64,000 nt of DNA from contig NZ_JACESP010000002.1 of the NCBI RefSeq assembly GCF_013911755.1, positions 1-64,000 of the forward strand. The letters are read 5' to 3'. The notes under the pieces are model-generated. The model made no database searches. It had not been told where the DNA came from and saw only the letters and a program-made list of their open reading frames with translations. Position numbers and translations under genes: made by a program. Shown here one piece after another: positions 1 to 64,000 of the stretch; the first letter of the stretch is position 1; every line of letters begins with the position of its first letter. The DNA is from Sphingosinicella sp. (GTDB lineage: Bacteria > Pseudomonadota > Alphaproteobacteria > Sphingomonadales > Sphingomonadaceae).

Positions 1-212
1 TGGCTGATTTGAAGCTGCCAAGGCTGCCCGATCGGACGCCGGCTAAGATCACGATCAACGTCATGCCGGATCTCATCGAAGCGCTGAACGACTACGCCGA
101 GGCCTATGAGGCGGCCTACGGCCGACGCGAGTCCGTACCGGACCTCATTCCATTCATGCTTAGCGGCTTCCTGGCGAGCGACCGCTCGTTCAGCCGGGCA
201 CGTAAGAAATAG
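1..212 (+). CDS. DUF2274 domain protein (start lies 1 base outside)
   Basis: A small protein of the DUF2274 family. In conjugative elements these genes directly follow trbI; the biochemical role is unknown. The frame is already open at base 1: bases 1-2 are TG followed by GCT GAT TTG AAG, so the natural start is almost certainly an ATG whose A lies just left of the window, giving M-A-D-L-K-L-P and about 70 residues. An internal TTG at 9 is a less likely start. The sequence shows the family pattern: an N-terminal K-I-T-I-N-V strand, a helix with A-L-N-D-Y-A-E-A-Y, and a C-terminal P-F-M-L..F-L-A-S-D-R-S-F. It ends 4 bases before the next gene, so the two are probably co-transcribed. Confidence 0.75.
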   Translation, partial: ADLKLPRLPDRTPAKITINVMPDLIEALNDYAEAYEAAYGRRESVPDLIPFMLSGFLASDRSFSRARKK

Positions 213-216
213 TCCG

Positions 217-450
217 ATGTCGGCCCGGCAGCCTGCAACGAATGGCGACGACGCGCCCCCGATTGGGCCGATAAGCGTTCGCATTCCCGACGCAGTACGG
301 ATGACGGGGCTCAGCAAATCCAAGATCTACCAGCTCATCGCTTCCGGCGACATCGAGGCAGCCAAGGTCGGCCGTGCAACCGTGGTGTTTGTCGATAGTC
401 TGCGGTCCTTTCTGCGATCACACTGTAAACAGCCGCGTTCTCGGGCGTAG
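217..450 (+). CDS. Small helix-turn-helix DNA-binding protein (AlpA/excisionase-like)
   Basis: A 77-residue protein with one predicted HTH_17/AlpA-type DNA-binding domain in its C-terminal half: V-R-I-P-D-A-V-R-M-T-G-L-S-K-S-K-I-Y-Q-L-I-A-S-G-D-I, then the wing A-K-V-G-R-A-T-V-V-F-V and a helix. The frame is open further upstream, but ATG 217 is preferred because it starts just after the DUF2274 stop and leaves only a short disordered N-terminus. Proteins of this type act as excisionase-like or regulatory factors on integrative elements, and it is the last gene before the putative attachment site. I infer a role in element maintenance or regulation; the exact target is unknown. Confidence 0.7.
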   Translation: MSARQPATNGDDAPPIGPISVRIPDAVRMTGLSKSKIYQLIASGDIEAAKVGRATVVFVDSLRSFLRSHCKQPRSRA

Positions 451-790
451 CAGGGATCGCGCATGTCGGCCTGTCGATATTTCGGCACGGCCTGTCGCGA
501 AGGGGTAAAATTGGGGGTGGATTGAGCGGAATTATCGGCACGACGATCAAGAACGTTGTTATAAATCAGTATCTTATGTTTTTCGTGTGAATCCCTCCTC
601 CGCTACCACCACAAAATCTAGTGTCGGCCTCTGATGGTGCCGGTTCGCGGCTGGCGGGGGCGATGAGCGCGGCGTTCGAGCGGCGCGTTGGTGATCTTGC
701 GTGATTCGTCCAGCTGCCCCGCATTTTTCGCGCGGCTGTTTCTTGCCGACAGAGCGTTTTCGGTAGACCAGGATTCGCTCCAACGATCCC
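451..790. other. Non-coding junction between element and chromosome
   Basis: No convincing gene is visible. The stretch contains the tRNA-like block at 589-608, preceded by an AT-rich segment around 545-585 that would suit an integration or regulatory region. The right part (610-790) is the 3' flank of the leftward gene that ends at 791. Short open frames here are compositional. Confidence 0.5.
589..608 (+). repeat. tRNA 3'-end-like block, candidate attachment site (att)
   Basis: The block GAATCCCTCCTCCGCTACCA parses as the end of a tRNA gene: end of the T-loop (GAAT), five bases of T-stem (CCCTC), seven of acceptor stem (CTCCGCT), discriminator A, then CCA. The bases to its left (TGT in the loop, no GAGGG stem strand) do not continue a tRNA, so only the 3' end is present. 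This is what the far-side repeat of an element integrated into a tRNA gene looks like. The intact tRNA, with 5' acceptor (A/G)GCGGAG, should lie at the other end of the element, outside the window. I do not assign the amino acid. Confidence 0.6.
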
Positions 791-1408
791 CTACTGTGGT
801 TCCGGCATCAGTTCGCGGTCCTTCTCGCCGCGTCCGTCGAGCAATTTCGAACCGGTGATCTTGCCCGATGCGTCGAGAGTCAGCTTCACCGTGTTCATCG
901 TGCGGTTCTGCCAGTGCCAGCCGTGGATGCCCGCGAAAGGAGCCACGTATCGCCCGCTCTGGCGGTCAGCCTTGTCGACGGCATAGCTTTCGGTCAGCGC
1001 CTCGCCGCCAGCGAAGGGGTGGGCATGCATGTCGAAGTTAAGCGGCCCGTCGGCGCGCCACGCGAACGTGATGGGCGCATCCTTGTCGAGCACGTACTTC
1101 AGCTCGATTTCCTGGTACGGGTGCAACTCGAACGTCCAGTGGTCGGTCTTGCCGGGCTCGGCCTCTGGCGGGGTGGCCGTGGGCGTAAAGGCGCCCTTGC
1201 GGTTGCGCCCGCGCTCGAGGAATTCGCCGGCCTGAGGATTGGCCATTTCGGACAGGCCGCTGGTTTCGCCAAAACCGGTTGGGTCGATGCCGGTTTCTGC
1301 CGGAAGCACGAAGAAGATGCCAATGGCGCCCAGGACCACGACGGCGGCTGTGGCGGCCAGAACGGTCTTGCGGCGGCTGGCTGAGGGGTTGGTTTGTTCG
1401 TCCGTCAT
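791..1408 (-). CDS. Single-pass membrane anchor protein of the HupE operon
   Basis: A 205-residue protein with a short cytoplasmic N-terminus, one membrane segment (about residues 14-33, V-L-A-A-T-A-A-V-V-V-L-G-A-I-G-I-F-F) and a periplasmic region of about 170 residues. Motifs such as P-A-E-T-G-I-D-P-T-G-F-G just after the helix and F-A-G-I-H-G-W-H-W-Q-N-R-T near the C-terminus match uncharacterised 'transmembrane anchor' proteins seen beside HupE/UreJ genes. The ATG at 1408 overlaps the upstream stop by 4 bases (ATGA), so it is translationally coupled and last in a three-gene operon. The frame is open above 1408, but that part overlaps the hupE-like gene and was excluded. Function unknown; the two nearby histidines in HGWHW could bind metal (inference). 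Confidence 0.65.
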   Translation of the reverse strand: MTDEQTNPSASRRKTVLAATAAVVVLGAIGIFFVLPAETGIDPTGFGETSGLSEMANPQAGEFLERGRNRKGAFTPTATPPEAEPGKTDHWTFELHPYQEIELKYVLDKDAPITFAWRADGPLNFDMHAHPFAGGEALTESYAVDKADRQSGRYVAPFAGIHGWHWQNRTMNTVKLTLDASGKITGSKLLDGRGEKDRELMPEPQ

Positions 1409-2094
1409 GTTGCGAGGTATCCCAGTGTCTGATCGATCATGATTGCGGTGCCGCATCCCATCAGGATCCAGTTTGTCACCACCGCGGTTCGGGGAAAGTG
1501 CGGGCTCGTGCGCCAGATGTTGAGTAGGCTGATGACGAGGAACAGGACGATGATCTGTCCCAGTTCGACGCCGACGTTGAAGCTGACGAGATTGCCGATC
1601 AGCCCATCGGGCGCGATCGACAAGCTCAACAGTTTCGTCGCCAGGCCCAGGCCGTGGCAAAGCCCGAAGATGAGAACCGCCACCCGCGTGTCGATCGACA
1701 GCCCCATCCGGCGCAGAAACCCGAGATTCTCCGCGCCCTTGTAGACAATCGACAGGCCGATGATGGCGTCGACCACGTAACTGCTCGCACCGGTCTTGAA
1801 TAGCACACCCAGCATCAAGGTGAGCGAGTGACCGATCGTGAACATCGACACGTAAAGCACGACATCCCGCATACGGTACAGGAACATGACCACACCCAAA
1901 AGGAACAGGATGTGGTCGTAACCCGTGACCATATGCTTGGCGCCGAGGTACATGAACGGCAGGATTGCCAGCCCATGGGTCGCCTCCACGAACGCACGGT
2001 CGCTTCTGGCAACATCATGTGCGAATGCGAAATCCGGCCAGACCAGCCCGGCCAGCGCCACCACGATCAATGCGAGGCGGATCGGCGACGTCAC
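1405..2094 (-). CDS. HupE/UreJ family membrane protein
   Basis: A 229-residue polytopic inner-membrane protein of the HupE/UreJ family, whose studied members are nickel or cobalt permeases. It has a cleavable-looking N-terminus ending A-F-A-H-D and about six membrane segments. Conserved His-containing motifs expected for metal transport are present: G-Y-D-H-I-L-F-L-L, F-T-I-G-H-S-L-T-L, F-G-L-C-H-G-L-G-L and F-N-V-G-V-E-L-G-Q. The start is a GTG at 2094 that overlaps the stop of the upstream cytochrome gene by 4 bases, so translation is coupled. No hydrogenase or urease genes are nearby, so the metal and purpose are open. Partnership with a c-type cytochrome and an anchored periplasmic protein suggests a small redox or metal-handling unit. 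Confidence 0.8.
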   Translation of the reverse strand: MTSPIRLALIVVALAGLVWPDFAFAHDVARSDRAFVEATHGLAILPFMYLGAKHMVTGYDHILFLLGVVMFLYRMRDVVLYVSMFTIGHSLTLMLGVLFKTGASSYVVDAIIGLSIVYKGAENLGFLRRMGLSIDTRVAVLIFGLCHGLGLATKLLSLSIAPDGLIGNLVSFNVGVELGQIIVLFLVISLLNIWRTSPHFPRTAVVTNWILMGCGTAIMIDQTLGYLAT

Positions 2095-2579
2095 TGGGCG
2101 GGCGCGTCTTCGGCCGGGCCCGTGGGCGCCAGGCTGATCGGCCCGGGCATGTAGACTTCGTGGCAGGCGCTGCAGACGTTATAGAGCGTGCCGCCCACTT
2201 CGAGAACCTGGTCTGGATCCTTCGATTTGGCCGCCAGTTCAGCCTGTCCGGCAACATCGACCAGCCCTTGCGCGAAGTCCAGCCAATCCGAACCGCGGTT
2301 GGCCGCGTATTCCGGCCGCTTCAGGTCTTCGCCCAATTGCTTCAACTGCGCTGCGCCCTGCACGACCGCAGCCCATTCCGCTTCGTTCTGGGGGACGACT
2401 TCCCCAGTGCCGTTTTCGTCGCTGACGAACTGGACCGCGTTCCAGTAGGTTTGCGACGCGGGCTGGACCTTTTGGGCCATCATGGCCTTGACGTCCGCCG
2501 ATTGTACGGGCGCTTCCTTCTGCCCGCAGCCCGCAAGGGCCAGAAGCAAGGCGCTGCCAAAAATCAAACGGTGTCGCAT
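2091..2579 (-). CDS. Cytochrome c-type lipoprotein
   Basis: A 162-residue exported lipoprotein. The N-terminus is a lipoprotein signal with lipobox L-A-G-C (Cys18), and a single heme-binding motif C-S-A-C-H lies near the C-terminus, followed by a Pro-rich tail. The helical middle and C-terminal CXXCH resemble class II (c556/c'-like) cytochromes. It would be tethered to a membrane on the periplasmic side and carry one heme c. It is first in the leftward operon with the HupE-like gene and the anchor protein, so electron transfer is probably tied to whatever those two do. The start at 2579 is an ATG with a good signal peptide. The electron partner is unknown. Confidence 0.75.
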   Translation of the reverse strand: MRHRLIFGSALLLALAGCGQKEAPVQSADVKAMMAQKVQPASQTYWNAVQFVSDENGTGEVVPQNEAEWAAVVQGAAQLKQLGEDLKRPEYAANRGSDWLDFAQGLVDVAGQAELAAKSKDPDQVLEVGGTLYNVCSACHEVYMPGPISLAPTGPAEDAPAQ

Positions 2580-2787
2580 CTGCTGTCCTTTTCGAAATGC
2601 CCGACCGCTTAGTTCCGACCGGGTTGAATCCTTCTGTCAGTCCCGCAACCGAACGGGAACATGGTTGCGGTAACGGACAGGTTGCAGCGAGGTTACACCG
2701 CGCAACACAGGTGATTTCACCCTGAAGTCGTGGGCGATCGCGTCTCTGATACGGTCGCCTCGCAGTCAGGTGCGCAGGCCGCGCCGA

Positions 2788-3189
2788 TCAGCTGGGGTCG
2801 AGCGCCGCGACGGCTTCCATCTCGACGAAATATTCGGGCGCCGCCAGCTTTGGGACCGGGATCATCGTCGCGGCAGGCTTGATGTCGCCGAAGACCTCTT
2901 CACGAATGGCCCGCATCTGGGCCGGCGCGATCGGCGTCACCAGGTAAGTGGTCAGCTTGACGATATTGGCTGGCGAAGCGCCATTGGCGGCAAGAGTATT
3001 GGCGATGTTGGTGAGGACAACCTTGTACTGCTCTTCGACCGTGGGCGGGACAACCCCATCGGGCGTCTCGCCGACCTGGCCCGAGGTAAAGAGCAGGCGC
3101 GCCTGCGCCGAGACGATTGCAGCGTGCGAATAGGCTCCGTAGGGCGGAATCACGGTATCCGGGCTATTGAACTCGACGAGATCGGTCAT
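2788..3189 (-). CDS. RidA/YjgF family protein
   Basis: A 133-residue member of the Rid (YjgF/YER057c/UK114) family. Typical members are trimeric cytosolic enaminone/imine deaminases that hydrolyse reactive 2-aminoacrylate-type intermediates; other subfamilies have different substrates. Family features are visible: Y-S-H-A near residue 20, L-L-F-T-S-G-Q-V-G, a central helix with V-V-L-T-N-I-A-N-T-L-A, V-K-L-T-T-Y-L-V, and P-A-A-T-M-I-P-V at the subunit interface. The canonical arginine around position 105 (P-x-R) appears replaced by A-T-M, so this is probably not an archetypal RidA. It is divergent from the flavoenzyme gene at 3331, with a shared AT-rich intergenic region, suggesting a joint function in amine or imine metabolism (inference). 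Confidence 0.8.
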   Translation of the reverse strand: MTDLVEFNSPDTVIPPYGAYSHAAIVSAQARLLFTSGQVGETPDGVVPPTVEEQYKVVLTNIANTLAANGASPANIVKLTTYLVTPIAPAQMRAIREEVFGDIKPAATMIPVPKLAAPEYFVEMEAVAALDPS

Positions 3190-3238
3190 GTCGTCTCCGC
3201 AAGATGTTCGGGGAAAGGATTGTTTACAAGTTTAGCGT

Positions 3239-3286
3239 AACAATCGGACGTATATTACGATCATAGTATCGATATTGCAACAATCG
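3239..3286. promoter_or_regulatory. Divergent promoter region with 40-bp-spaced direct repeat AACAATCG
   Basis: The 141-base space between the RidA gene and the flavoenzyme gene is markedly AT-rich compared with its flanks. AACAATCG occurs at 3239-3246 and again at 3279-3286, start to start 40 bases, close to four helical turns. That arrangement would suit a regulator binding twice on one face of the DNA. No experimental consensus is recognised. Confidence 0.35.
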
Positions 3287-3330
3287 AACTTGACCCCTAT
3301 ACGGTGCCGGTCCCGGGCTCAGGAGGAGAG

Positions 3331-5403
3331 ATGATGAGGCCCTCCCATTACGACATCCTGTTCGAGCCTGTGCGGATCGGACCGGTGACGGCAAAGAACC
3401 GCTTCTACCAGGTGCCGCATTGCAACGGCATGGGCCATCGTGCGCCATCGGGCATGGCGGGTATGCGTCGTATGAAGGCGGAAGGCGGCTGGGCGGTCGT
3501 TTGCACGGAAGTATGCGAAATCCATCCTTCGGCCGATGTGTCGCCTCACTCCGAAGCCCGGCTGTGGGACGACGCCGATATTCCCGCCTTGGCCCGCGCT
3601 GCCGATGGCATCCACCAGTACGGCGCTCTGGCGGGAGTTGAACTCGGCCACCACGGTTTTCGTGCGCAGAACCGCACGACGAGGGAGATCCCAATGGGGC
3701 CGTCTTCGCACGCCGTCGTCTCCTACGATCCCGTGCAATCGCGGATGATGGACAAGGACGATATCCGCAACCTGCTGCGCTGGCAGAAGTCGGCCGCCCT
3801 TCGCGCCAAGCGCGCCGGTTTCGACCTGATCTACGTCTATGCCGCCCATGGCCTGACCACTGCGATGCAGTTCCTCTCGCGGCGCTATAACCAGCGCGGC
3901 GACGAATACGGCGGCTCGCTGGAAAATCGCGTCCGGCTGCTGCGCCAGATGATCGAGGTCACCAAGGACGCCGTCGGCGATACCTGTGCCGTGCCGGTGC
4001 GCATTTGCGTCGACGAACTGCTCGGCCCGGGCGGACTGTGCTGCGACGGCGAGGGGCGCGAGGTGATCGAGATGCTCGCCGATCTGCCCGACCTCTGGGA
4101 CCTTACCGTCGGCGACTACAGCAACGACGCGCGCCCCTCCCGCTTTGGCCAGGAAGGTGCGCACGAACAATATGTCGCTTTCGTCAAGCAGGTGACGGGC
4201 AGGCCGGTGGTCGGCAACGGGCGCTTTACGTCGCCAGACACCATGCTGTCGCAGGTTCGCCGCGGCGTGCTCGACTTCATCGGTGCTGCACGCCCATCGA
4301 TCGCCGATCCCTTCCTGCCCCGCAAGATCGAAGAAGGCCGGATGGGCGATATTCGCGAGTGCATCGGGTGCAACATCTGCGTCGCGGCAGACAATACCTA
4401 CACGCCGATACGCTGTACCCAGAACCCGACGATGGGCGAGGAGTGGCGGCGCGGCTGGCATCCCGAACAGATTCCCGCGGCGGAGAGTGAGGATCAGGTG
4501 CTGGTGGTCGGCGCGGGTCCGGCCGGGCTGGAATGCGCCGTCGCCCTTGGCAAGCGCGGCTATGACGTGATGTTGGCCGAAGCGTCCGAGGAGCTGGGCG
4601 GCCGCGCCGCTCGCGAGCCTCGTCTTCCCGGCCTCGCCATGTGGGGTCGCGTGCGCGAATATCGTGTGGAGCAGCTGCACCAGTTGCCGAACGTGCAGGT
4701 CTACCTGGCGAGCGAACTGACGGCCCAGGATATCCTCGATACCGGCGCGAACCGCATCGTGTTCGCCACCGGATCGCATTGGCGCCGCGATGGCGTGGGC
4801 CGGTATCACCGCACGCCCATCACCAATCTCGACCAGTCCGGCGTCCTCACCCCGGACGATGTCATGGACGGGAAGGACGTCTCAGGACCGGTGATCGTCT
4901 TCGATGACGATCACTACTACATGGGCGGGGTGATCGCGGAAAAGCTGCGCTCGCAAGGTCTCGACGTCACGCTCGTCACACCGGCGCCGCTGGTGTCTGC
5001 CTGGTCCGTGAACACGTTGGAGCAGCCCAAGATCCAGCGCCAGCTGCTCGATCTGGGCGTGCGGGTGTGCGCCAATGAGGCGCTTATTGCCTTCGAGAAC
5101 GGAACGGCGACGCTGGAATGCGTCTTTACCGGCAAGGCCCGGACCGAGGTGGCGCAGTCCGTTGTCATGGTGACGGCGCGCCGGCAGAACGACGCCGTCT
5201 ATGAGGAACTGCTGGCACGGTCCGGGGAGTGGCCGGAAGCAGGCATCACGACGGTCGAGCGTATCGGTGACGTTCTTGCGCCCGGCACGATTGCCGCAGC
5301 GGTTTTCGGCGGGCACCGTTATGCGCGCGAGCTCGATAGTCAGCCCTGGGGCGACGAGGTGCCCTTTCTTCGCGAAAATGCCCAATTGGGCCCCTGGTCG
5401 TGA
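3331..5403 (+). CDS. Trimethylamine-dehydrogenase-like flavoprotein (FMN, 4Fe-4S, FAD/NAD-type domain)
   Basis: A 690-residue protein aligning along its length with trimethylamine/dimethylamine dehydrogenases: an N-terminal old-yellow-enzyme TIM barrel (1-380), a 4Fe-4S site and two Rossmann-like domains. Conserved: Cys31 in Q-V-P-H-C-N (the 6-S-cysteinyl-FMN position), the Tyr/His pair in Y-V-Y-A-A-H, the Asp in N-D-A-R-P-S-R-F, four cluster cysteines in C-I-G-C-N-I-C and R-C-T-Q-N, and V-V-G-A-G-P-A-G-L. Not conserved: the three aromatic residues that cage trimethylammonium. The Tyr of T-E-Y is Val, the Trp before the Asp is absent, and the Trp after the third Cys is replaced. The substrate is therefore probably not trimethylamine. 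An AGGAGG at 3321 supports ATG 3331 (or the next ATG, 3334). Confidence 0.85.
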   Translation: MMRPSHYDILFEPVRIGPVTAKNRFYQVPHCNGMGHRAPSGMAGMRRMKAEGGWAVVCTEVCEIHPSADVSPHSEARLWDDADIPALARAADGIHQYGALAGVELGHHGFRAQNRTTREIPMGPSSHAVVSYDPVQSRMMDKDDIRNLLRWQKSAALRAKRAGFDLIYVYAAHGLTTAMQFLSRRYNQRGDEYGGSLENRVRLLRQMIEVTKDAVGDTCAVPVRICVDELLGPGGLCCDGEGREVIEMLADLPDLWDLTVGDYSNDARPSRFGQEGAHEQYVAFVKQVTGRPVVGNGRFTSPDTMLSQVRRGVLDFIGAARPSIADPFLPRKIEEGRMGDIRECIGCNICVAADNTYTPIRCTQNPTMGEEWRRGWHPEQIPAAESEDQVLVVGAGPAGLECAVALGKRGYDVMLAEASEELGGRAAREPRLPGLAMWGRVREYRVEQLHQLPNVQVYLASELTAQDILDTGANRIVFATGSHWRRDGVGRYHRTPITNLDQSGVLTPDDVMDGKDVSGPVIVFDDDHYYMGGVIAEKLRSQGLDVTLVTPAPLVSAWSVNTLEQPKIQRQLLDLGVRVCANEALIAFENGTATLECVFTGKARTEVAQSVVMVTARRQNDAVYEELLARSGEWPEAGITTVERIGDVLAPGTIAAAVFGGHRYARELDSQPWGDEVPFLRENAQLGPWS

Positions 5404-5602
5404 TCGGCTGGGTCCTGACCCGGGGGGCGATGGGAACATGAGGCAAATCCATTCTGCGGCAAAATATCCAAAGCCGGAATTGCGCGGTCGATGCTGTTGA
5501 CGCACTCTGGCCTGGAACAGCCGGGCCGGGGGCGGGGCAGCGGGCGTCCTTCGGCGGGCGTAGGCCGTGTGCGCGATATGTCGTGGAGGGGTGGGCGCTG
5601 AG

Positions 5603-6955
5603 ATGGTAACGGGCGAGGGGAAAGGCACGCAAGATTCCGACTCTTTGCAAGGCGCGTCCGCTGCCGATGGGGCGCACGACGCTGGGGCCGTGATTGCTAT
5701 GGAAGCGTCCCGCTTCCGCGCGTCCTTGCTGGAAAGCAGCCGCTCGTCGACCCTGGTCAACCTGTTCGACTATCTTGTCGAGCGGGCCAATGACGAACGC
5801 GCCCCCAAGGAAATCGAGATCGCCATCGAGGTTTTCGGCAAAAGCGGGAACTTCGACACGTCGCAGGACTCTATGGTCCGTAGCCATATCCATCGACTGC
5901 GTCAAAGGCTCGACAGGTTCAATGCGGGGAAGACTGGTCCTCGGCTGATCATACCCAAGGGCGAGTACCGTCTGGTCCGGACGGAAGGACCGGACGATGA
6001 CGTGGCGGAAGCGGTGCAGGCGGCGAAGTCCATTTGGGAGCGCCTGCGAGCGAGAGGGGCGATCGCCATCCTTGTCGGCGGCAATGCCGTCCTGTGGTCG
6101 CTCGCGTTTCTGTTCGCGAACTATTGGCCCATGCCGACGCCTCTTGCCCAGACAGAACTTTGGCGACCGATCATGGCCAATGGACGAACGCCCGTGATCG
6201 CGGTGGGCGACTTTTACATGATCGCCGAAAGTGGCGACGACGGGCGGATGGAACGTGTTGCCCTCAACTCGAGGATCCAGTCGGAAGCCGAGCTTTCCAA
6301 TTACCTGATGTCGAACCCCCAGCAACGGGGCAAGATGCACGCCCGCGACATTTATCGAGTGCCGGGCAGTGTGGCGCGAGCCGCTATGGCCGTTCTCAAT
6401 CAGGTGTCAGCCATGCACCGCGGCTCGGGCAAGGTGGAAATCACCCCGGTCTCGCGCATTTCCCAGGAGCGGATAGATTCCAGCAACTTCCTGTATATCC
6501 AGTATTTTGCGCAGCTGGCTATGCTGCGTTCTCCCATCCTTCACCTATCGGGATTTGCGCCGGGCGACGAATTCGAGGAGATCGTGGACGTTGCATCGGG
6601 CAAGGTATACCGGGTCCGCCATTCCACAGCGGTGGGCAACCCGGACCAGGGCAGCGATGCGACCACAAAGTCCGATGGTGTCGACTACGGCTATCTCGCC
6701 AGTTTTCCCGGAGCATCCGGCAGCCGCAATCTGCTCATCTCCGGAGCCGGCGACGCCGGCCTGACCCAGATAATCAAGATCGTCGGCGACAAGCGGCAAC
6801 TCGATACTCTTGCCGAGCGGATCGGTGGAGAGGAGGCGTTTGAGGCGCTTTACGAGGTCCGGACGATGGGCGGGCTCGTCTTCGAGACGAAGCTGCTGAT
6901 CGCGCGACCATTAAAGACTGATGCGGCCCAAGCCGGGGGGCGCGAGATTCGTTAA
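5603..6955 (+). CDS. Membrane-anchored winged-helix-type regulator, paralogue A
   Basis: A 450-residue protein with three parts. Residues about 33-128 form an N-terminal winged-helix-like region with the pattern E-I-E-I-A-I-E-V-F-G, D-S-M-V-R-S-H-I-H-R-L-R-Q-R-L and I-I-P-K-G-E-Y, common in alphaproteobacterial membrane-bound transcription factors. One membrane helix follows (about 151-174), then about 275 residues predicted to be periplasmic. The C-terminal part has V-G-D-F-Y-M, S-S-N-F-L-Y-I and D-Y-G-Y-L-A-S-F-P-G, shared with the convergent neighbour. ATG 5603 is chosen for the GGAGGGG at 5585; a GTG at 5567 is possible. This looks like a one-component, CadC-like design sensing a periplasmic signal. 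Ligand and targets unknown. It follows the flavoenzyme by 200 bases and may regulate it. Confidence 0.65.
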   Translation: MVTGEGKGTQDSDSLQGASAADGAHDAGAVIAMEASRFRASLLESSRSSTLVNLFDYLVERANDERAPKEIEIAIEVFGKSGNFDTSQDSMVRSHIHRLRQRLDRFNAGKTGPRLIIPKGEYRLVRTEGPDDDVAEAVQAAKSIWERLRARGAIAILVGGNAVLWSLAFLFANYWPMPTPLAQTELWRPIMANGRTPVIAVGDFYMIAESGDDGRMERVALNSRIQSEAELSNYLMSNPQQRGKMHARDIYRVPGSVARAAMAVLNQVSAMHRGSGKVEITPVSRISQERIDSSNFLYIQYFAQLAMLRSPILHLSGFAPGDEFEEIVDVASGKVYRVRHSTAVGNPDQGSDATTKSDGVDYGYLASFPGASGSRNLLISGAGDAGLTQIIKIVGDKRQLDTLAERIGGEEAFEALYEVRTMGGLVFETKLLIARPLKTDAAQAGGREIR

Positions 6956-8262
6956 CGAGGGGCGGGGCTCCAGTTCAGCGGCTTGGTCTGATCCCACACC
7001 CCTTTCATATCGATCGGGTGGGCAACCAACAACGAACTCTGGTAGTTTTCCGAAAACATCGTGCGTACTTGATAGAGTGCTTCGAAGGAATCGAAGGCGC
7101 CCTGAATGCGGCGGCCGAGCTGCTGCAGCCGCTTGGGATCCATGGCAAGGTTCACCATCTGCCTTACGCCTGCGTCGCTGGTTCCCGAAATGACCAGGAT
7201 CCGCTTTCCCGAAGGGCCCGGAAAGCTGGCGATATAACCGTAATCGTGGCGAGGGATGATCTGGTCCGCCAGGACATAGGGGCTCCCCGACAGGAAATGC
7301 CGTCCCGTCTTCTTGTCGACGAGTTCGTAGCACGTGTCTGCACAGCGAAATCGCGACACTTCGAACAATGGGGCGCCAATCAAGGGGCTCAAGGCATCGA
7401 GGGTACCGACATAAATGATGTTGGATGACTTCATCATCGCCGCGTCGAGTTCCGACGACGTTGCCGGACTGGGTCGGAATTTTCCGATCACCGGCCAGAG
7501 GTTGCCGACCGATTCCAGAATGTCGACACTGACCGTGCTCGCATCGTCATCCATCATGGCGACGGGGCGGGGATCACCATCCATGATATAGTAGCTGGAT
7601 GAAGGATCCTTTGAAACACGATCATAAAATTGACCCAGATCGGCGATGGACAAATCCTGTGTCGGCTCGTCCACGCCGGTATCGAGGCTTTTGCTCAGAT
7701 ACATGAAGTAATCGCCAGCAACGATCTTCGTGCCTTTGTCGTCGAAGCCTCGCCACAGGGTCGAGCCGAGCGCATTGTCCCCAAGGCCAATCTCATCCCT
7801 GAAATAGAGGCAGGCCAGCGCGACGTTCGCCAGGAGAAGCGCCGTCGCCAAGATCCATACGGATGACTTGCGGCGTTCCCTCGGACGCGGCTCCGAGGGC
7901 GCAGTTCTCTCGTGCCCGTCGCGTTCGCCCGGCAGCTCGAGCAGCAGGCCGTATTCGCCGCGCGGGATGACGATCCGGGGACCGGTTCTGTCGGCATAGT
8001 AGAGCTCGAGCTTCCTGCGCAGGCGGTGAATGCCCACTCGAACGCGCGACCCTTGTGCGTTCGCCGGTTCAGCGCTGCTCTGGAAGACTTCCTCGGCAAC
8101 CTCTATTTCCTTGGGGCGACGGCCTTCCAGGGATTGCTGCAGCAGGAAATCGAACAGTCGAAGCAGAGTGTCGGATTGATTGGACTTGATGAAGTCGCGC
8201 ACCGCGCGCCCTTCCTCGGCCAGGGCACGGGCATCATCAGCAGGGGCGATCAAGCGGTTCAT
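6952..8262 (-). CDS. Membrane-anchored winged-helix-type regulator, paralogue B
   Basis: A 436-residue paralogue of the protein at 5603-6955, encoded on the other strand, with the same architecture: winged-helix-like domain at about 20-115 (E-I-E-V-A-E-E-V-F, R-V-R-V-G-I-H-R-L-R-R-K-L, I-V-I-P-R-G-E-Y), a membrane helix at about 134-155 and an extracytoplasmic domain. Shared C-terminal motifs are G-D-Y-F-M, S-S-N-I-I-Y-V, D-Y-G-Y-I-A-S-F-P-G-P-S-G-K and F-E-A-L-Y-Q-V-R-T-M. Its stop codon and that of paralogue A lie in the same four bases (TTAA, 6952-6955). It is 161 bases downstream of the DUF4185-like gene on the same strand, so it may be co-transcribed with it. No experimentally studied homologue is recognised. 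Confidence 0.65.
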   Translation of the reverse strand: MNRLIAPADDARALAEEGRAVRDFIKSNQSDTLLRLFDFLLQQSLEGRRPKEIEVAEEVFQSSAEPANAQGSRVRVGIHRLRRKLELYYADRTGPRIVIPRGEYGLLLELPGERDGHERTAPSEPRPRERRKSSVWILATALLLANVALACLYFRDEIGLGDNALGSTLWRGFDDKGTKIVAGDYFMYLSKSLDTGVDEPTQDLSIADLGQFYDRVSKDPSSSYYIMDGDPRPVAMMDDDASTVSVDILESVGNLWPVIGKFRPSPATSSELDAAMMKSSNIIYVGTLDALSPLIGAPLFEVSRFRCADTCYELVDKKTGRHFLSGSPYVLADQIIPRHDYGYIASFPGPSGKRILVISGTSDAGVRQMVNLAMDPKRLQQLGRRIQGAFDSFEALYQVRTMFSENYQSSLLVAHPIDMKGVWDQTKPLNWSPAPR

Positions 8263-8423
8263 GCGCTATGCGAGCACCCAGCTAGAAACGAATATCGACA
8301 GTTGCGCCCCCGTGGACCTTTGTCGCGGTCAGCCATGGATTTGGTCATGCCCCCAAAGCACCATTTCTAGCGACAACCGCATAGGGTCACAAGGAGCGGC
8401 CCGAGCCCCGTCATCCAGGGCGG

Positions 8424-9758
8424 TCACTCCACGTCCAATTCGATCAACTGTGCATTGAAGCCATAGCCCGGCATGAATGAGTGCATCGTCCTGTTCGCCT
8501 CCAAGGCGGATTCGCGAGCATTGTCGGGCGGGGGGCTGTCCGTCTCTTCTTCCTCCCCAGGCTCGTCCATCGCCTGGGCGATGTTCCGGATGCCCTTCAG
8601 GTCGGTCCACACCAACCAAAAGCGCTTCCCATCGGCCGAGATCCATTTGGGCGCGATCTGCGGGGAATAGGCGCGCGCCTCGGGATCGCCGCCTGGCATC
8701 CATGCCATGTCCTCGTGGACCTGGCGCCAAGGCCCCCAAGGCGTGTGCGAAATCCAGAAGCCGAGATAGCTCTGCTTGCCGAATTCCGTACCATCCTCGG
8801 CGCGGCCGTTGCCGGATGCCACCATCATGTAGACGCCAAGCGCCGCGTTGAAGACGACGCTTGGCAACCAGGTCTCGACCACGAGATCGCCCGGAAACAG
8901 GTTCGTCGAATTGACCCATCCAGTGGGGAAGACATGGACGGGATGGCGGTCGGCAAGGGCTGTGCTCCACCTTGGCTGCCCGTCCGCATCGAAACCGGCG
9001 AAAAAGGAATAGGCGCGCCGGTCGAGCATCTTTTCGATCCTGACACGGAAGAGCATGAGCTGGTTCATCTGCCCGTCGACATTACCGTTCGGGCCGTAGA
9101 CGTATATATAGCCGTCCGCGTTGTCTCGGTAGTCCTGGCCCATCTGCAGGATCGTCAGCAGCGACAGGCATCCTTCGGGTTCGTTGAAGAAAACAAGCTT
9201 GTCCTTCGCCTGTTCTGTCCAGCTTTCGTAGCGGACCGGCGAGCTGCCATCCTGGTTTCGCCAGGTTGAGCCTCCATCGTCGGAATAGATCAGCTTTGCC
9301 GTCGTCCAATGGCGCGGCCTATCCTGGGCTTGGTCCAGCGCGGAGAGGAACTGATAGATCCGGCCCCGCACGGCCAGCAGGCCGTGCCCGTGGTAGTGCG
9401 GTGCGTCAGCCGGCTCCTGCGATTCATCGACTGCGGGATAATTCTCCACCAGACGCGCTTTGGCCCGTCGCGGATCGCTGCCCGCGATCGACCATAGCGA
9501 CCGTTTGAAGAACCGATCGGGCGGATCCGCCCAGCCTGCCCCGTCGTTGACGACGACCAGTTGTCGGTCGGCGGCGGTCCACGTCATCTTGTAACCGTCA
9601 CCGATCGTGGGCAAGCGCACGATGGTGTCGTCGCGGCGTCGCAAGGACCGGACGGAAGCCATCCCGACCGTTCGTGAAATGGCGGCTCTGGCTGGCTGGC
9701 TCAAGGCCGCAAGCAGGCCGAACGCGATCGACTGCAGTATGTCCCGTCGCTGTGACAT
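8424..9758 (-). CDS. Secreted DUF4185-like beta-propeller protein with Tat-type signal
   Basis: A 444-residue exported protein. The N-terminus S-Q-R-R-D-I-L followed by a hydrophobic stretch ending P-A-R-A fits a twin-arginine signal, implying export of a folded protein. A clean Asp-box is present (S-D-D-G-G-S-T-W), and the region with T-P-W-G-P-W and I-A-P-K-W-I-S-A-D-G resembles DUF4185, a five-bladed propeller related to glycoside-hydrolase folds. A glycan-binding or glycan-cleaving role is plausible but not shown by any catalytic signature I can name. The acidic, Pro-rich insert near residue 400 is probably a flexible loop. It precedes regulator B on the same strand. Fold assignment is moderately sure; function is not known. 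Confidence 0.6.
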   Translation of the reverse strand: MSQRRDILQSIAFGLLAALSQPARAAISRTVGMASVRSLRRRDDTIVRLPTIGDGYKMTWTAADRQLVVVNDGAGWADPPDRFFKRSLWSIAGSDPRRAKARLVENYPAVDESQEPADAPHYHGHGLLAVRGRIYQFLSALDQAQDRPRHWTTAKLIYSDDGGSTWRNQDGSSPVRYESWTEQAKDKLVFFNEPEGCLSLLTILQMGQDYRDNADGYIYVYGPNGNVDGQMNQLMLFRVRIEKMLDRRAYSFFAGFDADGQPRWSTALADRHPVHVFPTGWVNSTNLFPGDLVVETWLPSVVFNAALGVYMMVASGNGRAEDGTEFGKQSYLGFWISHTPWGPWRQVHEDMAWMPGGDPEARAYSPQIAPKWISADGKRFWLVWTDLKGIRNIAQAMDEPGEEEETDSPPPDNARESALEANRTMHSFMPGYGFNAQLIELDVE

Positions 9759-10300
9759 GCGGCTGGCTCCCTATGGAGAGTGGTGCGGTCGGCAGAATTG
9801 CACGGCGCAAATTGTGTCCGCATCCGACGGGCGGAAAGATCGACATGCACACCGGACATCGTCGGCCGCTGACGGCTCTTTGCCCGGGCGGAGAGCGGTG
9901 GCCATGCCGCCGCAGCGGGCGGCTAGAGATACTTTGCCTGTCTATCCCTTCCATGGCGGCGAAAGAGAAGCCGGAAAGCGGTGTTGAAACCGTTTGCCTT
10001 ATGTGCGTAACCCGCAAAAATCGGCCAGACCTCGCCCCAATGCCGGAATTCCGCGAAAAACGAGGTCCACGGATCGAATGAGGGGGTCTGCGGACACATG
10101 CCGCTCACGCCAAGCTGCCGCGCGTTACCTTTGCAGGGCGACGGTTTCGCGACTGCTCAATACATGACGTCGCTGTCCCGACCGCTCATCTTCAAGCAAC
10201 AGGCGGGGATCCGGAAGCCCGACAGGTCGACAAGTCGGTGTCGGCGGTGAGCGCGCCGCGCTGCCCGATCGTCGCAGACGACAACTGGATGGAGATGGAA
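9759..10300. other. 542-base gene-free stretch
   Basis: This lies between the divergent DUF4185-like and DUF6152 genes and must contain both promoters. I see no reading frame with a plausible start, homology or ribosome site, and no strong hairpin followed by a T run. The open frames crossing it are continuations of antisense frames from the neighbouring genes. Confidence 0.5.
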
Positions 10301-10666
10301 ATGAAGTTTGTCAGCAAGGGTGCGGTGATACTTTCGCTGGGACTGGCCGCAAGCGCTGCACCCGCCATCGCGCATCACTCCTTCGCGATGTTCGATCAGG
10401 ACAAGGTGGTCAGCCTCAAGGGGGTCAAGGTCGTCCAGTTCAAGTGGGGCAATCCCCACGTCTTCGTCGTCGTGGAGAGCGAAAATATCCGCTACGCGCT
10501 GGAATGTGCCAGCCCATCGGCGATGAACTCGATCGGGTGGAAGCACAACACCCTGAAGGCTGGCGACACGATCGATGTCACGATGTTCCCCTTGCGCAGC
10601 GGCAAGCCCGGCGGCGCGCTCAAGGCTGCCACGCTCCCCAACGGCAAGGTGCTGGGAGAGGCTTGA
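10301..10666 (+). CDS. DUF6152 family exported protein
   Basis: A 121-residue periplasmic protein. A signal peptide (residues 1-23, ending A-P-A-I-A) is followed at once by H-H-S-F-A-M-F-D, the hallmark start of mature DUF6152 proteins. The rest also fits: V-S-L-K-G-V-K-V-V-Q-F-K-W-G-N-P-H, a middle strand with Y-A-L-E-C-A-S-P, G-W-K, and D-V-T-M-F-P-L-R-S-G-K-P-G-G. The HH at the mature N-terminus could bind metal, but no function has been established for the family. ATG 10301 is preferred over upstream ATGs because GGAG precedes it at 10291 and it begins the signal peptide. It is first of three same-strand genes ending in a TonB-dependent receptor. Confidence 0.85.
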   Translation: MKFVSKGAVILSLGLAASAAPAIAHHSFAMFDQDKVVSLKGVKVVQFKWGNPHVFVVVESENIRYALECASPSAMNSIGWKHNTLKAGDTIDVTMFPLRSGKPGGALKAATLPNGKVLGEA

Positions 10667-10711
10667 GGCCTGCACTCTGAACAGCAGGTGCCGTGAATTG
10701 AGGGGAAGGTT

Positions 10712-11548
10712 ATGAAATACAAAATACCCAGGGTGATTGCGGTCGTGGTCGCTGCCGCACTGACGTGGTCAGCCGGTCCTGCCTTGGCGGCAAAGCCCGC
10801 CGCTGGGGGCACGAAAGCCAGCGCTGACAAGCCGGTACCGGCCGCGGCCACCAAGGGAGCTCGCGACCTCACTGGCGTGTGGCAGCGATACCCGCTTCCC
10901 TGGCCCACCTATCTGGCCGACTTCGACGATGTGCCGCCGCCGGATCAGGGGCCCGATCTGGAAGAGCCCTACGCGACGCAATGGCGGGAACAAACCTTGA
11001 AGCGGCGTCGCGCGTTCGCCAGCGGCAAGCCGCTGCTTGACTCCAGCACATTGTGCCGCCCCGAAGGCATGCCGACAGTGATGCAGGCGATCTACCCGAT
11101 CCAGATCCTCCAGACTCCCGGCCAGATCACGGTGCTGGCCGAACTCTTCATGCAGACTCGCCGCATCTACATGGATGCGCCGATGCCTCCGCTGGACGAC
11201 ATCGCGCCCAGCTACTACGGATTTTCATCGGGCCATTGGGACGGCGACACACTGGTGGTAAAAACGCAGGGGATCAAGACGGATGTCCAGTTCTTCGAGA
11301 TTCCCCACAGCGAAGCGATGACCATCACCGAGCGCTATCGGCTGGCCGAGAACGGCAGGCTCTACCTGGATATTTCAATTGAGGATCCGGGTTACCTCAG
11401 GACCCCTTACGAATTCCGGTGGGTCTACGAACGGGCCGCTCCTGACTACCGTGTGCCCGAGTATGTGTGCGACAATATGCACGACGTGGTGAACGCTGAC
11501 GGTACTGTCGACCTGATGACCGATGTTGACGAAAAACCGGGAAAATAG
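10712..11548 (+). CDS. Exported protein of unknown function, partner of DUF6152
   Basis: A 278-residue protein with a clear signal peptide (1-26, ending G-P-A-L-A-A), a low-complexity Ala/Lys/Pro linker (27-48), then a domain starting D-L-T-G-V-W. Proteins beginning their mature domain this way are common near DUF6152 genes and TonB receptors in sphingomonads but lack a described activity. Motifs: C-R-P-E-G-M-P near residue 115, G-H-W-D-G-D-T-L-V-V-K-T near 172, and an acidic C-terminus. The start has GAGGGGAAGG upstream and the gene follows DUF6152 by 45 bases, so the pair is probably one transcript. Likely periplasmic; no catalytic motif is recognised. Confidence 0.6.
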   Translation: MKYKIPRVIAVVVAAALTWSAGPALAAKPAAGGTKASADKPVPAAATKGARDLTGVWQRYPLPWPTYLADFDDVPPPDQGPDLEEPYATQWREQTLKRRRAFASGKPLLDSSTLCRPEGMPTVMQAIYPIQILQTPGQITVLAELFMQTRRIYMDAPMPPLDDIAPSYYGFSSGHWDGDTLVVKTQGIKTDVQFFEIPHSEAMTITERYRLAENGRLYLDISIEDPGYLRTPYEFRWVYERAAPDYRVPEYVCDNMHDVVNADGTVDLMTDVDEKPGK

Positions 11549-11820
11549 TCTGACCAGAGTGGTGTGAAACGTTCGCGCACAGTTCACGCGCAGTTACACA
11601 CGTTTACTAGTTGTAACGATTAGCGCCAAAAATCATTCACTGTTTCTCAAAAGCGTCCTGTCGCTCGCATCGCCTGGGAGGGTGTGCAAGCGGGGCGCTT
11701 TTCGGGATGCCGGAAAGCGCGTTCGTCAAGCGACTTCAGGCATGGGGAGTGAGCTGAGGGCAGGGCCACCCGTCTCACTGGAACGAGCAGTGAAAACGAT
11801 AAGTGAAAAGGGTGGGAAAT

Positions 11821-14178
11821 ATGACATCGGATGACATGAACCGTTCGGCGCGGCGGCACGGTGCCGGGAAATGGAGCACGCCGGTCTGGCGCGCGGGCCT
11901 CCTCTGTGGAGCGGCGCTCCTGTGCCCGGCTGTTGCGTGGGCACAGGACGAACAGTCCGCCAGTCAGGGTGCGGCCGTCGTGGATGATTCCGACGCCATC
12001 CTTGTGACCGCGCGACGAAAGGCTGAAGCGCTCACCGAAGTTCCGGCGGCTATCACGAGCATTTCATCGGATTTCCTGGAAAAGCAGAACGTCACCAACT
12101 TTGTCGACTTTGCGACCAAGGTGCCGAACCTGTCGTTCCAGTATGGCCAGGGTGGCTCGTTCCTTTGGAGCGGCGACCGCGAAACGACAATACGCGGCGT
12201 CGTGGGTGTTGGAACGACGGCCTTCTATATCGACGACACACCGGTACCGTCCTCGGTCAGCCCCCAGGTTCTGAACCTCGAACGGATCGAAGTCCTGAAG
12301 GGGCCGCAAGGTACCCTCTACGGGGCCAGTTCGATGGGCGGCAATGTTCGCTATATCACCCGGAAACCGTCGCTCGACGAAAATGAAGGCACCTTGAGCC
12401 TGCAGGCCGGGCACACGAAGGACGGCGGGTTCGATCACGACGTCAACGTCCAGAACAATTTCGTACTGGTGCCCGATAAGTTGGCCCTGAACGTCGCGCT
12501 GGGATACTTGCAGGACTCCGGCTTCATCAAGCGCCGGTTCCGCGACGGTGCCGGCGAATGGGTGACGAAGGACGGCGAAGGGCGCCACCGCAGCCTGACG
12601 GGTTCGGTCGGTATGCGGGCGCAGTTGACGGACAGTCTGGAAGCAAATCTGAGCTTCCTGGGTCAAAGCACCCGTCTTCGCGGATTCCCCGGCGCCTATC
12701 TGCCGCTGCCCGGCTATAAACCGCTGAGCTATACCCTCGATCACGACGTGGACGTTCAGGAATATTCGAAGGACCGGTGGGGCCTTGGCGCTTTCGTGTT
12801 GCGCTATGACGGGGATGGTTTCGAAGCCGTTTCCTCGACCAGCTATTTCAAGCGCAAGATCGAGCAGCTCGACGACAACACCGAAGGCACGAACTACTTT
12901 TTCCAGAGCGGGTTCGGTATCGATTTCACAGGCGTGCCCTTTTACGTGATCATCAATTCACGTGAAAAGGCGCTGACCCACGAGACACGCGTCTCGTTCG
13001 ATCAGGGGACGCTCCTTCCCGGACTTTCCGGCATCGTCGGGGTGTTTCACAAGACGACCAAGAATAAGAACTACAATCCCGGGGTCGTCGTCCCCGAACT
13101 GGGCGAGGCGGGCCTCTTGCCGTCGTATCTTGCCGACGTCCTGACCAGGGAAAGGGAGAAAAACACCGCCCTGTTCGGCGAACTCTATTACGAACCGGTC
13201 TCCCAACTGACCTTCACGTTGGGGCTGCGACAGTACTGGATCGATCAGCATCAGGACCCCAGCGTCGATACCGGTGCGCTGTTCGGGCCCGACCCGTTCT
13301 ATAACGCCGCGAAGGACAACAAGGAATCCGGTTTGGTGCCAAAGGCGGTCGTGTCCTATGAGATTGGCGATCGGGGCAACATCTATGCTTCGGCGTCGAA
13401 GGGCTTCCGTCTGGGCGGCAGCAATTCAAGACTGCCCTCGTTCTGCGGCAGCGACCTTGAAGACCTGGGGCTCACGCTCGACGGTGCGGGGCGATACAAG
13501 TCGGACACGCTGTGGAGCTACGAAGTCGGGGCCAAGAGCCGGATCGCCGAGGGACGCATGAACATCTCGGCGGCCGCGTTCCGCATGGACTGGTCGGACA
13601 TCCAGCAGGTCGGCACCCTGCCGACTTGCGGGCTGACGTTCTTGACCAACGCCGGCAAGGCCCGCATCAAGGGCGGCGAGTTTGAAATCAGCGGTCGTCC
13701 AATGGATGACGTCCCACTGACGGTAAGCCTGGGCATCGGGTATCTCGATGCCACGCTGCTCGATCCCGGGTTCCTGCCGCAACCCGCCAACAGCCGCCTG
13801 GGCTTGGTCCCGAAGTGGACCGGCAGCATTTCGGGCTATTACGAAACCCCGATCGCCGCCAATGCCGACTTGTTCATTGCGGCGGACTACAGCTACACCA
13901 GCTCGACAAAAGTGCCGTCCGTGGCCGACGGCACGGCGGTTTTCTTCACCCGCCAGCCGATCAATCTCGTCAACGGCAACGTCGGCGTGAAGTTCGGCCG
14001 GTCGCAGGTGATGATCTTCGCCAAGAACCTGTTCGACAAGCGCCTGACTTATGGCGATCAGCCGATGTCGGGGTTCGAGCGCCGCGAACTGCGCGAGGAC
14101 GGCAGCTATGAACGCTTGCTGCGTGGTGTCGTGAGCCGTCCGCGGCAGATCGGCGTGCAATACCAGCTTGATTTCTGA
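11821..14178 (+). CDS. TonB-dependent outer-membrane receptor
   Basis: A 785-residue outer-membrane transporter. A signal peptide (about 1-41, ending V-A-W-A-Q) is followed by a TonB-box-like segment D-A-I-L-V-T-A-R-R, a plug domain (L-E-R-I-E-V-L-K-G-P-Q-G-T-L-Y-G-A-S-S-M-G-G) and a long beta-barrel ending in the aromatic signature Y-Q-L-D-F. It would import a substrate with energy from TonB-ExbBD. The plug subtype is the general 'TonB-dependent receptor' kind abundant in sphingomonads, so the cargo cannot be read from sequence. ATG 11821 is chosen; a GTG at 11803 is less likely. Genes at 10301 and 10712 share the strand, but a 272-base gap suggests its own promoter. A hairpin follows at 14185. 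Confidence 0.9.
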   Translation: MTSDDMNRSARRHGAGKWSTPVWRAGLLCGAALLCPAVAWAQDEQSASQGAAVVDDSDAILVTARRKAEALTEVPAAITSISSDFLEKQNVTNFVDFATKVPNLSFQYGQGGSFLWSGDRETTIRGVVGVGTTAFYIDDTPVPSSVSPQVLNLERIEVLKGPQGTLYGASSMGGNVRYITRKPSLDENEGTLSLQAGHTKDGGFDHDVNVQNNFVLVPDKLALNVALGYLQDSGFIKRRFRDGAGEWVTKDGEGRHRSLTGSVGMRAQLTDSLEANLSFLGQSTRLRGFPGAYLPLPGYKPLSYTLDHDVDVQEYSKDRWGLGAFVLRYDGDGFEAVSSTSYFKRKIEQLDDNTEGTNYFFQSGFGIDFTGVPFYVIINSREKALTHETRVSFDQGTLLPGLSGIVGVFHKTTKNKNYNPGVVVPELGEAGLLPSYLADVLTREREKNTALFGELYYEPVSQLTFTLGLRQYWIDQHQDPSVDTGALFGPDPFYNAAKDNKESGLVPKAVVSYEIGDRGNIYASASKGFRLGGSNSRLPSFCGSDLEDLGLTLDGAGRYKSDTLWSYEVGAKSRIAEGRMNISAAAFRMDWSDIQQVGTLPTCGLTFLTNAGKARIKGGEFEISGRPMDDVPLTVSLGIGYLDATLLDPGFLPQPANSRLGLVPKWTGSISGYYETPIAANADLFIAADYSYTSSTKVPSVADGTAVFFTRQPINLVNGNVGVKFGRSQVMIFAKNLFDKRLTYGDQPMSGFERRELREDGSYERLLRGVVSRPRQIGVQYQLDF

Positions 14179-14184
14179 CCATTC

Positions 14185-14220
14185 GGCGTTGCCTTCGACG
14201 AGGCTGTCGGAGGCAACGCC
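14185..14220 (+). terminator. Hairpin after the TonB receptor gene
   Basis: GGCGTTGCCT (14185-14194) pairs perfectly with AGGCAACGCC (14211-14220). CGAC/GTCG inside extends the stem around a GAGGCT loop. The tail is T/C-rich but has no clean T run, so termination may be weak or assisted. Confidence 0.6.
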
Positions 14221-14412
14221 TCTCCTGAAACGATAGGGTTACGCGTCCGTGCGGGTCGGCCCTGCGCCACTCGAGAATTGCGGAGCGATAGCCGTAAAGC
14301 GATTCCACCCGCGCGCTACCAACCACCCCACGGGTACACTGAGGCGTCTCCGCCTTGCGTCGTCATGTCGAAGATGGCAGTTTGAGAAAAATCTGTCCTG
14401 AAGAGAAAATCG

Positions 14413-15441
14413 ATGACGCTCGGATCGAAGATGTGGTTGTGGGTTCGCCGGATCGCCATCGGGTTTCTCGCGCTCCTTCTTCTCCTTGTGCTCGTGGGGG
14501 CCGTTTACGAATTTTTCGCGCGGCGCGGCTCGGCTTCGCAATATCCCGCGCCGGGCGTGCTGGTCGACATCGGCGGGCGCAGCATCCATCTGGATTGCCG
14601 GGGCGAGGGAGCGCCGACCGTAGTGCTCGAATCCGGGCTCGACATGAACGGCTCGCTCGCTTGGCACAAGGTACACGATACGCTGGCGAAAACCACGCGC
14701 ACGTGCGCCTATGATCGCGCCGGGATCATGTGGAGCGACCCCTCGCCGGACGTGCGCGACGGCGATCATGTCGCGCGTGATCTTCATGCGGCGCTGACCG
14801 CCGCGGGCATCGACGGGCCGCTCGTTCTGGTCGGCCATTCGCTCGGCGGCCCCTACATCATGAACTACACGCGGCAGTTTGGCGCATCGGTCCACGGGCT
14901 CGTGTTCGTCGACGCATCGCACCCCGACCAGCTCGAAACACTGGCGAAGCCCGGCGAGAAAAAACTGAAAGTGGAGCTGCCGCTTGCCGTGGAGGTGATG
15001 AGTACGCTCGGCTGGACAGGATTGCCGCGCGCGCTTTCCGGCGTGTTGTCCCCGGACGAGGACAGCCCGATCGCGCCCCTGCGCGAGGCGTATACGCCGA
15101 GAAGCCTCCCCGCCATGCTCGACGAACTCGAATCGCTGGAAACGACACTTGATCAGGGCGGCGCTCTCAGAACCCTCGGCGATCGGCCGATCGTGGTCCT
15201 TACCGGTTCGAAACCCTATTCGAAGAAAATTCTGGCGGCGCAGGAAATGACTGAGGCCGAAGGCCGCGTTCAAATGACGAAATGGCTCGATCTGCACCGC
15301 GATAAGGCGCGCTGGTCGACGCGGTCGACGCACGAAATCCTCCCCGACGCAGGCCACTATGTTCAGCTCGATCGCCCCGATGCAGTGATCAAGGCGGTGA
15401 CCGCTGTGGTCGATCAGGTCCGCAGCAACCCCGGGGAATAG
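14413..15441 (+). CDS. Membrane-anchored alpha/beta hydrolase
   Basis: A 342-residue serine hydrolase of the alpha/beta fold. An N-terminal membrane helix (about 11-31) keeps it at the inner membrane with the catalytic domain probably outside the cytoplasm. Residues seen: V-G-H-S-L-G-G with nucleophile Ser143, oxyanion-side G-L-D near residue 75, A-Y-D-R-A-G typical of the fold, a helical lid at about 170-245, and the catalytic His in D-A-G-H-Y-V-Q. The substrate could be an ester or a lactone; nothing pins it down. It stands alone, converging with the exosortase-associated hydrolase gene at 15481, and a short inverted repeat lies between them. From here onward codon use looks more strongly GC-ending than in the genes to the left. 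Confidence 0.85.
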   Translation: MTLGSKMWLWVRRIAIGFLALLLLLVLVGAVYEFFARRGSASQYPAPGVLVDIGGRSIHLDCRGEGAPTVVLESGLDMNGSLAWHKVHDTLAKTTRTCAYDRAGIMWSDPSPDVRDGDHVARDLHAALTAAGIDGPLVLVGHSLGGPYIMNYTRQFGASVHGLVFVDASHPDQLETLAKPGEKKLKVELPLAVEVMSTLGWTGLPRALSGVLSPDEDSPIAPLREAYTPRSLPAMLDELESLETTLDQGGALRTLGDRPIVVLTGSKPYSKKILAAQEMTEAEGRVQMTKWLDLHRDKARWSTRSTHEILPDAGHYVQLDRPDAVIKAVTAVVDQVRSNPGE

Positions 15442-15445
15442 CATC

Positions 15446-15478
15446 TCGCGCCGAGGTTGCTGGTCCTTCCCGGCGCGA
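15446..15478. terminator. Possible bidirectional terminator between convergent genes
   Basis: TCGCGCCG (15446-15453) pairs exactly with CGGCGCGA (15471-15478) around a 17-base loop, in the 39-base gap between two convergent genes. No T run follows on either strand, so this is a weak call. Confidence 0.35.
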
Positions 15479-15480
15479 TC

Positions 15481-16248
15481 CTATTTGGCGAGCCAGTTTG
15501 TAATGGCGTCAAACAGCGCCTGCCGCGCCTCCGGGCGGGTTAGCGTGTGATCAGCGTTTTCGAGCCATAGCGGACGAACATGCGCGCCGAGCGCGGGAAG
15601 CAGCGCCGCGAAAGCCTCTGCGGTTGCGTCGCCGCGGGAGAGCGGGATGAGGACGGGGCCCGGAAACGCATTGATCGCCGCGACGAGGCGCGCGGAGAGG
15701 GCGCTTTCCGCCACAGCACCTTTGCTGAACAGGGTTTTCAGCGCACCCTTTACATCGATCCTGCCGGCGAGGATACGCAGCCAGTTGCGTGGATTGAGAA
15801 GGCGTTTCAGCGTGCGGTCGCGCTGCGCGGCAGCCGGCATTTCGGCGACGTCGCTGTCGAAGCTCCACGGATTGAGCAGAACGAGCCGCTGAATGCCGCT
15901 TGCCGCACCGAACAGAGCGAGCGCCGCCGCGCCGTCGCAAAGCCCGATGCCGACGATGTCCGTGCCGCCTTCATGGCGAAGTGCCGAGGCGGCGGCGGCG
16001 ATGTCGTCCGCGCTGCCGAGAAAGCCTGTGTCCTCGCCCTCGCTGTCTCCGACGCCGCGTCGGTCGAAGCGCAGCGCGGCGATGCCCTGAGCGCCGAGCG
16101 TCTCGGCAAGCGCTGTGAACAGCCGATGCGGCCCGGCCCGGGTCTGCACGCCGCCCGAGACGATGAGCGCGGCGCGTGGCGCTTCGCCGGGGTGCAGCGT
16201 GGCGGCGAGAAGGGTTTCCCCGCAAGGGATGGCGAGCGGGCGGATCAT
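15481..16248 (-). CDS. Exosortase A-associated hydrolase 1 (Cys nucleophile elbow)
   Basis: A 255-residue alpha/beta-fold protein of the family 'hydrolase 1, exosortase A system-associated'. The fold signature is F-D-R-R-G-V-G-D-S-E-G near residue 61. The nucleophile elbow is G-L-C-D-G with Cys104 where most family folds have Ser, and the histidine is in E-N-A-D-H-T near residue 236. A thiol nucleophile would suit an acyl-transfer or thioesterase-like role. The ATG at 16248 overlaps the stop of hydrolase 2 by 4 bases. It is last in the leftward unit ACP - hydrolase 2 - hydrolase 1. I infer that it works on the ACP-bound or ligase-made acyl group rather than on polysaccharide. Activity has not been shown as far as I know. 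Confidence 0.85.
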   Translation of the reverse strand: MIRPLAIPCGETLLAATLHPGEAPRAALIVSGGVQTRAGPHRLFTALAETLGAQGIAALRFDRRGVGDSEGEDTGFLGSADDIAAAASALRHEGGTDIVGIGLCDGAAALALFGAASGIQRLVLLNPWSFDSDVAEMPAAAQRDRTLKRLLNPRNWLRILAGRIDVKGALKTLFSKGAVAESALSARLVAAINAFPGPVLIPLSRGDATAEAFAALLPALGAHVRPLWLENADHTLTRPEARQALFDAITNWLAK

Positions 16249-16922
16249 TGCATCCACGCGGCAATATCTTCGGCGAGCGCGGCGGCGAACGCCGGGGCGG
16301 GGGCGGGTTCGGCCTGCCGCCACACGGGTGGGCCTTCCACTGCGGACACGCGCAGCGGCACGGCAGCTTCCGGGAGCGTCAGGGCGCCGAGGTCAACGGC
16401 AGTTCCGGGCGTGACGTCGTAGCCCGTGAGCGCCACCGTTTCGCCGCGGGCGAAGCGGGCTTCGTAGACCGACGGCGAGACACGCGTCCCATCGCGCTCC
16501 TGATCCGCGATCGCCTGCGCGCGCATCATTTCGCGCAGGAGACTTGCGCCGGAGGAGGCGGGAGAGATGCGGTAAAGGCCTTCACTCCCGGAACCGTCCG
16601 TGAGCAGCGCGCCGCCGCGCACGGCGAGCACGCGAAGCGGGCGCCCCGCCAGCGTTTCGATCAGATGTGCCGTCGCATCCCGCCACGCAGCGACATCAGG
16701 CAAGCCTGAAGCATCCCCGGTACCGGGAAGATCGGCAAGGGCGCTGCCGACACCTTTCGCCGCGAGCGCGCGGCCGAGATCGGCCAGCAGCCGCCGCGCG
16801 CGGTTCATTTCCTCGAACAGCGGCGGCAGGACGAGCACGCACGGACCGGTTTCGGGGCCGCGCAGGATGGTCGGCAGGTCGTATGGCCCGGCGCTGAGCA
16901 GCGTGAACCGGAAGGGCTCCAC
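16245..16922 (-). CDS. Exosortase A-associated hydrolase 2 (no serine nucleophile)
   Basis: A 225-residue protein of the 'hydrolase 2, exosortase A system-associated' family, alpha/beta-like. At the expected nucleophile elbow the sequence is A-V-R-G-G-A-L with no Ser, Cys or Asp, so it is unlikely to be a classical hydrolase and may be a structural partner of hydrolase 1. N-terminal landmarks: L-V-L-P-P-L-F-E-E-M-N-R near residue 30 and L-P-G-T-G-D-A near 64. The start is a GTG at 16922 that directly abuts the ACP stop (TAG|GTG), and its own stop overlaps hydrolase 1, so all three are co-translated. Function unknown. Confidence 0.85.
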   Translation of the reverse strand: MEPFRFTLLSAGPYDLPTILRGPETGPCVLVLPPLFEEMNRARRLLADLGRALAAKGVGSALADLPGTGDASGLPDVAAWRDATAHLIETLAGRPLRVLAVRGGALLTDGSGSEGLYRISPASSGASLLREMMRAQAIADQERDGTRVSPSVYEARFARGETVALTGYDVTPGTAVDLGALTLPEAAVPLRVSAVEGPPVWRQAEPAPAPAFAAALAEDIAAWMQ

Positions 16923-17192
16923 CTAGGCGGCAGCCTTCCGCGCGATGAAGTCGACGAGATTGCCGAAGGTCGCAAACAGGTCCGCATCCACCTCGTCGTC
17001 GTCGATCACGATGCCGAAGCGGTCTTCCATCTCGGTGAGGAGACCCGCGACCGCCATAGAATCGATCTCGGGCAGGGCGCCGAACAGCGGCGAGGCCGCA
17101 TCGAGCCCGGCAGCGGTGCCTTCGGGAACGCCCAGAACCTCGACGAGAATGCGCCGCATCTGATCGGCGCGGGAATCGGTGTCTGCGGTCAT
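16923..17192 (-). CDS. Acyl carrier protein of the exosortase A locus
   Basis: An 89-residue acyl carrier protein with helix pattern and attachment motif E-I-D-S-M, Ser45 being the predicted 4'-phosphopantetheine site. It is acidic after the motif (I-V-I-D-D-D-E-V-D-A-D-L), as usual. ATG 17192 is preferred over GTG 17198 because AGGG sits 5-6 bases ahead of it. It leads the leftward unit with the two hydrolase-fold proteins and is divergent from the GNAT, AMP-ligase and decarboxylase unit. The layout suggests that the AMP-ligase loads a small acid onto this carrier, where partner enzymes modify it. It is distinct from housekeeping AcpP, whose motif is D-S-L. Confidence 0.85.
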   Translation of the reverse strand: MTADTDSRADQMRRILVEVLGVPEGTAAGLDAASPLFGALPEIDSMAVAGLLTEMEDRFGIVIDDDEVDADLFATFGNLVDFIARKAAA

Positions 17193-17298
17193 CTCCACCC
17201 TGTATGCACTGTCGTTGCCGCGGGCGGTATACTGGCGCCGTCTGCAGAGGTAAATGCAGGCGAGACGGCAAGGCGGACAGGGACAGGCAAAGGGGCGG

Positions 17299-17949
17299 AT
17301 GTCGTTTCGTGAAACATGGCGAGCGCTGGGTACGACGACGACGCTGTCCTACGCGATCGGGCGCGTGGCGGCGCGGATTCCGGGGGTTTCCTGGCATCGC
17401 TACCGGCTGATCGCAGTGCCGCTTTCGGGTATGCCGAAAATGCCGCGCGGCCATGTCGTGCGCGAACTTTCAGCCGATGCGCTCAAGACTTTGGTCATCG
17501 ATGCGCCCCTAGATGTGCAGCAGGATCGTTTCGCGCGCGGGCTCATCTGCCTCGGGGCGTTCGACGGCGAGGTGCTGGTCGGGGTCAACTGGCTGGCGCG
17601 GGGTCAATACGACGAAGACGAGGTGAATGTGCGGTTTCTGCTCCCCGATGACGCGGCCTGGGATACGGGGCTCTGGATACGCGAGGACCGGCGGCTCGGC
17701 CGCGCATTCGCGGCGCTGTGGGCGGGGACGGGCGCGTGGCTGGCGGCGCATGGCCTCGCGCGCTCGCTGAGCCGCATTGCCGACTACAACCTCGGCTCGC
17801 TGCGCCCGCATGAGCGCATGGGCGGCAGGACGCTCGGCCGCCTCGCGGCGGCGCGGCTCGGGGCTTGGCAGATCGCGGCGGGCGTGCGGCCCACGATCGT
17901 GCGCGTGGGCGCGGGGACGCCGGCTCTCTGCGATCTGAGGGGCTGCTGA
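17299..17949 (+). CDS. GNAT-type acyltransferase of the exosortase A locus
   Basis: A 216-residue protein with GNAT-like features in its second half: the segment D-R-R-L-G-R-A-F-A-A-L-W-A-G-T at the acyl-CoA-binding helix and the later N-L-G-S-L-R-P-H-E-R-M-G, the usual 'moved up and bumped' C-terminal GNAT motif. The first 60 residues are basic and amphipathic and may contact membrane. ATG 17299 has AAAGGGGCGG just upstream. It is first in the rightward unit, 3 bases before the AMP-ligase gene. I infer transfer of an acyl group, perhaps from the carrier protein next door, to an amine or sugar of the exopolysaccharide. Acceptor and donor are unknown. Confidence 0.65.
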   Translation: MSFRETWRALGTTTTLSYAIGRVAARIPGVSWHRYRLIAVPLSGMPKMPRGHVVRELSADALKTLVIDAPLDVQQDRFARGLICLGAFDGEVLVGVNWLARGQYDEDEVNVRFLLPDDAAWDTGLWIREDRRLGRAFAALWAGTGAWLAAHGLARSLSRIADYNLGSLRPHERMGGRTLGRLAAARLGAWQIAAGVRPTIVRVGAGTPALCDLRGC

Positions 17950-17952
17950 ACC

Positions 17953-19443
17953 ATGCGGGTCGATGCGCTTCATCTTGGCCACGACGGCGCGCGCCCTGCG
18001 CTTGTCGAGGGTGCACACACCACGACCTACGCCGAACTCGAGGCGCTCGTCAGCCGGATGGCGAGCGGGCTTGCCGCAATCGGCGTGCGCCCGGGCGACC
18101 GGGTGGCGGTATGGCTCAGCAAGACCACAGGTAACATCGCCGCGCTGCTCGGCGCGATGCGCGCGGGCGCGATCGCGATTCCGGTCAATCCCGTGCTGAA
18201 GGCGCCGCAGGTCGAACACATCCTTACCGACAGCGGTGCGTCGGCGCTGCTGACCAACAATGCGCGTGCCGAAACACTGCGCAATACGCCGCGCACGTGC
18301 CGCGTGCTACGTGCGGAAAAGGACTGGGGGGCGCTGATGACGGGCGCGCCAGTGACTGTGGATCGCGCGCCGGACGATCTTGCCGCGATTCTCTACACGT
18401 CGGGCAGCACCGGGCGCCCCAAGGGCGTGATGCTCTCGCACGCGAATCTTGCGCTGGGTGCGGAGAGCGTTTCGGAATATCTCGACATCGGGCCGGAGGA
18501 TCGCATCCTGTGCGTGCTGCCTCTCGCGTTCGACTACGGCCTCAACCAGGTGCTGACAGCGCTGAGGCAGGGCGGGGCGGCTATCCTGCTCGACTATCTG
18601 CTCCCCCGCGATGTCGTGAAGGCGGTCGTCCGCCACAAGGCGACGGGCCTTGCAGGTGTGCCGCCGCTGTGGATGCAGCTTGCCGAAGTGGACTGGCCCG
18701 CCGAGGCGCGCGGTCTGCGCTACATCACCAATTCCGGCGGGCGGATGCCTGCGGCCCTCACCAAACGGCTGCGCGAGTTGCTGCCGAACACGAAAATATA
18801 CCTGATGTACGGCCTCACCGAGGCGTTCCGCTCGACGTACCTCGATCCGGCGCTCGTCGACACGCGCCCGGATTCGATCGGGCGGGCGATCCCGCGCGCG
18901 GAGCTTCACGTCCTGCGCGCCGATGGCACGCCTGCGATGGCCGGCGAGCCGGGCGAGCTTGTCCATGCCGGGCCCCTCGTCGCGAAGGGCTACTGGAACG
19001 ATCCCGAGCGGACCGCGGTGCGCTTTCGTCCAGCGCCCGCGTTTTTCGCGCATTCGGGTATGGCCGTGTGGTCGGGTGACACGGTGATGCGAGACGACGA
19101 AGGCCTGCTCTATTTCGTCGGCCGCGACGACGAGATGATGAAGATTTCGGGCAACCGCGTGAGCCCCACCGAGGTTGAGGAGGCGATCTTTGCGACCGGT
19201 GCGGTGAGCGCGGTCGCGGTGTTCGGCGTGGCGGACGATCGGCTCGGGCAGGCGATCGTGGCCGTCGGTGTGCGGGCCGCCGGGCTCGGCGAGATGGAAG
19301 CGGAGGCGCTTGCGCGGCGGGAGCTTGCGGGGCTAGTGCCTGCCTACATGGTGCCGCGCCACTTCATCTGGGAGACCGAGCTGCCGCGCAATCCGAACGG
19401 CAAGATCGACCGTGCCGTGCTGCGCGCAAGGCACGTCCAGTGA
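17953..19443 (+). CDS. AMP-forming acyl-CoA ligase, exosortase A-associated
   Basis: A 496-residue adenylate-forming enzyme (ANL superfamily). Core motifs are present: L-Y-T-S-G-S-T-G-R-P-K-G-V (P-loop, about residues 147-159), Y-L-M-Y-G-L-T-E, the hinge region V-G-R-D-D-E-M-M-K-I-S-G-N-R-V, and the catalytic C-terminal Lys in N-P-N-G-K-I-D-R. It should activate a carboxylic acid with ATP and load it on CoA or on the phosphopantetheine arm of the ACP at 16923. Proteins of this named family occur in type-1 exosortase loci beside a PLP decarboxylase, as here. Its stop overlaps the decarboxylase start by 4 bases (GTGA). The acid activated is not known. Confidence 0.9.
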   Translation: MRVDALHLGHDGARPALVEGAHTTTYAELEALVSRMASGLAAIGVRPGDRVAVWLSKTTGNIAALLGAMRAGAIAIPVNPVLKAPQVEHILTDSGASALLTNNARAETLRNTPRTCRVLRAEKDWGALMTGAPVTVDRAPDDLAAILYTSGSTGRPKGVMLSHANLALGAESVSEYLDIGPEDRILCVLPLAFDYGLNQVLTALRQGGAAILLDYLLPRDVVKAVVRHKATGLAGVPPLWMQLAEVDWPAEARGLRYITNSGGRMPAALTKRLRELLPNTKIYLMYGLTEAFRSTYLDPALVDTRPDSIGRAIPRAELHVLRADGTPAMAGEPGELVHAGPLVAKGYWNDPERTAVRFRPAPAFFAHSGMAVWSGDTVMRDDEGLLYFVGRDDEMMKISGNRVSPTEVEEAIFATGAVSAVAVFGVADDRLGQAIVAVGVRAAGLGEMEAEALARRELAGLVPAYMVPRHFIWETELPRNPNGKIDRAVLRARHVQ

Positions 19444-20669
19444 GCCGCGATCACCGGATCCACCCGCTGTTCCGCGAGAAGGACGGCGAACTCGCGATCG
19501 CAGGCCGGACAGTGAGCGAGTGGGTTTCGGCCGCGGGCGGGCGCACGCCGCTGTTCGTTTACGACCGTGCGGTGATCGCCGCGAAAATCGCGGACCTGCG
19601 CGCCGCGCTGCCCGCAGAGGTTGGCATTCACTACGCGATGAAGGCGAATCCGATGCCCGCGCTCGTCGCGTGGATGGCGGGGCAGGTGGACGGGCTCGAT
19701 GTCGCCTCGGCGGGCGAGCTGCGCGTCGCGCTCGCGGCAGGCGGCGAACCGGTGCACATCAGCTTCGCGGGACCGGGCAAGCGCGACTTCGAGCTTGAGC
19801 TGGCGGTCGGTGCGGGGGTGACGCTCAACATCGAATCCGCGCGGGAGTTCGCGCGCGCTGCTGCGATCGGTCAGCGGCTCGGAAAACAGGTGCGCGCCGC
19901 CGTGCGCGTCAATCCGCCGTTCGACCTCAAGGCCTCCGGGATGCGTATGGGCGGCGGGGCGAAGCCGTTTGGCGTCGATGCTGACAAGGTGCCGGCGCTG
20001 CTCGCCGAAATCGCGGCGGAAGGTGCGGATTTTTGTGGGTTTCACGTATTCGCCGGGTCGCAGAACCTCTCTGCGGAGGCGATCATCGACGCGCAGGGGA
20101 AGACGCTCGATCTGGTGGCCGACCTTGCGGAGCACGCGGCCGTGCCGCCGCCGCTCGTCAATCTCGGCGGCGGCTTCGGCCTGCCGTATTTTCCGGGCGA
20201 TCAGCCGCTCGATCTCGCCGCCGTGGGGCGCGCGCTCGGCAATACGCTTGCGGCGCGCGATCCCATCCTGACGGAAACACGGTTCGTCGTGGAACTCGGG
20301 CGTTATCTGGTCGGCGAAAGTGGCGTCTATCTGACACGCGCCATCGACCGGAAGATGAGCCAGGACGAGGTCTTCATCATTACCGACGGCGGCCTGCACC
20401 ATCAGCTGGCGGCCAGCGGCAACTTCGGAACGGTCATCCGGCGCAACTATCCCCTTGCAAACGCAAGCCGTTTCGGTGCGCCGGACGCCGAAAGCCTCAA
20501 CGTTGTCGGGTGCCTCTGCACGCCGCTCGACAGACTCGGCGACAAGGTCATGCTTCCTGCCACCGAGGTTGGTGACGTCATTGCGGTTTTCATGGCAGGC
20601 GCCTATGGCCTTACCGCTAGCCCGACAGCCTTCCTGAGCCACGACCCTCCCGCCGAAATGCTTGCATAA
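19440..20669 (+). CDS. PLP-dependent decarboxylase, exosortase A-associated
   Basis: A 409-residue fold-type III (alanine racemase/DAP decarboxylase-like) enzyme. Lys68 in H-Y-A-M-K-A-N-P forms the PLP imine. G-G-G-F-G-L-P-Y holds the cofactor phosphate, E-L-G-R-Y-L matches the substrate-side motif, and the partner-subunit cysteine motif appears as G-C-L-C-T-P-L-D. It belongs to the exosortase A-associated branch, not to lysine biosynthesis. The nearest biochemical analogy I know is BtrK, which decarboxylates glutamyl-ACP in butirosin synthesis. With an AMP-ligase coupled in front and an ACP nearby, decarboxylation of a carrier-bound amino acid is a reasonable inference. The start is a GTG at 19440 overlapping the ligase stop. 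Confidence 0.9.
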   Translation: MSRDHRIHPLFREKDGELAIAGRTVSEWVSAAGGRTPLFVYDRAVIAAKIADLRAALPAEVGIHYAMKANPMPALVAWMAGQVDGLDVASAGELRVALAAGGEPVHISFAGPGKRDFELELAVGAGVTLNIESAREFARAAAIGQRLGKQVRAAVRVNPPFDLKASGMRMGGGAKPFGVDADKVPALLAEIAAEGADFCGFHVFAGSQNLSAEAIIDAQGKTLDLVADLAEHAAVPPPLVNLGGGFGLPYFPGDQPLDLAAVGRALGNTLAARDPILTETRFVVELGRYLVGESGVYLTRAIDRKMSQDEVFIITDGGLHHQLAASGNFGTVIRRNYPLANASRFGAPDAESLNVVGCLCTPLDRLGDKVMLPATEVGDVIAVFMAGAYGLTASPTAFLSHDPPAEMLA

Positions 20670-20834
20670 ATTGCAAAATTTGCTATTGGAAAGGCAGGGA
20701 AACGAACGATGCCGTAACCTTTAGGCGGTATCGGTTCAGGGGCGGAAAGGCGGCCAGCCGGCACGCATAGGGCGTGTCGGCCTGATTTTGTCTCCCGCGG
20801 ACGCGGGGGCGTTTGAAGAGGGGACTCATCTCAG
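20670..20834 (+). promoter_or_regulatory. Leader/promoter region of the exopolysaccharide operon
   Basis: This 165-base gap should hold the promoter of the long EPS operon. It starts with an AT-rich inverted repeat GCAAA-A-TTTGC (20673-20683), a possible operator. Nearer the gene, two short hairpins can form: CACGC/GCGTG around 20762-20777 and CCCGC/GCGGG at 20794-20807 with a GGAC loop. GAGGGGAC before ATG 20835 is the likely ribosome site, spaced rather far at about 12 bases. I found no convincing sigma-54 element. Confidence 0.4.
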
Positions 20835-21473
20835 ATGGCGAAATCTTTTAATGTGGTCGTTCCGGCCCTGGCGGTAGCCCTTGCGCTGTCCGCCTGCGCT
20901 TCGAACAGCGGGCTGCCGACCTTGCCGCCCGCGCAATTCCAGGCCTCCGAGGATGGCCCTGGCGCCGAGTACGTCGTCGGCCCGCTCGATTCCCTCAGCA
21001 TCTTCGTGTGGCGTAACCCGGAGCTGTCGACATCGGTGACGGTGCGTCCTGACGGCCGCTTCACGACGCCGCTGATCGAGGACATGGTGGCGACGGGCAA
21101 GACGCCCTCGGCGCTCGCCCGCGAAGTCGAGCAGAAGCTCGCGACCTACATTCAGGAACCGATCGTTTCGGTGATCGTGAACAACTTCAACGGACCGCTT
21201 TCGCAGCAGGTCCGCGTCGTTGGCGAAGCGGCGCGCCCGCAGGCGATTCCGTTCCGTTCGAACATGACGCTGCTCGACGTGATGATCGCAGTCGGTGGTC
21301 TGACCGAATATGCCGCCGGCGACAGCGCACGCCTGATCCGCTACGACAAGGCGAGCAACACGCAGAAGGAATATGCGGTCAAGATCGAAAGCCTGCTGAA
21401 AGGCGGCAAGACGAACGCGAACATCGCCGTGCAGCCCGGTGACGTCATCATCATCCCGGAAAGCTTTTTCTAA
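20835..21473 (+). CDS. XrtA-system polysaccharide export lipoprotein (Wza-like)
   Basis: A 212-residue outer-membrane lipoprotein of the polysaccharide biosynthesis/export family. The signal ends in lipobox L-S-A-C (Cys21). The poly_export domain starts at Y-V-V-G-P-L-D-S-L-S-I-F-V-W, followed by V-R-P-D-G-R-F-T-T-P-L and an SLBB-like repeat (V-R-V-V-G-E-A-A-R-P-Q-A-I-P) ending V-Q-P-G-D-V-I-I-I-P. It would form the export channel for the polymer. At 212 residues it is the short type usual in PEP-CTERM loci and lacks the C-terminal outer-membrane helix of full-length Wza. It opens the operon that runs to 33571. Confidence 0.93.
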   Translation: MAKSFNVVVPALAVALALSACASNSGLPTLPPAQFQASEDGPGAEYVVGPLDSLSIFVWRNPELSTSVTVRPDGRFTTPLIEDMVATGKTPSALAREVEQKLATYIQEPIVSVIVNNFNGPLSQQVRVVGEAARPQAIPFRSNMTLLDVMIAVGGLTEYAAGDSARLIRYDKASNTQKEYAVKIESLLKGGKTNANIAVQPGDVIIIPESFF

Positions 21474-21544
21474 GCTTTCCGGAATAGGTACGGAGATCGG
21501 CCCCAGGCCATTCATCCTTGTCAGGCAGGCGGTCCGCGAAAGCC

Positions 21545-23089
21545 ATGAATTCGATCCAGGAAGAAGTGATGACGACCCTTTACGGGGTCTGGCGCAAACG
21601 CTGGTACGGGCTTGCGCTGATGTGGGCCGTTTGCCTCATCGGCTGGGTGTTCGTGGCGACGATTCCCAACACCTATGAATCGCAAGCGCGCGTTTATGTC
21701 GACTGGGCATCGCTGATCCCCGAAAAACTGGGCTATCAGGGGACCAACCTGCTTCGGCAAGTGGACGTGGTTCGGCGCACGCTGACGTCGCGCGTGAACA
21801 TGGAGAAGGTCGTTCGCCGCACCGAACTCGATGTCGGTCTCGACAGCGATCAGGAGCTGGACGAGCTCATCACGCGGATGACGAACAACATCTCCGTGCA
21901 GAGCCAGCAGGCTGACCTGTTCACCATTGTCTACAAGTCGGATGACCCCTCGCGCAGCAACGCCCAGAACGCCAATCTCGCGCGGCGCGTCGTCGACAAT
22001 CTCATCCAGATCTTCATGGAAGAGAATGTCGCGTCAGACCGTGACGACATCAACGAGGCGATCCGCTTCTTCGAGGATCAGCTCGCCGAGCGTGAGCGTC
22101 AGCTCGAGGAGGCGGAGCGTCGCAAGGCGGAGTTCGAGGAGAAATACCTCGGAATGCTCCCGGGCGAGGGGAACATCTCGACGCGCCTGGCGCAGTCGCG
22201 CAACAATCTGGACAATGTCGAGATCGAGCTTGCCCAGGCGCGGAACTCGCTTCAGGCCTTGCAGCGCCAGATCGGAGGCACGCCTTCAACGATCAATGCG
22301 CCGTCGTTCGTGATCGAAGGGGCCTCGATGGGCTCCAGCCCGACGCAGCAGCAGATCGCGGCGCTGGGTCGCAGCCTCAGCGACATGTATGCGCGCGGCT
22401 GGACCGATCAGCACCCTGACGTGATCGCCACGAAGGCGCAGGTCCGCCGTCTCGAACAGCAGGCTGCGCGCGAGGCGAAAGACCCTGCGCTCCGCCAGCA
22501 GGCGGCGCAGGCGAATCCGGTCTACGTCAACCTCAGAAGCATGGTTTTCGAACGCCAGTCCGCCGTTGCAGCGCTGGAAGCGCGGCGTGCGCAGCTGCAG
22601 AACGCGATCTCCCAGATGTCGTCACGGCAGGTCCAGCAGCCCGGCATCGTTGCCGAGCAGGCCAAGCTGAACCGTGATTACGAGGTGCTGCAATCGCAGT
22701 ACAATCAGCTGCTCAAATCGCGCGAGGAAATCCGCCTTCGCAGCGACGTCGAGACCAAGACGCAGCAGGTGAAGTTCCGCGTCGTCGATCCGCCCTCGCA
22801 GCCGCGTGAGCCGATCGCGCCGAACCGTCCGCTCTACCTCAGCCTGGTGCTGCTGGTCGGTCTCGGTGCGGGCGCTGCGCTCTCGTTCCTGCTGAGCCAG
22901 CTGCACACGACCTACATCACGGCGGCACAGCTCGAAAAGCGCTTCGACTATCCGGTGCTGGGTTCGGTCACGGAGATCGTTTCGGACAACCAGCGCGCCC
23001 AGAACAGGGTGTGGCTGTGGGGGTTCGGCGTGCTCAGCCTTGGGCTCATCGTGATCTATCTTGCACTGCTGCTGTATGAACTCGTTTAA
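21545..23089 (+). CDS. XrtA-system polysaccharide chain-length determinant
   Basis: A 514-residue inner-membrane protein of the Wzz/chain-length family in its PEP-CTERM form. Membrane helix 1 lies at about 20-42 (Y-G-L-A-L-M-W-A-V-C-L-I-G-W). The extracytoplasmic part has a long coiled coil (about 165-290, rich in E-R-Q-L-E-E-A-E-R-R-K) and another stretch before the proline-rich membrane-proximal motif P-P-S-Q-P-R-E-P-I-A-P-N-R-P. Two further hydrophobic segments follow. It sets polymer length and partners the autokinase encoded next. ATG 21545 is chosen because M-N-S-I-Q-E-E-V matches the usual N-terminus; ATG 21569 has the better ribosome site. There is no kinase domain, so the system is split. 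Confidence 0.92.
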   Translation: MNSIQEEVMTTLYGVWRKRWYGLALMWAVCLIGWVFVATIPNTYESQARVYVDWASLIPEKLGYQGTNLLRQVDVVRRTLTSRVNMEKVVRRTELDVGLDSDQELDELITRMTNNISVQSQQADLFTIVYKSDDPSRSNAQNANLARRVVDNLIQIFMEENVASDRDDINEAIRFFEDQLAERERQLEEAERRKAEFEEKYLGMLPGEGNISTRLAQSRNNLDNVEIELAQARNSLQALQRQIGGTPSTINAPSFVIEGASMGSSPTQQQIAALGRSLSDMYARGWTDQHPDVIATKAQVRRLEQQAAREAKDPALRQQAAQANPVYVNLRSMVFERQSAVAALEARRAQLQNAISQMSSRQVQQPGIVAEQAKLNRDYEVLQSQYNQLLKSREEIRLRSDVETKTQQVKFRVVDPPSQPREPIAPNRPLYLSLVLLVGLGAGAALSFLLSQLHTTYITAAQLEKRFDYPVLGSVTEIVSDNQRAQNRVWLWGFGVLSLGLIVIYLALLLYELV

Positions 23090-23121
23090 CGCCCTGGCCC
23101 TGGCTGTGTGCGCGGAAGGTA

Positions 23122-24111
23122 ATGACGATGAGTGAAGAGAAACCGTCCGGAACGCCGCGCGCCTCGCTGCTTGAGCGGGCCGCCGGACGGCTTGATCAGG
23201 GTGTGGCTGCGAAGCCCGCGACGCCGCGTTCCACAGTAACGCCGGCTGCGGCAGCGGCTCCTGCGCCGCGCGCGCCTGCACCGGCAGCGCCTGCGGCGGC
23301 GGCGATTGCCCCGCAGCCGCAATTCGCCACGCCGGAAACACCAGTGGTGCACCTGCCGGCGGACGACGGCAATCGCACCAGCCGCCGCGGCGTTATCGAT
23401 CTCGCTGAACTCCGCGATCTTGGCTACGTGGTGCCTGACGCGCCCGCAACGGCCACCGCCGAAGAGTTCCGCATCGTGAAGCGGCAACTCCTCATCAACG
23501 CCATGGCACGCGGCGAGAACGCAATCCGCAACGGCAATCTCATCCTCGTGTGCTCGGCTCAGCCGAATGAAGGCAAGACGTTCTGCGCGACCAATCTTGC
23601 ACTTTCGATCGCTTCGGAGCGGGATCTCACCGTTCTGCTCGTCGATGCCGACTTCGCAAAGCCCGAGATTCTCTCGACGCTCGGCCTTGAAGGCGGCAAA
23701 GGGCTCGTCGATGTGATCGCCGATCCGTCACTCGACCTCTCGGACTGCCTGATCCGCACCAACATCGAAAATCTCTCGGTACTGCCGGCCGGACGCCAGC
23801 ATAACCTGACGACCGAGCTGCTCGCGTCTGAACGCATGGGCGACATGGTCGAGGAAATCGCCAAGCGCTACAGCGACCGCATCGTGATCTTCGATTCCCC
23901 GCCGGCGCTCGCGTCTTCCGCGGCTTCGGTGCTTGCCATGCACGTGGGTCAGGTGATGTTCGTGGTCGAAGCCGAAAACACGCGCGAGACCGAGCTTCGC
24001 GACGGTCTTTCGATGATGAATGGCTGTGAGCACGTTCAGATGCTTCTCAACAAGGTGCGCTATGCCGGTGTCGGCAGGCGCTTTGGCACCTATTACGGCT
24101 ATGGAAGCTGA
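23122..24111 (+). CDS. XrtA-associated tyrosine autokinase (CpsD/Wzc-type)
   Basis: A 329-residue cytoplasmic BY-kinase. The first 105 residues are Ala/Pro-rich and low complexity. The kinase domain then shows Walker A in A-Q-P-N-E-G-K-T-F, Walker A' in L-L-V-D-A-D-F-A-K-P and Walker B in I-V-I-F-D-S-P-P-A. The tail ends in a short tyrosine cluster, Y-Y-G-Y-G-S, for autophosphorylation. It would control chain length and export together with the protein encoded just before it. GGAAGGT precedes ATG 23122. The gap to the previous gene is 32 bases, and the next gene starts 2 bases after its stop. Confidence 0.92.
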   Translation: MTMSEEKPSGTPRASLLERAAGRLDQGVAAKPATPRSTVTPAAAAAPAPRAPAPAAPAAAAIAPQPQFATPETPVVHLPADDGNRTSRRGVIDLAELRDLGYVVPDAPATATAEEFRIVKRQLLINAMARGENAIRNGNLILVCSAQPNEGKTFCATNLALSIASERDLTVLLVDADFAKPEILSTLGLEGGKGLVDVIADPSLDLSDCLIRTNIENLSVLPAGRQHNLTTELLASERMGDMVEEIAKRYSDRIVIFDSPPALASSAASVLAMHVGQVMFVVEAENTRETELRDGLSMMNGCEHVQMLLNKVRYAGVGRRFGTYYGYGS

Positions 24112-24112
24112 T

Positions 24113-25804
24113 ATGGGCACAACAATGAGCGGTGGGGGCCGGGAGGCAGGACGCTGCCGGACGCTGGCAGCGACAGGCGTGGTCGTATCCATGCTGACGG
24201 CGATGGTGCCGTCGTCCGCATACGCCGACGTTGAGGTCAATCCGTTCGTATCGCTCCGGCAGGTCCTGTCGGATGGCTCGGACCGCGATGCGCGGGGATG
24301 GCTGGAAGCCGGTGCGGGCTTTGCCGCTCTGCTCAATACCAACCGCGTCGATGGCAACATCAGTTATCGCTATACGCGGCGGTTCGAGGAATTCGGGAAT
24401 ATCAGCCAGAAAGATCGTCATAACGCGAACGCCAACGTGCGCGCGGAGCTGATTGACGATTTCCTTCTGCTCAACGCCGGAGGCACGGCGTCGCAATACG
24501 CGACCGACGTGCGCGGCTTCAACGCGATCAACCCCGACGACGAGAGCGGCAACCAGACGCAAATCTTCTCGGGCTATGTCGAGCCGAGCATTCAGCAGCG
24601 GATCGGCGACCTCGCAACGTTCCAGGGCCGCTATCGCCTGGGCGCCGTTTCCGCTGACTCGCCGCGCGAGGGGCTTAGCAACCCCGGCAGTATCGGCCTT
24701 GATCCCAGCGACGGTATCGGATCACGGCTGAGTGATTCCATTTCGCAAACAGCGAGCGTGACGCTTGCATCCACGCGCGCGACCAACACCATCAACTGGT
24801 CGCTGAATGCGCAGGGCACGCACGAGGACGTCGATCAGCTCAACCAGAAATACCGTGGCTACAGCGCGGGCGGCGAACTCAGTTTCCGCCTGTCTCGCAA
24901 GCTCGAGCTTATTGGCAGCGGTGGCTACGAAGATATTGAAAATACTCAGGACTCCATTCTTTTCGATGAAGAGACAGGGCTGCCCGTTCTTGATGAGGAT
25001 GGGCAATTCCAGGTCGATCCGACGATGCCGCGCCGCTCAGCCTATGACTTCAGCGGCGCTTACTGGAATGCGGGGTTCCGCTACACGCCGTCTCGCCGGA
25101 CGTCGTTCGAATTCCGGGCCGGTGAACGTTATGGCTCCGCAAACTTTTTCCTCGATTTCAATCACCGCTCGCGCGGGGGCTTGAACGTTCGCGCCAATTT
25201 CCAGCAGACGCTGAACAGCTTCAGTCGTCTGCTGACGCAGTCCTTCAACGGCATTCCGTATAATGTGGTGCGTGTGGGGGGGCTTGATCAGCTCGGCGTT
25301 CCGTTCTGCGTCATCGGTGTCGATCCGGATTCGGAGGATGGCGGCTGCCTCGGCGGCTTCACGCAGTCGCTGACCCCCGCGACCTTCAAATCGGATCGTG
25401 GGCTGCTCATGGTTTCTCGCAAGCTTGAGGCGCTGACCTGGTCGGCGACGGTCTACTACGACAAGCGGCGTTATGTGGATTCGCAGCAGTTGCAGGCGCC
25501 GACCGAGATGGAGCTTCCCACCGGTCTCTTCGGCAATGATGTGTCCTTCGGCACGCGCGGTCGTGTTGTGCTCCGTCTTGGCGAACTTCAATCCCTCGGC
25601 TTTGATGCACTGCTGGCTCGCAATAGCTATGCGCTCTCGGCCCAGCGCAAGGACACGCAGTTCACGCTCGGCACGCAGTATTCGCGCCGCCTGAGCAAGA
25701 ATCTGCGGGGCAATGCCTCGCTTTACGGGACGCACCGCATCACGGAATCACGCCGGGATTCGTCAACCTTCACGGCATCCGTGGGCGTGAGATACAATTT
25801 CTGA
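24113..25804 (+). CDS. XrtA-associated outer-membrane beta-barrel protein
   Basis: A 563-residue predicted outer-membrane protein of the family 'PEP-CTERM system-associated outer membrane protein'. The signal peptide is unusually long at the front (about 1-40, ending S-S-A-Y-A-D). It is followed by alternating amphipathic strands typical of a barrel and a C-terminal aromatic end, G-V-R-Y-N-F. Such proteins recur in exosortase A loci and may form a secretion pore or wall for the polymer; no structure-based role is established. ATG 24113 is chosen because GGAAG lies 5 bases upstream and the upstream frame only overlaps the kinase gene. A pair of cysteines (C-V-I-G-V-D and G-C-L-G-G) near residue 400 may form a disulfide in a loop. 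Confidence 0.85.
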   Translation: MGTTMSGGGREAGRCRTLAATGVVVSMLTAMVPSSAYADVEVNPFVSLRQVLSDGSDRDARGWLEAGAGFAALLNTNRVDGNISYRYTRRFEEFGNISQKDRHNANANVRAELIDDFLLLNAGGTASQYATDVRGFNAINPDDESGNQTQIFSGYVEPSIQQRIGDLATFQGRYRLGAVSADSPREGLSNPGSIGLDPSDGIGSRLSDSISQTASVTLASTRATNTINWSLNAQGTHEDVDQLNQKYRGYSAGGELSFRLSRKLELIGSGGYEDIENTQDSILFDEETGLPVLDEDGQFQVDPTMPRRSAYDFSGAYWNAGFRYTPSRRTSFEFRAGERYGSANFFLDFNHRSRGGLNVRANFQQTLNSFSRLLTQSFNGIPYNVVRVGGLDQLGVPFCVIGVDPDSEDGGCLGGFTQSLTPATFKSDRGLLMVSRKLEALTWSATVYYDKRRYVDSQQLQAPTEMELPTGLFGNDVSFGTRGRVVLRLGELQSLGFDALLARNSYALSAQRKDTQFTLGTQYSRRLSKNLRGNASLYGTHRITESRRDSSTFTASVGVRYNF

Positions 25805-25875
25805 CGGCGGATTGACTGAAACGTCACGACTTCGAGTTAAGCTGAGGGGCGTTTTCGAGGAACACAGGCAAAAGC

Positions 25876-26955
25876 ATGTACACCGAGTTCTATAATCTGA
25901 ACGGACGCCCGTTCCAGTTGACGCCTGATCCGCGCTTCTACGTCGATACGCAGACGCACCGAAAGGCGATGGCCTACCTCACCTATGGCCTTGGCCAGGG
26001 CGAGGGCTTCATCATCATCACCGGCGATGTCGGCGCGGGCAAGACGACGCTTGTCGGCCGTCTGCTGCAGACCATCGACCGCTCGAAGCTGGTCGTCGCC
26101 AACATCGTCACTTCGCTCGTCGATGCCGACAACCTTTTGAAGATGATCGCGACGGGCCTTGGTATCAACGCCGAGAACCTTGATGTCGCAACGCTGCTCA
26201 CGCGCATCGAGAATTTCCTGCGCGTGCAGCACCAGCAGGGCCGCCGCGTGCTGCTGATCGTCGACGAGGCGCAGAACCTGCCGATCGGCTCGCTCGAACA
26301 GTTGCGAATGCTCTCCAACTTCAGCGCGGGCGCGCAGCCGCTCAGCCAGACGATCCTGCTCGGGCAGCCGGAATTCCGCGAAAAACTCGCCAGTTCCTCC
26401 GAGCTTGAACAGCTTCGCCAACGTGTGATCGCCTCGCACCATCTGGAGCCGATGCGCCGCGACGAAATTCCGGCCTATGTCGAGAACCGGCTGGCGCTGT
26501 GCGGCTGGGCCGGGGATCCGGCCTTCACCGAGGATGCTTATGACGCGCTTTTCGACTATTCGGGCGGCGTCCCGCGCAAGCTGAACAATCTGTGCGCGCG
26601 CGTTCTGCTGTTCGGTGCGCTTGAAGAAAAGCACGAGATCGACGAATCGATCGTGCGCGAAGTGACCGACGACCTGCAGCGCGACAATGCACCCCGAGAC
26701 CGCGAAAAGATCATCCAGCCGAACAGCGGTTCGCTCGCCGCCGTGCCTCCGGCGCAGCAAATGCAGCCCGTGGTCGCGATGGGTGGCGGCGCTGCCGGAG
26801 CGCTCGACGATCGTTTGCTCGCGCGTATTGATCGCCTTGAACATTATGCTTCAGAAAACGACCGTAATCTTCGGCAAGTGCTTCGGATTCTTTCCGATCT
26901 CGTCGAACAGAACGAGGTCGAGCGCGGCCCGTACGGCGTCAGCCGAAGCGCATGA
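25876..26955 (+). CDS. XrtA-associated ATPase (ExeA-like AAA)
   Basis: A 359-residue AAA ATPase related to ExeA/GspA. It starts M-Y-T-E-F-Y-N-L, as usual for the family. Walker A is G-D-V-G-A-G-K-T-T-L (about residues 50-59), Walker B is V-L-L-I-V-D-E-A-Q, and a sensor region and C-terminal winged part follow (G-G-V-P-R-K-L-N-N-L-C). Unlike ExeA it has no evident membrane helix or peptidoglycan-binding domain. The last 80 residues are variable and end in a predicted helix. It is standard in exosortase A loci and presumably powers assembly of the envelope complex. GAGGAA precedes the ATG; the stop overlaps the next start by 4 bases. Confidence 0.92.
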   Translation: MYTEFYNLNGRPFQLTPDPRFYVDTQTHRKAMAYLTYGLGQGEGFIIITGDVGAGKTTLVGRLLQTIDRSKLVVANIVTSLVDADNLLKMIATGLGINAENLDVATLLTRIENFLRVQHQQGRRVLLIVDEAQNLPIGSLEQLRMLSNFSAGAQPLSQTILLGQPEFREKLASSSELEQLRQRVIASHHLEPMRRDEIPAYVENRLALCGWAGDPAFTEDAYDALFDYSGGVPRKLNNLCARVLLFGALEEKHEIDESIVREVTDDLQRDNAPRDREKIIQPNSGSLAAVPPAQQMQPVVAMGGGAAGALDDRLLARIDRLEHYASENDRNLRQVLRILSDLVEQNEVERGPYGVSRSA

Positions 26956-27830
26956 GCTGCGCGGTGGCGAACCGCGGCGTCTGCAATGCGATGTCGGTCG
27001 ACGTGGAAGAGCACTTTCAGGTCGGCGCGTTTGAAACGACCATCCGCCGCGAGGATTGGCCGCACTGGGATAGCCGCGTGGTCCGCAATACCGAACGCGC
27101 GCTCCAGCTCTTCGCCGACAAGGGTGTCTCGGCGACGTTCTTCACGCTCGGCTGGGTCGCGGAGCGTGAGCCGGCGCTGATGCGCCGTATCGTCGAGAAC
27201 GGTCACGAGATCGCCAACCACGGCTACGCACACGACCGGGTGCACACATTCACGCCGGAGAGCTTCCGCGCCGACATCCGCAAGGCGCGCGCGCTGATCG
27301 AAGATGCCGCAGGTGCCGAGGTGAAGGGCTACCGCGCGCCGAGTTTCTCGATCGGCAGCGGCAACCGCTGGGCGCTCGAGGTGCTCGCCGAAGAGGGGTA
27401 CGCGTACAGTTCTTCGGTCGCGCCGATCCGTCACGATCATTACGGCTGGCCGGAAGCGCCGCGCTTCCCGCACCGGCCGGTTGCGGGGTCCGACATGATC
27501 GAGGTGCCGGTGACGACGGTGGAATATGCTGGTCGCCGCATGGCGTGCGGAGGCGGCGGCTTTTTCCGTCTGCTGCCTTACGGTCTTTCCGAATGGGCGA
27601 TCGACCGTGTGAACCGCGTCGAGGGCGAAGCCACGGTGTTCTACTTCCACCCGTGGGAGATCGACCCTGAGCAGCCCGTGGTGCCGGGCGCGCCGCTCAA
27701 ATCGCGTATCCGCCATTATACCAACCTTGACGTGATGGAGGCCAAGCTCGCGCGCCTGCTGGACCGGTTCCGCTGGGACCGCATGGACCGCGTATTCCTC
27801 GGCCGCGAGACGCTGAAGGCGGCGGCATGA
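26952..27830 (+). CDS. XrtA-system polysaccharide deacetylase (NodB fold, DUF3473)
   Basis: A 292-residue carbohydrate esterase 4-type enzyme. S-V-D-V-E-E-H-F supplies the catalytic and metal-binding Asp region. The metal-binding histidines sit in N-H-G-Y-A-H (HxxxH), and Y-R-A-P-S-F-S-I lies in motif 3. The C-terminal segment beginning F-Y-F-H-P-W-E-I-D-P is the DUF3473 extension of the PEP-CTERM type. It should remove N- or O-acetyl groups from the exopolysaccharide or its precursors. There is no signal peptide, which implies cytosolic action on lipid-linked intermediates unless exported another way. It overlaps the ATPase gene before it and the FemAB-like gene after it, each by 4 bases. 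Confidence 0.92.
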   Translation: MSCAVANRGVCNAMSVDVEEHFQVGAFETTIRREDWPHWDSRVVRNTERALQLFADKGVSATFFTLGWVAEREPALMRRIVENGHEIANHGYAHDRVHTFTPESFRADIRKARALIEDAAGAEVKGYRAPSFSIGSGNRWALEVLAEEGYAYSSSVAPIRHDHYGWPEAPRFPHRPVAGSDMIEVPVTTVEYAGRRMACGGGGFFRLLPYGLSEWAIDRVNRVEGEATVFYFHPWEIDPEQPVVPGAPLKSRIRHYTNLDVMEAKLARLLDRFRWDRMDRVFLGRETLKAAA

Positions 27831-28879
27831 ACGCGGAAAGCCCGATCGCGCCGACCGTGACGGAAATCGACCTCGACGATGCCGGGGCGGCCGAGGCGTT
27901 CGACGCCGCTGCTCTTAAGCATCCGGGCGCGACGCCGTTTCACCGCGCGGCATGGGGCAGGGCGATCCGCGACGCGCTTGGGCACACGCCGCACTACCTG
28001 ATGGCCGGGGATGCGGTGCTGCCGCTGATCGCGCTCAAATCCGGTCTGTTCGGCTCCGCGCTGATCTCGAATGCCTTTGCCGTGCGGGGCGGGCCACTCG
28101 CGGGCGATCCGCGCGCGCTTGCGGCGCTCGACAAGGCGGCGTGGGCGATCGCCGAGGCTGCAGGCATCGGCGTGCTCGAATATCGCGGCACCGAGGCGCT
28201 GCATCCGGACTGGGCGGTGAAGACGGAGACCTACGCGAACTTCGCGCGTCCGCTCGAGGCCGACAGCGAGGCGAACCTGAAAGCGATCCCGAGGAAGCAG
28301 CGCGCCGAAGTGCGCCGCTCGCTGACGATGGACCTTAGTGTGCGCGTGGCGTCTGACGCCAAGGCGCTTAAGGACCATTTCGCCGTCTATTCGGAAAGCG
28401 TCCGCAACCTCGGCACGCCGGTGTTTCCGGCGCGGCTGTTTGCCGAGATTATCCGTCATTTCGGTGCGGATGCGGACATTCTTACCGTCTACCATCAGGA
28501 TGAGCCTGTCGCTTCCGTGCTGTCGCTCTACGACGCGGAGACGGTCTATCCCTATTACGGCGGCGGGACGGCGGCGGCGCGAGCGCTGCGTGCCAACGAT
28601 CACATGTACTGGATGCTGATGGAGCACGCCGTGGCGCGCGGACGGCGGGCATTCGATTTCGGGCGTTCGAAGTACGATACCGGTGCGTTCGCCTTCAAGA
28701 AGAACTGGGGCTTCGAGCCGCAACCGCTCGTCTACGAATACCGGCTGGCAGAAGGGCGCACGATGCCTGACGTCAATCCGAACAACCCCAAATACAAGCT
28801 GATGACCGAGGTGTGGAGCCGCCTGCCGCTGTGGCTTGCGAACCGGATGGGGCCGCTCGTCTCGCGGTCGCTGGGCTAG
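27827..28879 (+). CDS. FemAB-like protein, XrtA/PEP-CTERM system-associated
   Basis: A 350-residue protein of the FemAB-related family found in exosortase A loci, built of GNAT-like folds. FemAB relatives transfer aminoacyl groups from tRNA in peptidoglycan cross-bridge synthesis; the substrate of this branch is not known. Visible segments: F-H-R-A-A-W-G-R near residue 40, I-P-R-K-Q-R-A-E-V-R-R near 150 (basic, suits a tRNA or phosphate contact), Y-P-Y-Y-G-G-G near 240, and F-D-F-G-R-S-K near 278. In context it may add an amino-acid-like group to the polymer or a lipid carrier. It could use the product of the ligase/decarboxylase unit, which is speculation. Translationally coupled to the deacetylase gene. 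Confidence 0.88.
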   Translation: MNAESPIAPTVTEIDLDDAGAAEAFDAAALKHPGATPFHRAAWGRAIRDALGHTPHYLMAGDAVLPLIALKSGLFGSALISNAFAVRGGPLAGDPRALAALDKAAWAIAEAAGIGVLEYRGTEALHPDWAVKTETYANFARPLEADSEANLKAIPRKQRAEVRRSLTMDLSVRVASDAKALKDHFAVYSESVRNLGTPVFPARLFAEIIRHFGADADILTVYHQDEPVASVLSLYDAETVYPYYGGGTAAARALRANDHMYWMLMEHAVARGRRAFDFGRSKYDTGAFAFKKNWGFEPQPLVYEYRLAEGRTMPDVNPNNPKYKLMTEVWSRLPLWLANRMGPLVSRSLG

Positions 28880-28883
28880 AGCG

Positions 28884-30116
28884 ATGGGCGACCTTCTGTT
28901 CCTTGCACACCGCATTCCCTATCCGCCCGACAAGGGCGACAAGATCCGGTCGTGGAATATCCTGAAATACATCGCTGAGCGCGCGCCCGTGCATCTCGGG
29001 GCGTTCGTCGACGATCCCGAGGACATGAAGCACGCCGATTTCCTGGCGAGCGTCTGCAAGTCCGTGAAGCTGATCCCGCTGGACCCCAAGGACAGGCTGA
29101 AGCGCGCATGGGCGGGCTGGCGCAAGGGCGAGGCGCTCAGCATCGCGCTGTTCGACGACCGTGCCATGAAGCGCTGGGTGTGGGACCGCGTAAAGCAACA
29201 CAACATCGACCGCATGTTCGTGTTTTCGAGCCAGATGGCCCCCTATGCGCTCGGGCATACGTCGCAGGGCCGCCGCACGGTGATGGACTTTGTCGATATC
29301 GATTCAGACAAGTTCGCGCAGTACGCGAAGGAGAGCCGTTGGCCGAAATCCTGGCTCTATGCGCGTGAGGCGAAGCTGCTGCAGGCATTCGAGAAGCAGG
29401 TGGCACGTCATGTCGACGTCAGCCTGTTCGTTTCGGAGGCTGAAACCGCGATGTTCAAGCGCATCGCCGGTTCCTACGCGCACACGGTCGACACGCTGCA
29501 CAACGGCGTCGACCTTGCCTATTTCTCGCCCAATGCGGATTTCGCGCCGCTCGGCGAAGAGGCCGGGCCGAAACTCGTGTTCACGGGCGCGATGGATTAC
29601 CGGCCTAATGTCGATGCCGTCTACTGGTTCGCCGACGTCATCCTGCCGCTTGTCCGCAAGCGTTATCCGCAAGCGCGGTTCTTCATCGTGGGCGGCAAGC
29701 CGATGTCTGAGGTGCAGGCGCTCGCCGGCCGCGAAGGCATTGTCGTGACCGGCCGCGTGCCCGATGTCCGGCCCTATGTCGCGGCCGCCGACGTGACGGT
29801 GGCGCCTGTCCGCATCGCGCGCGGCGTGCAAAACAAGGTGCTGGAAGCGATGGCGATGGCGCGGCCCGTGGTGGCCACCGAGGCGGCTTGGTCCGGCATC
29901 GATGCCGAGCCGGAACGCGATCTCCTCGTGCGCGACAACGCGGCAGCCTTCGCTGCTGGTGTTTGCGCCGTGCTGGACGACCCGGCGCTCGGCGCGCGCC
30001 TTGCCGAAAACGGACGGCGGCAAGTCGAAAGCCGCTACGCCTGGCCGGCGCAGCTCGGGAAGCTCGACGCGTGGCTCGGGCTCGGCGCGGCAGACTCGAA
30101 AGTGGAAGCGGCATGA
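28884..30116 (+). CDS. XrtA-system glycosyltransferase (GT4 type)
   Basis: A 410-residue GT-B fold glycosyltransferase of the family seen in PEP-CTERM/XrtA loci. N-terminal Y-P-P-D-K-G-D-K-I-R is the family signature near residue 12. F-T-G-A-M-D-Y-R-P-N starts the C-terminal donor domain. The nucleotide-sugar motif is V-Q-N-K-V-L-E-A-M-A-M-A-R-P-V-V-A, with the retaining GT4 Glu in place. It would add one sugar of the repeat unit on the cytoplasmic face; the sugar cannot be read from sequence. ATG 28884 is chosen, 4 bases after the previous stop; upstream frame lies inside the FemAB gene. No strong Shine-Dalgarno site, so coupling is likely. Its stop overlaps the exosortase start. Confidence 0.9.
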   Translation: MGDLLFLAHRIPYPPDKGDKIRSWNILKYIAERAPVHLGAFVDDPEDMKHADFLASVCKSVKLIPLDPKDRLKRAWAGWRKGEALSIALFDDRAMKRWVWDRVKQHNIDRMFVFSSQMAPYALGHTSQGRRTVMDFVDIDSDKFAQYAKESRWPKSWLYAREAKLLQAFEKQVARHVDVSLFVSEAETAMFKRIAGSYAHTVDTLHNGVDLAYFSPNADFAPLGEEAGPKLVFTGAMDYRPNVDAVYWFADVILPLVRKRYPQARFFIVGGKPMSEVQALAGREGIVVTGRVPDVRPYVAAADVTVAPVRIARGVQNKVLEAMAMARPVVATEAAWSGIDAEPERDLLVRDNAAAFAAGVCAVLDDPALGARLAENGRRQVESRYAWPAQLGKLDAWLGLGAADSKVEAA

Positions 30117-31648
30117 ACGATATGAGCGAGTTCGAAGCCCGGACGGGTGCGACCGGGAAGGGCTGGCGCCCGGCGATCATCGCGTGGGTGGCGGTAGCGG
30201 CGGCGATCCTGCTGCTGCTTCGCAACGATGTCGCGCACATCTTCGACCTCTGGTGGAACACCGATACGTTCGGGCACTGCCTGCTGATCCCGCCGATCCT
30301 TGGCTACCTGGTTTGGCAGCGTCGCTGCGAACTTTCCGCACTGACGCCGAAGCCCTGGTATCCGGCGGCGATCCTGATGGTGATCGGCGGCGCGGGCTGG
30401 CTGGTGGGCGAGGCGTCAGGCGTCGCTTTGCTGCGCCATATGGCGGTCGTCGGGCTGCTCATCGTCAGCGTTCCGCTCGTATTCGGGCTCACAGTGTCGC
30501 GCGGCCTTGCGTTCGTGCTGTTCTTCGCGTTGTTCATGATCCCGGCCGGCGAGCAGCTCGTGCCGATCCTGCAGACGGTCACGGCGGCGATCTGCATCAA
30601 GCTGCTCGAATGGTCGGGCATTCCCGCCTTCATCGACGGCGTGTTCATCGCCATCCCCAACGGCAATTTCGAGGTCGCTGAGGCATGCTCTGGCGTGCGC
30701 TTCCTGATCGCGATGATCGCATTCAGCGTGCTTGTCGCGAACCTCTGCTTCAAGAGCTGGACGCGGCGCATCCTGTTCGTTCTCTCGGCAATCGCGCTGT
30801 CGATCCTTGCGAACGGCATCCGCGCCTTCGGCACGATCTACATCTCGCACCTGACGACGCCGGGCTTCGCGGCGGGCGTCGATCATATCATCTACGGCTG
30901 GATATTTTTCGCGATCGTGATGTTCCTGCTGGTCGCTATCGGCTGGCGCTTCTTCGACCGCCCAGTTGACGATCCGGCGTTCGATCCGGCGCGGCTGCAG
31001 CCTGCGCCACCGGCACCGTCCGCGCCACGCGCGGCCGTTGTTGCGGCGGCGCTTGGCATTGCCGCGATGGCGGCGGGCCCCGTCTACGGCCTCGTCGTCG
31101 CGAACCGTGCACCTGATACCCAGACTGCCGCGGTCGTGCTTCCCGACGTGCCGGGCTGGCAGCGCATCGAAGGGCAGCCGGATTGGCAGCCGCATTACAA
31201 AGGCATTTCCGCCGAAGCCATCGCGCGCTACGTCGATGGGGAGGGCCAGCCGATCGACCTCTACATCGGCGTGTTCGACCGGCAGACCGAGGACGGCGAG
31301 CTCATCGGCTACAAGCAGGGCCTGCTTCCGCCCGAGACCGAATGGTCGTGGGCGCGCAATGAAAAGGGGCCGGCGAACGGCCGCGCGCAGCAGATCAAGA
31401 ACGGCAGCACGGTGCGCGACAACTGGCAGTTCTTCCTTGTGAACGGCAAACTGACCGGAAGCGACTACGTGGCCAAGATCGAGGGGCTGAAGTCGCGGCT
31501 GCTCGGCGGTGAGACGATGGCGGGCACGCTCGTCATATCCGCCGATCGGCGTGACGAACTGGTGAGCGCCATGCCGGCGATCGAACGCTTTGCGGCGGCG
31601 CTCGGACCGGTCGATACCGCGATCGAGACCGCCACGGTGGAGCGCTAG
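30113..31648 (+). CDS. xrtA: Exosortase A with fused C-terminal EpsI domain
   Basis: A 511-residue fusion. Residues about 18-282 are exosortase A: several membrane helices and the catalytic trio Cys192 (A-C-S-G-V-R-F), Arg237 (N-G-I-R-A-F) and His258 (V-D-H-I-I-Y). It is the membrane transpeptidase expected to cleave PEP-CTERM signals. Residues about 300-500 are an EpsI (DUF3485) domain: L-P-D-V-P-G-W-Q-R-I, Y-I-G-V-F-D-R-Q and G-Y-K-Q-G-L, lying outside the cytoplasm after another helix. EpsI is a separate gene in some species and fused in others; its task is unknown. ATG 30113 overlaps the GT stop by 4 bases. A much longer upstream open frame runs through the GT gene and is not real. Confidence 0.93.
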   Translation: MNDMSEFEARTGATGKGWRPAIIAWVAVAAAILLLLRNDVAHIFDLWWNTDTFGHCLLIPPILGYLVWQRRCELSALTPKPWYPAAILMVIGGAGWLVGEASGVALLRHMAVVGLLIVSVPLVFGLTVSRGLAFVLFFALFMIPAGEQLVPILQTVTAAICIKLLEWSGIPAFIDGVFIAIPNGNFEVAEACSGVRFLIAMIAFSVLVANLCFKSWTRRILFVLSAIALSILANGIRAFGTIYISHLTTPGFAAGVDHIIYGWIFFAIVMFLLVAIGWRFFDRPVDDPAFDPARLQPAPPAPSAPRAAVVAAALGIAAMAAGPVYGLVVANRAPDTQTAAVVLPDVPGWQRIEGQPDWQPHYKGISAEAIARYVDGEGQPIDLYIGVFDRQTEDGELIGYKQGLLPPETEWSWARNEKGPANGRAQQIKNGSTVRDNWQFFLVNGKLTGSDYVAKIEGLKSRLLGGETMAGTLVISADRRDELVSAMPAIERFAAALGPVDTAIETATVER

Positions 31649-31651
31649 GCC

Positions 31652-33571
31652 ATGTGCGGCATCGCCGGATATTTCGATCAACGCGAGCATCGCACGATCC
31701 CGGAGCCGGTGCTGCGCGCCATGACCGATGTGATCGCGCACCGTGGTCCCGATGGCAGCGGCTTTTACCGCGCCCCGGGTGTGGGGCTCGGCCATCGGCG
31801 GCTCTCGATCATCGACATCGCGGGCGGCGTGCAGCCGATGCCGAGCGCGGACGGCAAGATCCAGATCACCTTCAACGGCGAAATCTATAATTTTCGCGAG
31901 GTGCGGAAGGAACTGCAGGCGCTCGGCCACACGTTCAGGCGCGACAGCGACACCGAGGTGATCATCGAGGCGTGGCGCGCATGGGGCGAGGCCTGCGTTG
32001 ACAAGCTGCGCGGCATGTTCGTTTTCGCGATCTGGGACGAGACCGCACGTACGCTGTTCCTCGCGCGGGACCGGCTCGGCGTGAAGCCGCTCTATTATGC
32101 CGATCTCGGTGATGGACGGTTCATCTTCGGATCGGAGATGAAGGTGCTGCTGATGTGGCCGGGGCTGTCCCGCGCCATCGATCCGCGCGCGATCGAGGAC
32201 TATTTCGCTTACGGCTACGTGCCAGACGACAAGTGCCTGCTCGGCGCGGTGAAGAAGCTTCCCGCCGGGCATACGCTGACGCTGCGCTGGGGCAACGCGG
32301 CGCCCGCACGCCCGCGCCGCTATTGGGACATTGCGTTCGACGGCCGCGTGAAGGGCTCGCCCGAGGCGCTGGCCGAGGAACTCACCGCGCGGATGCGCGA
32401 GGCGGTGGCGCTGCGGCTGGTCGCGGACGTGCCGGTGGGCGCGTTCCTTTCGGGCGGCGTCGATTCAAGCGCGGTCGTCGCGCTGATGGCGGGGCTGATC
32501 GATACGCCGGTCAACAGCTGCTCGATCGGCTTCGACGATCCGGCTTACGACGAGACAGGCCACGCCGAAGCGATTGCCAAGCGTTACGCGACGCACCACC
32601 GCGCGCGAACGGTCACGACTGACGATTACGGCCTCATCGACACGCTTGTGCGTGCCTTTGACGAGCCGTTTGCTGACGCCTCCGCGCTGCCGACCTACCG
32701 CGTCAGCGAACTCGCGCGCGAGACCGTGACGGTAGCGCTTTCAGGGGACGGCGCCGATGAGGCGATGGCGGGCTATCGCCGCTACCGGCTCTACATGAAC
32801 GAGGAGCGGGTGCGCGGGGCGCTTTCGCCGGGGTTGCGCCAGACCGTCTTCGGGCGGCTCGGCCGGGCCTGGCCGAAGCTCGACTGGGCGCCGCGCGTGC
32901 TGCGCGCGAAATCGACATTCGAGGCCATCGCGATGGACAGCGCCGAGGCCTATTTCCACGCCGTGAGCGTGACGCCGGACCGCATGCGCTCCCGCCTGTT
33001 CTCGGATGCGCTGAAACGTGAGATCGGCGGCTACTGGGCAGGAACGCTCTACACGGACACGATGCGGAACGCGCCCGCCGACGACATGCTCGGCCGCGCG
33101 CAGTACGCCGACATGATGATCTGGCTGCCCGGCGATATTCTCACCAAGGTGGACCGCACCAGCATGGCCGTGAGCCTGGAGGCGCGTGAGCCGCTTCTCG
33201 ACCACGAGCTCGTCGGCTGGATGGCCGGATTGCCGAGTGACTTCCGTCTGCACGGCGGAGAGGGCAAGTGGCTGCTGAAGAAGGCGATGGAGCCCTATCT
33301 GCCCAAGGACATCCTTTACCGGCGCAAGATGGGCTTTTCGGTGCCGATCGATCGCTGGTTCCGCGGCGCGCTCGCCGATCGTGTCGCCGCGCTCGCCAGC
33401 GGTTCCCATGTCGCCGGCAGCGGCTGGTTCGACATGAACTATTTTGCGGCCTGCGCCGCGGCACATCGCAGCGGCCGCGCGGATCACAGCCGGCTCTTGT
33501 GGCAGATGCTGATGCTGGAAGGTTCGCTTGCCGCGCTCACCGCCACGCCGGCGGCAGCGCTCGCAGCCTGA
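31652..33571 (+). CDS. Asparagine-synthase-like amidotransferase 1, exosortase A-associated
   Basis: A 639-residue glutamine-dependent amidotransferase of the asparagine synthetase B superfamily, in the branch linked to exosortase A. The N-terminus M-C-G-I-A-G gives the glutaminase nucleophile Cys2 after Met removal; R-G-P-D-G and F-N-G-E-I-Y-N complete that domain. The synthetase domain carries the PP-loop F-L-S-G-G-V-D-S-S (about residues 266-274). It is probably not making asparagine: in this context it would amidate a uronic acid or similar carboxyl group of the polysaccharide (inference). It starts 3 bases after xrtA and is the last gene of the operon, converging with the small gene at 33576. 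Confidence 0.92.
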   Translation: MCGIAGYFDQREHRTIPEPVLRAMTDVIAHRGPDGSGFYRAPGVGLGHRRLSIIDIAGGVQPMPSADGKIQITFNGEIYNFREVRKELQALGHTFRRDSDTEVIIEAWRAWGEACVDKLRGMFVFAIWDETARTLFLARDRLGVKPLYYADLGDGRFIFGSEMKVLLMWPGLSRAIDPRAIEDYFAYGYVPDDKCLLGAVKKLPAGHTLTLRWGNAAPARPRRYWDIAFDGRVKGSPEALAEELTARMREAVALRLVADVPVGAFLSGGVDSSAVVALMAGLIDTPVNSCSIGFDDPAYDETGHAEAIAKRYATHHRARTVTTDDYGLIDTLVRAFDEPFADASALPTYRVSELARETVTVALSGDGADEAMAGYRRYRLYMNEERVRGALSPGLRQTVFGRLGRAWPKLDWAPRVLRAKSTFEAIAMDSAEAYFHAVSVTPDRMRSRLFSDALKREIGGYWAGTLYTDTMRNAPADDMLGRAQYADMMIWLPGDILTKVDRTSMAVSLEAREPLLDHELVGWMAGLPSDFRLHGGEGKWLLKKAMEPYLPKDILYRRKMGFSVPIDRWFRGALADRVAALASGSHVAGSGWFDMNYFAACAAAHRSGRADHSRLLWQMLMLEGSLAALTATPAAALAA

Positions 33572-33575
33572 TGGT

Positions 33576-33938
33576 TTACTGAGCCGGCGCTGCGGGTACG
33601 TCGGCCGAAGCTTCGACAGTCTCGGCTTCCGCAGGCTGTGTAGCCGCTTCCGGTGCCGTGCCGCTCTTCGCCGAAGCGACCGCGCTTGAATGCGCGCGCG
33701 CGATATCGGCGGCTGCATCGGTCTGGCGGACCTTCACGGTCTTCAGCATCGGGGCCGGGCGCGTCTGATCCCGCTCCGACATCAGAGGGGTCATCGTGCT
33801 GGCATAGATCGAGCTGTCACGCAGCGCGTGATAGGTGAGCAGAAGCCCGATTCCGGCAAAGAGAATGACTCCGGCGAGCCAGAGCAGAATCGTGTTACGC
33901 GCGGCTGTGTGCCGTTCCGTGCGGACGTGTGACGCCAT
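33576..33938 (-). CDS. Small single-pass membrane protein, unknown
   Basis: A 120-residue protein with a basic N-terminus (A-S-H-V-R-T-E-R-H-T), one membrane helix at about residues 18-38 (L-L-W-L-A-G-V-I-L-F-A-G-I-G-L-L-L) and an Ala/Thr/Glu-rich, low-complexity tail that would lie outside the cytoplasm. It is not a PEP-CTERM protein: there is no P-E-P plus C-terminal helix and Arg. ATG 33938 has AAGGGTTG upstream; a GTG at 33998 would add 20 residues. It ends 4 bases from the convergent amidotransferase gene, so the locus is very tightly packed here. No homologue is recognised. Confidence 0.55.
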   Translation of the reverse strand: MASHVRTERHTAARNTILLWLAGVILFAGIGLLLTYHALRDSSIYASTMTPLMSERDQTRPAPMLKTVKVRQTDAAADIARAHSSAVASAKSGTAPEAATQPAEAETVEASADVPAAPAQ

Positions 33939-34169
33939 TTTCAACCCTTCATCCGGCGGCTGCCATGGCTCCGTTTTCGAAGCTGCGACAGGCGCCACCG
34001 GTTTCTTTCCCTAAGACTTAGGACTTGAGAGTTTGTTACTCTTCAATTTCTGGCGGAACAAATGCATGGACTGTGCCAAAATGGGAAAAATGCGTATTTC
34101 AAGGGTGTTACGTCAGAGCTCGTGACAGAACCGGAATAAAGCGTGCGAAAACGTAAAGGATTTCGACAC

Positions 34170-34910
34170 TTACCCGTAATGAGCGGCAGCGAAAAAAAGA
34201 CCATCGGGTGGGGCGTTGAGCCCAAGCGCCGTGCGATCTGCCGCGTCGAGGGCATGGCGAAGATCGTCCGCGCTCCAGCTGCCGTCGCCGATCAGTTTCA
34301 GGCAGCCGACCATCGAGCGAACCTGATGATGGAGGAACGAGCGGGCGGCGGCGTGAATCGCAATTCGGTCGCCGCTTCGAACGACCTCAAGGCGATCGAG
34401 TGTCTTCACCGGGCTCGTGGACTGACAGTGCACTGAACGGAAGGTCGTGAAGTCGTGGCGCCCGACGAGGATTTGCGCGGCCTCATGCATCGCGTCTGCA
34501 TCGAGCGGGCGCGCGACGTGCCACGCAAGGCCGGACTGCCACGTGAGCGGCGCGCGGCGGTTTATGATGTCGTAGCGGTAGCGGCGGCCCGTGCAGTCGA
34601 AACGGGCGTGGAAATCGGGCGCGGCGGGTTCGCAGGCTACGACCGCGACCGGGGCAGGGCGGAGGTGCGCGTTCAGCGCCTCCTGCAGCCGGAACGCGGC
34701 GAGTGGCTTGCCGATGTCGACATGCGCGACCTGGCCTTCGGCGTGGACGCCCGCGTCGGTGCGGCCGCAGCCGTAGACGATGGTTTCCGCCTGTGTCACG
34801 GCGAAGACCGCCTGCTCCAGCGTCTGCTGCACGCTGGGGCCATTGTCCTGACGCTGCCAGCCCACGAAGGGTCGGCCGTCGTATTCGATGGTCAGCTTGA
34901 AACGCTGCAT
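34170..34910 (-). CDS. truA: tRNA pseudouridine synthase A
   Basis: A 246-residue TruA enzyme that converts uridines 38-40 of the tRNA anticodon stem to pseudouridine. The catalytic Asp lies in G-R-T-D-A-G-V-H-A near residue 52. Other family marks: [12 protein letters not shown] start, R-R-Y-R-Y near residue 110, and [11 protein letters not shown] near 205. Its ATG overlaps the last base of the fmt stop codon (TGATG), so it is co-translated with fmt, a common pairing in Alphaproteobacteria. Length is typical. Confidence 0.96.
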
Positions 34911-35812
34911 CAGCCGAGCCGTGTGCCCGCCGGAACCGGGAATCCGCGCAGCACCTCGGCGACGTCCATCGCGCGCTTGCCGGGGCGCTGAACGAGCGTG
35001 GGGCGGATCGCGCCGGTGCCGCAGGCGATGGTGAGCTGGTCGTCGATGGTGACGCCGGGTTCGCCGCTGGCATCCGTCACATCGCAGGCGAGGATGCGCA
35101 GGCGTTCCTGCCCAAGCAGCGTGAAGGCGCCGGGGGCGGGGTTGAAGGCGCGGACGGCGCGTTCGACCTCGATGGCGCTCTGGGTGAAATCGAGCGCGGA
35201 TTCGGCCTTGTCGACCTTGTGCGCGTAGGTGACGCCTTCGGCGGGCTGGGCCTTGGCAACCAGCGTATCGCGGGAGAGCGCTTCAACGATCAGCTTCGCG
35301 CCCATCGCGGCCAGTTCGTCGGTCAGCGCTCCGGCGGTCTTGGCGTCCACGGGCGTTTCTGCGGTGAGCAGCATCGGGCCGGTATCGAGGCCGCGTTCCA
35401 TCTGCATGATGGTGACGCCCGTCACCGCATCCCCAGCAAGGATCGCGCGCTGGATCGGCGCGGCGCCGCGCCAGCGCGGAAGAAGCGACGCATGGATGTT
35501 GAGGCACCCACGACGCGGCGCATCCAGAATCGCTTGCGGCAGGATGAGCCCGTACGCCGCGACCACGGCAACATCCGCGCCGAGCGCCGCGAAGGCCTCC
35601 CGATCCGCCTCGTCCTTGAAGTTCACCGGAAAGCGCACGGGCAGCCCCAGCCGCTCCGCCGCCTGCTGCACCACCGACGCCTGCGGCTGCTTGCCGCGCT
35701 GCGCGGGGCGCGGCGGCTGCGTGTAGACGGCGGCGACATCGTGCCCCGCAGCAACAAGCGCCTCGAGCGCCGGCACCGCGAAGGCCGGGGTTCCCATGAA
35801 GACAATCCGCAT
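34910..35812 (-). CDS. fmt: Methionyl-tRNA formyltransferase
   Basis: A 300-residue enzyme that formylates initiator Met-tRNA with 10-formyltetrahydrofolate. The N-terminus [14 protein letters not shown] is canonical and fixes the start at 35812. The active site [16 protein letters not shown] carries the conserved Asn and His, with the Asp in D-T-G-P-M. The C-terminal OB-fold domain follows. It lies with truA in one unit; the peptide deformylase that removes the formyl group is encoded on the opposite strand at 36547. This is a functional cluster with recR between. Confidence 0.97.
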
Positions 35813-35880
35813 CCCCGATCCGCTAGCCGCCGCGCGGGGCACTTGCAAGACGCCCGCGCACGCCGATAGATGGGCACCGT

Positions 35881-36477
35881 ATGTCGTCCCCCGAAATCGA
35901 CGCGCTCAGCCAAGCGCTCTCCCGGCTTCCCGGTCTCGGCCCCCGCTCGGCCCGCCGCGCGGTGCTGCACCTGCTGAAACGCCGCGAAATCGCGCTGAAA
36001 CCGCTGATCGCGGCGCTGCAATCGGTGGAGGAAAACCTCGCCACCTGCGCCATCTGCGGCAATGTGGACACGGCGAACCCCTGCGGCGTTTGCACCGATC
36101 CGCGCCGCGACGCGAAGCTGCTGTGCGTGGTGGAGGAAGTGGCGGACCTGTGGGCGATGGACCGCGCGCGGCTGTTTCCGGGCCGCTTTCACGTACTCGG
36201 TGGGCGTCTCTCCGCGCTCGAAGGCGTCGGGCCGGGCGACCTCAGCATCGCGCCGCTGATGGCGCGCGTGAACGCGGGCGGCATCGAGGAGGTCGTGCTC
36301 GCGATGAACGCCACGATGGAAGGCGCGACGACGATGCACTACCTCGCCGAGCGGCTGGCGGACTGCGGCGTTTCGGTGACGCAGCTCGCGCACGGCGTGC
36401 CGGTGGGCGGGGAGCTGGACTATCTCGACGAAGGCACGATCGCGCAGGCGCTGCGCGCGCGGCGGCCGATCGGGTAG
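35881..36477 (+). CDS. recR: Recombination mediator protein RecR
   Basis: A 198-residue RecR, which with RecO and RecF loads RecA on gapped DNA. It has an N-terminal HhH segment ([14 protein letters not shown]), a four-cysteine zinc finger (C-A-I-C-G and C-G-V-C-T-D), then a Toprim domain ([10 protein letters not shown]). The start at 35881 is divergent from fmt with only 68 bases between. No YbaB/EbfC gene is next to it, although that is common elsewhere. Length is typical. Confidence 0.96.
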
Positions 36478-36546
36478 CGCACCCCGCGCCCGCGTGTGAC
36501 ACTCCGGCATCTTGACCCCGCGCACCCGCATACCTAGCTAGCATTC

Positions 36547-37092
36547 ATGGCCATTCTACCCATTCTCGAGGCGCCGGACGCGCGGCTGCGGCAGATTTCC
36601 GAGCCCGTGGAGCGCGTGGACGACGACCTCCGCCGCCTGATGGACGACATGCTGGAGACGATGTACGAAGCGCCCGGCATCGGCCTTGCCGCCATTCAGG
36701 TGGGCGTGGCGAAGCGCGTGCTGGTGATCGACCTGCAGGAACCGGCCGAGGGCGCGGAAGACGTGCCGGCGAACCGCGTGAAAAAGCCGCTCTATTTCGT
36801 GAACCCGGAAATCACGTGGGAATCCGAGGAGCTGGCGACCTATAACGAGGGCTGCCTTTCGGTGCCCGAGCAATATGCGGACGTAGACCGCCCCGCGCGC
36901 ATCCGCGCCACGTGGCTGGATTATGAAGGCAAGGCGCATGACGAAGAAATCGACGGCCTGCTCGCCACCTGCCTGCAGCACGAAATGGACCACCTCGAAG
37001 GCATCCTCTTCGTGGACCATCTTTCCAAGCTGAAGCGCGACATGCTCCTGAAAAAGCTTGCGAAGCTCCGCAAGGGTGCGAAGGCCGCCTGA
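36547..37092 (+). CDS. def: Peptide deformylase
   Basis: A 181-residue metalloenzyme that removes the N-formyl group from new proteins. All three motifs are intact: G-I-G-L-A-A-I-Q-V (motif 1), E-G-C-L-S-V-P with the metal-binding Cys (motif 2), and Q-H-E-M-D-H-L-E-G with the two metal-binding His and catalytic Glu (motif 3). It lies between recR and a DUF983 gene; the def stop and next ATG share one base (TGATG), so the two are coupled. Ordinary length and sequence. Confidence 0.97.
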
Positions 37093-37487
37093 TGACCATT
37101 GAAACCGCTGAAGACGCAAACCGGAGCTTCCGGACCTTCCTGCCGCGCGCGCTCGCGGGCAAATGCCCGGCCTGTGGCGAGGCGAAACTGTTCCGCAGCT
37201 TCCTGAAACCCGTGGACGACTGCCCCAAATGCGGCGTGGCATGGCACCACCACCAGGCCGATGACTTCCCGCCTTACATCGTCATCCTCCTGCTCGGCCA
37301 CATCCTCGTGCCGACGATGTACGAGGTGAACGCGGCGTTTGACGTGCCCTACGAATGGCAGATCCCGATCTGGATCACCCTCACCGCCGTGCTCGCGCTC
37401 GCGATGCTGCAACCCGTGAAGGGCGCGGTGATCGGGTATCAATGGGCCAAGCGGCTGCACGGGTTTGGGGATGAGGTGGCGGAGTAG
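37092..37487 (+). CDS. DUF983 membrane protein
   Basis: A 131-residue inner-membrane protein with an N-terminal zinc-ribbon-like segment (K-C-P-A-C-G-E near residue 24 and D-C-P-K-C-G-V near 43) and two membrane helices (about 61-80 and 92-112). This is the DUF983 layout, common in Alphaproteobacteria and often near cytochrome oxidase assembly genes, though not here. Function unknown. It is translationally coupled to def by a one-base overlap. Confidence 0.9.
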   Translation: MTIETAEDANRSFRTFLPRALAGKCPACGEAKLFRSFLKPVDDCPKCGVAWHHHQADDFPPYIVILLLGHILVPTMYEVNAAFDVPYEWQIPIWITLTAVLALAMLQPVKGAVIGYQWAKRLHGFGDEVAE

Positions 37488-37502
37488 AGGACGGCTGTCC
37501 CG

Positions 37503-38171
37503 TCAAAGCCTGAAACAACGTTTGCGATTTTCAGCTACGACGAGGAATGACGCTGTGCCATCACCAGACGACAATAGGGCAACGGGCTCCATAAAAGTGA
37601 AGCCGTAGCGACCGCGTGAAATCCTCGCTTTTAGGCAACTGTCCCCACTGGTGAGCCTTTTTGCGAAGGCCTGCGTCGTGGAGACGGAAATGTGAGCGCC
37701 GCGTTCCGTCGACAATCGGAGTTCCGGAAAGATACGGGACTCTCTGCGCCCCCCATACCCCGGCCGTGAGATGTTCTCGACAAAGTAAGTGGCCTGCTTC
37801 TCCGTGCGCCGGTTGTTGAGATCGTGCAGGTAGCCAAACTGGTGCGCCAGAAAGAGGCTGAAGCTGAAGACGATTATTGCCCAGACGAACGCCTGACGGC
37901 GCCGCGAACGAAGAAGAAACAGCGTGCTGAGCGCCGCAAACAGCGGAAACTTGAGCGTCGCGACCTTCATTGGCGGGGCAACGACCATAGGCGATCCTGA
38001 GACAACCCAAATCAGGCTGGAGGCGGCGAACATCAAACCGCTCGCCACAAGCACCAGCACGACTGGCCCGACAAAGCGTGATGGCAGGGCTGGCACCAAT
38101 GCTGGTTTCGGCCTGTAATCAATGTCACCCGTCCAGCGGCGACTGTCGATCGGCCCAGGTCCTTTGCTCAT
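37503..38171 (-). CDS. Hypothetical membrane protein
   Basis: A 222-residue protein with a Pro-rich N-terminal tail, helices at about 35-60 and 70-90 plus a third near 95-115, then a soluble C-terminal part of about 100 residues. The region is less GC-rich and uses more A/T-ending codons than its neighbours, which may mean horizontal acquisition. ATG 38171 is preferred; a TTG at 38195 is possible. I recognise no domain. It lies alone, converging on the DUF983 gene with a 15-base gap. Confidence 0.55.
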   Translation of the reverse strand: MSKGPGPIDSRRWTGDIDYRPKPALVPALPSRFVGPVVLVLVASGLMFAASSLIWVVSGSPMVVAPPMKVATLKFPLFAALSTLFLLRSRRRQAFVWAIIVFSFSLFLAHQFGYLHDLNNRRTEKQATYFVENISRPGYGGRRESRIFPELRLSTERGAHISVSTTQAFAKRLTSGDSCLKARISRGRYGFTFMEPVALLSSGDGTASFLVVAENRKRCFRL

Positions 38172-38280
38172 TTCGCCAACATGGGCGCCGGACAATTAAG
38201 ATGATGCTTAAAGTGGCTGAGCGCACGCCCCCGCACCCTCTCCAACTTCGCCTAGCCGGCTCGCCAGCAAGGCTTTGTAT

Positions 38281-38303
38281 CCTCTCCCTTTAAGGGCGAG
38301 GAG
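38281..38303 (-). terminator. Hairpin downstream of the CocE/NonD gene
   Basis: CCTC-T-CCCT and AGGG-C-GAGG can pair around a TTA loop, with one internal mismatch. It lies 27 bases past the stop of the leftward gene ending at 38330. It could serve as a terminator or be one of the short palindromic repeats scattered in such genomes; there is no long T run. Confidence 0.4.
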
Positions 38304-38329
38304 ATGGAGCTGGCGGGCGTCGGGTGGGC

Positions 38330-40255
38330 TTATTCCACCACCGGCAGTTCGATGCGGCTGGGGTACTGCGCTGACGTATAAATCCGCTGCGTGGCCTTTT
38401 TGTAGTCCTCAGGCTTCGCGAAGAAGATGTTGGGCACGTAAGTCTGCGGGTTGCGGTCGTAGAGGGGGAACCAGCTGGACTGGATCTGCACCATGATGCG
38501 GTGGCCCTTCAGGAACCTGTGGCTGACGTCCGGCAGCTTGATTTCGTAGGAGACGACCTTGTTCGCCGGGATTGCGCTCGGCTTCGTCGGGTCGTCGCGG
38601 TAGCGGCCGCGCAGGATGTCCATCGAGACGGCGAGTTCGTACCCGCCCATTTCCGGCGCGGGGGCGTATTCGGCCGGGTAGACGTCGATGAGCTTCACCA
38701 CCCAGTCGCTGTCCGTGCCGCTCGTGGAGGCGAAGAATTTCGCGATCGGCTGGCCGGCGAGGCGCACGTCTTCGGTGAGCACCTCGCTGACGAAGGTGAC
38801 AACGTCGGGCCGCGCCTCGGCGAAGCGCTGGTCGTCCACCAGCCAGCGGCCCCATGAGGTGTTGGGGTTGTACGTGGAGAGGATCGGCCGCTCGCGGTAT
38901 GTCACCGGGCGCGCGGGATCTGAGACATATTCGGCGAAGGCGGCGCGCACGGTGGGCGCCTTCCAGCCGAGCGCGCCGTCTGCCTGCAAATAGATCGGCT
39001 TCGACTGCGACGGGCAGCCGCTCGCGCAGGACATCGGCCAGCGATCGTAGCGGTGCCAGACGTTGGCGCCGGTTTCGAACGCAGTGACGGGCGCGAGATC
39101 GGCCTTCGGCGCGTCGGACTTCAGGTGCGCGTCGAAGAAGGGGATCAGCACCTCGCTGCGGTACCAGGCCGAGGTGTTGCTGCCGAAATCGATGGCGCCG
39201 AGCTTCGTGCCGCTCGGCATGTTGCTCTGGCCGTGCTGCCACGGGCCGATGATCATGTAATTCCGGGCATTGCCCGCGTCCTTCGGCTCCATCGCCTTGT
39301 AGACGGCGGGGGCGCCGTAGATGTCTTCCTGATCCCACAGGCTGTGCACGTGGAGCGTGGGGACCTTGAGCGGTTCCTTGGCGAGGATCCTGTCGAGCGC
39401 CTGCCCCTGCCAGTAGGCGTCGTAGGCCGGGTGCGCGGCGACCTTCTTGAAGACGGGAAACTCCTCGATGCCGAGCTTTTTCGCCATGTCGCTCGCCGAA
39501 CCCGCGCTCAGCCAGCTTTCATACGTGTCGTAGCGATCGAACTGGAGGCCGTACTTCGAGGACTTGTCGGCGGTCATCCGGTAGACCCAGTCGAGGAAGC
39601 TCTGGCGGTAGGCGCCGTTGTGGAACCAGTCGTCGCCGATCCAGCCGTCGACGAGCGGATTGATCGGAACCGCGGCTCCCAGCGCGGGGTGCGGGTTCAC
39701 AAGGCTCATCAGCGTGGTGAAGCCGCCGTAGCTGACGCCGATCGTGCCGACCTTGCCGTTCGTCTCGGGCACGTTCTTCACCAGCCATTCGATGCTGTCC
39801 CAGGTGTCGGTCGAATGATCGGTGTCCGCGGGGTTGAGCGGGCCGACGAGCGGCCGGGCGACGACATAGTCGCCTTCGGAGCGATAACGCCCGCGCACGT
39901 CCTGCACCGCGATGATGTAGCCGGCGTCCGCAAGCTCCGCATAGGTGACGGGAAGCGCCAGCTTGTAGGTGTTGGAGGCAAGGCCGGTGATCGCGCGGTC
40001 CGCCGAATAAGGCGTGCGCGAGAAGATGATCGGAGCGTCCTTCGCGCCATTCGGGATAACGAGGTTCACGTGCAGCTTCACGCCATCGCGCATCGGGATC
40101 TGGACCTCGCGGATCGTGAAGTCCTTGTGGGCGTCCGACGGCTTGAAATCGGCGGGAATGTCACTCTTTGGCAGGGGCTCGGCGGCGGCGGACGGAAGCG
40201 CGGTGGCGGCGAGCGTGGTCGCGAGCAGGGCGGCAAGGCAGCGGCGTGCGAGCAT
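38330..40255 (-). CDS. Exported CocE/NonD family hydrolase
   Basis: A 641-residue periplasmic hydrolase of the CocE/NonD type, related to cocaine esterase and alpha-amino-acid ester hydrolases (X-Pro dipeptidyl-peptidase fold). The signal peptide covers about 1-24 (ending S-A-A-A-E). The catalytic Ser is in G-V-S-Y-G-G, the domain entry is M-R-D-G-V-K-L, and the C-terminal jelly-roll domain has the typical K-G-H-R-I-M-V-Q-I-Q-S-S-W-F-P segment. ATG 40255 begins the signal peptide; the upstream frame is non-coding. The substrate is probably an ester or amide of an amino acid or peptide. It is a stand-alone gene. Confidence 0.9.
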   Translation of the reverse strand: MLARRCLAALLATTLAATALPSAAAEPLPKSDIPADFKPSDAHKDFTIREVQIPMRDGVKLHVNLVIPNGAKDAPIIFSRTPYSADRAITGLASNTYKLALPVTYAELADAGYIIAVQDVRGRYRSEGDYVVARPLVGPLNPADTDHSTDTWDSIEWLVKNVPETNGKVGTIGVSYGGFTTLMSLVNPHPALGAAVPINPLVDGWIGDDWFHNGAYRQSFLDWVYRMTADKSSKYGLQFDRYDTYESWLSAGSASDMAKKLGIEEFPVFKKVAAHPAYDAYWQGQALDRILAKEPLKVPTLHVHSLWDQEDIYGAPAVYKAMEPKDAGNARNYMIIGPWQHGQSNMPSGTKLGAIDFGSNTSAWYRSEVLIPFFDAHLKSDAPKADLAPVTAFETGANVWHRYDRWPMSCASGCPSQSKPIYLQADGALGWKAPTVRAAFAEYVSDPARPVTYRERPILSTYNPNTSWGRWLVDDQRFAEARPDVVTFVSEVLTEDVRLAGQPIAKFFASTSGTDSDWVVKLIDVYPAEYAPAPEMGGYELAVSMDILRGRYRDDPTKPSAIPANKVVSYEIKLPDVSHRFLKGHRIMVQIQSSWFPLYDRNPQTYVPNIFFAKPEDYKKATQRIYTSAQYPSRIELPVVE

Positions 40256-40343
40256 GTGAATCCCCCTATGGTCTTGGCGCAACCATAAAGCCGATTCCTC
40301 ATCGGGCAAGTTATTCTCTGTTTGGAAAATATGAGCCTGGGAT

Positions 40344-41015
40344 TCAGGCGGTGAAGAGCGACACGATCTCCGCCGCAGCCGTTTCGGCGGTTTTCAGCGT
40401 GGCCGGGTCTTCGCCGGGGAAGGCCTTCGCACGCATCGCGGTGGCGGTGCCGCCGGGATTGTAGATGTGCGTCTTGATCCTGCTGATCGCGGCAACTTCG
40501 AGGCCGTAGGTTTGAACGAGGTTCGCAAGCGCGGCCTTGCTGGCGGCGTAGGCGCCCCAATAGGCGCGGGGCGTTGACGCAACGCCGGATGTCACCGCGA
40601 CGACGTGGGCGTCCTTGCTGGCGCGGAGCAGGGGATCGAAGGCACGGATCAGGCGGTAGTTCGCCGTGACGTTCGTCTTGAACAGCTTCTCGAAGTCCTT
40701 CGGCTCCATATGGCTGACGGGCATGAGATCGCCGAGGATGGCCGCGTTCAGCACCAGCGCGTCGAGCCGCTGCCAGCGCCCGCCGACCGCCTGCGCGAGC
40801 CGATCGATCGCATCACCGTCGGTGATGTCGAAGGGCGCTATCGTGGCGGTGCCGCCCGCCTCGTGGATTGCGGTTTCGGTTGCTTCGAGCCCGCCTTCGG
40901 TGCGCGCTGTGAGGAGCACGTGATAGCCTGCGGCGGCAAGCGCCTTCGCCGTCGCCGCGCCGATGCCGCGGCTGGCGCCCGTGACGAGCGCGACGGGTTT
41001 TTCGATATCGGTCAT
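40344..41015 (-). CDS. Short-chain dehydrogenase/reductase
   Basis: A 223-residue classical SDR with NAD(P)-binding T-G-A-S-R-G-I-G (residues 13-20), N-A-A-I-L-G and the active-site Ser/Tyr/Lys, seen as V-T-S-G and Y-A-A-S-K. Arg at T-A-R after beta-2 suggests a preference for NADP. It starts 1 base after the purF stop, so it is transcribed with purF; an SDR in this position is common in sphingomonads. The substrate cannot be assigned. Confidence 0.9.
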   Translation of the reverse strand: MTDIEKPVALVTGASRGIGAATAKALAAAGYHVLLTARTEGGLEATETAIHEAGGTATIAPFDITDGDAIDRLAQAVGGRWQRLDALVLNAAILGDLMPVSHMEPKDFEKLFKTNVTANYRLIRAFDPLLRASKDAHVVAVTSGVASTPRAYWGAYAASKAALANLVQTYGLEVAAISRIKTHIYNPGGTATAMRAKAFPGEDPATLKTAETAAAEIVSLFTA

Positions 41016-41016
41016 G

Positions 41017-42480
41017 TCAGCCCGCGCGTTCCGTCAGCAGGGTGAGTTGGTCGTCGGCGCCCGACTCCTCATAGTCGGTGAGGCGCGTCGGGTACTCGCC
41101 GGTGAAGCACGCATCGCAATATTGCGGCGTCTCCTCGACGCGCATGTCCTCGCCGAGTGCGCGGTAAAGGCCGTCGATCGACAGGAACGCGAGACTGTCT
41201 ACCTTGATGTAGTCGCGCATGCGCTGGACATCCATCTGCGCGGCGAGGAGCTTCGCGCGCTCGGGCGTATCGACGCCGTAGAAACAGCTGTGCCGCGTGG
41301 GCGGGGAGGCGACGCGCATGTGGACCTCCGCAGCGCCAGCCTCGCGCATCATCTGCACGATCTTCACCGAGGTAGTGCCACGCACGATCGAATCGTCGAT
41401 GAGGACGACGCGCTTGCCCTGGATGACGGCGCGGTTGGCGTTGTGCTTCAGCTTGACGCCGAGGTTGCGGATGGCATCACCGGGCTGGATGAAGGTGCGG
41501 CCCACATAGTGCGAGCGGATGATGCCGAGTTCGAATGGGAGGCCCGATTGCTGCGCGTAGCCGATGGCGGCGGGGTTGCCGCTATCGGGCACCGGGATCA
41601 CCACGTCGGCGTCGACCGGACTTTCGATCGCGAGCTGCGCGCCGATGTTTTTGCGGACCTGATAGACCGAGAGGCCATCAAGCAGCGAATCGGGGCGCGA
41701 GAAGTAGACGTGCTCGAAGATACAGGGGCGGGGGCGCATCGCCTGGAATGGGCGCAGCGAACGCAAGCCCTTGTCGTTGATGACCACCATCTCGCCGGGC
41801 TCGATCTGGCGGAGGTACGTCGCGCCGCAGACATCGAGCGCGACGGTTTCGGAGGCGAGGATATACGAATCCTCGCGGCGGCCGATCACGAGCGGGCGGA
41901 TGCCGAGCGGATCGCGGCAGGCGATGAGGCCCTCGTCGGTCAACATCACGAGGCTGTAGGCGCCTTCCACCTGCTTCAGCGCGTCGATGACGCGGTCGAG
42001 CAGGGGCCGGTAGGTGGAGGTGGCGACGAGGTGGATGATGACCTCGGTGTCGCTCGTCGACTGGAAGATCGAGCCGCGGCGGTTGAGCTCGCGGCGGACG
42101 TGCGAGGCGTTCGAGATGTTGCCGTTGTGCGCGACCGCGAAGCCGCCAGTGGACAGTTCGGCGAACAGCGGCTGCACGTTCCTCAGCGCCGAGGCGCCGG
42201 TGGTTGAGTAGCGGACGTGGCCGATGGCGGCCTCCCCGGGCAGCTCGCGGATCACCTCGTCGCGGTCGAAGTTGCCCGCCACGTGGCCCATCGCGCGGTG
42301 GCTGTGGAAGGTTTTGCCGTCGTAGCTCGTGATACCGGCGGCCTCCTGGCCCCGGTGTTGGAGCGCATGGAGACCGAGCGCCGTGAGCGCGGCTGCGCCC
42401 TCGGCGCCCCAGACGCCGAAAACGCCGCATTCTTCCTTCAGCTTGTCGTCGTCGAAGGGGTGCGAAATCATGTCAAACAT
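41017..42480 (-). CDS. purF: Amidophosphoribosyltransferase
   Basis: A 487-residue PurF, which makes phosphoribosylamine from PRPP and glutamine, the first step of purine synthesis. The nucleophile Cys18 in E-E-C-G-V-F-G follows a 17-residue propeptide that is removed in the mature enzyme. Q-H-R-G-Q-E-A-A-G and H-N-G-N-I-S-N mark the glutaminase. V-L-I-D-D-S-I-V-R-G-T-T is the PRPP loop. ATG 42480 is supported by GGAG 7 bases ahead. The frame is open further upstream but without homology. It leads the unit with the SDR gene. Confidence 0.97.
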   Translation of the reverse strand: MFDMISHPFDDDKLKEECGVFGVWGAEGAAALTALGLHALQHRGQEAAGITSYDGKTFHSHRAMGHVAGNFDRDEVIRELPGEAAIGHVRYSTTGASALRNVQPLFAELSTGGFAVAHNGNISNASHVRRELNRRGSIFQSTSDTEVIIHLVATSTYRPLLDRVIDALKQVEGAYSLVMLTDEGLIACRDPLGIRPLVIGRREDSYILASETVALDVCGATYLRQIEPGEMVVINDKGLRSLRPFQAMRPRPCIFEHVYFSRPDSLLDGLSVYQVRKNIGAQLAIESPVDADVVIPVPDSGNPAAIGYAQQSGLPFELGIIRSHYVGRTFIQPGDAIRNLGVKLKHNANRAVIQGKRVVLIDDSIVRGTTSVKIVQMMREAGAAEVHMRVASPPTRHSCFYGVDTPERAKLLAAQMDVQRMRDYIKVDSLAFLSIDGLYRALGEDMRVEETPQYCDACFTGEYPTRLTDYEESGADDQLTLLTERAG

Positions 42481-42588
42481 TTGGCGCTCCGTGGCGGGCG
42501 GGCGATTCGAGCGTCCATATAGGGTGCCTTGCCCGGTTTGTCGCGGGGTTGTCACATATGCATGGCTGCCATGTTGCCAGCGACATGG

Positions 42589-43812
42589 TCAGGCCGCGCG
42601 ATCGAAGGCTCCGACAAGGTCGTACCCCGCGGGTTCCTGGAATAGACGCAGGCCGAATTCCGGCAGGATCGCGATCAGGTGATCGAAGATGTCGGACTGG
42701 ATCGCCTCGTATTCCGTCCACGCGGTCGTGTTGGTGAAGCAGTAAAGTTCCAGCGGCAGTCCGGTCGGCGTTGGCGAAAGCTGGCGCACCATCGTGGTCT
42801 GCCCGGTTTCGATGCGCGGATGCGCGTGTAGATAGGCCTCTACATAGTTCCGGAACGTGCCGAGATTGGTAAGCCGCCGCGTGTTCACGGGCTCGGCGGC
42901 AACCCGCTTCCGGTTCCAGCGTCCGATTTCCTCCGTCTTTTCGGCAAGATAGGCGTCAATGAGCGCAAAACGCTTCAGGCGGCCGATCTGCTCTTCGTCC
43001 AGAAAACCCACGCTCGTTTGATCGATCAGCACGGCGCGCTTGATACGGCGCACGCCGGATTCGGACATGCCGCGCCAGTTCTTGAACGCATCCTTGATGA
43101 GGCGGCTGGTCGGGATGGTGGTGATGGTCTTGTCCCAATTGCGAACTTTTACGGTATGAAGCGCAATATCGATGACGTCGCCGTCCGCGTTCTGACCGGG
43201 CATCTCGATCCAGTCGCCGACGCGCAGCATGTCGTTCGAGGCGATCTGGATGGAGGCGACGAGCGAAAGGATCGTATCCTGAAACACCAGCATCAGCACC
43301 GCGGCGAGCGCGCCGAGGCCGGAGAGCAGAATGAGCGGTGACCGGTCCATCAGCGCCGACACGACGAGCACGGCTGCTGCGCAATAAATGAGAATCTTGC
43401 CCACCTGCACATAGCCCTTGATCGGGCGCTGGGCGGCATCCTCGCGGCGCTGGTAGACGTCATTCAGCAGCGTGAGCGCCGCGCTGATCGCCATCGCGAT
43501 AGTGACGATCGAAAAGGCCACCGCGACATTGCGGACGATGGTGAGCGTGGTTTCCGAAAGGTGGGGGACGCCCGCAATGCCCATCTGCACGATGATCGAC
43601 GGCACCAGGTAGGATAGTCGCCACGCGATGCGCGAAAGCGCCTGCTTCTCCTGCCCGAACCGGCTGAGCGCCAGTGCGCGACTGAGACCTTGAAGAACGA
43701 TGACCTTGGAAAGCCAGTTGGCGGCTGCAGCGACGATGCCGAGAATGGCGAGCGCGGTGAGGGTCTGCAGCCAGGGCTGGTCGGTGAAAGCGAAGTCTAA
43801 CCCGAAAATCAT
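42589..43812 (-). CDS. Mechanosensitive channel of the MscS family (YbdG-like)
   Basis: A 407-residue membrane channel. Five membrane segments precede the MscS domain. The pore-lining region includes G-L-G-A-L-A-A-V-L-M-L-V-F-Q-D-T-I-L-S-L, and the beta domain shows V-G-D-W-I-E-M-P and D-V-I-D-I-A-L-H-T-V-K-V-R-N-W-D-K-T. The last motif and the long cytoplasmic domain are typical of YbdG/mini-conductance types, which release solutes on hypo-osmotic shock. Between it and purF lies an inverted repeat CATGGC-T-GCCATG (42561-42573). Divergent from hisI. Confidence 0.92.
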   Translation of the reverse strand: MIFGLDFAFTDQPWLQTLTALAILGIVAAAANWLSKVIVLQGLSRALALSRFGQEKQALSRIAWRLSYLVPSIIVQMGIAGVPHLSETTLTIVRNVAVAFSIVTIAMAISAALTLLNDVYQRREDAAQRPIKGYVQVGKILIYCAAAVLVVSALMDRSPLILLSGLGALAAVLMLVFQDTILSLVASIQIASNDMLRVGDWIEMPGQNADGDVIDIALHTVKVRNWDKTITTIPTSRLIKDAFKNWRGMSESGVRRIKRAVLIDQTSVGFLDEEQIGRLKRFALIDAYLAEKTEEIGRWNRKRVAAEPVNTRRLTNLGTFRNYVEAYLHAHPRIETGQTTMVRQLSPTPTGLPLELYCFTNTTAWTEYEAIQSDIFDHLIAILPEFGLRLFQEPAGYDLVGAFDRAA

Positions 43813-43893
43813 ATCCTCCTGTCGGTTGAGCAGGCGTTATTTCATAGTGCGGCGGCTATGGCCACCCGCCGGGTCCCGCGCTAAGCGGAGCAG

Positions 43894-44202
43894 ATGGACC
43901 TGAAATTCGACGATAAAGGGCTGGTAACGGCCATTGTGACCGACAGCACCACCGGCGAACTGCTGATGGTCGCGCACATGAACGCCGAAGCCTATGCGAA
44001 GACGCTGGAGACGCGCGAGGCGCACTTTTGGTCGCGCTCGCGGCAGGAACTCTGGCACAAGGGCGCGACGAGCGGGAACACGATGCGGGTCGTGGAGGTC
44101 CATGTCGATTGCGACAAGGATGCGGTCTGGCTGAAGGTGGAGCCCGCCGGACCTGCCTGCCACACCGGAGCACGGACCTGCTTCTTTACGCAGGTAGGTT
44201 GA
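43894..44202 (+). CDS. hisI: Phosphoribosyl-AMP cyclohydrolase
   Basis: A 102-residue HisI for step three of histidine synthesis (opening of the PR-AMP ring). The family core is present: [18 protein letters not shown], the metal-binding V-D-C-D-K-D-A, and C-terminal zinc cysteines C-H-T-G-A-R-T-C-F. It is monofunctional (no HisE domain) and shorter than many homologues at the N-terminus, but complete. The stop codon lies inside the palindromic operator of the next operon. Confidence 0.95.
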
Positions 44203-44221
44203 CGTTTACGTAAACGTCAAC
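44198..44221. promoter_or_regulatory. Perfect 24-bp palindrome, probable MerR-family operator
   Basis: Half-site GTTGACGTTTAC followed at once by its exact reverse complement GTAAACGTCAAC, 24 bases with no mismatch. It lies 14 bases before ATG 44235 of the MerR-type gene and covers the hisI stop codon. The sequence and placement suit autoregulation by that protein and control of the acyl-CoA degradation operon behind it. It resembles the ACGT-rich sites of LiuR-type regulators, as I recall them. Confidence 0.8.
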
Positions 44222-44234
44222 TAATCAGGCGCTC

Positions 44235-44657
44235 ATGCCGCAGCGCCCGATGGAAGCCGTTCGCGAGGACGAAACCTTCACCATCACCGATCTCGCCGCC
44301 GAGTTCGGCGTGACGCCGCGCGCGATCCGCTTCTATGAGGGTGAGGGGCTGATCGAGCCTGCGCGGCAGGGGCAGAGCCGCGTCTATTCACGCGGCGACC
44401 GCGCCCGGCTGGCGTGGATCCTGCGCGGCAAGAACGTCGGCTTCAGCCTTGCCGAGATCAAGGAAATCCTCGACCTTTACCACGCGGGGGACGGGCGCGT
44501 CCGTCAGCGGGAGCGCACGCTGGAGCTTTGCCGCCGCCAGATCGGCGTTTTGACCAACCAGCGTAACGATATCGATGCTACGATCACCGAGCTTCAGGAG
44601 TTTGTAGCCGTTGTGGAGGGCCTGTTGCCCTCGAATGCCAAATCCGGGGAGTCCTGA
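44235..44657 (+). CDS. MerR family transcriptional regulator (LiuR-like)
   Basis: A 140-residue MerR-type regulator. The N-terminal winged helix begins [24 protein letters not shown] and is followed by [13 protein letters not shown] coiled-coil dimer helix ends the protein. No metal-binding cysteine pair is seen, which points to an organic or acyl-CoA effector. It is first in an operon with acyl-CoA dehydrogenase, thiolase and FadJ-like genes, starting 1 base before the dehydrogenase. In proteobacteria, similar MerR proteins (LiuR) govern branched-chain amino acid or fatty acid breakdown. The perfect palindrome at 44198-44221 is its likely site. Confidence 0.9.
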
Positions 44658-44658
44658 C

Positions 44659-46461
44659 ATGCCCACCTACCGCGCGCCCGTTCGCGACACCAAATTCATC
44701 CTCGACGAGGTGATCGGCCTCGACCGCTATTCGAATCTGCCGACCTTTTCGGAAGCGACGCCCGACATGGTGGCCGCAATCCTTGAGGAAGGCGCAAAAT
44801 TCGTGGAAGGCGCCGTGCAGCCGATCAACTTCTCGGGCGACCGTGAGGGGTGCAAGCGCCATGAGGACGGCTCGGTGACGACGCCGAAGGGCTACAAGGA
44901 AGCTTATCAGGCCTTCGTCGAGGGCGGCTGGGGCACGCTGCACATGAGCCCGGAGTTCGGGGGGCAGGGCCTGCCGTACACGATCAGCATGGCGTTCGAG
45001 GAGTATCTGAGCTCCGCCGGCATGGCGTTCGCGATGTACCCCGGTCTCACTGCCGGCGCGATCGCCTCCATCGAGGTGAAGGGTTCGGACGAACAGAAGC
45101 AGAAGTACCTGCCCAACATGGTTTCCGGCAAGTGGACCGGCACCATGAACCTGACCGAGCCGCACTGCGGCACCGACCTCGGTCTGATCCGGACCAAGGC
45201 GGTGGACGCAGGCGACGGCAGCTACAGGATCACCGGCACTAAGATCTTCATCTCGGCGGGCGAGCACGACCTTGCGGAGAACATCATCCACCTCGTGCTG
45301 GCGAAGCGCGAGGGTGCGCCCGACACCGTGAAGGGCATTTCGCTGTTCATCGTGCCGAAGTTTCTAGTGAACGACGACGGCAGCCTCGGCGCACGCAACG
45401 GCGTTTCCTGCGGCGCCATCGAGCATAAGATGGGCATTCACGGCAATGCGACCTGCGTGCTCAACTACGACGAGGCGACCGGCTATCTCGTCGGCGAGCC
45501 GGAGCGCGGGCTGGAAGCCATGTTCATCATGATGAACGTGGCGCGGCTCGGCGTCGGGCTGCAGGGGCTTTCGCAGGGCGAGGTCGCCTATCAGAACGCC
45601 GTCACCTACGCGCTGGAGCGGCGACAGGGGCGGGCGCTGACCGGCCCGGCCGAGCCCGGCGAGAAAGCCGATCCGATCATCGTTCACCCGGACGTGCGGC
45701 GTATGCTGATGGACGGCAAGGCGTTTACCGAGGGCGCCCGCGCGCTGCTGCTGTGGGGGGCGCTGCAGGTCGACCTTTCGAAAAAGGCGCAGACCGAGGA
45801 GGAACGCGCCAACGCCGACGAGCTGATCAGCCTGCTCACCCCCGTCATCAAGGGCTACACGACTGACAAGGGCTTCGAGACGGCGGTGAACGCGCAGCAG
45901 GTGTATGGGGGCCACGGCTATGTCGGCGAATGGGGCATGGAGCAGTTCGTCCGCGATGCGCGCATTGCCCAGATATATGAAGGCACCAACGGCGTTCAGG
46001 CGATGGACCTTGTGGGCCGCAAGCTCGGTCGCCACGGCGGCAAGGGGCTGATGCTGCTCGCTGCCGCGATCGGCGAGGAGGTTGCCGCCGCGAAGGCGGA
46101 CGCCGCGCTGGCGCCAATGGCCGAAGCGTTGGAGAAGGCCGGGAACGAGCTGCAGACGGCGACGATGTGGCTGATGCAGAACGGCATGGCAGATCCCAAC
46201 AATGCCGGTGCGGCTGCCGTGCCCTACATGCATCTGATGGGCGTCGTCGTGCTCGGCTGGATGTGGCTGAAGATGGCGCGCGCGGCGCAGGCGGCGCTGG
46301 CAGCGGGCGCGTCCGACTCCTCTTTCTACGAGGCTAAATTGACGACCGCCCGCTACTATAGTGCTCGCTACCTGCCGGATGCGGGCGCCCTGCGCCGCAA
46401 GCTGGAAACCGGCGCCGAGACACTCATGGCACTTCCGGCCGACGCATTCGCGCGCGCCTGA
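44659..46461 (+). CDS. Acyl-CoA dehydrogenase with C-terminal extension
   Basis: A 600-residue FAD enzyme of the long form (acyl-CoA dehydrogenase plus C-terminal domain, FadE-like clade with an N-terminal 'AcdN' helix). Core motifs: [13 protein letters not shown] near residue 160 (flavin/substrate), Q-Q-V-Y-G-G-H-G-Y, and the catalytic Glu in I-Y-E-G-T-N-G-V-Q. It carries out the first oxidation step on a fatty or related acyl-CoA. ATG 44659 follows GGGGAG at 44646; stop-to-start distance from the MerR gene is 1 base. Confidence 0.93.
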
Positions 46462-46481
46462 CAGACAAAGGAGCAAACCCA

Positions 46482-47693
46482 ATGGCCGAAGCCTATATCT
46501 ACGATGCCGTCAGGACACCGCGCGGACGCGGCAAATCGAACGGCAGCCTGCACGAAATCACGCCGATCCAGCTTGCGACGCAGGTGTTGCAGGCCGTGCG
46601 CGACCGCAACCCCATCGACACCGCCGATGTCGACGACGTCGTGCTCGGCTGCGTCGCGCCGATCGGTGAGCAGGGATCGGACATCGCGCGCGTTGCCGTG
46701 CTGAACGCTGACTATGCGCAGACGACCGCAGGCGTGCAGATCAACCGCTTCTGCGCCTCCGGCCTTGAAGCGACGAACATGGCCGCCGCCAAGGTAATGG
46801 CGGGCGAGGCCGAGTTCGCGATCGGCGGCGGCGTCGAATCCATGTCCCGCATCCCGATGGGCGCCGACGGCGGCGCGTGGGCGATGGACCCTGCCGTGGC
46901 GCACAAACTTTACTTCGCGCCGCAGGGCATCGGCGCCGACCTCATCGCGACCAAATACGGCTTCTCGCGCGACGATGTGGACGCCTATGCGGTTGAGAGC
47001 CAGAAGCGCGCGAAACGCTCGTGGGACGAAGGCCGCTTTGCGCGTTCCATCGTGCCGGTGCGCGACGTGATCGGCGAGGTCGTTCTCGACCGCGACGAAC
47101 ATATGCGCCCCGAAGCCGACATGCAGTCGCTGGGCAGCCTGAAGGCCAGTTTCGCCGACATGGGCGAGACGATGCCGGGCTTCGATGCCATCGCGCTGAT
47201 GAAGTACCCGGAGGTCGAGCGCATCAACCACGTGCACCACGCCGGCAACAGCTCCGGCATCGTTGACGGCGCCGCCGCGGTGCTCGTCGGCAGCAAGGCG
47301 ATGGGCGAGAAGTACGGCCTCAAGCCACGTGCGCGCATCCGCGCCATGGGCTCGGTCGGCTCAGAGCCGACGATCATGCTCACCGGCCCCGAGTTCGTCG
47401 CGCGGAAGGTGCTGAAGCGCGCGGGCATGGACACCTCGGACATCGACCTTTTCGAGCTGAACGAGGCCTTTGCCAGCGTCGTGCTACGCTACATGCAGGC
47501 ACTGAATATCCCGCATGACAAGATCAACGTGAACGGTGGCGCGATCGCGATGGGCCATCCGCTGGGCGCCACCGGCGCCATGATCCTCGGCACCGTGCTC
47601 GACGAGCTGGAACGCACGGGCAAGGGCACTGCTCTCATCAACCTGTGCGTCGGCGCGGGCATGGGCACCGGCACGATCATCGAGCGTATCTGA
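46482..47693 (+). CDS. Acetyl-CoA C-acyltransferase (thiolase)
   Basis: A 403-residue thiolase. The nucleophile Cys is in N-R-F-C-A-S-G-L-E near residue 88. The family's later motifs are N-E-A-F-A, the catalytic His in [15 protein letters not shown] and the second Cys in C-V-G-A-G-M-G-T-G. It cleaves 3-ketoacyl-CoA at the end of each beta-oxidation round (FadA/FadI-type). AAAGGAG precedes the ATG. It stands between the dehydrogenase and the FadJ-like gene, in the order expected for a complete cycle. Confidence 0.94.
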
Positions 47694-47712
47694 GCGAGCG
47701 GAGGGGACGAGA

Positions 47713-49896
47713 ATGACCATGGAAACCATCAAGTACGACCTCGACGCCGACGGTGTCGCGCTGTTCACGATCGATGTGCCCGGCCAATCGATGAATGTCA
47801 TCACCGCCGAGTTGACGCGCGACTTCGACACCATGATCGGGATGATCGAGAAGGACGAAGCCATCAAGGGCGCCGTCATCACCAGCGGCAAGCCGAGCGG
47901 CTTCATGGCTGGCGCCGACCTCAAGGGCATGGGCGGCGCGCTCTCCGGAGGTAGTGAAGGCGTCGGCGGCAAACCGAATATGGCGAAGCTGTTCGATGGC
48001 GTGTTCACGCTGAACCGCCTGTTCCGCCGTCTGGAAACGAGCGGCAAGCCCGTGGCGGCGGCGATCAACGGCATCGCGCTCGGGGGCGGTCTCGAGCTTT
48101 GCCTCGCCTGCCACTACCGCGTCGTTGCCGACAATCCGAAGCTGCAACTGGGTCTGCCCGAAGTGATGGTCGGCCTGTTCCCCGGCGCGGGCGGCACGCA
48201 GCGCCTGCCGCGCCTGATGGGGATTCAGGCGGCTTCGATGTATCTGCTTCAGGGCAAATCCATGTCGCCACAGGAAGCCCTCGGCTTCGGCGTCGCAAAC
48301 GAGCTTGCCCCCGCCGACGAGGTTGTCGCTAAGGCCAAGGCCTGGGTGAAGGCGAACCCGACGAAGGGTGAGCAGCCGTGGGACCAGAAGGGCTTCAAGT
48401 TCCCCGGCGGCGTGGGCCAGTTCAACCCGGCCTTCATCCAGACGTTCGTGGGCGGGAACGCCATGGTGCTCAAGATGACCAACGGCAACATGAACGCGCC
48501 GCGCGCGATCATGTCGGCGGTCTATGAAGGATCGCAGGTGCCCATGGACCTCGCCATCCGCATCGAGAGCAAGTATTTCGCCAAGGTCGCCGCTGATCCG
48601 CAGGCGATGAACATGGTCCGCAGCCTGTTCGTCAACAAGCAGGCGGCCGAGAAAGGCGCGCGGCGTCCGAAAGGTGTCGCGAGGATGCCGACGAAGAAGC
48701 TCGGTATGCTCGGCGCAGGCATGATGGGGGCGGGCATCGCGCTTGTTTCAGCGCGCGCGGGCATTGAGGTCGTGCTGCTCGACCGCAGCATCGAAGCGGC
48801 GGAGAAGGGTAAAGCCTACACCGCGGACAAGCTGAAGCGGCTGCCGAAGGAGAAGCTGGACGAAATCCTTGCCCGCATCCTCCCGACGACCGACTTCGCG
48901 GACCTGAAGGGCTGCGACTTCATCATCGAGGCGGTGTTCGAGGATCGCGCCATCAAGGCGGAGACGACGCAGAAGACGGAAGCTGTCGTCGGTGCCGACA
49001 CGATCTTCGGCTCCAACACCTCGACGCTGCCGATCACCAGCCTCGCCAAGGCGTGGACGCGACCTGAAAACTTCATCGGCGTACACTTCTTTTCGCCGGT
49101 TGAGAAAATGCCGCTCGTGGAGATCATCGTCGGCGAGAAGACCGGACCGGAAGCCATTGCAAAGGCGCTGGATTACGTCGCGCAGATCAAGAAGACGCCG
49201 ATCGTCGTCAACGACAGCCGCGGCTTCTACACGTCGCGCTGCTTCGGAACGTACACGGCCGAAGGTTCGGTGATGGTCGGCGAGGGCGTGAACCCAGCGC
49301 TCGTCGAGAATATCGGCAAGCAGATGGGTATGCCGGTGGGGCCGCTCGCGGTGTTCGACGAGGTTTCGATCGAACTTGGCCATAAGGTCATGCTGCAGAC
49401 GAAGAAAGACCTCGGCGATGCCTACAAGGGCACCGCGGCCGATGACGTCATCGAGAAGATGGTCGCGCTCGGCCGTCTCGGTCGCAAGGCGGGCAAGGGC
49501 TACTACGATTATCCCGAAGACGGCAAGAAGGTGCTGTGGGCTGACCTGGGCAAGACCTTCGGCCAGAAGGCTGGTGGCGAACAGCCTGCGCCGGAGGAGG
49601 TCAAAACCCGGCTCACCTACCGCCAGCTCGTGGAATGCGCACGCTGCTTCGCGGAAGGCGTGCTGGAGACGCCCGAGGACGGCGATCTTGGCGCGATCTT
49701 CGGCTGGGGCTTCATGCCGCATACCGGCGGACCGTTCAGCATGATGGATACGATCGGCCTCGACGAGGTTGTCCGCACGCTCGATCGCCTGACGCAGCAA
49801 TACGGTGAACGCTTCGCGCCGCCGCAGCTGTTGCGCGACATGGCGGCGAAGGGTGAGACCTTCTACGGCAATGCGAAGCTGAAACAGGCGGCCTAA
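47713..49896 (+). CDS. 3-hydroxyacyl-CoA dehydrogenase/enoyl-CoA hydratase (FadJ-like)
   Basis: A 727-residue bifunctional enzyme. The N-terminal enoyl-CoA hydratase part (about 1-300) keeps both catalytic Glu regions, G-G-G-L-E-L-C and L-G-L-P-E-V-M, and the oxyanion hole segment F-M-A-G-A-D-L-K. The NAD-binding half begins [14 protein letters not shown] near residue 335, with the catalytic His in [11 protein letters not shown]. Together these form the middle two steps of beta-oxidation, and the operon thus covers one full cycle. It ends the operon; a strong terminator follows. Confidence 0.95.
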
Positions 49897-49919
49897 GCAA
49901 CAGGCTTTCAGATTTGCGC

Positions 49920-49947
49920 GGGGCTGCCGGAAACGGCGGCCCCTTTT
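49920..49947 (+). terminator. Intrinsic terminator of the beta-oxidation operon
   Basis: GGGGCTGCCG (49920-49929) pairs over ten positions (one G-T) with CGGCGGCCCC (49934-49943), loop GAAA, followed by TTTTGC. This is a textbook rho-independent hairpin, 24 bases beyond the FadJ-like stop codon. Confidence 0.9.
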
Positions 49948-50174
49948 GCTTTGGAAAATATGTTCAGCGCTTCTTAAGTTTGAATCCGCATGTTTGACGT
50001 CAAAGGCGCTTAACGAGATTCGGAACGGCGCAGATTTGACTCAGGTCGTCGCACGTTTCGGCTCCGTTCGTTTAAAGGGCTTTTCAGAATGGCGCATTTG
50101 CCTCATTCTGGCACGGTAGTGGAGTTTGAGTAGCCTGCGCGGGGGCGCGGGCGGCGGGTGGGAGACTAGCGATC

Positions 50175-51194
50175 ATGCGTCTGCATTTGATCGTCGCGTT
50201 CATTGTTTCCATTTTTGTGGGTGTGCCAATCGCGCCCCAGCCGGCCACAGCCGCCAGCCTTGTTTCCGTTTCCAAGTATGCAGCCATCCTTGTCGATGCG
50301 GACAGCGGCGAGGTGCTCTACGCGCGCAATCCCGATGAAGCCCGCCACCCCGCCTCGATCACCAAGGTGATGACGCTCTACCTGACGTTCGATGCGCTCG
50401 AGCGCAAAGAGCTGAAGATGAGCGACAAGGTCTATTTCTCGGCCAACGCCGCGGCGCAGCCGCCCTCCAAGCTTGGTGTGCCGCGTGGCGGATGGATTAC
50501 CGTGGAACAGGCGGTTCGCGCGCTCACCACCAAGTCGGCAAACGACGTCGCGGTCGCGCTTGCCGAAAGGCTCGATGGCTCTGAGGTCATTTTCGCGCGC
50601 GCCATGACCGAGAAGGCGAAGGCGCTCGGCATGAACAGCAGTGCCTTCTTCAATGCTTCGGGCCTGCCGAACGCCGCGCACCACACGACTGCGCGCGACC
50701 TCGCCACGCTTTCGAAGGCGCTGATCCGCGATTTCCCGCAGTATTATCCGTATTTTTCGGAGCAGCAGTTCAACTTCCAGGGCACGGTGATGCCCAATCA
50801 TAACAAGCTGCTCGGCAAGTTCGTCGGTCTCGACGGGATCAAGACCGGCTACACAAATGCCTCCGGCTTCACGCTTGCCGCGTCAGCGGTGCGCGATGGG
50901 CGCCGGCTGATCGCGGTCGTGCTCGGCGCGCCGACGTCGGCTGCGCGGAACAACAATATCGAAGCACTGCTCGCCTCCGGCTTCGACGTGCTGAAGAAAC
51001 GGCGCCAGGGCGAGCACCTGACGGTCGCCATGTCGATGAACGAAGTACCGCAGATGCTGGACTTCCAGCAGGCGGTGACGGAGCAGGGTTCGTCCGACGA
51101 CGTCAGCGTCTGGCGTAGCGCGATCCGCAGCGACCAGACGCCGACGCCGTCGGCGTCAGCTCACTCCGGCAAGAAGTCCGGCACCGACAAGTAG
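50175..51194 (+). CDS. D-alanyl-D-alanine carboxypeptidase (DacA-like, low-molecular-weight PBP)
   Basis: A 339-residue periplasmic serine DD-peptidase that trims the last D-Ala of peptidoglycan stem peptides. The signal peptide covers about 1-27. The three penicillin-binding motifs are complete: S61-I-T-K64, S121-A-N123 and K223-T-G225. It lacks the PBP5-type second domain and amphipathic anchor; instead a Ser/Thr-rich tail follows. The tail-coding DNA overlaps the 3' end of cysK on the other strand by 34 bases. The 278-base upstream region has no gene beyond the terminator at 49920 and must contain its promoter. Confidence 0.93.
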
Positions 51195-52075
51195 CGCTCG
51201 CCGGTGTCGTAGTTGAAGCCGAGCACGCGGTGCTTCGGATTCTTTTCGAGGTGCTGGCGGATCGCGGCGAGTGTCGCGCCCGATGAAATCCCAACAAGCG
51301 TTCCTTCCTCGCGCGCGGAGCGGCGGGCCATTTCCTTGGCGTCGTCCGGCGCGACCTGGATGATGCCGTCAAGCAGCGCCGTATCCATCACGCCTGGCAC
51401 GAAGCCCGCGCCGATGCCCTGAATCGGGTGCGGACCCGGCTGGCCGCCCGAGAGTACGGGGGAGAGCGTCGGTTCCACGGCATAAACCTTGAGGCCGGGC
51501 ATCTTCGGCTTCAGCACCTTGGCGCAGGCGGTGATGTGCCCGCCGGTGCCGACACCGGTGATGATCGCGTCGAGCCCGTCCGGGAAATCGGCGAGGATTT
51601 CCTGCGTCGTCGTCTTCACGTGCGCGGTGACGTTCGCGGGGTTTTCGAACTGCTGCGGCATCCATGCGTCGGGGGTCGAGCCGACGATTTCCACGGCGCG
51701 CTCGATGGCACCCTTCATGCCCTTCTCGCGCGGCGTCAGGTCGAAGGTCGCGCCGTAAGCGAGCATGAGGCGGCGACGTTCCAGCGACATCGATTCGGGC
51801 ATCACCAGCACGAGGCGGTAGCCTTTGACGGCAGCGACCATCGCAAGGCCGATGCCCGTGTTGCCCGAGGTGGGCTCCACGATCGTGCCGCCGGGTTTGA
51901 GTGCGCCGGAAGCTTCAGCGTCCTCGATCATCGCGAGCGCGATGCGGTCCTTGATCGAGCCGCCCGGGTTGGACCGCTCCGACTTCACCCACACCGATGC
52001 GTCCGGTCCGAACAGGCGGTTCACCCGGATGTGCGGCGTGCCGCCGATCGTTTCCAGTATGCTTGCTGCCTTCAT
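51161..52075 (-). CDS. cysK: Cysteine synthase A (O-acetylserine sulfhydrylase)
   Basis: A 304-residue PLP fold-type II enzyme that makes cysteine from O-acetylserine and sulfide. Lys42 in [10 protein letters not shown] binds PLP. The substrate loop is P-T-S-G-N-T-G and the phosphate-binding loop is G-V-G-T-G-G-H. The C-terminal end is shorter than in E. coli CysK. Its start overlaps the MFS stop by 4 bases (ATGA), so the two are one unit, and its 3' end overlaps the dacA-like gene by 34 bases. Confidence 0.93.
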
Positions 52076-53349
52076 GTCGATCTCTCCTTGAGTGCGCCCG
52101 GAACATCAAAACTATCGGCTCGGCGAAGCTCTGGAAAGCGCCAAGCCCAGAGTGCGGTAACGACGATGGTGCCGATGCCCCCGATCACCACCGCCTCGAC
52201 AGGGCCGAACCACGCGGCGGTGAGGCCGGATCGGGCCTCGCCCAGCTCATTCGACGCGGAGATGAACAGCATCGAGACCGACGACACCCGGCCGCGCATC
52301 GCGTCCGGCGTGTAGATCTGGATCAGCGAGGAGCGCACGTAGACGCTCACCATGTCCGCCGCGCCGAGCACGCCGAGGGCGCCGAGCGACAGCCAGAGGT
52401 CGCGCGACAGGCCGAAGACGACAATCGCGATGCCGAAGATGGCGACGCACACGAACATCTTGATGCCGACATGCCGCGCGAGCGGCCGCCGCGAGAGCCA
52501 GAGCGCCACAATGGCCGCGCCCACGGCAGGCGCGGCACGCAGGTGGCCGAGACCTTCGGGGCCGACGGCGAGAATGTCGCGCGCGTATACAGGCAGCAGC
52601 GCTGTGACGCCGCCGAGCAGCACGGCGAAGAGATCGAGCGAGATCGCGCCCAGCACCACCTTGTTGTCGCGCACGTAGCGAAGCCCGTTCATCACCGATT
52701 CGATCGGGCTCGCCGTGGCTTCGGCTGTCGGCAGCGGCACGCGCGAAATGAGGAACATGGCGATGAGGCTGATCGTCAGCATCGCCGCCGAGACGACGAG
52801 CGGCGCGGCAGGGTTCGCTGCATACAGATAGCCGCCCATCGCCGGACCGCCGATCGCGCCCACCTGCCAGCCGATCGAGTTCCACGCGATCGCGGTCGGC
52901 AGCATCCGCACCGGGACGAGGTTGGGCGCGAGCGCCGAAAGCGCCGGCGACGCGAACGCCCGCCCGACACCGAGCAATGCCGCCACGATGAAGAGCGCGG
53001 GAATCGTGATGTCGCCCGTGAGTTCCAGCGCGCCGAGGCCCGCCGCGCACAGCATTTCAAGTGCGAGCGCCCCGCGCACGATGTAGCGGCGGTCCACCCG
53101 GTCGGCGATGTAGCCGACGACGAGTGACAGCACGAACAGCGGCAGGAACTGAGCAAGGCCCACCATGCCGAGCAGGAATGCGGCCTCGCGCTCCGGCATC
53201 GTCTCGCGCGCGATGTCGTAGACCATCCAGCCGATCACAATGACGAGGATCATCTGCGACGTCGTCGAGGCGAGCTTGGTGATCCAGAAATAGCGATAAT
53301 CGGGTATCGCGAAGACGGACGTTCTATCCTCGGCGTCGGCGGGGGTCAT
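52072..53349 (-). CDS. MFS transporter (EntS/MFS_3-like)
   Basis: A 425-residue transporter with 10-12 predicted membrane segments in the 'transmembrane secretion effector' (EntS-like) branch. Signature pieces: the N-terminal F-R-Y-F-W-I-T-type start, seen as Y-R-Y-F-W-I-T-K-L; loop 2-3 motif [10 protein letters not shown]; and [11 protein letters not shown] between helices 10 and 11. Such proteins usually export small molecules. ATG 53349 is chosen over TTG 53385 for length and lack of homology upstream. Coupled to cysK, so export of a cysteine-related compound is possible but unproven. Confidence 0.85.
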
Positions 53350-53467
53350 GGCGATGCGCTTAGACGGCTGCACGGCTTTGTGCAAAGCAGAGAAACTGCT
53401 GGAGCCACGGGAAAAACTTCATCCAGAGGTTAACCCGAAATTATCCATGAACCGGCGAAGGTGAGGC

Positions 53468-53665
53468 ATGACAGAGCGCGGGCCCTCTCTTGCGGAAATC
53501 ATCGTCGCGAAGCTGGCGGGTGCGTTTCACCCCCAGACGTCGCGCAGGGCATTGCCGCCCGTGCTCGTGCAGCCCGCTTTGCGCGCCATGCCTGCCGCCG
53601 CGCCCTGCGTTGCAGACGACAGGCTGATCGCGGCCTACCGCGACCTGCTGCGGATGCCCGTCTGA
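53468..53665 (+). CDS. Small hypothetical protein upstream of cckA
   Basis: A possible 65-residue protein starting at ATG 53468, with GGTGAGG at 53459-53465 as ribosome site. The sequence begins M-T-E-R-G-P-S-L-A-E-I-I-V-A-K-L and has an amphipathic first helix. No domain is recognised. Two other frames are also open here, so the call rests on the start context and position: it fills the otherwise empty space before the sensor kinase gene. It could instead be untranslated leader. Confidence 0.4.
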   Translation: MTERGPSLAEIIVAKLAGAFHPQTSRRALPPVLVQPALRAMPAAAPCVADDRLIAAYRDLLRMPV

Positions 53666-53755
53666 AGTGTCGATCGTGTGGCCGGCCCGGCCCAGCATCC
53701 GTTCCGCGCGAGCGGGCTTGACCGGAAGCGGCCTTGCGCGGATGACCACGACACG

Positions 53756-56224
53756 ATGACGATGCGTACCGACTCCCGGTTTCCAGCCAGCAGCGAGGAT
53801 CTTCCCGATCCGATCGAATGGCCGCGCCTGCCCGGTGCGCAGCGCCACATGGCCCTGGTGATAGCGGGCGCGGTGCTGCTCGGCCTCGTTTCCACCGTGC
53901 TCGTGGGATGGGCGATGGATTCGTGGGAAATCGCCTCTCTCTACGGTGCGATGATCCTTGCATCAGCGGTCGTCGCCTATTTCTCGGCGCTGGGCAGGGC
54001 GCGGCGGGGCGCGGGGGGCATCGACTGGACGATGATGCGCACCGCGCTCGATTCGCGCAGCGATGCGCTCGCCGTGACCGATGCGGAGGGCAAGCTCGTC
54101 TGCGCGAATGCCGCTTACGGCACACGCTGCGACGGTTATCCTTCGCCCTTCGACCTTGCGGGCGAGGACGAGGCGAGCCGCCGCCGCCTAACCAACATTG
54201 CCGAGCAGGCACGGCGCGACGGAAACGGCTTTGCCGAGATCGAACAGGCCGTCAGCGGTGCGCGTCGCAAACTGCGCGTGTCGGTGCGGCCCGCCGATAC
54301 CGCGCGGAACTATCTCTTGTGGACGCTCAGGCGCGGCACTGCCGAGAAGGCAATGGACGACACGGTCGCGCTGCTCGAAGGTCCGGCGGGCATCTGGCTC
54401 GGCAGCGCCGGGCTAATGGTTGTTATGGCCGACCCCTCCGGCGAGATCATCGCGGCGAACGGCGCCTTCAAGAACGCCATCACCGGCACCGCAGGGCGCG
54501 TGCCGACCAACCTCGTCGATATTCTGGAGGCGGGGGAGGACGGCGCACGGCGCATGAAGACCGGCGGCGGCGCGAGCATTCCCGTGCGCCTCATCGAACT
54601 CCCGCTCGGCAACCAGAAAGAGGCGGGTACAAGCGCCTACGTGTTCCTGATCCTGCGCGAAGGCAGCGCGGCGGCGGAGGCCGTGACGCCTGTGCCAGAC
54701 AGCCTGCCTGCGTTGCTTTCGGTGCTGCCCATCGGGCTCGCGCTCGCCGATCGCGACGGCCGCTTCACGTTCATGAACGAGAGTTTCGCCGCCATCGCGG
54801 GGGTCGAGGAGGGGAGCGAACTGCGCTACCCGAGCGATCTTGTCGTCGATGAGGACAAGACGATGGTGTCGGACGCGGTGCGCCGCGCGGCCGCCTCCAT
54901 CGAGCGGGCGCGCGACCTGCGCGTCCGGCTGAAGCACAAGCCCGAGGAGCCTGTGGCGCTCACCGTGGGCAAGGCGCCGGGCGCGGGTGGCCCGGCCGTC
55001 GTCCTGTCGCTCAAGGACAATCAGGAACAGCTGAAACTCGAAAAACAGATCGCGCAAGCCACCAAGATGCAGGCCGTGGGCCAGCTCGCGGGCGGCGTCG
55101 CGCACGACTTCAACAACATCCTCACCGCCGTCATCGGCTACTGCGACCTGATGCTGCTCCGCCACACGCCGGGCGACAGCGATTTCGACGACATCAACCA
55201 GATCCGCCAGAACGCGAACCGCGCCGCGAACCTCGTGCGCCAGCTGCTCGCTTTCTCGCGCCAGCAGACGCTGCGCCCACAGCTCATCCACGTGTCGGAC
55301 ATCGTCGGTGAACTCAGCCATCTCCTGAAGCGCCTGCTCGGCGAGACGGTGACGCTGACCGTGAAGCACGGCCGCAGCCTCGCGCCGGTGCGCGCCGACC
55401 CCGGCCAGATGGAGCAGGTGATCGTCAACCTCGCCGTGAACGCGCGCGATGCGATGCCCGAAGGCGGCGAGCTCACGATCTCGACCTTCGCGGTTTCGGC
55501 GCGCGAGGCGAAGAAGCTCGACCGCGAGGGAATGCCTTCGGGGGAATATGTCGCGATCGCTGTGAAGGACACGGGCACCGGCATCTCGCCCGAGATTCTC
55601 GGCAAGATCTTCGAGCCATTCTTCACCACCAAGGAAGTCGGGCGCGGCACCGGCCTCGGCCTTTCCACGGTGTACGGCATCGTCAAGCAGTCGGGCGGCT
55701 ACATCTTTGCAGACAGCGTCGTCGCCGGCGGCACCACGTTCACGATCTACCTGCCCGCGCAGGAAGCGCTGCCGGAGGCCGCGGCCGCCGCCGCGGGCGC
55801 GGACGGCGGCGATCCGTGGGGGCAGGGCAAGATCCTGCTCGTGGAGGACGAGGCGATGGTCCGCGCCGTCGCCGAGCGCGCGCTGACGCGCAAGGGCTAC
55901 GAGGTGCTGACCGCCGGGCACGGCGAAGAGGCGCTGGAGATTCTGGAACGAATGCCCGAGGGGGTGGATCTGCTGATTTCCGACGTGGTGATGCCCACGA
56001 TGGACGGGCCTACGCTTGTCCAGCACGCGCGAAAAACCTTCCCGGACCTCAAGATCATCTTCATGTCCGGCTACGCCGAGGAACAGCTGAGGAAGTCGAT
56101 CGACGTCCCCGACGTGGCATTTCTCGCCAAGCCGTTCTCTGTGCAGGAACTTTCCGACAAGGTGCGGCACGAGATCGCCCGCGGCAAGGCGCGCACGAAC
56201 CCTGAGACGGTCGCTGCCAAGTAA
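53756..56224 (+). CDS. cckA: Hybrid sensor histidine kinase CckA
   Basis: An 822-residue kinase/phosphatase that controls CtrA through ChpT in Alphaproteobacteria. The order is two membrane helices (about 32-75), PAS-like regions (about 95-420), HisKA with His450 (G-G-V-A-H-D-F-N-N), HATPase (N-A-R-D-A-M-P-E-G-G; D-T-G-T-G-I; G-T-G-L-G-L) and a receiver domain with phosphoacceptor Asp743 in I-S-D-V-V-M-P-T-M-D-G and Lys in F-L-A-K-P-F. The dual PAS plus C-terminal receiver and position before recA match CckA. The start is uncertain: ATG 53756 was chosen; ATG 53762 and an upstream GTG are possible. SOS boxes of recA begin 1 base after its stop. Confidence 0.92.
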   Translation: MTMRTDSRFPASSEDLPDPIEWPRLPGAQRHMALVIAGAVLLGLVSTVLVGWAMDSWEIASLYGAMILASAVVAYFSALGRARRGAGGIDWTMMRTALDSRSDALAVTDAEGKLVCANAAYGTRCDGYPSPFDLAGEDEASRRRLTNIAEQARRDGNGFAEIEQAVSGARRKLRVSVRPADTARNYLLWTLRRGTAEKAMDDTVALLEGPAGIWLGSAGLMVVMADPSGEIIAANGAFKNAITGTAGRVPTNLVDILEAGEDGARRMKTGGGASIPVRLIELPLGNQKEAGTSAYVFLILREGSAAAEAVTPVPDSLPALLSVLPIGLALADRDGRFTFMNESFAAIAGVEEGSELRYPSDLVVDEDKTMVSDAVRRAAASIERARDLRVRLKHKPEEPVALTVGKAPGAGGPAVVLSLKDNQEQLKLEKQIAQATKMQAVGQLAGGVAHDFNNILTAVIGYCDLMLLRHTPGDSDFDDINQIRQNANRAANLVRQLLAFSRQQTLRPQLIHVSDIVGELSHLLKRLLGETVTLTVKHGRSLAPVRADPGQMEQVIVNLAVNARDAMPEGGELTISTFAVSAREAKKLDREGMPSGEYVAIAVKDTGTGISPEILGKIFEPFFTTKEVGRGTGLGLSTVYGIVKQSGGYIFADSVVAGGTTFTIYLPAQEALPEAAAAAAGADGGDPWGQGKILLVEDEAMVRAVAERALTRKGYEVLTAGHGEEALEILERMPEGVDLLISDVVMPTMDGPTLVQHARKTFPDLKIIFMSGYAEEQLRKSIDVPDVAFLAKPFSVQELSDKVRHEIARGKARTNPETVAAK

Positions 56225-56225
56225 A

Positions 56226-56240
56226 GAACGAAAATAGAAC
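56226..56240 (+). promoter_or_regulatory. LexA (SOS) box before recA
   Basis: GAACGAAAATAGAAC has the alphaproteobacterial SOS consensus GAAC-N7-GAAC (equivalent to GTTC-N7-GTTC on the other strand) without mismatch. It lies 85 bases before the recA start and just after the cckA stop. Confidence 0.85.
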
Positions 56241-56259
56241 AAAAGTGCTTGCGCGCTTG

Positions 56260-56274
56260 GAACAAAACACGTAC
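56260..56274 (+). promoter_or_regulatory. Second, imperfect LexA-like box before recA
   Basis: GAACAAAACACGTAC is GAAC-N7-GTAC, one mismatch from consensus, 34 bases downstream of the perfect box (about three helical turns) and likely overlapping the promoter core. Two boxes would allow cooperative LexA repression. Confidence 0.55.
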
Positions 56275-56324
56275 ACGATCCCTCATTGAAACGGCTTCGT
56301 CAGCCCACTAGGAGGGACCAGACA

Positions 56325-57386
56325 ATGGCATCAGCGCTTCGGGTGGTGGAATCAGGCATGGACAAGCAAAAGGCTCTCGACGCGGCTCTGGCGCAGATCG
56401 ACCGGGCATTCGGCAAGGGCTCGGCAATGAAACTCGGCCAGCGCGATGCCATGGAAATCGATTCCATCTCGACCGGTTCGCTCGGGCTCGATCTTGCGCT
56501 CGGTGTCGGGGGTTTTCCGCGCGGCCGCGTCATCGAGATCTACGGCCCGGAAAGCTCGGGCAAAACGACGCTGGCGCTTCATGCGATCGCCGAAGCGCAG
56601 AAGGGCGGCGGTACGGCGGCGTTCATCGACGCTGAACATGCCCTCGATCCCGTTTACGCCAAGAAGCTCGGTGTGGATATCGAGAACCTTATCGTCTCGC
56701 AGCCCGATACGGGTGAGCAGGCGCTGGAGATCACCGACACGCTGGTACGCTCGAACGCCATCGACATCCTCGTCGTCGACTCCGTTGCCGCTCTGGTGCC
56801 GCGGGCGGAAATCGAGGGCGAGATGGGCGACAGCCACGTCGGCCTTCAAGCGCGCCTGATGAGCCAGGCGCTCAGGAAACTCACGGGTTCGATCAGTCGT
56901 TCGCGCTGCATCGTCATCTTCATCAATCAGGTGCGCATGAAGATCGGCGTTATGTACGGCAACCCGGAGACGACGACGGGCGGTAACGCTCTCAAGTTCT
57001 ACGCGAGCGTTCGTCTCGACATCCGCCGCACGGGACAGATCAAGGACCGCGACGAAATCGTCGGCAACGCGACGCGCGTGAAGGTGGTGAAGAACAAGGT
57101 GGCACCGCCGTTCAAGCAGGTCGAGTTCGACATCATGTACGGCGAAGGCGTCTCCAAGGTTGGCGAGATTCTCGACCTCGGCGTCAAGATCGGCCTCGTC
57201 GAGAAATCGGGTGCATGGTTCAGCCACGATTCGACGCGCATCGGTCAGGGGCGCGAGAACGCGAAGCAGTTCCTGCGCGACAATCCGGAGATGCGTGACA
57301 AGATCGAAAAGGCGATCCGCGCCAACGCCGCCGGCATTTCCGAGGCCCTTCTCACTGCGGGCCCGGACACCGACAGCGACGAATAG
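56325..57386 (+). CDS. recA: Recombinase A
   Basis: A 353-residue RecA, the strand-exchange protein and co-protease for LexA. Walker [10 protein letters not shown] is near residue 68. Also present are I-D-A-E-H-A-L-D-P, the L1/L2 DNA-binding loops ([26 protein letters not shown]) and N-Q-V-R-M-K-I-G. The C-terminal tail is acidic (D-T-D-S-D-E). AGGAGGGA upstream supports ATG 56325. Two SOS boxes precede it and a hairpin terminator follows at 57411. Confidence 0.98.
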
Positions 57387-57410
57387 GCGGCCCTTCCCAG
57401 TGCCCCCGCC

Positions 57411-57443
57411 GAGGCCGCCTTTTCCGGGGCGGCCTCTTTCGTT
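57411..57443 (+). terminator. Intrinsic terminator of recA
   Basis: GAGGCCGCC (57411-57419) pairs exactly with GGCGGCCTC (57428-57436) around an 8-base loop, followed by TTTCGTTT. It lies 25 bases after the recA stop. Confidence 0.88.
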
Positions 57444-57623
57444 TCCGGCAGGCAGGAAAAGGGACCGGAGCACGACATCTCATGCTCCGGCCAGGGACGA
57501 TCCGACGGCCGGGGAGGGAGGGAGGCCGAAACGGACGAAACCGGGGGAGGGAAGCCACCGGTGTTTCATTCTTTATTGAGTTTAATTCGCAATATCAAAT
57601 ATTATCCTCGATCCTACACATCT

Positions 57624-59651
57624 TCATGCAGCCAGCGCCTGCTTAACGACCGCGTCCGCAAGCGTGCCGCTCAGTTCAGCGAGATGGTCGAACGTCGCCG
57701 TGAATGTCGCGAGCCCCTGACTCATCGCGCGGAGTTCCGCGCCGAAGCCGTGGAGTTCGGCTTCCGGCATCAAGGCTTCGATTACATCCCATCGCGACCA
57801 GCCCTCGCGCGGCGAAATGCCCAGCATTTGTCCGCGGTGGCTGGCGATGCTCGACGTGATGCGCGAGGTAGCGCTGCCCGGCGCCTCGATGGTCACGCGC
57901 GCCACGGGTTCGAGCAGGTGCGGCGTGCATGCGGCGAGTGCTTCGGTCATCGCGATGCGTCCGGCCGTGCGAAACGCCAGCTCCGAACTGTCGACCGTGT
58001 GGTAGGAGCCGTCGGTCAGCGTCACGGCAACGTCGACGACGGGAAAGCCGAGGGGACCCCGTTCCATCGCATCGCGGATTCCGGCCTCGACTGCGGGAAT
58101 CCATTGCTTCGGGATCGCGCCGCCGGTGATGCGATCGTTGAACACGAAGCCTTCGCCGCGTCCGCGCGGGGCGACCTCGATCACCACGTCGCCGAACTGG
58201 CCGTGTCCGCCCGATTGCTTCTTGTGCCGCCCGCGCTGCGTCGCACCGCGCCGGATCGATTCGCGATAGGGAATACGCGGCGGCTGCGCATCGACGGCTA
58301 CGGAGTAGCGCCGCTTGAGGCGCGCGAGCACCATGTTCAGATGCTCGTCGCTGAGCCCGCGCAGAAGCATTTCGTGCGTGGCCGCGTCCTGATCCCAGGC
58401 GAGCCCGACGTCTTCCTCGACGAGTTTGTGAAGCGCAGTGGAAAGTCGCACGTCGTCCTTCCGTTCGCGCGTCGTGATCGCCAGCGCATGGCCGGGTGCC
58501 GGGCGCGCGATCTGCGTGCGCCGCGCGCGGCATGCCGTAAAGACAATGTCACCCGCCGCGATCGTATCGACCTTCGTGATGGCCGCGATAGCGCCCGCCG
58601 GTACGCTTGCCGTTTTGCCGAGCTTGTCGCCGAGCACGTGGAACAGCCCGCCGGCCCGGACCGGATTGCCGGCCCCGTCGCGAAGTTCGGCACCTTCGGC
58701 AAGCCCGCCGAACGCGCGTGCATAGACGAGCCGCCCCGCAGCGTTGCCGTGCGCGACTTTGAAGGCAAAGGCGCCTTCGTCCGCACCCAGTCGCGCGGCA
58801 GCAGCGGCGGGCGAAGGCGTTTCATGGCGCAGCATCTTCAAAAGCCGCCGCACGCCATGATCGCCCAGCGCCGAGCCGAATAGCAGGGGCACAACAAGGT
58901 TCTCGCCCGTCTCGCGCGACAGGTCGCCGAACACCATCGCCGCATCGGGCATTTCGTCCATCAGCAGCTTTTCAAGAAGCGCATCGTCGTGGTCGGCAAG
59001 CTGTTCGAGCATGTGAAAGCGCTCAGCCGATTCACGTTCGGCTAGCGCGGACGGCATTTCGATGCGCTCCGATGCCTTGCCGGGCCGGTAGTGGAAAGCG
59101 CGTTCGAGCGCAAGATCGACGAAGCCGGTGATCGTCTCGCTCTCGCGTATGGGAATCTGCCGCGCAAGGATGGGCTTCGCGCTCATCGGCTGCAACGCTT
59201 CGAGGAGATCGCGGATGCGCCCGCGCGCGGACTCGATCTTGTTGACGAAAATCGCGTGCGGGAGCCCAAGCGTTTCAAGCTGGCGCAGGGCAGGCTCCAC
59301 GAGCGCGGCGCGCGCAGGATCGGGGTCGATCACCACGATCGCAAGATCGGCGGCTGCCACGGCAAGCAGCGCATCGGGCGCGAAGCCGGGCGCGCCGGGG
59401 GCGTCAACGATCGCGAACGCATCGCCTAGGTAATCAAAGCGGGCGAGATTGACTTCGGTGGAGCCGCGCCGCCCGCGCGCTTCGGGCGACGCATCGCCGA
59501 CGCTCGTTCCTGCCTCGACGCTGCCCTGCCGCGGGATCGCGCCTGCCGTGAACAACATCGCTTCTGCAAGGCTCGTCTTGCCCGCGCCCGCCGGGCCGAC
59601 GAGCGCCACCACCCTGACAGGTTTGCCGGTCTCCTGTAACAAAGCCGCCAT
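57624..59651 (-). CDS. Elongation factor G-like protein with altered G motifs
   Basis: A 675-residue EF-G paralogue, same domain order as FusA (GTPase, domains II-V) but diverged. The P-loop G-P-A-G-A-G-K-T (19-26) is intact. G3 is D-A-P-G-A-P-G-F where EF-G has D-T-P-G-H-V-D-F, so the catalytic His that triggers GTP hydrolysis on the ribosome is absent. G4 is N-K-I-E in place of NKxD, weakening guanine recognition. The switch 1 region is R-R-G-S-T-E. Domain IV tip H-K-K-Q-S-G-G-H-G-Q-F and P-Y-R-E-S-I are retained. It is not the housekeeping FusA; such paralogues are widespread in Alphaproteobacteria with unclear function. ATG 59651 has GGGGAGAT upstream. Confidence 0.88.
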   Translation of the reverse strand: MAALLQETGKPVRVVALVGPAGAGKTSLAEAMLFTAGAIPRQGSVEAGTSVGDASPEARGRRGSTEVNLARFDYLGDAFAIVDAPGAPGFAPDALLAVAAADLAIVVIDPDPARAALVEPALRQLETLGLPHAIFVNKIESARGRIRDLLEALQPMSAKPILARQIPIRESETITGFVDLALERAFHYRPGKASERIEMPSALAERESAERFHMLEQLADHDDALLEKLLMDEMPDAAMVFGDLSRETGENLVVPLLFGSALGDHGVRRLLKMLRHETPSPAAAAARLGADEGAFAFKVAHGNAAGRLVYARAFGGLAEGAELRDGAGNPVRAGGLFHVLGDKLGKTASVPAGAIAAITKVDTIAAGDIVFTACRARRTQIARPAPGHALAITTRERKDDVRLSTALHKLVEEDVGLAWDQDAATHEMLLRGLSDEHLNMVLARLKRRYSVAVDAQPPRIPYRESIRRGATQRGRHKKQSGGHGQFGDVVIEVAPRGRGEGFVFNDRITGGAIPKQWIPAVEAGIRDAMERGPLGFPVVDVAVTLTDGSYHTVDSSELAFRTAGRIAMTEALAACTPHLLEPVARVTIEAPGSATSRITSSIASHRGQMLGISPREGWSRWDVIEALMPEAELHGFGAELRAMSQGLATFTATFDHLAELSGTLADAVVKQALAA

Positions 59652-59835
59652 GTCACGATCTCCCCATACTGGATGATCGCCGCCCGGTTTCGACCTCGTG
59701 CATTGGGCCGGCACTCAAGGCGGCACAACAGGAGCAGGGTCTGCCTGTTGCGCCGCGAGCGCAAGGGGGAATGGTCGCGCATGCCTGTCATTCTGTCGCC
59801 TTGAGTAGCGCGCAGTCCTCGACTACATGCTCGCC

Positions 59836-62478
59836 ATGACCTCCACGAACGACATACGCCGCTCATTTCTCGACTTTTTCGGGGACGAGGGGCACATGCG
59901 CGTGCCCTCCGCACCGCTGGTGCCGCAGAACGACCCGACGCTTATGTTCGTGAACGCGGGCATGGTGCCGTTCAAGAACGTGTTCACCGGCCTCGAGACA
60001 CGTCCCTACAGCACGGCAGTTTCCAGCCAGAAATGCGTGCGCGCGGGCGGCAAGCACAACGATCTCGACAACGTCGGCTATACGGCGCGACACCATACGT
60101 TCTTCGAAATGCTGGGGAATTTCTCCTTCGGCGACTATTTCAAGGAACGTGCGATCAGCCTCGCCTGGAACCTCATCACGAAGGAGTGGGGCATTTCGCC
60201 CGACCGGCTGACGGCGACGGTCTACCATACCGATGACGATGCCTTCGCGCTGTGGAAGAAGATCGCGGGCCTGCCCGACAGCCGCATCATCCGTATCGCC
60301 ACGAAGGACAATTTCTGGGCGATGGGCGACAACGGCCCGTGCGGACCGTGTTCGGAGATTTTTTTCGACCACGGCGACCACATTCCCGGCGGCCCTCCCG
60401 GTAGCCCGGACGAGGACGGCGACCGCTTTGTCGAGATCTGGAACCTCGTGTTCATGCAGTATGAGCAGGAAGCGGGCGAGATCGTACGCGATCTGCCGCG
60501 CCCGTCGATCGACACCGGCATGGGCCTGGAGCGCGTCGCCGCCGTGCTGCAGGGCACCCACGACAATTACGAAATCGATCTCTTTCAGGCGCTGATCGGT
60601 GAATCCGCCGAAATGACGAAGACCGATGCGAAAGGGCCGATGTCGGCCTCGCACCGCGTGATCGCCGACCATCTGCGCGCGAGCGGTTTTCTGGTGGCGG
60701 ACGGTGTGCTGCCGTCGAACGAGGGCAGGGGCTATGTGCTCCGCCGCATCATGCGCCGCGCCATGCGCCACGCGCACCTGCTCGGCGCCAAGGATCCGTT
60801 GATGTACCGGCTGGTGCCGTCGCTGGTCAGCCAGATGGGCGGCGCGTTCCCGGAACTGACGCGCGCGCAGCCGCTGATCGAGGAAACGCTGAAGCTCGAG
60901 GAGACGCGCTTCCGGCAAACGCTGGAAACGGGACTCCGCCTTCTCGACGAAGCGACCGCGGGCATGGGAGAAGGAGCCGTGCTTCCCGGCGAGACGGCGT
61001 TCAAGCTTTACGATACCTACGGCTTCCCGCTCGATCTCACCGAGGATGCGCTGCGCCGTCAGGGCCTGTCGGTCGACAAGAGCGGTTTCGACACGGCGAT
61101 GGCCGCGCAGAAGGCCGCCGCGCGCGCTGCCTGGGCGGGCTCCGGCGCGCAGGCGGACGAGGGCGTGTGGTTCGACATCGCCGAGGAGTTCGGCGCGACC
61201 GAATTCACGGGCTACACGTCCGACACCGCGCAGGGCGAGGTGATCGCCATCGTCAAGGACGGCGCCCGCGTGGAGAGTGCTGCCGCAGGCGACACTGTCG
61301 TCATCCTTACCAACCAGACGCCGTTCTACGGCGAATCCGGCGGCCAGACCGGCGACGCCGGAACGATCACGGGCGGCGGCCTCAAAGCCGTTGTTGAAAC
61401 GACCTCGAAGCCGCTCGGCAAGCTGCATGCTCATCAGGCGCGCATTGCCGAGGGCAGCGTGCACGTCGGCGATGTCGTCCAGCTCGATGTCGATGCGGCG
61501 CGTCGGGATCGCATTCGCGCCAACCACTCGGCAACGCACCTCCTGCACGCCGCGCTCCGCAATCGGATCGGCGCACACGTCACGCAGAAGGGCTCGCTCG
61601 TCGCGGAAGATCGCTTCCGTTTCGATTTCAGCCACCCGAAGGCACTGAGCGCGGAGGAAATCGCGCTGGTCGAGGCCGACGTCAATGCGCAGGTGCGCGG
61701 CAACGCGGCGGTGAACACGCGCCTGATGAGCCACGCCGACGCGATCGAGGCCGGAGCGATGGCGCTGTTCGGCGAGAAGTACGGCGACGAAGTGCGCGTG
61801 CTTTCGATGGGCCGTGGCGCGGACGCGGACTATTCGGTGGAACTGTGCGGCGGCACGCACGTGCGTGCGCTCGGCGACATCGGCCTCGTCAAGATCATCA
61901 GCGAAAGCGCTGTGTCTTCCGGTGTGCGCCGGGTCGAGGCGTTGACCGGCGAGGCGGCGCGGCTTTACCTGCAAGGGCAGGAAGACCGGCTGCGCGAGGC
62001 CGCCGCGACGCTGAAAGTGGCGCCCGCCGAGCTCCCCGCGCGCGTGCAGGCGCTCGTCGATGAGCGCCGCCGCCTGGAGCGCGAGCTTGCCGATGCCAGG
62101 AAGGCGCTGGCGCTTGGCGGCGGGGGTACCGCCCCGGCGGCGGAAGCCGAGGAGGTCGCGGGCACGAAGTTCGTTGCGCGCGTCGCCGAAGGGCTCGATC
62201 CTAAGGATCTGCGCGGTGCGGTTGATGACGCGAAGAAGCAGGTCGGCTCGGGCGTTGCCGCGATCGTGGCAGTGAACGAGGGCCGCGCGAGCATCGCCGT
62301 CGGCGTCACCGATGACCTGATCCAACGCTTCAATGCGGTCTCGCTCGTGCAGGCGGGCGTTGCGGCGCTCGGCGGCAAGGGTGGAGGCGGACGCCCAGAC
62401 ATGGCGCAGGGCGGTGGTCCTGATGGCGACAAGGCGGCGGAGGCCATCGCGGCGGTGAAGGGCGTGCTCGCGACCTGA
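59836..62478 (+). CDS. alaS: Alanyl-tRNA synthetase
   Basis: An 880-residue class II synthetase that charges tRNA-Ala and edits Ser/Gly mischarging. Motif 1 region [25 protein letters not shown] and the [11 protein letters not shown] motif 3 are intact. The editing domain carries H-S-A-T-H (HxxxH) and C-G-G-T-H. The C-terminal C-Ala domain ends in a glycine-rich stretch. ATG 59836 is preferred ([11 protein letters not shown]); ATG 59827 adds three residues. It lies next to recA and cckA, as in many Alphaproteobacteria, separated only by the EF-G-like gene. Confidence 0.97.
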
Positions 62479-62483
62479 GGAGC

Positions 62484-64000
62484 CTACTCCGTCGTTTCCT
62501 CGTCGCTGCGACGCAGGCGTGACGCGGCTTTCAGCGGCTCGCGCGGTAGATCCGGGACCATGGCCTTGATCTTGTTGCGCTTGATCTCGCGCATCTCGTG
62601 AATCGATGCGATGACGAGGCCCATCGGCCGTCCGATGTCGACAAGCACGGCTTCGGCCAGCTGAAGCGAGGATTCCAGCGTTTCCGGCACGGCATCCGTG
62701 GCGCCCGCTCGGTAGAGCTGGGCGGCATGCTCTGCGTCCTTCGCGCGGGCGATAATGCAAAGGTTGGGGTAGGCTGCGCGCACGTCGCGCGTCGTCGCCA
62801 CGAGCTGGACCGGATCGTCCATGGTCAGCACGATCGCGCGCGCGTTCGCGATGCCGAGATGCTCCAGCAGCCCCGAGCGGCCGACGTCGCCGAAAACGAT
62901 TTCGTGCCCGCGCTTGCGGCCGAGTTCGACCATGTCGATGTCCGCATCGACGATCACGAAGGACTGTTCATGGCGCACCAGCATATCCGCCACCATCTGG
63001 CCCACCCGGCCATAGCCGGCGACGATCGTACATCCGCTGTTTTCGGAAGGTTCCCGGGCCGGTTCGCGCGCCGCCGGGTCTACGCGCCGCGCCGTGTCGC
63101 TGCCGATCCGTGCCAGCAGCGGCGTAGCGGTAAGGCCGACAGCGGTGACGATCTGCCAGAAAGCGGCGGTGTCGGTGTCGATCACGCGCGCCTGTACGGC
63201 CGCGGCGAGCACGATGAGCGTGGTTTCCGATGGTGACGCCATCAGCACGCCGACATTCGCGGCAACGCCCCGGGGAGCGCCCGAAAGGCGGAGGAGCCCG
63301 CTTGTTACGAATGCCTTCACGAGGATGATGCCGACGATCGCGAGCATCAGGAACGGCCACATCCGGGCGATGAGTTCAAAATCCAGGCTCATGCCCACCG
63401 TCATCAGGAAGACGCCGAGCGCCAGGTTCTTGAACGGCTCGACGGTGACTTCCACCTGCATCCGGTATTCCGTCTCGGCGATCACCAGACCGGCGACGAG
63501 CGCGCCGACGATGGGCGAAAGACCGACCGCGCTGGTCGCAAGGCTGGCGCCCATGACGACGACCATGGAGACGGCAAGAAAAAGCTCCGGGCTTTTGGTA
63601 CGGGCCGCCTGCCGGAATAGGCGTGGCAGCAGCAGCTTTCCGAGCCCCAGGAGCGCGACCACCACCAACGCACCGAGCACCACCGTTCGGGTAAGGTCGC
63701 CTGCGTCATCGCTGCCCGGAAGCGGGCTGATGACGCCCATCACAAAAATGATGGGAACAATCGCCAGATCTTCGAACAACAGCATTGCGAAGGCAGGCTT
63801 GCCGATCGCGCTCTTGGTACCTGTCATCGGCAGCACGAGCGCGGTGGAGGACATCGCGAGCGCAATGCCGAGCATCAGCGAAACCACCGCCCCAAGATCG
63901 GTGAACTGATGGAGTAGGACGCCGATGAGGCCGCCCGATATGGCGAGTTCCGCCGGGCCGATGATGAACACCAGCCCGCGCAAATCCCAAAGGCGCCGGA
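62484..64000 (-). CDS. KefC-type K+/H+ antiporter with TrkA-N domain (N-terminus beyond window)
   Basis: At least 505 residues of a monovalent cation:proton antiporter-2 (KefB/KefC) type protein. The frame stays open to base 64000, so the first helices and start codon lie to the right of the window. Visible are A-M-S-S-T-A-L-V-L and L-L-F-E-D-L-A-I-V-P in the exchanger domain, about ten membrane segments, then a cytoplasmic TrkA-N domain with V-A-G-Y-G-R-V-G-Q-M and V-F-G-D-V-G-R. It exchanges K+ for H+, usually gated by glutathione adducts or nucleotide. The stop is 5 bases from the alaS stop on the other strand. Confidence 0.9.
   Translation of the reverse strand, partial: RRLWDLRGLVFIIGPAELAISGGLIGVLLHQFTDLGAVVSLMLGIALAMSSTALVLPMTGTKSAIGKPAFAMLLFEDLAIVPIIFVMGVISPLPGSDDAGDLTRTVVLGALVVVALLGLGKLLLPRLFRQAARTKSPELFLAVSMVVVMGASLATSAVGLSPIVGALVAGLVIAETEYRMQVEVTVEPFKNLALGVFLMTVGMSLDFELIARMWPFLMLAIVGIILVKAFVTSGLLRLSGAPRGVAANVGVLMASPSETTLIVLAAAVQARVIDTDTAAFWQIVTAVGLTATPLLARIGSDTARRVDPAAREPAREPSENSGCTIVAGYGRVGQMVADMLVRHEQSFVIVDADIDMVELGRKRGHEIVFGDVGRSGLLEHLGIANARAIVLTMDDPVQLVATTRDVRAAYPNLCIIARAKDAEHAAQLYRAGATDAVPETLESSLQLAEAVLVDIGRPMGLVIASIHEMREIKRNKIKAMVPDLPREPLKAASRLRRSDEETTE

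What the first reader, a model, noticed from the sequence alone, without database searches (positions are those of the whole stretch)
15481..20669. ACP + AMP-ligase + PLP decarboxylase beside exosortase A: a carrier-bound decarboxylation pathway for modifying the exopolysaccharide?
Two divergent, tightly coupled units encode an acyl carrier protein, an ATP-dependent ligase, a DAP-decarboxylase-like enzyme, a GNAT protein and two alpha/beta-fold proteins. The same three central activities make gamma-aminobutyryl-ACP from glutamate in butirosin synthesis (BtrJ, BtrI, BtrK). By analogy this locus would load an amino acid onto the ACP, decarboxylate it there, and hand an aminoacyl group to the polymer or to the exosortase product through the GNAT or FemAB-like protein. 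If right, the nucleophile or decoration used in exosortase A systems would be an amine made in this locus, an undescribed chemistry.
Basis: partly seen in the sequence, partly recalled or inferred. Interest (0 to 1): 0.8.

Follow-up and report, generated by a model that had tools for sequence, protein, structure and literature searches.

The report
Carrier-bound amino-acid decarboxylation trio by exosortase A
Three genes beside a bacterial slime-and-protein-sorting locus appear to load an aspartate-like amino acid onto a carrier protein and clip off its CO2, giving a small amine-bearing building block whose final use is still unknown.

Summary
The genes are there as described. Ligase, decarboxylase and hydrolase 1 pass the cut-offs of NCBIfam families TIGR03098, TIGR03099 and TIGR03100, named "exosortase A system-associated"; the set is catalogued, its reaction is not. 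The ligase pocket matches VinN best; its D, S/T and R recognition residues occur in 71 of 71 family rows and 0 of 22 other ligases of this genome. The decarboxylase is BtrK-like: LysA's Arg is Ala/Ser in 72 of 72 rows and CE[ST] is CTP, as in BtrK. Expected product: an omega-aminoacyl-ACP, most likely beta-alanyl. BtrJ is not the ligase's kin; VinN, BolO and AfcQ systems work alike. The exosortase link is not supported as written: of 147 genomes of the order, 25 of 99 with XrtA lack the decarboxylase and 11 of 89 with it show no XrtA. In several the ACP-ligase-decarboxylase trio alone survives between trxB and truA, under purifying selection. Hydrolase 1 (invariant Cys) is in 72 of 74 genomes with both. 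A role in EPS decoration is inferred; beta-alanine supply is a live rival.

The parts
15481..16248 (-). hydrolase 1 (TIGR03100), alpha/beta-hydrolase fold with Cys104 at the nucleophile elbow (codon 15937-15939), Asp207 and His234
   Evidence: 173.7 bits, cut-off 168.45; C, D, H in 34 of 34 rows
16245..16922 (-). hydrolase-2-like protein (TIGR03101, below cut-off); Arg102 at the nucleophile position (codon 16617-16619): probably not a hydrolase
   Evidence: 67.4 of 202.75 bits; Arg in 35 of 35 rows, one of them a second copy of the window's gene
16923..17192 (-). acyl carrier protein; phosphopantetheine Ser in EIDSM (codon 17058-17060)
   Evidence: PF00550; Ser in 52 of 52 rows, one a second copy of the window's gene
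17254..17949 (+). 231-aa protein, possibly GNAT-like; in 10 other loci a PF13480-type GNAT/FemAB gene is clustered with these genes, in 8 of them between ACP and ligase
   Evidence: sub-threshold; 4 of the 10 scanned, all 4 over cut-off
17953..19443 (+). ANL (AMP-forming) ligase, TIGR03098, VinN-type pocket Asp194, Tyr195, Ser261, Phe292, Arg293
19440..20669 (+). PLP decarboxylase TIGR03099, BtrK-like; PLP Lys68 (codon 19641-19643), CTPxD motif
20835..24111 (+). export protein, chain-length determinant, tyrosine autokinase of the XrtA/EPS locus (context)
25876..28879 (+). XrtA-associated ATPase, polysaccharide deacetylase, FemAB-family protein TIGR03019 (context)
29888..31648 (+). exosortase A with EpsI C-terminal domain (ORF as listed; real start probably downstream, XrtA domain 30182-30958) (context)
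31652..33571 (+). XrtA-associated amidotransferase TIGR03108 (context)
34170..35848 (-). truA and fmt, the right-hand flank that also borders the trio directly in nine loci without XrtA or with weak exosortase matches only

Best explanation
The ligase (17953-19443) adenylates the side-chain carboxyl of an amino-dicarboxylic acid, most likely L-aspartate (3-methylaspartate or glutamate not excluded), and loads it on the holo-ACP. The PLP decarboxylase (19440-20669) then removes the alpha-carboxyl on the carrier, giving an omega-aminoacyl-ACP (beta-alanyl-ACP if Asp). This trio is a self-standing module. In genomes that also carry the XrtA/EPS locus, hydrolase 1 (Cys-His-Asp acyl-transfer type), its pseudo-hydrolase partner and sometimes a GNAT/FemAB-type protein join it and probably pass the group to the exopolysaccharide or its precursor. 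Shown by sequence: families, pocket and active-site residues, gene order, co-occurrence. Inferred: substrate identity, the reactions themselves, and everything after the ACP.
For: Pocket segment best PDB match VinN, E 5e-22. D/[ST]/R triple 71 of 71 family rows against 0 of 22 other ligases of the genome; roles of these residues from PMC7756342, PMC11253843 and PMC12186527 passages. Decarboxylase: BtrK E 5e-74, best DAP decarboxylase 9e-36; LysA Arg and CE[ST] (25 of 25; 10 of the 25 scanned, all 10 over the lysA cut-off) replaced by Ala/Ser and CTP in 72 of 72, Ala and CTP in BtrK; BtrK falls on the family's side of a 100/100 split from 26 LysA. ACP Ser 52 of 52. Trio kept without XrtA under purifying selection (dN/dS 0.09-0.13 for the decarboxylase in the three closest XrtA-less pairs). 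Hydrolase 1 in 72 of 74 genomes with both decarboxylase and XrtA, 2 of 11 with decarboxylase only, 1 of 25 with XrtA only.
Against: No activity was tested. Asp against Glu is not resolved; 10 of 71 ligases have Ala where VinN has Phe231 and Thr where it has Ser299, so the family may hold two specificities. No transferase or acceptor is identified; hydrolase 1 also occurs in a Burkholderia EPS cluster in whose paper the word exosortase does not occur (Bcam1334, PMC3584217). Hydrolase 1 following XrtA rests on about 5 independent pairs (sign test p 0.06-0.25). The trio's presence without EPS genes shows that this EPS cannot be its only use.
Confidence: 0.68

Rival explanations
1. The trio is an alternative beta-alanine supply (Asp to beta-alanyl-ACP to beta-alanine) for pantothenate and CoA in bacteria without PanD; the EPS link is a later or second use.
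For: All 64 same-family genomes of the sample have panC, none has panD or panP; 60 have the decarboxylase. In 147 genomes decarboxylase and panD coincide once, in a 76%-complete assembly (88 decarboxylase only, 19 panD only). 105 of 130 panC genomes have one or the other against 3 of 17 without panC. The trio outlives XrtA and EPS.
Against: 12 of 45 trio-bearing genomes reached through one search have panD. 4 same-family genomes and 25 of 147 in all have panC but neither source. panD is confined to one family of the sample, so the pattern may be common descent only. No hydrolase 1 remains in most genomes where the trio stands alone.
Confidence: 0.2
2. The amine is the nucleophile or attachment group used by exosortase A for PEP-CTERM proteins.
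For: Adjacency to the XrtA locus in the window and many relatives; NCBIfam names.
Against: 25 of 99 XrtA genomes of the order lack the decarboxylase; in the nine XrtA loci fetched from genomes without it (eight of the 25, one with XrtA below cut-off) the EPS genes that fall inside the stretch are there. 11 of 89 decarboxylase genomes have no XrtA match; at least 5 changes of state are forced by starred branches.
Confidence: 0.05
3. The trio loads glutamate and makes gamma-aminobutyryl-ACP, as in butirosin.
For: The decarboxylase is nearest to BtrK among solved structures.
Against: The ligase pocket is VinN-like with an aromatic at the Phe231 position in 61 of 71, where known substrates are 3-MeAsp and Asp.
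Confidence: 0.15
4. Ordinary acyl-CoA ligase and free amino-acid decarboxylase that happen to be neighbours.
For: Family names say acyl-CoA ligase and pyridoxal-dependent decarboxylase, with lysA the next best family.
Against: Pocket and active-site residues; ligase and decarboxylase side by side in 41 of 46 loci, an ACP in the stretch in 29 of 46.
Confidence: 0.05

Closest known systems
AfcQ/AfcK/AfcP of AFC-BC11 biosynthesis (PMC12186527, passages seen)
   Same: VinN-type A enzyme, single carrier protein, PLP decarboxylase; L-Asp loaded through its side chain, decarboxylated on the carrier to beta-Ala, in vitro
   Different: Lipopeptide cluster with fatty acyl-AMP ligase and KAS III; here EPS/XrtA neighbours and an alpha/beta-hydrolase pair; sequences not compared here
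VinN/VinL/VinO of vicenistatin (PMC11284099, passages seen)
   Same: ANL ligase + free-standing ACP + PLP decarboxylase; ligase pocket residues shared
   Different: Feeds a polyketide synthase through VinM and VinK; VinO sequence not compared here
BolO/BolC/BolN of bolagladin (PMC7756342, passage seen)
   Same: Same three parts; BolN reported as BtrK-like, BolO with the VinN residues
   Different: Lipodepsipeptide context; sequences not compared here
BtrJ/BtrI/BtrK of butirosin
   Same: Decarboxylase is the nearest solved relative and shares CTPxD
   Different: BtrJ is placed among ATP-grasp enzymes, the ligase here is ANL
NCBIfam TIGR03098, TIGR03099, TIGR03100, TIGR03101
   Same: Three of four curated cut-offs passed by the window's proteins
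   Different: hydr2 is below its cut-off; the family names give no specific substrate or product

Membership tests
VinN-type side-chain-carboxyl-activating A enzymes | Asp230 (amino group), Ser299 and Arg331 (alpha-carboxylate) | tested here: met
   Asp194, Ser261, Arg293 in the window; triple 71 of 71 rows (2 of them second copies of the window's gene), Thr for Ser in 12; 0 of 22 controls, one of them gapped at two of the columns
VinN-type side-chain-carboxyl-activating A enzymes | bulky Phe231 opposite a shortened loop | tested here: met
   Tyr195 in the window (61 of 71; Ala in 10); the segment aligns to VinN without a gap at this loop
VinN-type side-chain-carboxyl-activating A enzymes | activates Asp or 3-MeAsp at the side-chain carboxyl | not testable with these tools
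   needs enzyme assay
BtrK-type ACP-linked decarboxylases | PLP Lys, CTPxD in place of CE[ST]xD, loss of the LysA Arg | tested here: met
   (72 rows; PLP Lys 71, one row gapped)
BtrJ/BtrI/BtrK system | ATP-grasp ligase | tested here: not met
   ligase is PF00501/TIGR03098; BtrJ as ATP-grasp from a passage of PMC4431377
exosortase A-dependent component | present only with XrtA, and XrtA only with it | tested here: not met
   74 of 89 decarboxylase genomes have XrtA over cut-off, 4 a weaker match, 11 none; 25 of 99 XrtA genomes lack the decarboxylase
PanD substitute | replaces panD in all genomes that make pantothenate | tested here: inconclusive
   near mutual exclusion in the order, 12 of 45 counter-examples elsewhere, 25 panC genomes with neither
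GNAT (231-aa protein) | Pfam GNAT model over gathering score | tested here: inconclusive
TIGR03101 hydrolase 2 | curated cut-off; a catalytic nucleophile if it is a hydrolase | tested here: not met
   67.4 of 202.75 bits; Arg at the nucleophile position in 35 of 35 rows

The most novel reading that the evidence does not exclude
A widespread, non-antibiotic module that makes beta-alanyl- (or oligo-beta-alanyl-) ACP from aspartate: a carrier-bound beta-alanine route that serves CoA supply or envelope chemistry on its own, and that, where the Cys hydrolase and its Arg-for-Ser pseudo-hydrolase partner are present, puts beta-alanyl groups on the exopolysaccharide of XrtA bacteria.
Probability: 0.25. 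Interest if true: 0.8.

Novelty: new variant of a known kind. Interest (0 to 1): 0.62.

Why it matters
Families named only 'exosortase A system-associated' get a testable reaction: aspartate-type amino acid to omega-aminoacyl-ACP. It would bring chemistry known from antibiotic clusters into a common environmental gene set, give the EPS of XrtA bacteria a predicted amine decoration that mass spectrometry can look for, and separate this module from the protein-sorting step. It also points at an open question: how panD-less sphingomonads obtain beta-alanine.

Tried and rejected
Trio as obligate XrtA partner: rejected on two-way dissociation. Trio as strict PanD substitute: not upheld as a rule but kept as a rival. 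PanP as the missing beta-alanine source: 0 of 147. A conserved transferase next to the trio in genomes without EPS: of the neighbours looked at, those that recur are housekeeping genes or shared by close relatives only; not every neighbour was scanned. The Haft 2006 paper: six terms (decarboxylase, ligase, hydrolase and others) have 0 occurrences. Literature: searches (4 papers, all listed; 39 papers, 20 listed; 42, 25 listed; 1 paper, TIGR03100 only; 4, all listed; 462, 15 listed) showed no listing that assigns a function to this ligase/decarboxylase pair. The library holds open-licence PMC papers only; I judged from titles and abstract starts except for the papers whose passages are cited, and none was read whole.

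Rows dropped or wrong: the first decarboxylase tree read 7 sequences on the wrong strand; redone with HMM-chosen frames. One search uses 81 of the 89 decarboxylase genomes (G163, G176, G180, G215, G218, G228, G238, G247 left out); G146, whose XrtA match is sub-cut-off but lies about 11 kb from its decarboxylase, was counted as having XrtA; G170 and G245, with weak exosortase matches only, as lacking it. One search uses 30 of the 72 decarboxylase rows, chosen by me for spread. L001 and L056 are second copies of the window's own gene in the 71 ligase rows. Searches took 45 of the 46 loci (L011 left out). In the first control alignment (7 rows) one control had Arg at the Arg331 column; in the fuller one (22 rows) none had. 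At least one locus seems to lie in the same genome as a G handle (equal coordinates).
Full report
The observation. The window lies in a Sphingosinicella-like genome (the four nearest loci are 90-93% identical over the decarboxylase). Two divergent units are present. On the minus strand: hydrolase 1 (15481-16248), hydrolase-2-like (16245-16922) and an ACP (16923-17192). On the plus strand: a 231-aa gene (17254-17949), an AMP-forming ligase (17953-19443) and a PLP decarboxylase (19440-20669). Neighbours overlap by 4 bases, abut or lie 3 bases apart. The EPS/XrtA locus follows from 20835 to 33571. Ligase, decarboxylase and hydrolase 1 pass the cut-offs of TIGR03098, TIGR03099 and TIGR03100; the second hydrolase reaches 67 of 203 bits for TIGR03101. 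So the gene set was already catalogued, without a specific reaction.

The ligase. Searched whole, it matches NRPS adenylation domains and CoA ligases alike. Searched with its pocket segment alone, the best solved structures are those of VinN, E 5e-22, ahead of gramicidin synthase at 5e-17. VinN's Asp230 binds the amino group, and Ser299 and Arg331 are proposed to hold the alpha-carboxylate, so that the side-chain carboxyl is activated (passages of PMC7756342, PMC11253843, PMC12186527). The window has Asp194, Ser261, Arg293 and the aromatic Tyr195 at the Phe231 position. Across 71 rows (two are copies of the window's own gene): Asp 71, Ser 59 or Thr 12, Arg 71. Among 22 other ANL enzymes of the same genome none has the triple. 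Two pocket types exist: DYSFR 59 (plus DYTFR 2) and DATFR 10, so two substrates are possible. The Lys of the C-terminal NGK motif is kept in 69 of 71.

The decarboxylase. By sequence its best solved relatives are the two BtrK entries (5e-74 and 6e-74); the best DAP decarboxylase is at 9e-36. In 25 alpha-proteobacterial LysA (10 of them scanned, all over the lysA cut-off) the 2p3e Arg311 position is Arg 25 of 25 and the motif is CE[ST]; in 72 family rows it is Ala or Ser and CTP, and BtrK has Ala and CTP. That this Arg and the Glu/Ser of the motif bind the far end of DAP is recalled knowledge, not a tool result. Their loss fits a substrate whose far end is a thioester. In a 58-row tree BtrK lies with the family across a 100/100 split from 26 LysA; BtrK has a long branch, and no third group was used as outgroup. 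The ACP keeps its Ser in 52 of 52 rows.

Precedents. AfcQ/AfcK/AfcP load L-Asp on a carrier and decarboxylate it there to beta-Ala, even iteratively (PMC12186527 passages); VinN/VinL/VinO is described likewise and BolO/BolC/BolN is proposed to follow the same logic. The inferred product is an omega-aminoacyl-ACP, most likely beta-alanyl.

Link to exosortase A. In 147 genomes of the order: decarboxylase 89 (E up to 1e-80; 85 over the cut-off), XrtA over cut-off 99, both 74. Decarboxylase with no XrtA match at E 1e-30: 11 (one, G163, is an 81%-complete assembly with the gene on a 3.4-kb contig); with sub-cut-off exosortase matches only: 4. XrtA over cut-off without decarboxylase: 25. Nine XrtA loci of genomes without decarboxylase were fetched (L105-L113: eight of those 25, and G174 with XrtA below cut-off). 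They carry the EPS run but no ACP, ligase, decarboxylase or hydrolases of these families; the two shorter stretches (L112, L113) hold only part of the run. Twelve loci of decarboxylase genomes lacking XrtA, or with only weak exosortase matches, were fetched (L085-L096; a thirteenth, L097, is too short to tell). All twelve keep ACP, ligase and decarboxylase. Nine show nothing else of the cluster beyond weak or paralogous hits; L091 keeps an ATPase, L094 ATPase and deacetylase, and L089 keeps both hydrolases and an export gene. In seven of these loci, and in L030 and L033, the decarboxylase is followed directly by truA and fmt, the genes that follow the amidotransferase in the window; trxB lies on the other side in all nine, within about 2.4 kb of the ACP in eight and 4.7 kb away in L090. 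The missing genes lie on both sides of the trio, so one deletion cannot explain its survival. On a tree of 81 decarboxylases XrtA presence changes at least 8 times, 5 forced by starred branches. In the three closest XrtA-less pairs dN/dS is 0.09-0.13 for the decarboxylase and 0.10-0.14 for the ligase, with dS 0.9-1.4, so values are rough; over all pairs of the three genes not saturated it stays under 0.47. Among the 45 trio genomes reached through, 32 have XrtA over cut-off, 7 only weaker matches and 6 none.

The hydrolases. Hydrolase 1 is found in 72 of 74 genomes with decarboxylase and XrtA, 2 of 4 with weak XrtA, 2 of 11 with decarboxylase only, 1 of 25 with XrtA only, 3 of 22 with neither, 0 of 11 with weak XrtA and no decarboxylase. 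On the tree it follows XrtA in 3-5 of 5 independent pairs and never goes the other way; p 0.06-0.25, so suggestive only. Its nucleophile elbow has Cys in 34 of 34 rows with invariant Asp207 and His234; the second protein has Arg at that place in 35 of 35. I infer that hydrolase 1, perhaps with the second as partner, couples the trio's product to EPS. In ten loci a PF13480-type GNAT/FemAB gene is clustered with these genes, in eight of them between ACP and ligase; four of the ten were scanned and all four pass Pfam's cut-off. The window has the 231-aa gene in that place, whose GNAT assignment is sub-threshold.

Beta-alanine rival. All 64 same-family genomes have panC, none panD or panP, 60 the decarboxylase. 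In the order the decarboxylase and panD coincide in 1 of 147 genomes (G247, 76% complete); 105 of 130 panC genomes have one of the two, 3 of 17 panC-less ones. Against it, 12 of 45 trio genomes reached through one search have panD, and 25 panC genomes have neither. It stays open.

Verdict. The carrier-bound decarboxylation is well supported by residues and precedent, the exosortase nucleophile idea is not, and delivery to the polysaccharide is plausible but unproven.

Noticed in passing
16001-20000: G+C is 0.69-0.70 over the trio block against 0.60-0.64 in the neighbouring 2-kb bins, the highest stretch of the window; origin not examined.
   Followed up: no
same-family genomes (order sample): 64 of 64 have panC and none has panD or panP, so their beta-alanine source is unknown.
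   Followed up: partly
16245-16922 and TIGR03101 relatives: 'Hydrolase 2' has Arg at the nucleophile position in 35 of 35 rows: the family name is probably misleading.
   Followed up: partly
ligase family, residues 195 and 261 (window numbering): Two pocket types, Tyr with Ser (59) and Ala with Thr (10), 2 mixed, of 71 rows: possibly two substrates.
   Followed up: partly
L043:11591-12406: Nitrosomonas locus has the PEP-CTERM-associated acyltransferase TIGR03694 (N-acyl amino acid synthase type, recalled) next after the decarboxylase.
   Followed up: no
L022:2243-3037: Chromatium okenii has an M48/LoiP-like protease gene between ligase and decarboxylase.
   Followed up: no
genus code g181 of the order sample: 12 of 13 genomes lack panC (the 13th has a partial match), and none has panD or the decarboxylase.
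   Followed up: no
L059:1336-2730: A decarboxylase intermediate between the family and LysA (312 bits by my model, CTT motif, very long branch) in a genome whose XrtA match is cut by a contig end.
   Followed up: no
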